Shown: piece by piece, positions 1 to 21,459 of the stretch
Layout: each line of letters begins with the position of its first letter
Position numbering within the stretch: the first letter of the stretch is position 1
IMG/VR virus record: IMGVR_UViG_3300044695_004066
Location: 1-21,459 of that record
Reading direction: 5' to 3' (one strand)
DNA from: a virus
DNA length: 21,459 bases
Translations under genes and position numbers: made by a program
The notes under the pieces: model-generated
Told to the model about the DNA's origin: nothing
The model's database searches: none
What the model saw: the letters and a program-made list of their open reading frames with translations, nothing else

Positions 1-16
1 ATTTTAAGGGGTGCGT

Positions 17-394
17 ATGCCAGCACAAGACTGGTCCAGGGTTAGTAAAGCGTCCAAACGAAAGCACTCCGTTGATGCAACTTCAATCCCCATAGGAACT
101 ATTGTTTCCTATTACGGTGGAGAAGTAAGAGAAGGTAAGTCAGCAGCAGTTCGTTGCTGTATACATACAGATAGTAGACGTAGTGCTGTAATGAATACGT
201 ATGACAACCTGTACTTCTGCCATACCTGCGGTAAAGGTGGCAGTTCAGTAGATGTTGTTATGCACATAGAGAATTTGGAGTTCAAGGATGCCCTCAATCG
301 TGCAATCGAAATCACTGCTGGAAGCGGCCAACCATTACAGTCAGGCAATAAACGAAGAGGCTCTAAACTATCTCGAAGGACGTGGAATATCTGA
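17..394 (+). CDS. DNA primase, CHC2 zinc-finger part (split primase, N-terminal piece)
   Basis: This 125-aa protein carries the zinc-binding domain of a DnaG-type primase, which recognises template for RNA primer synthesis. The CHC2 signature is visible as C47-x2-H50 and C68-x2-C71, followed by the usual GGSSVDVV and helical segment ending ALNRAIEI near residue 100. After that point the frame loses resemblance to primases and ends in a basic tail, while the primase core continues in the +1 frame (next entry). ATG 17 is preferred over GTG 11 because AAGGGG at 6-11 sits five bases before it. The protein is far shorter than a full primase, so function needs the downstream piece, either as a separate subunit or through frameshifting. 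Confidence 0.85.
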   Translation: MPAQDWSRVSKASKRKHSVDATSIPIGTIVSYYGGEVREGKSAAVRCCIHTDSRRSAVMNTYDNLYFCHTCGKGGSSVDVVMHIENLEFKDALNRAIEITAGSGQPLQSGNKRRGSKLSRRTWNI

Positions 395-938
395 TGCTGT
401 TGCTCAACAGTTTTCGTTGGGTGTTGTAACAGATCCAATTAATGGCCACGAAATGCACAGGGGTTGGCTTTCCATACCGTACATCACAGCTAATGGACTA
501 TGTGTAGGCTTTAAGTTCAGACGACTAGATGAAGGCAAACCCAAGTATGGATCTCCATTGGGTCAGAAGGCACACCTGTATAATGTAGGTGATATAACTA
601 TTGATAGCTCTTTCATTGCAGTATGTGAGGGTGAATTAGATACGGTCATCTTGTCTGGTCTAGTGGGCATACCAGCAGTAGGTGTACCTGGAGTACAGTC
701 TTGGAAACCACACTTTGTCAAGCTCTTTACTGGCTATGACAACATCTTTGTTATTGGTGACAATGACATCAAGGAAGATGGCACTAATCCAGGAGCTGAG
801 TTCTCTAAGCGTGTCGCACAAGAGGTTACAAATAGTACAATAGTAACATTACCCCCATCAATGGACATCAATGACTTCTATCTGGCCAATGGTGCAGATG
901 CTACGAAGGCTTTGTTACTAGGACAGAAGGATGAGTAG
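288..938 (+). CDS. DNA primase, RNA-polymerase/TOPRIM part (split primase, C-terminal piece)
   Basis: This 216-aa protein holds the catalytic half of the primase. Residues 11-45 (LLEAANHYSQAINEEALNYL onward) match the start of a DnaG-like core. Residues 59-100 carry the GWLSIPY...GFKFRR...PKYGSP block. A TOPRIM fold follows, with VCEGELD at 112-118 and the acidic pair D158/D160, then a MDINDFYLANG motif near 192-202. It overlaps the zinc-finger gene by 107 bases in the +1 frame. Its ATG has its own ribosome site, GGAG at 277-280 with seven bases of spacing, so independent translation of a two-subunit primase is plausible. Programmed +1 frameshifting or a one-base sequence error near 300-316 are the alternatives. 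No helicase domain is present. Confidence 0.85.
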   Translation: MPSIVQSKSLLEAANHYSQAINEEALNYLEGRGISDAVAQQFSLGVVTDPINGHEMHRGWLSIPYITANGLCVGFKFRRLDEGKPKYGSPLGQKAHLYNVGDITIDSSFIAVCEGELDTVILSGLVGIPAVGVPGVQSWKPHFVKLFTGYDNIFVIGDNDIKEDGTNPGAEFSKRVAQEVTNSTIVTLPPSMDINDFYLANGADATKALLLGQKDE

Positions 939-944
939 AGACGA

Positions 945-1340
945 ATGGCTACAGATGGTACAGATTTTGCAGCATATGGGCTTCCAGATCCTAGAGATCA
1001 ATATGGAAACCGAGACTTTGTTAGTCCGTCCTACCCCAGCAAGATAGATGAGGCGTTCGTTGCAGATGTCTGGCGGATTATGGATCAAGCTGGCAACCTA
1101 TTGGTACGTAAGCACCACGACTACGGCCCAAAGAACATTGCTCATTCACCAGGTGGACCACTTAATGGTCTGCGTGTACGTATGTGGGACAAGATAGCTC
1201 GCATTAATAACCTTGTTGATTCTAACGTTAGCCCTAGCAACGAGTCATTGCGTGATTCATTCTTAGACTTACTTAACTACTCAGCGATTGCAATGATGGT
1301 ACTCGATGGCGTATGGCCAGAAGTACAGGATGATGACTGA
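945..1340 (+). CDS. DUF1599 / Nmad1-like (nucleotide modification associated) protein
   Basis: This 131-aa protein matches the pattern I know for the DUF1599 family, also called nucleotide modification associated domain 1. It has HDYGPKNI at 58-65, NGLRVRMWDKIARINNL at 74-90 and ESLRDSFLDLLNYSAIA at 100-116, then a GVWPE end. Family members are small, helical and common in phages, often near nucleotide-metabolism or DNA-modification genes; their reaction is not firmly established. It starts seven bases after the primase gene, and its stop overlaps the start of the sigma-like gene, so it belongs to the same transcript. The ribosome site before ATG 945 is weak. The family call is good; the role in base modification is inference. 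Confidence 0.75.
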   Translation: MATDGTDFAAYGLPDPRDQYGNRDFVSPSYPSKIDEAFVADVWRIMDQAGNLLVRKHHDYGPKNIAHSPGGPLNGLRVRMWDKIARINNLVDSNVSPSNESLRDSFLDLLNYSAIAMMVLDGVWPEVQDDD

Positions 1341-1965
1341 GTTACATAAATCTATCTATGACATAGCACCTAGTGTTGCAAGCGCAATAGCACGTCGCTT
1401 CCGTGGCTATGTAGAGAGAGATGATGTACTGCAAGAGTGTCTTGCTTGGGCATTAACACGTGGTAAACAGTTTGATGAGATGCTTAATGAACCCAATGCA
1501 GTCCAACGTGTTATCAATGAGAAGCGTATTGCTTGGCAGATGAAGCGTTCTGCTGAACGTTATGCTCGCAAAGAAAAGGCATCTAAGTCTGGCTATCGAA
1601 CAGGTGATGAAGCATTCTACGATACAGCTATGATCGCACAGGTCTTGCCTCACGTGATTGCATCCATTGTTGATGACACAGTATTAGAGCAGGCTCAGAA
1701 CCTTATCAACGATGGTTCACCTAAGAAGCCTAGCGTTCCAGCAGAAGGTGGAAACCTGCTTGCTACCCTGATTGATGTCAAGCGTTCCTATCTCAAGTTA
1801 GAAGTAGAAGACCAGACCATACTTCGTATGCGCTACCACGAAGGACTTACCTTGCAACAAGTAGCACATTTATTGGAATGTGCTATCTCTACTGCAGATC
1901 GTAGATGCACCAGCGCATTACGTAAGGTACAGAATGGCTTAGGCGGTGACAACCCGTGGCAATGA
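1330..1965 (+). CDS. sigma-70-like RNA polymerase sigma factor
   Basis: This 211-aa protein has the layout of a compact sigma factor. A region-2-like segment at about 14-45 contains IARRFRGYVERDDVLQECLAWAL. A linker at about 80-150 is charged and variable. A region-4 helix-turn-helix at 156-200 reads LEVEDQTILRMRYHEGLTLQQVAHLL and continues into ADRRCTSALRKVQ. Such a protein could redirect host RNA polymerase to phage promoters. The start is uncertain: ATG 1330 or 1333 is preferred to ATG 1306, because the upstream gene is then overlapped by only 8-11 bases. The nuclease-like gene follows with an ATGA overlap at 1962-1965. It could instead be a non-sigma DNA-binding protein that borrowed region 4. 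Confidence 0.7.
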   Translation: MMTELHKSIYDIAPSVASAIARRFRGYVERDDVLQECLAWALTRGKQFDEMLNEPNAVQRVINEKRIAWQMKRSAERYARKEKASKSGYRTGDEAFYDTAMIAQVLPHVIASIVDDTVLEQAQNLINDGSPKKPSVPAEGGNLLATLIDVKRSYLKLEVEDQTILRMRYHEGLTLQQVAHLLECAISTADRRCTSALRKVQNGLGGDNPWQ

Positions 1966-2345
1966 AAGAGATTGATTTATTTGAGTATCTAAGGGACAAC
2001 CTATACCCAGACCTTACCAAGTCTGAGGGTATCTATGACTCCTTCGATTGCATTAGTGTTATGGCAGGTCACTACATAGAACTCAAGTGTAGACATACAC
2101 ACTATGACACGCTACTAATTGAAGAGATGAAGTATCGTAAGCTGATAACGCAGGCAGCAGAAAGGGATCTCATTCCCTTCTACATTAACTCGACTCCAGA
2201 AGGGGTCTTTTCTTTTGACCTGATGGATGTTGCAGAACCTGAATGGTTAAGTCATTGGATGCCAGCGACTACTGAGTTTGCACGTTCTAACAAGGTCAGT
2301 AAGTTAGTAGGTTATCTACCTATCGAAGAGGCGGTTAAACTCTGA
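1962..2345 (+). CDS. PD-(D/E)XK nuclease-like protein
   Basis: This 127-aa protein is not firmly identified. It has the spacing of a PD-(D/E)XK nuclease core: E22 in the first helix, D29 (SFDCIS), then IELKCR with E40 and K42 forming the ExK motif, and a later helix carrying MKYRKLITQA. A beta strand LIPFYIN follows. Small phage proteins of this type include resolvase-like and exonuclease-like enzymes, which would fit beside a primase. ATG 1962 is chosen because ATGA overlaps the preceding stop; GTG 1956 is an alternative. Its TGA overlaps the next ATG by one base (TGATG). The fold call rests on motif spacing only. Confidence 0.5.
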   Translation: MKEIDLFEYLRDNLYPDLTKSEGIYDSFDCISVMAGHYIELKCRHTHYDTLLIEEMKYRKLITQAAERDLIPFYINSTPEGVFSFDLMDVAEPEWLSHWMPATTEFARSNKVSKLVGYLPIEEAVKL

Positions 2346-2518
2346 TGCAGTATGACTATCGTTGCCCTGAATGCAATGGGGAGATAACTATTGAACGCAG
2401 TATCCACGAAGACCCACGTGATCCTTCTTGCTTTGTGTGCCACATAAGTATGGTGCGTAAGTGGGATTCACCTGGCGTTACCTTCAAGGGTAAAGGCTTT
2501 TATTCTACGGGTGGATAA
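2345..2518 (+). CDS. small FmdB-like zinc-ribbon protein
   Basis: This 57-aa protein has two Cys pairs, C7-x2-C10 in YRCPEC and C29-x2-C32 in CFVC, 18 residues apart, as in FmdB-type zinc ribbons. Its C-terminal GVTFKGKGFYSTGG is the ending I associate with this family. FmdB-like proteins are put forward as regulators, but their role in phages is unknown. ATG 2345 shares its A with the TGA of the nuclease-like gene, so translation is coupled. It is the last rightward gene before the convergent junction. Confidence 0.8.
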   Translation: MQYDYRCPECNGEITIERSIHEDPRDPSCFVCHISMVRKWDSPGVTFKGKGFYSTGG

Positions 2519-2563
2519 GTAAAGAACCCTACCGCGGAAGGGTGCAGTAGGGTTCCACTTACT
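2518..2563. terminator. hairpin at the convergent operon junction
   Basis: AACCCTAC at 2525-2532 pairs perfectly with GTAGGGTT at 2547-2554 across a 14-base loop. An outer AGTAA (2518-2522) can pair with TTACT (2559-2563). It lies exactly between the last rightward gene and the 3' ends of the leftward genes, so a two-way transcription end point is likely. There is no strong T-run on either side, so intrinsic termination is not certain. Confidence 0.5.
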
Positions 2564-2581
2564 AGGAAGAAATGAAGCAGA

Positions 2582-2866
2582 TCAAACTATATCAGTACCA
2601 GTTTCGTCTGTCACTATGTCTGAGAGCGCGACACGCACTCCCTGAATAGCGGTGTTCAATGTATCGTAAACCGTGAAGGATTTGTAGTTCAGGTTTTCGA
2701 CTACGTTCTCTAAGGAGTTGAGCAATTCCGTAAGCTGTTGAAGCTGGGTTGTCTGCGAGGTGGTCAAGCCTGCTCTCACGGGTCCATAGGGTGATAAGGC
2801 ATTTTCTTTCACCCTTGGTATATCCAAGTGCTCTTGAGTAACTAATGATAAGTGACCTGTTCTCAC
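2582..2866 (-). CDS. possible coiled-coil protein overprinted on the transglycosylase gene
   Basis: This 94-aa reading frame lies almost wholly inside the transglycosylase gene, in its +1 frame. Its start signals are strong: GTG 2866 forms a GTGA overlap with the stop of the upstream gene, and GGAGG sits six bases before it. The predicted protein has a heptad-like helical stretch, TQLQQLTELLNSLENVVENL, near residues 41-60 and ends in an acidic segment. Against it, the other frame is clearly a conserved enzyme and open frames do arise by chance. If real, it is a nested gene, as seen with Rz/Rz1 in other lysis cassettes. I do not recognise a family. Confidence 0.4.
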   Translation of the reverse strand: MRTGHLSLVTQEHLDIPRVKENALSPYGPVRAGLTTSQTTQLQQLTELLNSLENVVENLNYKSFTVYDTLNTAIQGVRVALSDIVTDETGTDIV

Positions 2867-2999
2867 GCTTTTCCTCCATCGTTGCCTTGGTTCGGATCGG
2901 CTTGGGTAAAGGTAGTTCCCCTAGCTTTTGTACGTGTAGTAATAATAGGGTCAATAGTATTACCGTTAATATCAATCCACGTTTTACCTTCTTGCTCAT
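2592..2999 (-). CDS. membrane-anchored lytic transglycosylase (SLT-like domain)
   Basis: This 135-aa protein probably cleaves peptidoglycan. A basic N-terminus and hydrophobic segment (about 8-23, GLILTVILLTLLLLHV) form a signal anchor, so the enzyme should act outside the cytoplasmic membrane. The SLT-like core has RKCLITLWTRESRLD with candidate catalytic E75, then NPASTAYGIAQ (84-94), GLRYIEHRY (110-118), C123 and a terminal NWY, as in short phage transglycosylases. Segment 120-132 differs from the usual AW.FW pattern. ATG 2999 has AAAAGG six bases upstream. A shorter start at ATG 2879 would drop the anchor. The gene overlaps its upstream neighbour by 137 bases in another frame and almost wholly contains a further open frame. 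Its place at the end of the leftward operon suggests lysis. Confidence 0.8.
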   Translation of the reverse strand: MSKKVKRGLILTVILLTLLLLHVQKLGELPLPKPIRTKATMEEKRENRSLIISYSRALGYTKGERKCLITLWTRESRLDHLADNPASTAYGIAQLLRERSRKPELQILHGLRYIEHRYSGSACRALRHSDRRNWY

Positions 3000-3147
3000 C
3001 ACTCACCTTTTCCTTCTCCAGTAATTCTTTGTAGTCTTCTGGGTGCAGGTGAGAGAGCTTGATTAAAGCCCTGTCCCTAGCTCTTCGGTAGTTACGGTAA
3101 TAGACAGCTGCCTTTGCAGCACTCGCCATTCTCTTCTCATCTGTCAT
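2863..3147 (-). CDS. conserved-type phage hypothetical, basic helical protein
   Basis: This 94-aa protein is not assigned a function. It begins MTDEKRMASAAK and has a strongly basic helical part (YYRNYRRARDRALIKLSHLH, about 16-35) followed by an acidic stretch and a GKTWIDINGN strand near residue 55. The general pattern is familiar from actinophage hypotheticals. ATG 3147 is chosen over an upstream TTG because AAGAAG lies four bases before it. It overlaps the tiny membrane gene by 11 bases. Its last 137 bases are shared with the transglycosylase gene in another frame. Confidence 0.6.
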   Translation of the reverse strand: MTDEKRMASAAKAAVYYRNYRRARDRALIKLSHLHPEDYKELLEKEKVSDEQEGKTWIDINGNTIDPIITTRTKARGTTFTQADPNQGNDGGKA

Positions 3148-3220
3148 TGATCTTCTTATCCAATACAATAATCAAGTAAGCAATCAACATTACAGCTGCT
3201 AGTCCTAGTGCATATGTCAT
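3137..3220 (-). CDS. 27-aa single-span membrane micro-protein
   Basis: A 27-codon frame starts at ATG 3220 within an ATGA overlap with the stop of the upstream gene. The product is one hydrophobic helix (LGLAAVMLIAYLIIVL, about 5-20) followed by a charged tail DKKINDR, the layout of a small inner-membrane protein. It lies two genes upstream of the transglycosylase, so a holin-like or lysis-accessory role is possible. At 27 residues it is below the usual size of holins. Coupled start, clear hydropathy and overlap with the next gene support translation. Confidence 0.5.
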   Translation of the reverse strand: MTYALGLAAVMLIAYLIIVLDKKINDR

Positions 3221-3468
3221 ACTCCCACCGCCAACGCTGCATAGATAACCTTAGTTATATCCAACGACTGTCCTACTAGGTGAGCATCTTCCTCATCACT
3301 ATCCCAGCCTGAGACTAGAAGCCTACAGTTAATAGGGCTGCGTCTTAGATATTCGATAGCTTCATTGGCACTGTTGCCACCCCAAATCGCCTCACCCTTC
3401 TCATCTACTACTTCATATAGGTTGATAAGTGTGGATACGCGAGGGTGAAATGCAATTATCTCACTCAT
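3217..3468 (-). CDS. hypothetical protein, 83 aa
   Basis: I do not recognise this protein. It begins MSEIIAFHPRV, has a mixed strand/helix pattern (LINLYEVVDEKGEAIWGG, then ANEAIEYLRRS) and an acidic DSDEEDAH segment near 56-63. The layout is that of a small globular cytosolic protein. ATG 3468 has GGGGGAG just upstream, inside the end of the preceding gene, with which it overlaps by eight bases. Its stop overlaps the next ATG. Confidence 0.6.
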   Translation of the reverse strand: MSEIIAFHPRVSTLINLYEVVDEKGEAIWGGNSANEAIEYLRRSPINCRLLVSGWDSDEEDAHLVGQSLDITKVIYAALAVGV

Positions 3469-3712
3469 TCTCCCCCTGCCCTTCTACATTCTCTTTGATT
3501 ATATCGTTGATAGTCTTCTCTACAGCTGGCGTATCTGATGACAGCGAGATCTTAGATAGTGCTTCACCTAACGCTGTTCGCCAGTTGCTACCTTCTCCAG
3601 CTGCCAGCGGGGTAGGTTCACCACCACTGAAATCAAAGAGCTCTACCTTATTCCATTTCTGCCCTGCCTGTACCACCACTGTAATAACGTGGGTAATTGT
3701 ATCTTCTGTCAT
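3461..3712 (-). CDS. hypothetical protein, 83 aa
   Basis: This is an unrecognised 83-aa protein starting MTEDTITHVITVVVQAG. It has a beta-rich first half (VITVVVQ, KVELFDFSGG), then a helical second half (WRTALGEALSKISL and VEKTINDIIKEN), and ends in VEGQGENE. The acidic Gly/Glu tail is written over the GGGCAGGGGGAGA ribosome site of the next gene. ATG 3712 follows directly on the TAA of the upstream gene. Confidence 0.65.
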   Translation of the reverse strand: MTEDTITHVITVVVQAGQKWNKVELFDFSGGEPTPLAAGEGSNWRTALGEALSKISLSSDTPAVEKTINDIIKENVEGQGENE

Positions 3713-3874
3713 TTACTCACCCTTCCCTTCTGAATATGTATCGATCATAGATAGTGCATAGGTCATTCTCATTAGGTTCATTCCCGCTTCCTTCTCCGTC
3801 TCTTCCTCTTGTATCTGTATCAGTGCAAGGTCACGACATAGATCGGCCTTAGCTTGCCAGTATTCTTTATTCAT
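3713..3874 (-). CDS. hypothetical protein, 53 aa
   Basis: This small, mostly helical, acidic protein starts MNKEYWQAKADLCRDLALIQ and has a central EEETEKE cluster. It ends EGKGE, another Gly/Glu tail that coincides with the ribosome site of the following gene (GGGAAGGGTGAG). ATG 3874 shares one base with the preceding TAA (TAATG). No family is recognised. Confidence 0.55.
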   Translation of the reverse strand: MNKEYWQAKADLCRDLALIQIQEEETEKEAGMNLMRMTYALSMIDTYSEGKGE

Positions 3875-3993
3875 TACTCACCCTCTACACTTACATAATA
3901 GGCTTGTAACCCGCTTGCATAATAAATCTCTACCCCGCACTTACATAAGGATACGCCAGGTATATCGGTAGCCTTATAGTTATGAGTATGCAT
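3874..3993 (-). CDS. hypothetical 39-aa protein with a CxC pair
   Basis: A 39-aa frame starts MHTHNYKATDIPG and has one close Cys pair, C17-x-C19 in SLCKCGVEIYY, with His at 2 and 4. That could form a metal site, but this is not certain. It ends VSVEGE over the ribosome site of the next gene. The start is in a TGATG overlap and the stop in a TAATG overlap. Coupling to both neighbours is the main reason to accept it. Confidence 0.5.
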   Translation of the reverse strand: MHTHNYKATDIPGVSLCKCGVEIYYASGLQAYYVSVEGE

Positions 3994-4151
3994 CACTCTC
4001 CCTCTCCTTCTGTTGGTAGTACTCTACCCTTAAAATCGGTACTGATTATCTTGATATCCTCTTCCCCTATGTAAAGGTTACCCCAGTCCCACTGCCTAGG
4101 GTCACCGTCATAAGTCTCTATCTCTAGTGTTACTAGCCACCTATCTTTCAT
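3993..4151 (-). CDS. hypothetical protein, 52 aa
   Basis: This is a 52-aa protein of unknown function. It opens with a strand-rich part (MKDRWLVTLEIETYDGD), then WDWGNLYIGEEDIKIISTDF, and ends TEGEGE on the purine-rich ribosome site of the next gene. Its ATG shares one base with the TAA of the zinc-ribbon gene upstream. Its composition is that of a small beta-rich soluble protein. Confidence 0.55.
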   Translation of the reverse strand: MKDRWLVTLEIETYDGDPRQWDWGNLYIGEEDIKIISTDFKGRVLPTEGEGE

Positions 4152-4288
4152 TAGCCAACCCTTTCCCACGCACTGTTTAGCTCAGCGCACTGCCACTCAC
4201 CGCAGCCTTCGCACACTACATCTCCAACACTCATAACTAGCACAAGGTAGTCACCGTGTCCGCACTTATCACACTCATATTCCTTCAC
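4151..4288 (-). CDS. 45-aa zinc-ribbon micro-protein
   Basis: This 45-aa product has two CxxC knuckles, C6-x2-C9 (YECDKCGHGDYLVLV) and C26-x2-C29 (VVCEGCGEWQ), plus C34. The spacing fits a single zinc ribbon with nothing else attached. The start is GTG 4288, in a GTGA overlap with the preceding stop and with GGGGGAG upstream. Target or partner is unknown; such knuckles can bind nucleic acid or protein. Confidence 0.6.
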   Translation of the reverse strand: MKEYECDKCGHGDYLVLVMSVGDVVCEGCGEWQCAELNSAWERVG

Positions 4289-4422
4289 TCTTCTCCCCCT
4301 TCACAAGCGTCACAATCGGGTTCAGCTTCGTTGCGCTCAGCTTCATAGTCTATGAGAGCACCGTCTAACCCTTCCCCACAAGGTAGGCAAACCGATAACC
4401 CATTCTCTAACACCTTCATCAT
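4285..4422 (-). CDS. 45-aa acidic protein with two CxxC pairs
   Basis: A 45-aa protein beginning MMKVLENGLSVCLPCGEG. Pairs C12-x2-C15 and C37-x2-C40 are separated by a very acidic helical spacer (DYEAERNEAEPD). A zinc-bound hairpin is likely. It ends EGGEE, overlapping the ribosome site and GTG of the next gene. ATG 4422 lies in a TGATG overlap; a second ATG follows at 4419. Confidence 0.55.
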   Translation of the reverse strand: MMKVLENGLSVCLPCGEGLDGALIDYEAERNEAEPDCDACEGGEE

Positions 4423-4589
4423 CACCCTTCCCCTCTCATAATCTGCGGTAGGTTTAGCAATCGTCTCACTTGCGCGAGCTGATCCAACCTGCCTTGATAG
4501 TAGTTACGGTCACTACTCTCCGTTCCAGTACTCAGTCTCTTTAGTACCCATTCTGCCTCTACATTTAGGAACTGCTCCAGCTCTTTCAT
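4422..4589 (-). CDS. hypothetical helical protein, 55 aa
   Basis: This 55-aa protein appears to be all helix: MKELEQFLNVEAEWVLKRLS, a polar turn with Ser/Asp/Arg, then a second amphipathic helix (GRLDQLAQVRRLLNL). It could form a helical hairpin or dimer. It ends MRGEG, read from the AGGGGAAGGG ribosome site of its neighbour. Both ends are in TGATG overlaps. No family is recognised. Confidence 0.55.
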   Translation of the reverse strand: MKELEQFLNVEAEWVLKRLSTGTESSDRNYYQGRLDQLAQVRRLLNLPQIMRGEG

Positions 4590-4693
4590 CACTCTTCCTG
4601 CCCTTCTAGTCGCTGCTTAATAGCTTGTTTAATCTTCTCGTTGGTATCTGTATCCATTCCCATTACTACGATATGCGTATCAGCCCAGCTCAT
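4589..4693 (-). CDS. hypothetical 34-aa protein
   Basis: A 34-codon frame giving MSWADTHIVVMGMDTDTNEK, a short helix of KQAIKQRL type, then the tail EGQEE. Too short for any fold call. It is accepted because ATG 4693 shares a base with the preceding TAA, its TGA shares a base with the next ATG, and no other frame fills the gap. Confidence 0.5.
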   Translation of the reverse strand: MSWADTHIVVMGMDTDTNEKIKQAIKQRLEGQEE

Positions 4694-4707
4694 TACGCTA
4701 CCGCCTT
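4691..4707. repeat. 17-bp repeat at gene 3' end, copy 1
   Basis: CATTACGCTACCGCCTT here is identical to 5822-5838. Both cover the last codons (KAVA-type ending), the TAA and the next ATG of a leftward gene pair. Confidence 0.75.
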
Positions 4708-4845
4708 AGCTTTACACCCGTTGCACACTATGCCTACACCGATCTTAATTGTGTAGCTGGGTAACCTCTTGCCATTACTTAGCGTTACATATAACGCTTC
4801 ATTACTGTTGCATTCCATACATACGGGCTTGATTTTTTTGCTCAT
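4693..4845 (-). CDS. 50-aa zinc-knuckle protein
   Basis: This 50-aa protein begins MSKKIKPVCMECNSNEALYV and has C9-x2-C12 and C41-x2-C44 (VCNGCKAK) around a basic strand-rich middle, a typical zinc-ribbon spacing. The basic charge would fit nucleic-acid binding. ATG 4845 overlaps the previous stop as ATGA, with GGAAGGGG upstream. Its end (KAKAVA) uses a 17-bp sequence also found at the end of the gene at 5824-5970. Confidence 0.6.
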   Translation of the reverse strand: MSKKIKPVCMECNSNEALYVTLSNGKRLPSYTIKIGVGIVCNGCKAKAVA

Positions 4846-5192
4846 TCTTCTTCCCCTTCCATAGCTGCATTCTTCTCCAATAGCTGGCGCACTAGCTCAG
4901 CTGCTGCCACCACTCCCGCTGCGTGGGCTTCTTCCAGTGCTTTATTACTGTATCTGCTGCAAGGTATAACACTCACGCGATCCATTACATCTATGCCCTG
5001 CCGCCAGCGTTCCATAGTAAAGCTGCCACTGTAAGTAATACTGCACTCTTTAACTACCGTCACGATAGCCTTGCTCCCCTTATAGTGAGAGGTATATACC
5101 TTCACCCTTCTCCCATTCTCTAGGTCATAGGTATCAGTAGCCTTGCGGCCTATGAAATCAGTGAACCTCTTGCATTCTGTAGCTGTAATCAC
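4842..5192 (-). CDS. hypothetical protein, 116 aa
   Basis: This is one of the larger leftward products and I cannot name it. The first two thirds are beta-rich (GRRVKVYTSHYKGSKAIVTV and further strands), followed by an alanine-rich helix (ALEEAHAAGVVAAAELVRQL) and the tail EGEEE. The start is GTG 5192, directly after the preceding TAA, with GAAGGGTGAG upstream. It looks like a small alpha/beta cytosolic protein. Confidence 0.6.
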   Translation of the reverse strand: MITATECKRFTDFIGRKATDTYDLENGRRVKVYTSHYKGSKAIVTVVKECSITYSGSFTMERWRQGIDVMDRVSVIPCSRYSNKALEEAHAAGVVAAAELVRQLLEKNAAMEGEEE

Positions 5193-5318
5193 TTACTCAC
5201 CCTTCTCTTCTGTCATAGTTAGAATATAGCCGCGCTCTAGCCCTTCAATATAGGCGTCTAGCACTGCCATAGCTGTATCTTTATCCCACTGCTTAGGCAT
5301 AGTGATATTTATACTCAT
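5193..5318 (-). CDS. hypothetical protein, 41 aa
   Basis: A 41-aa frame: MSINITMPKQWDKDTAMAVL, then a helix (DAYIEGLERGYILTM) and the tail TEEKGE over the next ribosome site. It abuts both neighbours without a gap (TGA then ATG 5318; TAA then GTG 5192). An AGAAGGGCAGGG ribosome site precedes it. Function unknown. Confidence 0.5.
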   Translation of the reverse strand: MSINITMPKQWDKDTAMAVLDAYIEGLERGYILTMTEEKGE

Positions 5319-5471
5319 TCACTTTCCCTGCCCTTCTAGATAGCACTCAGTAATCGTTCCCCAGCACCAACCATCACCAACCCAGTTGATATGGCCTGAA
5401 GCGTAGAATATGGCAGCTAGTAGCAGCACGATAGCTACTGCTCTGACTCTCTTTCCTCTTCTAGTAATCAT
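5319..5471 (-). CDS. small single-span membrane protein, 50 aa
   Basis: A 50-aa protein with a very basic start (MITRRGKRVRAVA), one transmembrane helix (AVAIVLLLAAIFYASGHI, about 11-28) and a polar outside part with two cysteines (C37, C44), ending LEGQGK. The positive-inside rule puts the N-terminus in the cytoplasm. ATG 5471 (TGATG overlap, GGAAGG upstream) is preferred to a TTG further upstream. The part played at the membrane is unknown; superinfection exclusion or lysis help are guesses. Confidence 0.6.
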   Translation of the reverse strand: MITRRGKRVRAVAIVLLLAAIFYASGHINWVGDGWCWGTITECYLEGQGK

Positions 5472-5824
5472 CACTCTTCCTTCCCGTTTACTGTATCCTG
5501 CCAAACTTTATTTCCCCAATCTGGGTGTGACCTGAAGCAGCTGCCATAGTATGCAACATCTCCAAGGTCATCACAGTGAACCCCAGTAAGCTCCCCTTTG
5601 ATAGATACCTTCCCGCTTCTAGTGAATATCCTGCGGACTGTATAGGTATCATTCCAAGCGCGGTCAATAGTCAAGCTGTACCCGTTGCTAATCGGTAAAG
5701 TGACGCCAGTGCTGCGCTTGATTACTCTCCCGCCACTTATAGCGAATAAATTATCTCTTCCCAGCTGCTCTATAGTCTCGGATATATTGCACTCTCTGAA
5801 CTCTTCTAGCTTTGTATCTTGCAT
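5471..5824 (-). CDS. conserved-type phage hypothetical, 117 aa
   Basis: This 117-aa protein begins MQDTKLEEFRECNISETIEQ. A beta-rich core follows: GGRVIKRSTGVTLPISNGYS, then IDRAWNDTYTVRRIFTRSGK, then ELTGVHCDDLGDVAYYGSCF. The core resembles actinophage hypotheticals I have seen before, but no function is attached to them. It ends VNGKEE on the ribosome site of the membrane gene. ATG 5824 sits in a TAATG overlap. Confidence 0.65.
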   Translation of the reverse strand: MQDTKLEEFRECNISETIEQLGRDNLFAISGGRVIKRSTGVTLPISNGYSLTIDRAWNDTYTVRRIFTRSGKVSIKGELTGVHCDDLGDVAYYGSCFRSHPDWGNKVWQDTVNGKEE

Positions 5825-5838
5825 TACGCTACCGCCTT
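5822..5838. repeat. 17-bp repeat at gene 3' end, copy 2
   Basis: Identical to 4691-4707. The flanking sequences differ, so the shared part is the junction itself, not the whole gene. Confidence 0.75.
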
Positions 5839-5970
5839 TGTATAGATACCGTAAGCAGCGTACAGCTTAGTGATCCGCTTTACTGCAGCTGCTGTCATTA
5901 CTGCCGCTGCTACTTCCTCGCCAGTCTCGATATCTACTAGGCGGATATAGCTCTTCTCTCTCCCTGCCAT
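5824..5970 (-). CDS. hypothetical basic protein, 48 aa
   Basis: This 48-aa product starts MAGREKSYIRLVDIETGEEV and continues with an alanine-rich helix (AAAVMTAAAVKRITKLY). It ends TKAVA from the same 17-bp end sequence as the gene at 4693-4845. ATG 5970 has AAGGGG seven bases upstream. It is the first gene after the second hairpin element, so it may head its own transcript or translation unit. Confidence 0.6.
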   Translation of the reverse strand: MAGREKSYIRLVDIETGEEVAAAVMTAAAVKRITKLYAAYGIYTKAVA

Positions 5971-6060
5971 TTTTTACCCCTTCCAAGGTAGGTTATTCCT
6001 AGTGCTTAGCCCTAGGCCATTCCTTACGGTATAGCTACCGTAAAGAATAGTCAAGCTCTA
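5971..6060 (-). repeat. intergenic hairpin element, copy 1
   Basis: This gap shares three blocks with 6707-6796: TACCCCTTCCAAGGT (5975-5989), TAGCCCTAGGCCA (6007-6019) and TAGTCAAGCTCTA (6048-6060). Between the last two lies a 13-bp stem, 6019-6031 with 6036-6048, with a TAGC loop and one G-U in the leftward RNA. Read leftward, the upstream stop TAG opens the element, then TTGACT, the hairpin, a CCTAGGGCTA block and the ribosome site. TTGACT followed after 17 bases by TACCGT could be a promoter overlapping the hairpin. Confidence 0.6.
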
Positions 6061-6420
6061 AGCTACTTCACGCGCTAGGCGTGGCGCATTCTCTCCCAGC
6101 TCTTCAGTGTCTGCAATATCAAACACATATCGCCAGCTGAAGCGCATTTTATCCTCTCCCGCTTCAGTGGTATAGCTGCCAGTAGGCACGAGAATAGCTG
6201 CGCCGCTGCTCCCCTTCTTTACGCTTCTTCCTGCGCTCTTCCAATCGTGGAAGCCAGCGCATTTCGTAGCTGTAGGCTTCTGCCATAGAATTAGAAGCCC
6301 ATTCCTCACGCTGTAATCTTCAAGCAGCGTAGTAGGTACTACAGTGCCGCGCTCTTCCATAATCTCCACTGCGTCAGCTAGTGAGCGTATAAATGCGGCC
6401 TTCTCTTCCTTGCTTCTCAT
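6058..6420 (-). CDS. ArdC N-terminal-domain (antirestriction-type) protein
   Basis: This 120-aa protein matches the N-terminal domain of ArdC antirestriction proteins, which binds single-stranded DNA and can help incoming DNA escape restriction. Diagnostic parts are YSVRNGLLILWQKPTATKCA (about 36-55), GFHDWKSAGRSVKKGSSGAA (56-75), a strand ILVP, and RYVFDIADTE near 96-105. Full ArdC proteins also have a metallopeptidase domain with HExxH; it is absent here, and the protein stops just after the first domain. It lies between two copies of the hairpin element with one partner gene. A role in countering host defence is a fair inference but untested. Confidence 0.8.
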   Translation of the reverse strand: MRSKEEKAAFIRSLADAVEIMEERGTVVPTTLLEDYSVRNGLLILWQKPTATKCAGFHDWKSAGRSVKKGSSGAAILVPTGSYTTEAGEDKMRFSWRYVFDIADTEELGENAPRLAREVA

Positions 6421-6424
6421 ATGC

Positions 6425-6706
6425 TTACTCTCCCGCCAGCTCTAACACTGCCCAGCTGCTGTTAGCGTTCAAGCGTTCAAGCTCAGCTGTAATCTCTTCC
6501 ACTGTAGAATTCTCAGTAATTGTAGAGATATCCCGCAAGGCTCCCGCGTTCATAGTATTGAATATGCCAGCGGGTAGATTTAGGATACTCGCTAAATAGC
6601 TGCTGTTTATACTCACCTTGCTATTGTAATTCTTTCCAGCGTAAGTAAATGGGAAATATACCCACTCAACAGCTGTCTCGCCCTTTACTTCTAGTGCTGT
6701 ACTCAT
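6425..6706 (-). CDS. hypothetical protein paired with ArdC-like gene, 93 aa
   Basis: This 93-aa protein is unrecognised. It begins MSTALEVKGETAVEWVYFPF, with strands TYAGKNYNSKVSIN, a turn (LNLPAGIFN) and a C-terminal helix (VEEITAELERLNA). ATG 6706 is chosen over the longer frame start because GGAAGGGG sits just upstream and it follows hairpin copy 2. Four bases separate its stop from the ArdC-like start, so the two are one unit between hairpin elements. Confidence 0.6.
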   Translation of the reverse strand: MSTALEVKGETAVEWVYFPFTYAGKNYNSKVSINSSYLASILNLPAGIFNTMNAGALRDISTITENSTVEEITAELERLNANSSWAVLELAGE

Positions 6707-6796
6707 TCTATACCCCTTCCAAGGTTTAGGATCTTTTCCTAGGCTAGCCCTAGGCCAGCGGCCAGCTCTTACGAGCTGGCAGCTAGTCAAGCTCTA
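6707..6796 (-). repeat. intergenic hairpin element, copy 2
   Basis: This is the second copy of the element at 5971-6060, with TACCCCTTCCAAGGT at 6711-6725, TAGCCCTAGGCCA at 6744-6756 and TAGTCAAGCTCTA at 6784-6796. Its hairpin has a different sequence but the same place: GCCAGCTC (6761-6768), loop TTAC, GAGCTGGC (6773-6780), an 8-bp perfect stem. CCTAGG occurs at both ends of a short dyad at 6738-6754. TTGACT is present on the minus strand but has no good -10 at 17 bases. Confidence 0.6.
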
Positions 6797-7039
6797 GCGT
6801 AGTGCTTCTATATCTGCCGCGTCTAGGTTAGTATCGTAGCTGTGGCCGCAATTAGGGCAGCTGATAGCTGCTAGGAAGCTGTCACCGTAAGGCTCTAGCC
6901 ATATAAACGCAGCTGGGCTATTGCATTCCTCGCAGATAGCTTTATGCTTCACAGTCTCTTCCTTAGCTGGCTCGCATATGCATAACCAAGCTACTTGGCC
7001 GCAGCTGTCGCAATAGTCAGCATTCACAGTCGTGTCCAT
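6794..7039 (-). CDS. double zinc-ribbon protein, 81 aa
   Basis: This 81-aa protein has two putative metal sites. The first uses YCDSCGQVAWLCIC (residues 9-22). The second uses ICEECNSPA (about 35-43) and SCPNCGHSYD (about 60-69), a classical ribbon. ATG 7039 is preferred over ATG 7066, because GGGAG lies upstream inside the neighbouring gene and the longer start has no ribosome site. It overlaps that neighbour by 23 bases. Its stop TAG is the first codon of hairpin element copy 2. Likely a nucleic-acid- or protein-binding adaptor. Confidence 0.6.
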   Translation of the reverse strand: MDTTVNADYCDSCGQVAWLCICEPAKEETVKHKAICEECNSPAAFIWLEPYGDSFLAAISCPNCGHSYDTNLDAADIEALR

Positions 7040-7133
7040 AGTAATACTCTCCCGCTTCCTCTTCATTAAGTAAGTCGAATATTCTGCCGCATTCTATGCA
7101 GCGGGCGCGTGTCTGTAGCTTGAAAGTCTCCAT
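7017..7133 (-). CDS. 38-aa cysteine-containing micro-protein
   Basis: A 38-aa frame giving METFKLQTRARCIECGRIFD, then an acidic turn and GHDCEC. It has C12-x2-C15 and C36-x-C38 with H34 nearby, enough for one zinc site. ATG 7133 is one base after the preceding stop. The frame contains the ribosome site of the following gene. Confidence 0.5.
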   Translation of the reverse strand: METFKLQTRARCIECGRIFDLLNEEEAGEYYYGHDCEC

Positions 7134-7134
7134 A

Positions 7135-7302
7135 TCAGTAACCTTTCCTAGATAGTGCCACTATGCCAGCTAGTACGCTGACAGCTAGCAAGGATATAAG
7201 TGTGAATAGGATAGTGCTCTCATATGTCAGCGTTACGCTGGGTAAAATTGCATATAGATAAGCTGGCGTAAAAATAGCTATTGCCGCGGTTATGCTTCTC
7301 AT
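7135..7302 (-). CDS. two-span membrane protein, 55 aa
   Basis: A 55-aa protein with two hydrophobic helices: ITAAIAIFTPAYLYAILPSV (about 4-23) and LFTLISLLAVSVLAGIVAL (about 32-50), with a short polar loop (TLTYEST) and a basic end SRKGY. Size and topology would suit a class II holin, but it lies far upstream of the transglycosylase in the operon. ATG 7302 has AAGGGG seven bases upstream in a TAATG overlap. A role in altering the membrane early in infection is an alternative. Confidence 0.6.
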   Translation of the reverse strand: MRSITAAIAIFTPAYLYAILPSVTLTYESTILFTLISLLAVSVLAGIVALSRKGY

Positions 7303-7445
7303 TACTTTACCCCTTGAAGATAGGCGCGAGCAGCTTCCCGCTGGTACTCTTTACACTCAGCACACCAGCAGACGCATTCTGCGAGCTTACTGTCGGAAGC
7401 TGAGCACACTGGGTGCTGTCCGTTGATACAGTGCTTCTTCTTCAT
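7302..7445 (-). CDS. cysteine-rich micro-protein, 47 aa
   Basis: A 47-aa protein starting MKKKHCINGQHPVCSASDSK. It has six cysteines (C6, C14, C24, C26, C28, C31) and H5/H11, then a helix (EYQREAARAYL). The ECVCWCAEC cluster suggests one or two zinc ions. ATG 7445 overlaps the preceding stop as ATGA; its TAA overlaps the next ATG. Basic start and metal knuckles fit a small nucleic-acid-binding protein, without proof. Confidence 0.55.
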   Translation of the reverse strand: MKKKHCINGQHPVCSASDSKLAECVCWCAECKEYQREAARAYLQGVK

Positions 7446-7618
7446 AGACTTAACCCGCAAGCTGCTAGGAAGCGGGAAGAATTGAATCTAGGGTTATCAC
7501 TCTCTAATTCTTCAGCTAATCGCTGGGCAATATCTGCGCCTATAGTCTCCGATAGCTCGCATATATTCGAGAAGCTAGCGAATACGCCAGCTATTAGCTC
7601 GTAGTCTTTCCGTGTCAT
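7442..7618 (-). CDS. actinophage-type MTRKDYELIA small hypothetical, 58 aa
   Basis: This 58-aa helical protein begins MTRKDYELIAGVFASFSNIC and ends in LAEELESDNPRF...RFLAACG, a pattern I recognise from many actinobacteriophage genomes, where it is annotated as hypothetical. It supports an actinobacterial host. It is the first gene of the leftward operon, about 45 bases downstream of the -10. ATG 7618 has AGGAAAG upstream. Function unknown. Confidence 0.75.
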   Translation of the reverse strand: MTRKDYELIAGVFASFSNICELSETIGADIAQRLAEELESDNPRFNSSRFLAACGLSL

Positions 7619-7635
7619 ATCTTTACTCTTTCCTA

Positions 7636-7654
7636 CAGCTGAGCTCTTCAGCTG
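7636..7654 (-). promoter_or_regulatory. 5' leader hairpin of the leftward operon
   Basis: CAGCTGA (7636-7642) pairs perfectly with TCAGCTG (7648-7654) over a five-base loop. It lies between the leftward promoter and the first gene, the same position a hairpin holds in the two repeated intergenic elements. It may affect RNA stability or access to the ribosome site. Confidence 0.4.
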
Positions 7655-7662
7655 ATACCCTT

Positions 7663-7691
7663 AAAGTACGCTACCGTATGCAGCGTGTCAA
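7663..7691 (-). promoter_or_regulatory. main leftward promoter
   Basis: On the minus strand TTGACA (7691 to 7686) is followed after 17 bases by TACTTT (7668 to 7663), a perfect -35 and a TAnnnT-type -10 as used by actinobacterial housekeeping sigma factors. It lies just upstream of the first leftward gene and no other gene lies between. It probably drives the whole micro-gene operon. Confidence 0.6.
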
Positions 7692-8070
7692 GCTAATAGC
7701 TGCGATATTAGGTAACAATATGGTAACGATTAGCTGAGAATTAGCTGTGAGATCTTAGCCCTAGAAGCTAGAAGCTGGCAGCTGTAAAGCTGCGCCAGCT
7801 GAGATAGCTGCGCCAGCTGGCCGCTGGGATAGGCCGCGAGAATAGCTAGCTAGCTGTCAAGCTGTAGGCATTTATTATATTAGGGTATAGAGACATATAG
7901 GGGAGAGGGTAGCCGATAGGGTAGCCTACCCAGCGGGAAATGCTATACGGTATAGTACAGCTGCAATAGCTGTAATAGCTGCAGCAGCTGCGCCAGCTGC
8001 GGCGAGCAGACCCCTAGGTGTTAAGTTTAGTGCGTGTGTAGTGTATGTACCCTCTACAGATATATTTCCT

Positions 8071-8090
8071 AAAGTGAACCCAGTCACTTA
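8071..8090. promoter_or_regulatory. operator-like dyad 1
   Basis: AAAGTGAACCCAGTCACTTA contains the dyad AAGTGA/TCACTT with six bases between. It is closely related to the site at 8117-8136, 46 bases downstream, and lies between the divergent operons. It probably binds a dimeric phage or host regulator. Confidence 0.55.
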
Positions 8091-8116
8091 TTAATGTCCT
8101 ATTTTGTACACATATT

Positions 8117-8136
8117 AAAGTGACCTTAGTCACTTT
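8117..8136. promoter_or_regulatory. operator-like dyad 2
   Basis: AAAGTGAC (8117-8124) and GTCACTTT (8129-8136) form a perfect 8-bp inverted repeat around CTTA. Together with dyad 1 it makes a two-site operator. It overlaps the -35 of the possible rightward promoter, so binding there would repress. Confidence 0.6.
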
Positions 8137-8149
8137 CCGTAAATACTTT
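8120..8149 (+). promoter_or_regulatory. possible rightward (late) promoter
   Basis: GTGACC at 8120-8125 and TACTTT at 8144-8149, 18 bases apart, use the same -10 as the leftward promoter. The -35 match is only partial. Its position just inside dyad 2 and ahead of the terminase leader is what makes it likely. Confidence 0.35.
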
Positions 8150-8157
8150 ATACCATA

Positions 8158-8184
8158 GGCAGGAAATGAGCTTTTTTTCCTGCC
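8158..8184. terminator. stem-loop with 9-bp stem downstream of the operators
   Basis: GGCAGGAAA (8158-8166) pairs perfectly with TTTCCTGCC (8176-8184) over a nine-base loop that contains part of a seven-T run. TTATAT follows. It could stop transcription in either direction or be the first stem of the late leader. Confidence 0.4.
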
Positions 8185-8340
8185 TTATATACAGTAGGGG
8201 CGGTAGTTATGATAGCCCCGTACAGCCTCGCTTCGGTCACCCTACGCGAGTCCCTAGGACGAGCCCTGACTTACCCCTCGCTACGCTGTAGCTTGCTCGG
8301 GAGTTTACGGTATCGGTGGTTGTGCAAAGCACAACTTTTA
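8185..8340 (+). other. GC-rich structured leader upstream of the terminase
   Basis: This stretch has several short stems: GGGGC/GCCCC (8197-8201 with 8215-8219), CTCGC/GCGAG (8227-8231 with 8246-8250), GTCC/GGAC (8250-8253 with 8257-8260) and GCTAC/GTAGC (8280-8284 with 8288-8292). It ends at an intrinsic terminator. Composition differs clearly from the neighbouring sequence. A leader RNA, a small RNA or a packaging (cos/pac) segment are all possible. Confidence 0.4.
8319..8339 (+). terminator. intrinsic terminator before the terminase gene
   Basis: GTTGTGC (8319-8325), AAA, GCACAAC (8329-8335), then TTTT. A 7-bp perfect stem with a three-base loop and T-run on the plus strand. It lies 47 bases before the terminase start, so late transcription must either pass it or start after it. 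Confidence 0.6.
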
Positions 8341-8385
8341 ATCGGGTGTAGTCTATCTATAACCCAATGAGATACTGGAGATCCA

Positions 8386-10245
8386 ATGGCTGAGAACTCA
8401 GCAGATATAGCAAAGCGAATCATCCTAGGATGTGTAGCTGAGGGTATGACCATTGAACAAGCCTGCCTATCGGCTGGTAAGTCTATGAAGACATACGAGT
8501 ACTACCGACGCACCGACAAGATCTTTACAGACAAGATTGATAGAACTCGCCTTGGGCTAAAGGATAAGTCCTTCGCGGCAGGCGATGTCCACGACATCTC
8601 ATTTGCCGAGTTCCGCCAACGCTTTCTAAACTCCAAGACCTTCCCCCACCAGCAGAACCTAGTGGATATGATCGAAGGCGTAGAACCTACCTGGCTGCAC
8701 CCTTCAATGAAGTTCGAGCAGGGTCTGGCCAATAACCGTATCCTTATTAACATTCCGCCAAACCACGCCAAGTCCATCACAATCACAGTGGACTACGTAA
8801 CCTGGCAGGTAGCCCGTAATCCTAACTTTCGTGTGCTGATTGTTTCCCAGACTCAGCAACTTGCCGCCGACTTTCTCTACGCCATCAAGCAGCGTTTGAC
8901 TCACCCTATGTATGAGAACCTTCAAAATGCTTATGCTGCTGGCGTAGGGTTTAACTCTAAGTCTGCTTCCTGGCAGGCTACCCGTATCACCTTTGGTGAT
9001 GAGCTTCGTGAATCCTCTGAGAAGGATCCTAATATCGAAGCCGTTGGTATCGGCGGTCAGATCTACGGCAAACGTGCCGATATGATTATCGTAGACGATG
9101 CTGTCACTCTTAAGAACGCCAATGAGTTTGAACGCCAGATCAAGTGGCTGACCCAGGACGTACGTTCTCGTCTTAACCCTACTGGTAAATTAATTATCAT
9201 TGGAACCCGCGTTGCTGCCGTTGACCTCTATCGAGAACTGCGTAACCCAGATCGCTATCCAGGTGGCCTAGTTCCTTGGAAGTACCTGGCTATGCCAGCA
9301 CTACTTGAAACAGATGAGGACCCTGACAAGTGGGTTACCCTGTGGCCAGCATCCGATGCTCCATTTGATGGGCAAGAAGAATCAGATCTTAATGAGGATG
9401 GACTATACCCAAGGTGGAATGGTCGTAACCTCTATAACGAACGTCAAGCAATGGACGCATCTACTTGGGCGCTGGTCTACCAGCAACAAGATATTTCAGA
9501 TGATGCCATATTCGATCCAGTATGTGTGAGAGGTTCCATTGATGGTATGCGTAAGGCGGGTAGGTTGGTTCCTGGTCATCCAGGCCATCCACGCGATGTC
9601 AATGGCTTTTCTTTTATTTGCGGTCTTGACCCCGCTATGGTTGGTGATACAGCCGCCGTTTGTTACGCTATTGATCGGGTTACTCATAAACGTTATATCG
9701 TTGATGCTATTAAGATCACTCGCCCTACGCCTGCTCAAATCCGTCAGCTAATCTTTGATTGGACTTCCCTCTATAGTCCTAGCGAATGGATTGTGGAGAA
9801 GAATGCGTTTCAATCTTTCCTTACGCAAGACGAAGGCATCCGTGCCAACCTTGCAAGCCGAGGCGTGTTACTGCGAGAGCATCACACGGGTAACAACAAG
9901 TGGGACTCAGGTTTCGGTGTTGCGTCTATGTCAACATTGTTTGGCACCAAGCAACACGATGGAAAGCACCACCGCGATAATTTAATTCATATGCCTAGTG
10001 ACCAAACTGAAAACATTAAGGCAATGATTGAACAATTAATTACTTGGTCCCCAACGACCAAGGGTAAAACAGATATGGTAATGGCGTTGTGGTTCTGTGA
10101 GATCCGCGCCCGTGAAATGCTTAACCAAGGTATCCACGCTGTACACCATATGAAAAACCCATTCCTGTCTCGTTATGAACAGGGCAAGCGAACAGTCATT
10201 AACATTGATGAACTGCTCGCAGAGAAAGATCGCACATTTATCTAA
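8386..10245 (+). CDS. terL: terminase large subunit with N-terminal HTH-like extension
   Basis: This 619-aa protein is the DNA-packaging motor and nuclease. The ATPase part has a variant Walker A, IPPNHAKS (123-130), a Walker B, MIIVDDA (233-239), and a coupling motif GTR (273-275). The nuclease part has D415 (CGLDPAM), E471 (WIVEKNAF) and D563 (KTDMVMAL), the usual acidic triad. Residues about 7-57 look like a helix-turn-helix (AEGMTIEQACLSAGKSMKTY) as found in small terminases, and no separate small-terminase gene is seen. ATG 8386 has GGAG five bases upstream. The portal gene follows at ten bases. Confidence 0.93.
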   Translation: MAENSADIAKRIILGCVAEGMTIEQACLSAGKSMKTYEYYRRTDKIFTDKIDRTRLGLKDKSFAAGDVHDISFAEFRQRFLNSKTFPHQQNLVDMIEGVEPTWLHPSMKFEQGLANNRILINIPPNHAKSITITVDYVTWQVARNPNFRVLIVSQTQQLAADFLYAIKQRLTHPMYENLQNAYAAGVGFNSKSASWQATRITFGDELRESSEKDPNIEAVGIGGQIYGKRADMIIVDDAVTLKNANEFERQIKWLTQDVRSRLNPTGKLIIIGTRVAAVDLYRELRNPDRYPGGLVPWKYLAMPALLETDEDPDKWVTLWPASDAPFDGQEESDLNEDGLYPRWNGRNLYNERQAMDASTWALVYQQQDISDDAIFDPVCVRGSIDGMRKAGRLVPGHPGHPRDVNGFSFICGLDPAMVGDTAAVCYAIDRVTHKRYIVDAIKITRPTPAQIRQLIFDWTSLYSPSEWIVEKNAFQSFLTQDEGIRANLASRGVLLREHHTGNNKWDSGFGVASMSTLFGTKQHDGKHHRDNLIHMPSDQTENIKAMIEQLITWSPTTKGKTDMVMALWFCEIRAREMLNQGIHAVHHMKNPFLSRYEQGKRTVINIDELLAEKDRTFI

Positions 10246-10254
10246 GGAGACACA

Positions 10255-12012
10255 TTGTTATCAACTAAAGAGGTCGCAGCGAAGGTAGCACGTCTACAAA
10301 CCCGCTACGCGGCACGTGACCAGAGAATGCGCGACGTGCTCTCTGTACGTCAAGGTGACATCTCCAAGGTATACCCAGCGATGTTTTCAGAGGAATACCC
10401 AAAGCCTCTAGTAGCTAACTTCGTAGATGTAGCAGCACGTGACTTGGCAGAAGTGATGTCTCCACTGCCATCCTTTAACTGCGCTGCTACCAATATGGTT
10501 TCTGACTCACAGCGTAAAGCTGCAGATACTCGTACACGTATTGCCAACTACTACGTATCATCTTCTGAACTACAGATCCAGATGTACACAGGTGCTGACT
10601 GGTTCAATACCTACGGTATGTTGCCAGCGTTAATTGAGATGGACTATGAAACCAATAATCCAAGAATACGCCTGCTTAATCCTTTTGGTACTTATCCTGA
10701 AATTGATAGATTTGGTCGTACCATCTCCATCACACAAGTCCTAGCAACTGATGCCGAGACATTGGCAATGCAGTACCCAGAGTTCTATGACCAGATTATG
10801 CCAAAGAATGTTTATTCTCCTGGTTCACCTTATGTGTCTTTGGTTCGCTACCACGACAAAGACCAAGACTTAATCTTTATTCCAGAGCGTAAAAACCTAG
10901 TACTAGCAAACATTCCTAACCCAGTAGGTAAGTGCCTAGGTAGCGTTGCTATGCGTTCATCTATTGATGGCGAAGCACGTGGACAGTTTGATGATGTACT
11001 TTCAGTTCAGTTAGCTCGTGCTCGATTTGCAGTATTGCAGATCCAAGCAGCAGAAAAATCTATCCAAGCACCTATTGCTATTCCACAGGATGTGCAAGAG
11101 TTGGCATTGGGACCTGATGCGATTATGCGTTCTGCAAATCCACAGGGTATTCGCCGTGTTCCACTAGAACTACCTAACGGAGTCTTTACTGAATCTGGTG
11201 TTCTAGAGCGTGAACTACGTACAGGTGCTCGTTACCCAGAGACTCGCTCAGGTAACATTGACGCATCTATCGTTACAGGCCGTGGTGTTCAAGCACTACA
11301 GGCAGGATTTGATACACAGATCAAGGCAGCACAAGCACAGTTTGCTCGTTTGTTTACAGACCTTGTTGCTATGTGTTTTGAAGTAGATGAGAAAGTCTTT
11401 GGTTCTATGACCAAGGAAATCAAAGGCGTAGATGATGGTACTCCGTTTAATATGAAGTACGTTCCATCACGTCAAATTGATGGTAACTATGGCGTAGATG
11501 TCCGTTACGGAATTATGTCAGGTATGGATCCTAACCGTGCCATCATTGCATTACTACAGATGCGTTCAGACAAGCTCGTATCTCGTGACTATGTACGTCG
11601 TGAGATTCCGATGGAGCTTAATGTTACGCAGGAGGAACAACGTGTTGATATTGAAGAAATGCGCGATTCTTTGCGGGTGGCTGTTGCTCAGTATGCTCAA
11701 GCCATTCCAGCGTTGGCAGCGCAAGGTCAAGACCCAAGTGAGATCATTTCCCGTATTGCAGAAGTTATACAAGGCCGTCAAAAAGGTCTTCAATTAGAAA
11801 ACGTAATTGGCAAAGCATTTGCACCTAAAGAACAACCAGCAGCTCCAGAGATGGCGATGATGCCAGGAGCACCAGGAACTCCAGCAGCAGGTGCGGCCCC
11901 CGTACCTGCCTCGCAGCCAACTCCAGAACAAAGCGGAGCGGCCCCTGCTGCTGGTCCAGAACAACGTCCAGATATAGCAACTCTGCTAGCTTCTATAAGC
12001 GGCGCAGCATAA
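10255..12012 (+). CDS. portal protein
   Basis: This 585-aa protein directly follows the terminase and has the size of a portal, the dodecameric ring through which DNA enters and leaves the head. Features are a helical N-terminus with a YPKPLVANFVDVAARDLAEV segment (about 48-67), a mixed core (LLNPFGTYPEIDRFGR near 140-155), a long helical segment around GRGVQALQAGFDTQIKAAQA, and a Pro/Ala-rich tail over about the last 65 residues. The start is TTG 10255, supported by AAGGAGA just upstream. The assignment rests on position, size and general pattern more than on a single motif. Confidence 0.8.
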   Translation: MLSTKEVAAKVARLQTRYAARDQRMRDVLSVRQGDISKVYPAMFSEEYPKPLVANFVDVAARDLAEVMSPLPSFNCAATNMVSDSQRKAADTRTRIANYYVSSSELQIQMYTGADWFNTYGMLPALIEMDYETNNPRIRLLNPFGTYPEIDRFGRTISITQVLATDAETLAMQYPEFYDQIMPKNVYSPGSPYVSLVRYHDKDQDLIFIPERKNLVLANIPNPVGKCLGSVAMRSSIDGEARGQFDDVLSVQLARARFAVLQIQAAEKSIQAPIAIPQDVQELALGPDAIMRSANPQGIRRVPLELPNGVFTESGVLERELRTGARYPETRSGNIDASIVTGRGVQALQAGFDTQIKAAQAQFARLFTDLVAMCFEVDEKVFGSMTKEIKGVDDGTPFNMKYVPSRQIDGNYGVDVRYGIMSGMDPNRAIIALLQMRSDKLVSRDYVRREIPMELNVTQEEQRVDIEEMRDSLRVAVAQYAQAIPALAAQGQDPSEIISRIAEVIQGRQKGLQLENVIGKAFAPKEQPAAPEMAMMPGAPGTPAAGAAPVPASQPTPEQSGAAPAAGPEQRPDIATLLASISGAA

Positions 12013-12028
12013 CTGAGGGAGGTGTAAA

Positions 12029-12172
12029 ATGAACAAAGGATCACGTGCAGCAGCACCAATGTCAAAGCCTGTAGAAGGTAAGATGGATACCGCCAAGCCA
12101 GCAGGACCAGGCAAGGTTGTACCATCAATGATGCCAGCAGGTCGCAAAGGTACAGCAGTAAAGAAGGGCTAA
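12029..12172 (+). CDS. small basic virion-block protein, 47 aa
   Basis: A 47-aa frame starting MNKGSRAAAPMSKPVEGKMD, rich in Lys/Arg (about ten), Pro, Gly and Ala, with no clear fold. GGGAGG lies eight bases before the ATG. It sits between portal and larger virion genes, so a small DNA-binding or assembly component is possible. No family is recognised. Confidence 0.6.
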   Translation: MNKGSRAAAPMSKPVEGKMDTAKPAGPGKVVPSMMPAGRKGTAVKKG

Positions 12173-12201
12173 GTAAATTTTAATTAACGGAGGTACTGGG
12201 C

Positions 12202-12423
12202 GTGGATAATAATAATAAAGTTCCACGCTCAGTAAACTTCGCTGATTTTTTAGTAGTCCTTTCAGGTTTTGCACACAACATTGCAAGTTCTGTACAGACT
12301 GCAACAGAAGAGTTAATGGAAATAGCTATCTATAATGCTAACCGTAACTCAGAAATTAATAAGGCTTGGGAACAATTTTCAAACGATTTAGAAAAGATAC
12401 AGGAGGATACCGATGGTAGATAG
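12202..12423 (+). CDS. hypothetical helical protein, 73 aa
   Basis: This 73-aa protein begins MDNNNKVPRSVNFADFLVVL and appears helical throughout (ASSVQTATEELMEIAIYNAN, then INKAWEQFSNDLEKIQ). The start is GTG 12202 with GGAGGT seven bases upstream. It overlaps the next gene by 11 bases and contains that gene's AGGAGG site. Function unknown; a small virion or chaperone role is suggested only by position. Confidence 0.6.
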   Translation: MDNNNKVPRSVNFADFLVVLSGFAHNIASSVQTATEELMEIAIYNANRNSEINKAWEQFSNDLEKIQEDTDGR

Positions 12424-12775
12424 CCCATTACAAATTGGCGGTCCAGGAAAATTCTCCGTACGTGAAGACCTACCACCGTCACAAAACTACGGTGATCGTA
12501 AGGCAATGGCAGAAGATATTGCAGGCGCTCCAACTACTGGACAACCATCTGCACGTCCAGCTCCTGCTAGTGAAATTAAAGAAGCAGTTAAGCCTGCCCC
12601 ATTAACACAAATGTTTGCACCAACCGAACGCACTGGCGAAGACGTTATGACTATGGCTGGTCCACCAAAGCCACCAGAAGGTAAGTTATCAGACACGCTT
12701 GCAGCATTACTTCCATACGATCAAACTGGAGAAATTTCTGTTCTCTATCAGATGGCTTTATCTAGAGGTCAGTAG
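12413..12775 (+). CDS. hypothetical Pro/Ala-rich protein, 120 aa
   Basis: A 120-aa protein with a low-complexity, proline-rich middle (TTGQPSARPAPASEIKEAVK), probably disordered, and a short helical end (LYQMALSRGQ). ATG 12413 has AGGAGG six bases upstream. Its TAG shares a base with GTG 12775 of the giant gene. A linker or scaffold-like virion factor is possible, but there is no family match. Confidence 0.65.
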   Translation: MVDSPLQIGGPGKFSVREDLPPSQNYGDRKAMAEDIAGAPTTGQPSARPAPASEIKEAVKPAPLTQMFAPTERTGEDVMTMAGPPKPPEGKLSDTLAALLPYDQTGEISVLYQMALSRGQ

Positions 12776-15700
12776 TGGGATCAACGTCCAACAACATTAA
12801 GGCTATATCTTCTCAGGCTGGTTTAACACCAGAGCAACAAGAACAGATCAATGGCTACATCAAAGCTGTAGACTCGCACCAGAAGTTATCATCTCTTCCA
12901 TCAGACGTTGCCAAGTTAGAGTATGGAAAACTAACGCCAGAGCAACAGAAGTCTTTGAAAGATAACTTTGGTAACGTTGAGCAAAAGCGTGGATGGTTAG
13001 GTACAGCACTTCATTACACAGTAGATCCTATAATCACTGCTGTATCTGCTCCAGTTAAATTAGCTTTCAAAGGTGTACAAGAACTTTCAGATTTAAGCAC
13101 ACGTGCCTATCGTACTGCTGCTATCGCACTTGACCAAAATGTAAACATTGGTAAAGCCTGGACAACTGCCAACGATAAAGGTGATAAGGTATTTAGTCCA
13201 TCACGTATGGCTGAAGCAACAAGGATTTTTGGTTCGGGCTATATGTCTGTTGCACAAAAAATTGCAGAGGGTATGACTCTCGACCAAGTTATTGCAACTG
13301 GTACTGAAGAAGAAAAAAGAATCGCAGCAGGTGCCTCACAAAAGAAAGATCCACTCTTTCAAGATGCACTAGATGCAGCAAACGCTGCCAAGTATTCTCC
13401 AGGTCGAGCACTTGCTAACGCAATACTTCCTCAAAAGTGGGAAGGCTCAGGAGCAGCCTATAGAACTATCTCAGGTCTAGGCGATGCTACATTTCGTATC
13501 TTTGCAGATCCAACCTTGCTACTTGGTAAAGCCAAGAAAGCGTACGATGTTTCTAAATATGCTTTAGATAATATCATTGGAGATGCTGGCAATGTTCAAA
13601 AAGCATTTGAAGTAGCAAGCGTACAAAGATTTGACCAAGCCTATGTTGGAGCATTGAAGAATTATTCAGTAGCTCGCAAGGCAATCAAAGCAGGCGCAGT
13701 AGATCCACAGGCTTTAGTTCAAGCATCTATACAACTCAAGCGTATTGCTCCAGAGTTTGGTGATGATGTGATTGAGGCTATGCTTAAAGAAGGCGTAGTT
13801 GAAGCTGGAACTATGAAGAACTTTCTTGCTAATAGCGAAGATGCATTACGTACTCTCAAAGGTCAAGCAGGTCGTCAAGTTCAATTATTACCACGTATGG
13901 ATGCAGGTCGTCAGATTCGCATTGCAGCATTAACCACTGGTAACAAAGTACTTCGCTTTGATAAGTCAGGTAAGCGCATTAGCCGAGAAGTATTTAGTGA
14001 CCAGACCACTATTGGTGGTATTGAAGCACAGCTAATGGCTAAGACTAAATTTATTGATACACGCACAGGTGATGCAGCAACTGCCAACACTCCAAAAGAA
14101 TTCTTAAAGCAAGTTGAAAAAAGCATTATTGGTGAGGTTGAGCGCAAGACCGCAAAGCTACGTGCAGATGGTGCATTCCGTATGCCACTGGATTATGTCC
14201 AAGATCGCATTGATCGCTTTGCATCTAAATTTGCAAAGGTTCCATTTTTCCGTGATAACTTCTTTGACCCTAACGCGGTAGATTCTGCTGAAAAGGTCTA
14301 TCAGTTAGCACGTCTTGCTAATACTCGTTACAACTCACGCCTATTTGCAGAAGCATTTAAGGCTGGAGATGAAGCACAAAAGCGTCAGATTATGATGGGT
14401 GTCTTCAATACAGTAGCTGAAATTCGTGGACTTAATAAAGTTCCTGGTGGCAAGAACATCCTTGACGATTTGGCTAACTCATCACGTGAGCAACTTTTTG
14501 CTCCAAGAATTTTACTTCGTGATACTAAGGGCAAGCCAGTTCTCAATGATGATGGTACCTACCGTTACTTTGAACCATCTAACTTTAACGACCAACAGTT
14601 TGCTATCTTTGACTTTCAGTTAGCAGAAGGTATGAGCGTTCCTAAGATTACAGATCTTGATGGAGTCGTTGACCGCTTTCAAGTAGCAAGTAAGATTATG
14701 AACTGGTCACACTCTCAGTGGGCTGAGAACTTAACATCTGCTTGGTCATTCTTAACTCTTGCTGGTCCTCGCTTTGCTGTACGTAACTCTATTGAAGATT
14801 TAATGGTTCACCTTGCAGTAGGCGATGGAGCTTGGGGATTAGTAGCAAGCAAGCGTCTATCAACTAAGTTACGTACCGCTCAAGGTGGCGAAACTCTAGG
14901 TGTTATTAATAAACTTATTAAGCGTTCAGACCGTGAACTTTATGCTGGCAAGATTGCTGCTGCTAAGACAGTACAAGATGCTCGCAAGGTTATGGCAGAT
15001 GCTATTATTGCAGATAAATATCTTGGCAAACTAGATCCACAAGCACGTGAGATCATTGCTGAAATGGCAGAGTTTGGTGCTATTGACGAACTACTTGCAG
15101 GTGTTGCAGAAGGTGGCAAGAAGGGTATCACTGGTGCTGACCACTGGACAGATGCACTTCGTACTGTAGATAAGTACGGCACATCTCGTGAATACAAGAT
15201 TGATGGAGTTACATATTCAAAGCAAAGTGGTGGAAACTACCGTGAGTATTCTCCAATTACAGCAGAAGGAAAGATTGCTTGGATAACAAGTATTGCTGCA
15301 ATCGGTAATGATCCACTTGGTTCTATTGCATTGCAGTATATGTCAGATAATCCAAGCTCTAAAAGAATTGCTATTAATAAGATTATAGAGTTCATTAACT
15401 CTCCACAGTATGCAAAGCAAAAGGCTCGCTACCAGTTATACCGTCCAGGCAATAACGCAGACGTAGCAACTCACGCTGAGAATGTTTATGCAGCAACTCG
15501 TAACCTATTTGTTAATAGCCAAGATAAAGTAAACCAAGCATTACTTGCCAAGGTTAGTATCCGTACACCTGAAGGTGGCATCAAGATTAATACTCGTGAC
15601 TTAGGTATTGATGATTTGCCAGCCTTAGCAGAAGATGCACCACAGTTTATCTCTGGTCCAAGCATTATGCCTATCGCAGAAGGTAACCCTGCTGGAAAGA

Positions 15701-17550
15701 TCGTAGGAAAACATTGGAACTGGGTTGGCGAGATGAATGCTCGCTGGTCACGTGAGCCAATGGTTCTTTCTGCTGCTGTAGATATGCGTAAGCGTTGGAA
15801 AGCAGGCGGTTTAGAAGACCGTTATATGAAGATGATGACTGATCCTATCCGCAATAACGCTAAACTTAGCGATGCTGAGAAGGCAGTTCTAATTAAAGAC
15901 GCAGAGTCTAAAGCTAAAATCAAAATTATCGAGATGACACAGGACCTTGCTAAAGAGCGAGTGCTTGCATATGTAGATAATCCAGAGGTTCGCACACAGT
16001 TAGCATTCACAATGCGTAACTTTGCTCGCTACTATCGTGCAACTGAAGACTTTTATCGCCGTGCATTGCGTGGTGTTCGCTACAACCCAGAGTCAATCGC
16101 ACGTTTATCGCTAACTTATGAAGGTGTATCCCACTCTGGCTTCATCCAGAAGGACGATCAGGGTGAGGCTTACTTTATTTACCCTGGTATGCAACCAGTT
16201 TACGCAGCAATGTCTAAACTTGCTACAGTATTTGGCATCAAAGGTGCATTCGTTGCACCTATGCCAGTAGAGTTTGGTGCAAAGCTCAATATGATTTCAC
16301 CATCAATGAACCCAGACGCATTGTTCCCAACATTCTCTGGTCCATTGGCAGCATTACCAGTTAAGATGATGTATGAGTTAGTTCCATCACTGAAAGAATC
16401 AGAGAAGTATCTCTTTGGTGAGTTTGGTGAAGACCAACCAATCATTAACGCTATCCTTCCAGCGCACATTAACCGTGCATTGGGTGCATTAAATAAGGAT
16501 GAGCGTGATTCACAGTACGCATCAGCTTTCCGCAAAGCAGTTACCTACTTAGAAGCTACTGGTAACGGACTAAAGATTACAAAAGACGCACAAGGTAATG
16601 AAGTTCCACCATCACCTGGCGATCTAGAGGAATATCAGGACAGACTGAAGGCAACAACACAGACAGTCTTGGGTATGCGCTTCTTTAGCGCCTTGATATT
16701 GCCAGCATCACCATCAGTTCAACTCAAGTCTGAGATGGCTGGATGGGTTCGTGACAACGAACGTACGAGTTTCAAGCAAGTATTTTCTAACTTAGTTACT
16801 GAGTATAATGGTGATTACACACGTGCTACTGAGGAATGGATCAAACTGTTTCCAAAGCAAATGCCATATACAGTATCTGAATCTAAAAAGAATACAGTTG
16901 CTGTTATCAAGTATGGCGAGGCAGCAGGTAACTGGGTAGATAACAACACAGAACTACTCAAGAAGTACCCAGAAGCTGCAGCATTCTTGATTCCAAACAT
17001 TGGTAAGTTTAGTTATGACTCTTACAAGACTATGATGAACGAAGGCTTCCTTGATAAGAAGCAGGTTGGTGACTTCCTTCGTGAGACACAGATTGCTACT
17101 GACAAGCAGTATTACTTCCAGCAACGCAAAGACTATCTAGCAACTTTGGCATCTACTACATCGGTAGATCAGAAGCGTATGATTAATCAGCAATGGGATA
17201 ACTGGTCAGGTCAGTTTATGTCAGTTCGTCCAATGCTACAGACAGAGTTTGCATCAGGTGGTGCATCAGATGTTCGTCGTGAAATTGCTCTAACAGACTT
17301 ACGCAATATGTTTGCTAATGAGAAGAATCTTCCTAAAACTAAGACAGTAGCAGTTCTTCGCCAGATGCTTCAGGCTTATGACAATTTTAGCGCACAGTTC
17401 TCATCCATTACAGATAGAACAGATGCAGCTCAGGATCGTAAGAATGCTCTTCAAGAAGGTGCTAAGGCTCAGTTGCAACAACTAGCTGCTAGCAATCCAA
17501 ATACTAAATCAGCCTATGATGTTTTGTTTGCATCATTGATCGGAGACTAA
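12775..17550 (+). CDS. giant virion-type protein, 1591 aa (possible internal/ejection protein)
   Basis: This very large protein makes up over a third of the late block. It is mainly helical and soluble, with no signal peptide and no long hydrophobic tape-measure repeats. The N-terminus repeats a LTPEQQ motif twice (about 17-22 and 53-58). The central part has a hydrophobic helix pair near AWSFLTLAGPRFAVRN. A conserved-looking segment, FARYYRATEDFYRRALRGVR, lies around residue 1090. The last 300 residues are helical and charged. The start is GTG 12775 with AGAGG six bases upstream. Size and place after the portal suit an internal virion or ejected protein, as in podoviruses; the large polyvalent proteins are another comparison. 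I cannot name the family. Confidence 0.6.
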   Translation: MGSTSNNIKAISSQAGLTPEQQEQINGYIKAVDSHQKLSSLPSDVAKLEYGKLTPEQQKSLKDNFGNVEQKRGWLGTALHYTVDPIITAVSAPVKLAFKGVQELSDLSTRAYRTAAIALDQNVNIGKAWTTANDKGDKVFSPSRMAEATRIFGSGYMSVAQKIAEGMTLDQVIATGTEEEKRIAAGASQKKDPLFQDALDAANAAKYSPGRALANAILPQKWEGSGAAYRTISGLGDATFRIFADPTLLLGKAKKAYDVSKYALDNIIGDAGNVQKAFEVASVQRFDQAYVGALKNYSVARKAIKAGAVDPQALVQASIQLKRIAPEFGDDVIEAMLKEGVVEAGTMKNFLANSEDALRTLKGQAGRQVQLLPRMDAGRQIRIAALTTGNKVLRFDKSGKRISREVFSDQTTIGGIEAQLMAKTKFIDTRTGDAATANTPKEFLKQVEKSIIGEVERKTAKLRADGAFRMPLDYVQDRIDRFASKFAKVPFFRDNFFDPNAVDSAEKVYQLARLANTRYNSRLFAEAFKAGDEAQKRQIMMGVFNTVAEIRGLNKVPGGKNILDDLANSSREQLFAPRILLRDTKGKPVLNDDGTYRYFEPSNFNDQQFAIFDFQLAEGMSVPKITDLDGVVDRFQVASKIMNWSHSQWAENLTSAWSFLTLAGPRFAVRNSIEDLMVHLAVGDGAWGLVASKRLSTKLRTAQGGETLGVINKLIKRSDRELYAGKIAAAKTVQDARKVMADAIIADKYLGKLDPQAREIIAEMAEFGAIDELLAGVAEGGKKGITGADHWTDALRTVDKYGTSREYKIDGVTYSKQSGGNYREYSPITAEGKIAWITSIAAIGNDPLGSIALQYMSDNPSSKRIAINKIIEFINSPQYAKQKARYQLYRPGNNADVATHAENVYAATRNLFVNSQDKVNQALLAKVSIRTPEGGIKINTRDLGIDDLPALAEDAPQFISGPSIMPIAEGNPAGKIVGKHWNWVGEMNARWSREPMVLSAAVDMRKRWKAGGLEDRYMKMMTDPIRNNAKLSDAEKAVLIKDAESKAKIKIIEMTQDLAKERVLAYVDNPEVRTQLAFTMRNFARYYRATEDFYRRALRGVRYNPESIARLSLTYEGVSHSGFIQKDDQGEAYFIYPGMQPVYAAMSKLATVFGIKGAFVAPMPVEFGAKLNMISPSMNPDALFPTFSGPLAALPVKMMYELVPSLKESEKYLFGEFGEDQPIINAILPAHINRALGALNKDERDSQYASAFRKAVTYLEATGNGLKITKDAQGNEVPPSPGDLEEYQDRLKATTQTVLGMRFFSALILPASPSVQLKSEMAGWVRDNERTSFKQVFSNLVTEYNGDYTRATEEWIKLFPKQMPYTVSESKKNTVAVIKYGEAAGNWVDNNTELLKKYPEAAAFLIPNIGKFSYDSYKTMMNEGFLDKKQVGDFLRETQIATDKQYYFQQRKDYLATLASTTSVDQKRMINQQWDNWSGQFMSVRPMLQTEFASGGASDVRREIALTDLRNMFANEKNLPKTKTVAVLRQMLQAYDNFSAQFSSITDRTDAAQDRKNALQEGAKAQLQQLAASNPNTKSAYDVLFASLIGD

Positions 17551-17551
17551 A

Positions 17552-18298
17552 GTGCCAGTAGGTAAAAGTAGCGGAGTAAGTAAGGTTGCAACACAGCCTT
17601 CTGCTGGAACAGCAGATGCCACTTCATCTGGTAGCTGGAACTCTGGTGGAATCGGTGACGTTTCTTACATCACATCAAGTATTCCTACTGCAGCAAATCC
17701 AAACAATGTAGAAAAGACTACTCAAAAGGAACTTATCCGTAAGTTCTTAGAGATGAGTCCACAGGAGCGCATTGGTATTGGTAATCGTCTCAAGGGTGCT
17801 GGGTATCAAGTAGGTGGATTAACTGGTCAAGCTACTAAGGACCTTCGTAACGCATACCTCAAGGCTTATGATGACCTTAATCAAGAGATTCTTATTGGCC
17901 AGCAATTAGATCTTAACACTTTCCTTACCCGTGAAAAAAGTGCTGGCGGTACTGGAGCACGTCAGCCTTATGTACAGTCACAGGAAATCAATGATATGTC
18001 TGCAAAGACTTTGATTGATGGGATTATCAAGGATCTAACTGGTCGCCCAAAGGCAACTCCAGAAGAAATTGAAAAATATACAGCGATGATTCGCAATCAA
18101 CAGAAGAAGAATCCACTGGTTACTTCATACACAACTAGCGGTGGAGACACTACTGGTTCAAGAACTACTGGTGGTTTTGGTGCTCAAGAAGCACAGCAAT
18201 TTTTAATTGACAAGATTTCACAGGGTGATGAAGCTAAGGCAACTCGTGCTTTGGATGCCTACTCAACTGTAGTAGAGATGTTTGGAGGGTTGCGCTAA
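17552..18298 (+). CDS. virion-type hypothetical, 248 aa
   Basis: This 248-aa protein has a Ser/Gly/Thr-rich start (about 1-45), a helical middle beginning TQKELIRKFLEMSPQERIGI, and a MSAKTLIDGIIKDLTGRPKA segment near 150. A Gly/Thr-rich stretch (TSGGDTTGSRTTGGFGAQEA) precedes the final helix. The start is GTG 17552, with GGAG seven bases upstream, right after the giant gene. Its TAA shares a base with the next ATG. Probably a minor structural protein, by context only. Confidence 0.6.
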   Translation: MPVGKSSGVSKVATQPSAGTADATSSGSWNSGGIGDVSYITSSIPTAANPNNVEKTTQKELIRKFLEMSPQERIGIGNRLKGAGYQVGGLTGQATKDLRNAYLKAYDDLNQEILIGQQLDLNTFLTREKSAGGTGARQPYVQSQEINDMSAKTLIDGIIKDLTGRPKATPEEIEKYTAMIRNQQKKNPLVTSYTTSGGDTTGSRTTGGFGAQEAQQFLIDKISQGDEAKATRALDAYSTVVEMFGGLR

Positions 18299-19956
18299 TG
18301 GCGTTACAACCAACACAAAGAAACGAAGAACAACGTCTTCGTATGCAGTTGCAGCGTGATAGAGCAAGCCTTGAAACAAAGAAAGGCAGTAGAGGTGTAG
18401 CTTTAGATATCTCTACTGATCCTAAAGAATCACAGGCTCGTCGTGCTGAGTTTGCAGCAAAGTATAAAAAACTTGTTGGTGAAATAAATGATCTTGAAAA
18501 TAAGATTGATTCTATAACAAGAGAAGTCAACAGAGTTAAAGCTCGCAAATCTCTGGATCGTTATGATGAGACAGAGGGACAACAGCAGTTAGAAAGCATT
18601 AAAGAAAAGTATGCTCTTTTAGCAGAAGCCTACAAACTTGACGAAGATCCTGAAATTAAAGCAAAGATAGATACTCTTATTGAGGACTATAAAGATATTT
18701 CTACAAGCGTTATTGGTAGACCAATATCCCTTGCTGCTGCAAGAATAGCATTAACAAAGGTTGTCCCTACATTTAGTAGTCCAACTGGCGATATTGCACC
18801 TGCGCCTGCAACTACACCTGCTGCAACACCTGGTACACCACCTAAATCAAAAGTAACCTCTGGTGCTGGATTAGAAGTACAGGCTGGTCCTGGATATAAA
18901 CCAGGTAAGCCTGCTGGTAAACTAGAAGTACAGGCTGGCCCTGGATACAAACCAGGCGCTAAAGGTGGCAAAGATACTGGCACAGTAGAACAACCAGGTG
19001 GAACTGTTGTTAAAAATTATGATGCTTTGCTTGCTGAAGTCCAAGCAGACTACAGTCTTCCAGATATTATCTTTAGCAATGTCAAATCATTAGGTGCGAT
19101 ACTTGATAAGTATGTTAATGGCAAAATTGATGATAACCAATTTAGGAAAGAAATTGAAAAGGATCCTTGGTACCGTCAGAACTCTGCTGAAATCAAGGCT
19201 CGCTATTTACAGAAGTTTAACTATCAAGATCTAGTCAACTCTGGTAATGCCAAGGGAACTACTGACTACGAGCAACAGATTGCTAAGATTACTAATAATC
19301 TTATTAGAAAATCACGTGAAATTGGTTCTGCTATTGATGAAGGTCAGGCAAAGTTAATTGCCGAAGACCTATACATTCACAATCAAGATGCAGATGATGC
19401 AGTAGTTACACGTCGTCTTGTCAGTGGCATTCGCCCAATGGCTGGAATGGTTGGCGGAAGACTTACAGAAGACTACAGTGGTCTAGCTCTTCAGAACTAC
19501 CAAGGACTCCAAGCTATTGCTAAGCGTAATGGTTTTAGAATAGAGGATATTCTTCCACGTGGCGCTGATGGAAAACCAGCAACTGCTCAGGAAACATTAC
19601 AGCGTCTAGCGTTAGGTGAAATAGATCCAACCCGTTTAGAGCAAGATGTTCGTAAACTTGCAGCAATCGGACAACCACAATTTGTACGTGACCTATTGGG
19701 TCAAGGTATTGATCTAGATGAGATCTATTCTCCATACCGTAAGACTATGGCTAGAATACTAGAACTAGATGAAGGCCAGATTGATTTAACTGACCCAACA
19801 CTACGTATGGGTATCAACGACAAGGGAGATGTAAACCTTTATGATTACTCTAAGGCATTACGTCAAGACTCTCGTTGGCAATATACAGGTAATGCCCGTG
19901 AGGAAGTATCAGATGCCGCACTTACGGTTCTTCGTAACTTTGGATTTCAGGGGTAA
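18298..19956 (+). CDS. virion-type protein with coiled coil and repeat linker, 552 aa
   Basis: Residues about 1-140 are strongly charged and helical (LVGEINDLENKIDSITREVN), likely coiled coil. A Pro/Thr/Ala-rich linker follows, holding two 17-residue repeats starting LEVQAGPGYKPG (residues 192-225). The C-terminal 300 residues have a segment (IFSNVKSLGAILDKYVNGKI, with DPWYRQ) that looks like a diverged version of one in the 459-aa protein downstream. ATG 18298 has GGAGGG eight bases upstream. A structural or ejected role is inferred from context. Confidence 0.6.
   Translation: MALQPTQRNEEQRLRMQLQRDRASLETKKGSRGVALDISTDPKESQARRAEFAAKYKKLVGEINDLENKIDSITREVNRVKARKSLDRYDETEGQQQLESIKEKYALLAEAYKLDEDPEIKAKIDTLIEDYKDISTSVIGRPISLAAARIALTKVVPTFSSPTGDIAPAPATTPAATPGTPPKSKVTSGAGLEVQAGPGYKPGKPAGKLEVQAGPGYKPGAKGGKDTGTVEQPGGTVVKNYDALLAEVQADYSLPDIIFSNVKSLGAILDKYVNGKIDDNQFRKEIEKDPWYRQNSAEIKARYLQKFNYQDLVNSGNAKGTTDYEQQIAKITNNLIRKSREIGSAIDEGQAKLIAEDLYIHNQDADDAVVTRRLVSGIRPMAGMVGGRLTEDYSGLALQNYQGLQAIAKRNGFRIEDILPRGADGKPATAQETLQRLALGEIDPTRLEQDVRKLAAIGQPQFVRDLLGQGIDLDEIYSPYRKTMARILELDEGQIDLTDPTLRMGINDKGDVNLYDYSKALRQDSRWQYTGNAREEVSDAALTVLRNFGFQG
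18871..18972 (+). repeat. 51-bp tandem repeat, two copies, in coding sequence
   Basis: Copies at 18871-18921 and 18922-18972 encode LEVQAGPGYKPG followed by KPAGK or AKGGK. Differences in the shared part are silent (tta/cta, ggt/ggc, tat/tac), so the peptide has been kept while the DNA drifted. Confidence 0.85.
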
Positions 19957-19959
19957 ATA

Positions 19960-21339
19960 ATGTCTTTTCAACCAGTAACACCAGTAACTCTTGCTGAAGC
20001 AAAAGCACTTGGTTTTAATAGCACTGAAGGTATCACCAAAGAAGGTGGTATGTATAAATTTAGCGAATCTCTTGCACCAGAACGAAAAGGATTTGGTTCT
20101 GTTGGTATAGCAAAACCTGGTCAAGTACAGATGACTCCATATTATGGAGACGTTACTGGTGCTTATCGTTTAACACAAGATCAATTTGGTGGTGCATATA
20201 AAGCAGGTGCGGGAACTGGAAACACTGCTGGTCTTGCTAAAATTATGCAAGAAAATGAAATTAAAGCATTAGTTGATAGCGGAATGTCACTTGAAGAAGC
20301 AACTTCTAAAGTTTCCAAACAGTATGGTGACTTTGGTCTTTCTCTTGGAACAGGTGGTGGCTTTGATGCCACTGGAAATGCTGTCACTGGTGGACAATAT
20401 AATGCAGATGGAACGTTAGCAACTAATACTGGATCTGGTAGCACAGGATTAAAAACAGATGCTCAAATTAGAGCAGAGACTTTAACAGCAGAAAAAAGAG
20501 CAGAGCGTCAATCTGCTTATGATTTATTGTATTCTGAATTTGACCAATATGGTCTTGGTTCTTTAGTGGCTCCATTAAAAGATCTTATTACATCAGGTGC
20601 ATCACCTTCAGAATTTACTATTCGCTTACGTGAGACAGATGCTTACAAGAAACGCTTTGCAGCTAATCAAGCACGTATCAAGAATGGACTTCGTGCTCTA
20701 TCAGAGAGTGAATATATCCGTAACGAAGATGCTTACCAAGAGGTAATGCGTCGCAGAGGATTGCCACCTGAGTACTACGCCAAGGGTGATCTAGGAGTAC
20801 AAAAGGGATTCGAGGCACTTCTTGCTGGAGATGTATCTTCCACTGAATTAGAAGATCGTATAGTTACAGCACAGGACCGTGTACTTAACGCCAATCCAGA
20901 GATTGCTGCAACACTTAAAGAATTCTACCCTGGAATTTCCAATGGAGATATCTTGGCTTATACACTAGATCCTGCAAATGCTATTAACCAAATCAAGCGC
21001 AAGATAACTGCTGCTGAGATTGGCGCTGCTGCTGGATCATATGGTTTAGGTGCAACAGCAAGTCGTGCCGAACAACTAGCAGCTACTGGCGTAACAGAAG
21101 CTACAGCACAACAAGGATTCAAAACTATTTCTCAGATAACTCCACGAGCAGAGATGCTTTCTCAAGTCTATAACCGAGATCCTTATACACAGGAAACTGC
21201 TGAAAGAGAATTCTTTGGACTCACTGGAGCAGCTGAAGCAGAGAGAGAACGCAAGAAACTAACTTCACTAGAGACTGCCGCATTTAGTGGTAGTGCTGGT
21301 GCTGGAGTAATCGCTAGAGATCGTGCTGGCGTAATTTAA
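19960..21339 (+). CDS. virion-type protein, 459 aa
   Basis: This protein has a Gly/Thr-rich N-terminal part (about 1-165, with FGLSLGTGGGFDATGNAVTG) and a helical remainder. The stretch beginning YDLLYSEFDQYGLGSLVAPL, then LRETDAYKKRFAANQARIKN, parallels the 552-aa protein upstream, as does the later FEALLAGDVSSTELEDRIVT. The C-terminus is acidic/basic helical (AERERKKLTSLE) and ends RDRAGVI. ATG 19960 has AGGGG upstream. It is likely a virion component made in the same series as its two neighbours. Confidence 0.6.
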   Translation: MSFQPVTPVTLAEAKALGFNSTEGITKEGGMYKFSESLAPERKGFGSVGIAKPGQVQMTPYYGDVTGAYRLTQDQFGGAYKAGAGTGNTAGLAKIMQENEIKALVDSGMSLEEATSKVSKQYGDFGLSLGTGGGFDATGNAVTGGQYNADGTLATNTGSGSTGLKTDAQIRAETLTAEKRAERQSAYDLLYSEFDQYGLGSLVAPLKDLITSGASPSEFTIRLRETDAYKKRFAANQARIKNGLRALSESEYIRNEDAYQEVMRRRGLPPEYYAKGDLGVQKGFEALLAGDVSSTELEDRIVTAQDRVLNANPEIAATLKEFYPGISNGDILAYTLDPANAINQIKRKITAAEIGAAAGSYGLGATASRAEQLAATGVTEATAQQGFKTISQITPRAEMLSQVYNRDPYTQETAEREFFGLTGAAEAERERKKLTSLETAAFSGSAGAGVIARDRAGVI

Positions 21340-21348
21340 CAAAGCCTG

Positions 21349-21372
21349 CCAACGGGACGACTGGTCCGTTGG
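21349..21372 (+). terminator. hairpin after the last complete gene
   Basis: CCAACGG (21349-21355) pairs with CCGTTGG (21366-21372) over a ten-base loop, just after the 459-aa gene. No T-run follows, so it may be only a weak terminator or an RNA-processing stem. The window ends on GGGAGAAG, which could be the ribosome site of a gene beyond the edge. Confidence 0.35.
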
Positions 21373-21459
21373 AGCGATAACAAAACCAGTAGTAGGAGCC
21401 ACACCACCCACCCCAAGGTGAATGTGAGGCCTATGTCAAACTAACAAGAATGGGAGAAG

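Follow-up and report, generated by a model that had tools for sequence, protein, structure and literature searches.

The window, by which we mean the whole 21,459-nucleotide stretch analysed here (IMG/VR record IMGVR_UViG_3300044695_004066), was shown to contain the early-gene end of a phage from a large freshwater group, and the host group appears to be Nanopelagicales, which are very abundant in freshwater; a prophage search among genome contigs gave no host match. A leftward operon of small genes, a non-coding array of the tetranucleotide AGCT, two CRP-like dyads and the start of the late region follow one another in it (Table 1). TGTGA-N6-TCACA forms of the dyad occur in relatives and in the isolate WRightOn.

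Table 1. Features of the window. "Dialect" denotes the short DNA words particular to an early-gene block.
Feature	Position	Strand	Basis
Leftward operon, ~24 small genes	2582..7618	-	ORFs
Early block, swapped as a unit between relatives and bearing the word dialect	3900..8000		blastn breaks, recombinant L205
48-aa protein	5824..5970	-	carried by every AGCT-dialect and every GATC-dialect contig examined
ArdC N-terminal-domain protein (anti-restriction family)	6058..6420	-	PF08401, 26.0 bits, cut-off 22.6
First early gene, 58 aa, homologues across several dialects	7442..7618	-	
Non-coding AGCT array, 23 copies, centre spacing 7-9 bp	7619..8010		counts, shuffles, spacing
Putative early promoter TTGACA-17-TACTTT, directly before first early gene	7663..7691	-	read in sequence; similar ones in relatives
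Probable direct terminal repeat/genome ends, approximate limits	7780..8047		position in isolates; contig starts
CRP-like dyad operator AAGTGA-N6-TCACTT	8072..8089		sequence
Second CRP-like dyad AAAGTGACCTTAGTCACTTT	8117..8136		sequence
Terminase large subunit; late region begins, AGCT under-represented	8386..10245	+	phrog_38, E 2.5e-63

The first-pass annotation had reported that AGCT climbs steeply toward the leftward promoter, and recounting returned the same numbers: 8 copies in 1-2500, 21 in 2582-4850, 19 in 4850-6060, 26 in 6061-7080, 14 in 7081-7620, 23 in 7621-8010 and 2 in 8011-8385, where independent bases would give 9.5, 7.9, 4.3, 3.8, 2.1, 1.5 and 1.4, respectively. The maximum, about 50/kb, lies at 7619-8010, and the density returns to background across about 4.5 kb. 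Within the operon of the window and of 12 relatives it rises from near background at the far (left) end to about 33/kb beside the promoter. The other flank is abrupt, as had been claimed: in the 12 relatives the density falls from 49.8/kb to 3.5/kb at a distance of about 400 bp from where the terminase gene starts.

Dinucleotide shuffles gave 8.9 copies for 7619-8046, as compared with 23 observed (z 6.2), and z values of 2.9, 2.9, 1.6 and 2.3 for 7081-7620, 6061-7080, 4850-6060 and 2582-4850; the late region (8386-21339) exhibited a deficit, with 39 observed and 82 expected (z -4.8). With synonymous-codon shuffling, a null that preserves proteins and codon usage, 53 copies were observed versus 26.8 in the early genes (4842-7618; z 7.1), 20 versus 10.4 in 2582-4845 (z 3.7), and 38 versus 76 in the late genes (z -5.6). 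The gradient and the shuffles together bear out the statement that the excess crosses coding and non-coding DNA alike, and the shuffles rule out chance, composition, protein sequence and codon usage as its source. The AGCT excess is a real and well supported phenomenon. The Markov model that had been suggested as a possible refutation was only partly damaging: at maximal order a large part of the excess was absorbed, since AGC and GCT climb along with AGCT, but the early observed/expected ratio was still 1.3-1.5, versus 0.5 in the late region. The avoidance of short palindromes by phages, invoked in the annotation, is striking here, the window being without any CATG or CCGG. TRF detected no tandem repeats.

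The gradient was found again in 12 relatives, where the density declines in the order 49.8, 32.9, 29.6, 23.3, 19.0, 13.9 and on down to 4/kb. Between these relatives, AGCT in the early region is retained better than nearly all other 4-mers, and AGCT in late genes is quickly lost: the one-step exit rate was 0.117 in the early region, the lowest of 23 ACGT permutations (mean 0.39), and in the same genomes 0.305 in the distal region and 0.438 (20th of 23) in late genes, the relatives being non-independent samples. The gradient is, as these data show, maintained at the DNA level by evolution, albeit the low loss rates could be explained by a region-specific mutation bias too.

The copies in the array conform to (C)AGCT(G), and their flanks are otherwise little alike beyond the 5' C. 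Centre-to-centre distances of 7-9 bp are preferred about threefold over expectation (12/3.7, 11/3.2, 12/4.0, 9/3.1), and the same spacing is elevated in the GATC/GGCC and TAACC arrays that relatives carry. The idea that the motif is selected because it is bound or modified thereby gained support from three sides, namely early retention with late loss, the excess over codon shuffles, and the 7-9 bp spacing. A non-adaptive origin, in which a region-specific mutation or copying process at the genome end (through resection, error-prone filling of ends or copying at microhomologies) drives a lineage-specific vocabulary, is in our estimate rather unlikely. It would agree with the smooth decay with distance from the presumed end, with the arbitrary look of the lineage-specific words, with the lowered 5-mer diversity, and with dinucleotide signatures distorted at the early end only. 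However, an excess of 13x over the independent-base expectation far exceeds known context-dependent mutation biases, the terminase side has no matching gradient, the spacing is non-random, and since the flanks share little beyond the 5' C, patches are not being copied.

The isolates WRightOn and Immanuel3 (L293/L294), which have the gene order of the window but a terminase identity of only 43%, possess direct terminal repeats of 264 and 275 bp, and 21 of 68 contig starts fall 150-1000 bp from the terminase, an excess. By analogy, the phage would have a linear genome whose right end carries a direct terminal repeat coinciding with the AGCT peak, and the AGCT-rich end is probably the first to enter the host, as in T7. 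An array at such a repeat might be a packaging signal, read by the small terminase ring in the manner of the short-repeat arrays close to the T7 ends, with the gradient helping to slow or end packaging there. The 7-9 bp spacing would fit DNA wrapped around a ring, and the repeat is affected on one side only; nevertheless we consider this improbable, as the terminase gene is common to the dialects (about 88-90% nucleotide identity, the same as among AGCT members) and packaging leaves unexplained the AGCT copies that lie inside genes as far as 4 kb away.

Judged from the position of the putative promoter (7691-7663, minus strand), most of 7619-8010 very likely lies upstream of it; the interval would then not simply be a 5' leader, and the signal there is probably read as DNA rather than RNA. 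That location of the densest stretch, together with local folding z-scores of about 0 (mean -0.3 in the window), which rule out a structured RNA leader, makes a signal in the early transcript, such as a site for an anti-terminator, Rho or an RNA-binding protein, the least credible of the readings considered, even though the words are strand-asymmetric in the RACC and TAACC lineages.

At the same site, relatives whose late genes are the same have different words: GATC/GGCC, TAACC, RACC, or none. A word common to all relatives is thus ruled out, at least five vocabularies being present and some lineages lacking any; each early-gene block therefore has a DNA "dialect" of its own. When the window was compared by blastn with same-backbone relatives of other dialects, similarity broke near 3.9-4.2 kb and again at 7998-8008. 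A natural recombinant (L205) carries an AGCT block on another backbone, its terminase matching another clade at 94% and the window at 79%, and its early block matching the window at 85.6%, so that the dialect moves together with the block. From these data it is clear that the vocabulary is inherited with the early block and not with the late-gene backbone. The suggestion of a recently acquired segment was accordingly right in one respect, in that a discrete block at 3.9-8.0 kb, missing from same-backbone relatives, is swapped between backbones; on the other hand, the words are maintained inside it and are not fading. Uniform foreign composition undergoing amelioration was rejected, AGCT being graded inside the block and retained. 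As to the origin-type array also suggested, DnaA boxes adjoin the array in some relatives, but not in the window.

Little or no dialect was seen in L020, L035, L057, L060, L002 and L004, lineages that evidently survive. The words of RACC lineages are strand-asymmetric and 4-9 bp apart, unlike the palindromic dialects. By purine/pyrimidine and amino/keto patterns the lineages fall into two classes, which do not indicate a mechanism. In Streptomyces isolates the signature distance is not raised at the early end; a CTTG excess in them follows the coding strand.

Planktophila phages E7 and F5 lack five 4-mers completely (AGCT, CATG, CCGG, GATC and GGCC), and all the enriched palindromes, i.e. AGCT, GATC, GGCC and, in TAACC lineages, CCGG, are among them. 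This absence from sister phages suggests a link to restriction-modification, albeit the overlap was spotted post hoc. The enriched words could then be targets of methyltransferases circulating among hosts, accumulating at the entering or packaging end where they are safe, that is, methylated or unrestricted along the transmission chain; methylation might gate packaging or replication, as at P1 pac, or the array might titrate a host methylase. In line with such a scheme, a relative with overlapping contig ends (G009, probably complete) has zero AGCT in 39.5 kb, palindromes taken together stand at about 0.7x in the late region and reach 1.0-1.8x in the early regions of palindrome-enriched dialects, and the ArdC-like gene lies inside the early block. 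We regard it as a serious but still unlikely explanation, as relaxed restriction would give 1x again, not 13x, the non-palindromic words TAACC and RACC are not avoided in E7/F5, and no match to a C5 or N4/N6 methylase (PF00145, PF01555) was obtained in the relative G001. A Dam-like PF05869 fragment below the cut-off was seen in G001, and none was noticed in the window.

The use of few words in the first-entering DNA might alternatively serve to present few recognition sites to sequence-specific defences before anti-restriction proteins have been produced. Distinct 5-mers per 600 bp drop toward the end from about 325 to 265 (AGCT), 261 (GATC) and 243 (RACC array), and CATG and CCGG are missing at the early end too, but the reduction is just about 20% and there is little sign of it in plain, L002 and AGCT-free lineages, and we hold this to be quite improbable.

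Our preferred, still tentative, proposal is that the AGCT words are binding sites for a DNA-binding factor, encoded by the block or by the host, that loads at the genome end. The words would be low-complexity cis-sites 7-9 bp apart; from the end the factor would spread inward along the early operon, protecting, organising or silencing the incoming end. Sites close to the loading point would matter most, which may be why the density drops farther away, and a different factor per block would give different words per block. A 4-bp site holds little information, which counts against such binding, as do the lineages that evidently survive with little or no dialect, the strand-asymmetric words of the RACC lineages and the low terminase identity of the isolates from which the ends are deduced. 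Somewhat more speculative is the general form of the proposal, a private short-word dialect for each early block, read from the genome end inward by a block-specific factor. Same-backbone pairs with different dialects, together with L205, speak against a late-gene or replication-gene reader. When block genes were scanned against Pfam, none could be recognised as coding for a DNA-binding protein linked to dialect, and no p6-like protein was found. The 48-aa protein ranked first in a gene-dialect association scan (uncorrected); its predicted fold is beta-beta-alpha-beta (mean pLDDT 90), with no significant match in the PDB, the best by TM-score being AcrIC9 (TM 0.73, E 3).

A 4-bp palindrome is retained at one end of a genome and shed from the rest of it, and sister phages are without the word or have another at that spot; as evidence that phages have a function acting at the DNA level and dependent on position, this is unusually clean. 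The dense AGCT end breaks the usual rule of short-palindrome avoidance, and the natural block swaps bring the search for the word's reader within reach. Host prediction from composition, and the calling of "foreign DNA", can be misled by early ends like these. If the proposal is true, the dialect would be a code of identity, exchangeable between phages and placed on the end that enters, which separates otherwise near-identical phages and might serve to exclude superinfection, to protect the end or to gate packaging by methylation; we know of no such code.

Among the papers searched, none describes a word gradient at phage early ends; several known systems invite comparison. T7 has short-repeat arrays (SRL/SRR) near its terminal repeats, and its early end enters first. 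The present words likewise lie near a probable direct terminal repeat and next to early genes, one of them an anti-restriction gene; the T7 repeats, however, are heptamers confined to short non-coding arrays at the ends, whereas the 4-bp words here extend across genes for about 4.5 kb and, unlike SRL/SRR, vary between near-identical phages. P1 pac comprises about 7 GATC sites in a short segment, gated by methylation by a phage-encoded Dam; both would place dense 4-bp methylase targets at an end used for packaging, but here the gradient is on a kilobase scale and no matching methylase was found. The stoperators of L5-like mycobacteriophages, ~13-bp asymmetric sites in a few dozen, mostly intergenic copies, are also lineage-specific words concentrated in the early region and are linked to immunity specificity. 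Repressor sites of this type were rejected, only (C)AGCT(G) being conserved and no long asymmetric consensus, and no repressor gene was identified here. In subcluster B3 mycobacteriophages GATC/GGATCC is about 4x over-represented genome-wide, without explanation (PMC4841201), which is again an excess of short palindromes in one phage subgroup despite the usual avoidance; the excess here is local and end-graded, the word is under-represented in other parts of the genome, and several alternatives to it exist. Finally, phi29 p6 is a DNA-binding protein that nucleates near genome ends and wraps DNA with regular contacts, but, unlike the factor proposed here, it reads bendability every 12 bp and not a sequence word (PMC10899789).

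The IMG/VR virus record behind the window comprises 21,459 bp. By terminase identity its closest cultured relatives are LanE43AprE7 and LanE43AprF5 (E7 and F5; 46%), isolated on 'Ca. Planktophila', and the Streptomyces Beephvirinae reach 43%. Hundreds of closer relatives are known solely as metagenomic contigs, and the host of the window phage can therefore only be inferred.

Features of the window with their positions and orientation
Feature	Position	Strand or direction	Remark
Primase fragment	left end of window	+	
Sigma-factor gene	right of primase fragment	+	
Operon of ~24 small genes	2582-7618	leftward	
Gene of the 48-aa family	5824-5970	-	
Non-coding gap	7619-8385		
AGCT array	7619-8010		non-coding
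Early promoter TTGACA-17-TACTTT	7691 to 7663		within left edge of array
CRP-like dyads	8072-8136		
Late genes, large terminase first	right of gap	rightward	

All seven AGCT counts in the first-pass annotation proved exact on recount, and its statement that the excess affects coding and non-coding DNA alike was borne out. After dinucleotide shuffling, the array exhibited 23 AGCT vs 8.9 (z 6.2), and an excess weaker than in the array remained in the genes. Dense AGCT by itself raises the frequency of the flanking di- and trinucleotides, so a synonymous-codon shuffle, with every protein and the codon usage held constant, is the sharper test. By this measure AGCT is twice as frequent as expected in the promoter-proximal genes (53 vs 26.8, z 7.1) and half as frequent as expected in the late genes (38 vs 76, z -5.6). 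AGCT in genes uses all three codon positions, xxA-GCT being favoured (38/20/15), and 30 of 103 copies do not lie entirely within a gene.

The comparison with related phages proposed earlier was carried out, and the gradient was present in 12 relatives. In 400-bp steps outward from the terminase, AGCT density was 3.5 per kb, rose abruptly to 49.8, and passed through 32.9, 29.6, 23.3, 19.0, 13.9, 16.8, 15.7, 10.0 and 7.8 before falling to 4-5 per kb; the jump between adjacent steps agrees with the sharp end that had been described. The gradient is absent in other relatives, some at 97-98% terminase identity. At the same position these carry another vocabulary, or dialect, of short words: GATC and GGCC; TAACC/TTAG/CTCT with CCGG; GGCC/CCAGG; or a RACC dialect (TCGG/GGTC/CAGG on the + strand) limited to ~1.2 kb. 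Some show little word enrichment of any kind at the early end. The contig L051 starts at this position, with a further vocabulary, a TCTGGT/CTGGTT array.

Symmetrised dinucleotide signatures were compared by group for the array, distal and late regions. Arrays were characterized by GC 1.88, AG 1.60 and AC 0.58 in AGCT phages, TA 1.70 in TAACC phages, and AA 1.55, TA 0.41 and GC 0.55 in relatives of the type of contig L007; distal and late signatures were near-identical across all groups. In AGCT and GATC genomes the signatures of the last 4-5 kb lay at a distance of 145-262 from the genome mean, vs a median of 84-90. On the mRNA strand of the early regions of most groups GTC, where T7-type primases start, is depleted (0.00-0.46 of expectation in several groups), and GAC on the early-gene strand is less affected.

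Across relatives with the AGCT dialect, AGCT showed a one-step loss rate of 0.117 in the early region (lowest of 23 ACGT permutations), 0.305 in the distal region (average) and 0.438 in the late genes (high, 20th of 23), where ranks weigh more than sample sizes since the relatives are non-independent. Such dependence on region cannot stem from a general property of the word AGCT; selection or a region-specific bias is the likelier source. The centres of adjacent AGCTs tend to lie 7-9 bp apart, about three times as often as under random placement, a preference common to GATC/GGCC and TAACC arrays and less pronounced in RACC arrays.

Compared with relatives of other dialects on the same backbone (the late-gene part of the genome), the window loses nucleotide similarity at ~3.9-4.2 kb and regains it at 7998-8008. 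The relative L205 retains the AGCT dialect in an early block that matches the window at 85.6% identity over 1.6 kb. The L205 terminase, by contrast, shares 94% identity with another clade and only 79% with the window, and the terminase-adjacent region is also of that other clade. L205 is a natural recombinant, carrying an AGCT-dialect early block on an other-clade backbone with the junction near the array, beside DnaA boxes. Judged from these sequences, the dialect moves together with the early block. From the similarity breaks and L205 it follows that the late genes are unlikely to encode a reader, i.e. a factor recognising the dialect word, which can come from the early block itself or from the host.

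Gene order in the cultured isolates WRightOn and Immanuel3 is the same: sigma factor (+), then a leftward early operon that includes an anti-restriction gene, then the genome end and the terminase. Their direct terminal repeats (264 and 275 bp) stop just short of a CRP-like dyad, TGTGACCTGCATCACA, similar to dyads in the window. The latter are of CRP type and would lie just inside the left genome end, ahead of the terminase; TGTGA-N6-TCACA forms occur in relatives and Streptomyces isolates. Of 68 contigs with a visible start, 21 start 150-1000 bp upstream of the terminase, an interval with a four- to fivefold excess of contig breaks per kb. By inference, the AGCT peak would be the right terminal repeat with its flank, the gradient running inward along the early operon. 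As the early promoter lies inside the left edge of the array, early transcripts would exclude most of the array, which is upstream, and this together with near-zero RNA folding scores argues for a role at the DNA level. Five relatives (L035, L036, L040, L205, L222) have at least two DnaA boxes (TTATCCACA) 400-600 bp upstream of the terminase, beside the putative terminal repeat, suggesting a possible origin; phages with the AGCT dialect on the window's backbone showed none.

The candidate mechanism we favour and commit to is that a DNA-binding factor would recognise the dialect word, load at the genome end and spread inward, the words co-evolving with this block-encoded or host partner. The main rival reads the dialect words as a matter of restriction-modification. 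CATG and CCGG do not occur in the window (82 and 54 expected), and CATG is missing from nearly every relative examined. AGCT is wholly missing from the group that includes G009, a probably complete genome (39.5 kb, 127-bp end overlap) in which CATG, CCGG and AGCT are all zero. In E7 and F5 (loci L295 and L301) exactly five 4-mers are missing, every one a palindrome (AGCT, CATG, CCGG, GATC, GGCC; ~195-297 expected each in both genomes together). Such total loss points to freshwater actinobacterial hosts exerting intense restriction pressure. Every palindrome that is enriched at early ends (AGCT, GATC, GGCC, CCGG) is among these five, an overlap, spotted post hoc, that speaks for restriction-modification and is the most concrete lead toward the reader; however, that explanation accounts neither for the 13-fold AGCT excess nor for the non-palindromic dialects. 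One AGCT-dialect genome, G001 (L280), has a Dam-like N6-adenine methyltransferase fragment (PF05869, below cut-off on 60 aa) at 38377-38853 (-), at the distal end of its early operon; it was not seen in the window.

As to the favoured DNA-binding factor, no reader was found: the genes common to AGCT blocks include a 48-aa protein with a predicted beta-beta-alpha-beta fold, a 117-aa protein and an ArdC N-domain protein, with no clear word-specific binder among them. The gene-dialect association scan used here applied no correction for phylogeny or multiple testing. The 48-aa family is present in all AGCT- and GATC-dialect contigs, and its predicted fold resembles the anti-CRISPR AcrIC9 without significance (TM-score 0.73, E 3).

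Phages with short-repeat arrays near their ends are already known, and so, separately, is the over-representation of palindromes. No description of a maintained, exchangeable word gradient through early genes was found in the open-licence papers searched. In B3 mycobacteriophages the palindrome over-representation is genome-wide and unexplained (PMC4841201), whereas in the window group it forms a gradient through the early genes.

What the first reader, a model, noticed from the sequence alone, without database searches (positions are those of the whole stretch)
8185..8385. Structured leader ending in an intrinsic terminator ahead of the terminase
The 200 bp before the terminase are GC-rich, hold several small stems and finish with a clear terminator (8319-8339), followed by only 46 bases before the start codon. 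If the rightward promoter lies at 8120-8149, most transcripts would be a ~190-nt RNA unless something overcomes the terminator. That suggests antitermination, attenuation or a free small RNA. A cos or pac site is also possible.
Basis: partly seen in the sequence, partly recalled or inferred. Interest (0 to 1): 0.5.

Follow-up and report, generated by a model that had tools for sequence, protein, structure and literature searches.

The report
Structured leader RNA before terminase gene
Viruses of freshwater actinobacteria carry, just before the gene for their DNA-packaging enzyme, a conserved folded RNA leader that matched no catalogued RNA family and may control how the late genes are read.

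Summary
The structured leader is real; reading its end as a working terminator fits only part of the family. In relatives (187 distinct contexts) the stretch matching window 8177-8357 is a folded element with strong compensatory change (113 double-change cells against 22 in shuffles). No convincing Rfam match. It lies directly upstream of terL in 181 of 187; the other six contigs end within 289 bases.
The hairpin plus TTTT (8319-8339) exists and compensates, but only 48 of 187 relatives have such a hairpin (5 are cut short). A block after the T-run fits a loose pattern in 172 of 187, so the element seems to run through it. tRNA genes or ORFs sometimes separate it from terL, which argues against a switch on terL translation.
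The supposed promoter at 8120-8149 begins with a GTGA-N6-TCAC (CRP-type) palindrome; the likely -10 is TTATATA at 8185-8191.
Seven of seven sampled Streptomyces relatives have 253-276-bp terminal repeats ending about 0.4 kb before terL, so a genome end probably lies near 8050, outside the interval.
Best reading: a new family of cis-acting late-operon leader RNA; the elongation-control role is inferred.

The parts
8197..8357 (+). Conserved structured leader RNA (start about 8197 is predicted; conserved through about 8357)
   Evidence: Covariance model R1 (134 positions, not reaching the terminator) found it in 86 of 86 sources searched; covariation against shuffles and slid controls; one copy in each of 22 large records, which were chosen because they hold the element or terL.
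8177..8200 (+). Near-invariant block TTCCTGCCTTATATACAGTAGGGG: likely -10 (8185-8191) and start
   Evidence: Anchor pattern in 270 of 312 loci, 187 distinct contexts. GGGAAA-like block at the same spacing (-16 or -17) in 175 of 182. Only copy in the window. Start site inferred.
8158..8184 (.). Inverted repeat GGCAGGAAA..TTTCCTGCC: -35 or operator region, or a 5' hairpin
   Evidence: Seen; constant spacing to the -10 favours promoter DNA.
8197..8219 (+). Stem P2 (GGGGC/GCCCC in the window; GUAAAAC/GUUUUAC, GCAAAGC/GCUUUGC, GCAAAUG/CAUUUGC elsewhere)
   Evidence: 9 distinct stems located by flanking sequence only (elements with GGGA..GACC flanks, not the window's own type): 58 of 63 positions Watson-Crick.
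8227..8250 (+). Stem P3 CUCGC/GCGAG
   Evidence: Helix 3 in other subgroups (the window's own row was not placed in this helix); in close relatives both arms are invariant; other arms.
8250..8260 (+). Stem P4 GUCCCUAGGAC
   Evidence: GGCC/GGCC, GCCC/GGGC, AUCCC/GGGAU seen by eye in relatives; helix 4 (2 pairs).
8270..8301 (+). Sequence-conserved core CUUACCCCUC..CGCUGU..CUCGGG
   Evidence: Second DNA pattern; top pair of the mutual-information scan lies here (columns 200-218: G-C, C-G, U-A).
8319..8339 (+). Terminator-like hairpin plus TTTT, in the window's subgroup and some others
   Evidence: 48 of 187 distinct elements have a hairpin of 6 bp or more directly before TTTT: 14 arm-plus-loop forms, 6 arm pairs, which compensate.
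8336..8357 (+). Block conserved past the T-run (TTTTAATCGGGTGTAGTCTATC; TTTTAGTGGGGATAGGTCTATC elsewhere)
   Evidence: A loose pattern for it matches in 172 of 187 distinct elements.
8120..8133 (.). CRP-type palindrome GTGA-N6-TCAC
   Evidence: 142 of 171 contexts; 158 sites in 160-bp windows against 3 in 1.14 Mb elsewhere.
8074..8087 (.). Second CRP-type palindrome
   Evidence: position -103 from the anchor, 16 sites.
8044..8056 (.). Position that may correspond to the terminal-repeat boundary of Streptomyces relatives (inferred)
   Evidence: 7 of 7 Beephvirinae records have exact 253-276-bp terminal repeats ending ..GGGGAGTG/AGTCCC or a near match; homology of position in the window is by motif order only.
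7959..8001 (.). 9-base tandem repeats (AGCTGnnnn) where 67 of 154 relatives have DnaA boxes
8386..10245 (+). terL, large terminase
   Evidence: phrog_38, E 2.5e-63.
1306..1965 (+). Phage sigma factor, candidate reader of the promoter
   Evidence: Pfam Sigma70_r4 above cut-off; phrog_354; homologue in 21 of 22 large records.

Best explanation
8197-8385 is the 5' leader of the rightward (late) transcript, and 8197-8357 is a conserved, structured element of actinobacteriophages. Shown: the conserved fold, single copy, fixed place upstream of terL, and CRP-type sites and a promoter-like block in front. Inferred: that it is transcribed at all and on this strand; that RNA polymerase, probably carrying the phage sigma factor, starts near 8197; that the leader folds as it emerges and acts in cis on the elongating polymerase, so that the long run of genes that follows is read processively (or, in subgroups with the hairpin and T-run, so that passage through it is controlled). 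It would work like HK022 put or the lambda late leader with its terminator, but it is not a member of either.
For: Covariation: 16 of 21 pairs with double change against 7.3 (sd 1.5) shuffled; 113 double-change cells against 22.4 (sd 7.2); slid controls at most 26. P2 from flanks only: 58 of 63 positions Watson-Crick over 9 distinct stems. One copy in 22 of 22 large records, just upstream of and co-oriented with terL in 21. Starts right after a constant promoter-like block. ORFs of 80 aa or more run mostly rightward for about 33 kb from terL in the closed genome G017, with 4 leftward ones listed among them. tRNA (6 of 181) or ORFs of 45 aa or more (15 of 181) lie between element and terL, so it is not tied to terL translation. 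Conserved block continues past the T-run.
Against: No transcript data at all. Folding energy is not unusual on the plus strand and is relatively better on the minus strand. Wobble asymmetry is 64 G-U to 13 A-C in the model-fitted alignment, which leans to the model; a test without the model gave 39 to 27 over all stems (shuffled means 19.6 and 16.6) and 27 to 23 over distinct contexts, no clear answer. A single transcription unit is not shown. A candidate antiterminator pairing in the window (8220-8227 with 8318-8325) is not kept, by eye, in L001, L002, L005 and L007.
Confidence: 0.4

Rival explanations
1. Attenuator giving a free small RNA of about 140 nt: most transcripts stop at 8339 unless a phage factor lets them pass, as with lambda 6S RNA and Q (recalled).
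For: Hairpin 8319-8335 plus TTTT; compensating hairpins in 48 of 187 elements.
Against: 139 of 187 showed none (5 cut short), yet keep the leader, and the block after the T-run is found in 172. The hairpin is absent from the minimum-energy fold of 8197-8339. No Q-like family among the proteins scanned: 14 of the window and 32 of 44 ORFs of G017.
Confidence: 0.2
2. Packaging-linked element: a paused polymerase or the RNA itself helps the terminase at the genome end, as the T7 concatemer junction or phi29 pRNA do (both recalled).
For: Next to terL in 181 of 187. In 7 of 7 sampled Beephvirinae the terminal repeat ends about 0.4 kb before terL. No small terminase subunit matched in 30 of the 44 G017 ORFs scanned with PHROGs.
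Against: No convincing Rfam match. Stem lengths vary widely. Small terminase subunits are easily missed by profiles, and 14 ORFs were not scanned with PHROGs. Genome ends in the window's own group are not mapped; the E7 record shows no end repeat.
Confidence: 0.17
3. Replication element: a primer RNA or DNA hairpins of an origin.
For: TTATCCACA boxes: 159 in 122,845 bases upstream against 7 in 1,040,889 bases elsewhere; 67 of 154 contexts have one or more. Inverted repeats could act as DNA; strand of action not proven.
Against: 87 of 154 contexts lack the boxes (the window too) but keep the element. The element is co-oriented with terL and begins at a promoter-like block.
Confidence: 0.1
4. 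Protein-binding or stabilising 5' UTR of the late mRNA (protein autoregulation, protection from RNases), without effect on elongation.
For: Sequence-conserved core 8270-8301 could be a protein site.
Against: Where a tRNA gene lies between (6 of 181), tRNA processing would separate it from the mRNA.
Confidence: 0.13

Closest known systems
HK022 put RNA
   Same: Promoter-proximal structured phage RNA (putL lies just downstream of PL; PMC9378689, passages read).
   Different: put is about 70 nt with two stem-loops; this is about 160 nt with at least four conserved stems. No sequence comparison with put was made beyond Rfam, and activity is untested.
Lambda PR'-6S RNA-tR' late leader (recalled)
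   Same: Late promoter, short leader, terminator-like hairpin, then late genes.
   Different: The element here is conserved past the T-run; 139 of 187 relatives showed no such hairpin; no Q-like family among the proteins scanned.
Leader ahead of terL in Streptomyces phages of Beephvirinae (WRightOn, Manuel, Immanuel3, FlowerPower and others)
   Same: TerL 43% and sigma factor 27% identity; CRP-type sites in 9 of 9; TATATATA block in 8 of 10 aligned; hairpins with double change at 14 of 38 predicted pairs.
   Different: Sequence and hairpins differ; covariance model R1 does not recognise it (best 5.4 bits). RNAalifold's net covariation term there is +0.91, not favourable, and no shuffle control was run.
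'Ca. Planktophila' phages LanE43-AprE7 and AprF5 (PMC10202952; first of two parts of the text read)
   Same: Similar genome size, sigma factor (29%), TerL 46% identity; inverted repeats upstream of terL seen by eye.
   Different: No R1 match above 8.3 bits; AT-rich leader; no end repeat in the E7 record.
GOLLD and ROOL phage RNAs (listing; otherwise recalled)
   Same: Large structured RNAs of phages; GOLLD also from lakes.
   Different: No Rfam hit at E up to 1 in the window; up to 3 in six relatives only two tRNAs and one weak hit far below its cut-off.

Membership tests
Structured RNA with conserved fold | Compensatory base-pair changes beyond chance | tested here: met
   0 of 500 shuffles reach the observed value on all five measures; slid controls far lower. 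Rows are related by descent, the alignment was fitted to the model, and two chance-like hits were left in.
Structured RNA with conserved fold | Acts as RNA of the plus strand | tested here: inconclusive
   64 G-U to 13 A-C in the fitted alignment; 27 to 23 without the model; minus strand folds relatively better.
Any family in Rfam 15 | Covariance-model match | tested here: not met
   Window: none at E up to 1. Six relatives at E up to 3: two tRNAs and one weak hit at 17.8 bits against a cut-off of 100.
Intrinsic terminator | GC-containing hairpin followed at once by a T-run | tested here: met
   Window 8319-8339; but only four T, and only 48 of 187 relatives.
Intrinsic terminator | RNA 3' ends there | not testable with these tools
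   No transcript data.
HK022 put RNA | About 70 nt, two stem-loops | tested here: not met
   Element about 160 nt, at least four conserved stems; put size from PMC9378689 passages.
HK022 put RNA | Antitermination through the beta' zinc-binding domain without a protein factor | not testable with these tools
   Needs transcription assays.
phi29 pRNA | Rfam pRNA match | tested here: not met
   No match (that Rfam holds such a family is recalled).
cos or pac site within 8185-8385 | Genome ends at one fixed base there | tested here: inconclusive
   17 of 80 contigs start 167-629 bases before terL, at scattered bases. Repeat boundaries of 7 Streptomyces relatives lie about 0.4 kb before terL.
CRP/GlxR-type operator | GTGA-N6-TCAC at fixed place | tested here: met
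   142 of 171 contexts. Binding not tested; GlxR motif GTG-N8-CAC quoted in PMC10033298 (passages).

The most novel reading that the evidence does not exclude
The leader is a packaging-linked RNA outside the phi29 group: transcribed beside the genome terminus, it (or the polymerase paused on it) recruits or times the terminase of phages in which no small terminase subunit has been found so far, so that late transcription and the start of packaging are coupled.
Probability: 0.1. Interest if true: 0.88.

Novelty: new variant of a known kind. Interest (0 to 1): 0.62.

Why it matters
It sits where CRP-type sites, in many relatives a DnaA-box cluster, and in Streptomyces relatives the genome end meet, in phages with their own sigma factor. 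If it controls elongation it would be a put-like system outside the lambdoid phages; if it works in packaging it would be rarer still. Streptomyces relatives with a similar layout are already cultured, so it can be tested.

Tried and rejected
Folding energy against shuffles as proof of structure: not significant on the plus strand. Terminator scan: no excess. cos at the leader: contig starts not at one base. Coding explanation: single-base gaps in close relatives. Riboswitch-like control of terL translation: tRNA or ORF insertions between. Antiterminator 8220-8227 with 8318-8325: not kept, by eye, in four close relatives looked at. Strand proof from wobble without a model: 27 to 23, no answer. 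terL relatives in bacterial genomes: one genome-contig scan with the window's TerL; 7 stretches matched a pattern, none confirmed by tblastn; the element itself was not sought there. Similar DNA in named phages: short chance-like matches, none. R1 in five Streptomyces and Planktophila stretches: no convincing match. G013, where element and terL are on opposite strands, looks like a chimeric contig end and was not used as evidence. Two weak hits (L065, L201) stayed in the alignment counted. The model R1 was searched in 86 of the 312 loci held, chosen by me to span the diversity. Print: searches showed no paper on this element in their listings; only four papers were opened: PMC10202952 (part 1 of 2), and passages of PMC2864571, PMC9378689 and PMC10033298. 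This open-licence library misses most subscription papers.

Full report
What was checked. The hairpin at 8319-8335 with TTTT at 8336-8339 is present and lies 46 bases before terL. Taken alone, the window does not prove structure: folding energies are ordinary on the plus strand, better on the minus strand, and the terminator scan shows no excess. In the minimum-energy fold of 8197-8339 the hairpin is not formed, in that of 8197-8385 it is. Rfam gave nothing at E up to 1.

Relatives. terL has many relatives in IMG/VR (80 best loci kept and). Of 312 loci then held, some from the same contig, 270 carry the block TTYCTGCCTTATAYAYAGTARGG, one copy each, in 187 distinct contexts. The nearest sequenced isolates in the phage collection are 'Ca. 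Planktophila' phages LanE43-AprE7 and AprF5 (TerL 46%), then Streptomyces phages of Beephvirinae (TerL 43%). A closed relative, G017 (39,434 bases with a 127-base end overlap), has portal, major head, tail-fibre, endolysin, helicase and primase matches.

Structure. A covariance model made from nine sequences found the element in 86 of 86 sources searched, of 312 loci held; the weakest was E 3.3e-07, plus two chance-like hits. On the resulting alignment (85 distinct rows) 94.7% of cells pair (84.4% shuffled), 16 of 21 pairs show double changes (7.3 shuffled), 113 cells show double changes (22.4 shuffled), with 0 of 500 shuffles as high; slid controls reach at most 26 cells. The alignment is fitted to the model and the rows share descent, so I also located P2 by flanking sequence only, in the subgroups with GGGA..GACC flanks: 9 distinct stems, 58 of 63 positions Watson-Crick, no G-U. 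The top pair of a mutual-information scan (columns 200-218: G-C, C-G, U-A) was not in the model, so further helices probably exist. The window's own subgroup fits the model less well (54 bits for L081), and its P2 and P3 were not placed by the model; there the stems rest on the sequence and on comparison by eye.

Where it sits. The element precedes terL in 181 of 187 distinct contexts; the other six have at most 289 bases downstream. In the set found by DNA pattern, independent of terL, it is 115 of 120, the rest having at most 217 bases. In 22 large records, chosen from loci already fetched, there is one copy each and all have terL; in 21 the element is just upstream and co-oriented, and G013 has a chimeric-looking end. 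The distance from anchor to terL runs from 207 to 815 bases. A tRNA-Arg gene lies between in 6 of 181 and an ORF of 45 aa or more in 15 of 181.

The terminator. A hairpin of at least 6 bp directly before TTTT occurs in 48 of 187 elements, in 14 arm-plus-loop forms with 6 arm pairs that compensate, the window's subgroup among them. In 139 none was found; 5 of the 187 are cut short. The block after it (TTTTAGTGGGGATAGNTCTATC and like forms) matches a loose pattern in 172 of 187. A free RNA that ends there is thus not the common design.

In front of the leader. GTGA-N6-TCAC occurs in 142 of 171 contexts within 160 bases: 158 sites, against 3 in 1,141,509 bases elsewhere in the same loci. The contexts are related, so this is not 142 independent events. 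A GGGAAA-like block and TTATATA stand at constant spacing (175 of 182) and occur once in the window. The phage sigma factor (1306-1965) has a homologue in 21 of 22 large records; that it reads this promoter is inference. Further upstream, TTATCCACA boxes are strongly concentrated: 159 in 122,845 bases against 7 in 1,040,889; 67 of 154 contexts. The window has 9-base AGCTG repeats at that place instead.

Streptomyces relatives. Nine Beephvirinae leaders were examined for sites: all 9 have at least one fitting GTGA-N6-[TA]CAC and 7 of 9 have two. Eight aligned leaders give 38 predicted pairs, 14 with double change, but the net covariation term is +0.91 and no shuffle control was run, so this is weaker than for the freshwater set. 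All 7 records whose two ends were compared have exact terminal repeats of 253-276 bases; the repeat ends at GGGGAGTG/AGTCCC or a near match, about 0.4 kb before terL. By order of motifs the same boundary in the window would be near 8044-8056. This is inference; E7 showed no end repeat in its record.

Reading. That this is a conserved structured element upstream of terL I hold at about 0.93. That it acts in cis on elongation of the late operon I hold at 0.4, because it begins at the promoter-like block, is single-copy, leads a long run of mostly rightward genes (about 33 kb in G017, with 4 leftward ORFs listed among them), and is separable from terL. Which strand acts is not proven independently: 64 G-U to 13 A-C in the fitted alignment, but 27 to 23 in a test without the model. 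Attenuation, packaging, replication and plain mRNA protection remain open.

Noticed in passing
8074-8087 and 8120-8133; same place in relatives: CRP/GlxR-type palindromes GTGA-N6-TCAC at fixed positions before the late promoter in 142 of 171 contexts, almost absent elsewhere in these loci; no CRP-like family among the 14 window proteins and 32 of 44 G017 ORFs scanned.
   Followed up: partly
Relatives, about 175-260 bases upstream of the anchor (e.g. L019, L075, L111): Clusters of 2-5 perfect DnaA boxes TTATCCACA in 64 of 154 contexts; the window and others have different repeats there.
   Followed up: partly
7959-8001 and 7788-7819: 9-base tandem repeats AGCTGnnnn in a hypervariable stretch, possibly iteron-like.
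   Followed up: partly
Streptomyces Beephvirinae records, e.g. NC_048684 1-264 and 44958-45221: Exact 253-276-bp direct terminal repeats in 7 of 7 records examined, ending at a palindrome-like motif.
   Followed up: yes
L009, L019, L035, L166, L223, L245: tRNA-Arg(ACG) gene inserted between the leader and terL; also in L037 and L069.
   Followed up: partly
1306-1965: Phage sigma factor, with a homologue in 21 of 22 large relatives.
   Followed up: partly
L057 record G007 (49,744 bases): Two terL matches of different identity (90% and 80%), so probably a chimeric contig.
   Followed up: no
6058-6420: Small protein with an ArdC-type anti-restriction domain.
   Followed up: no
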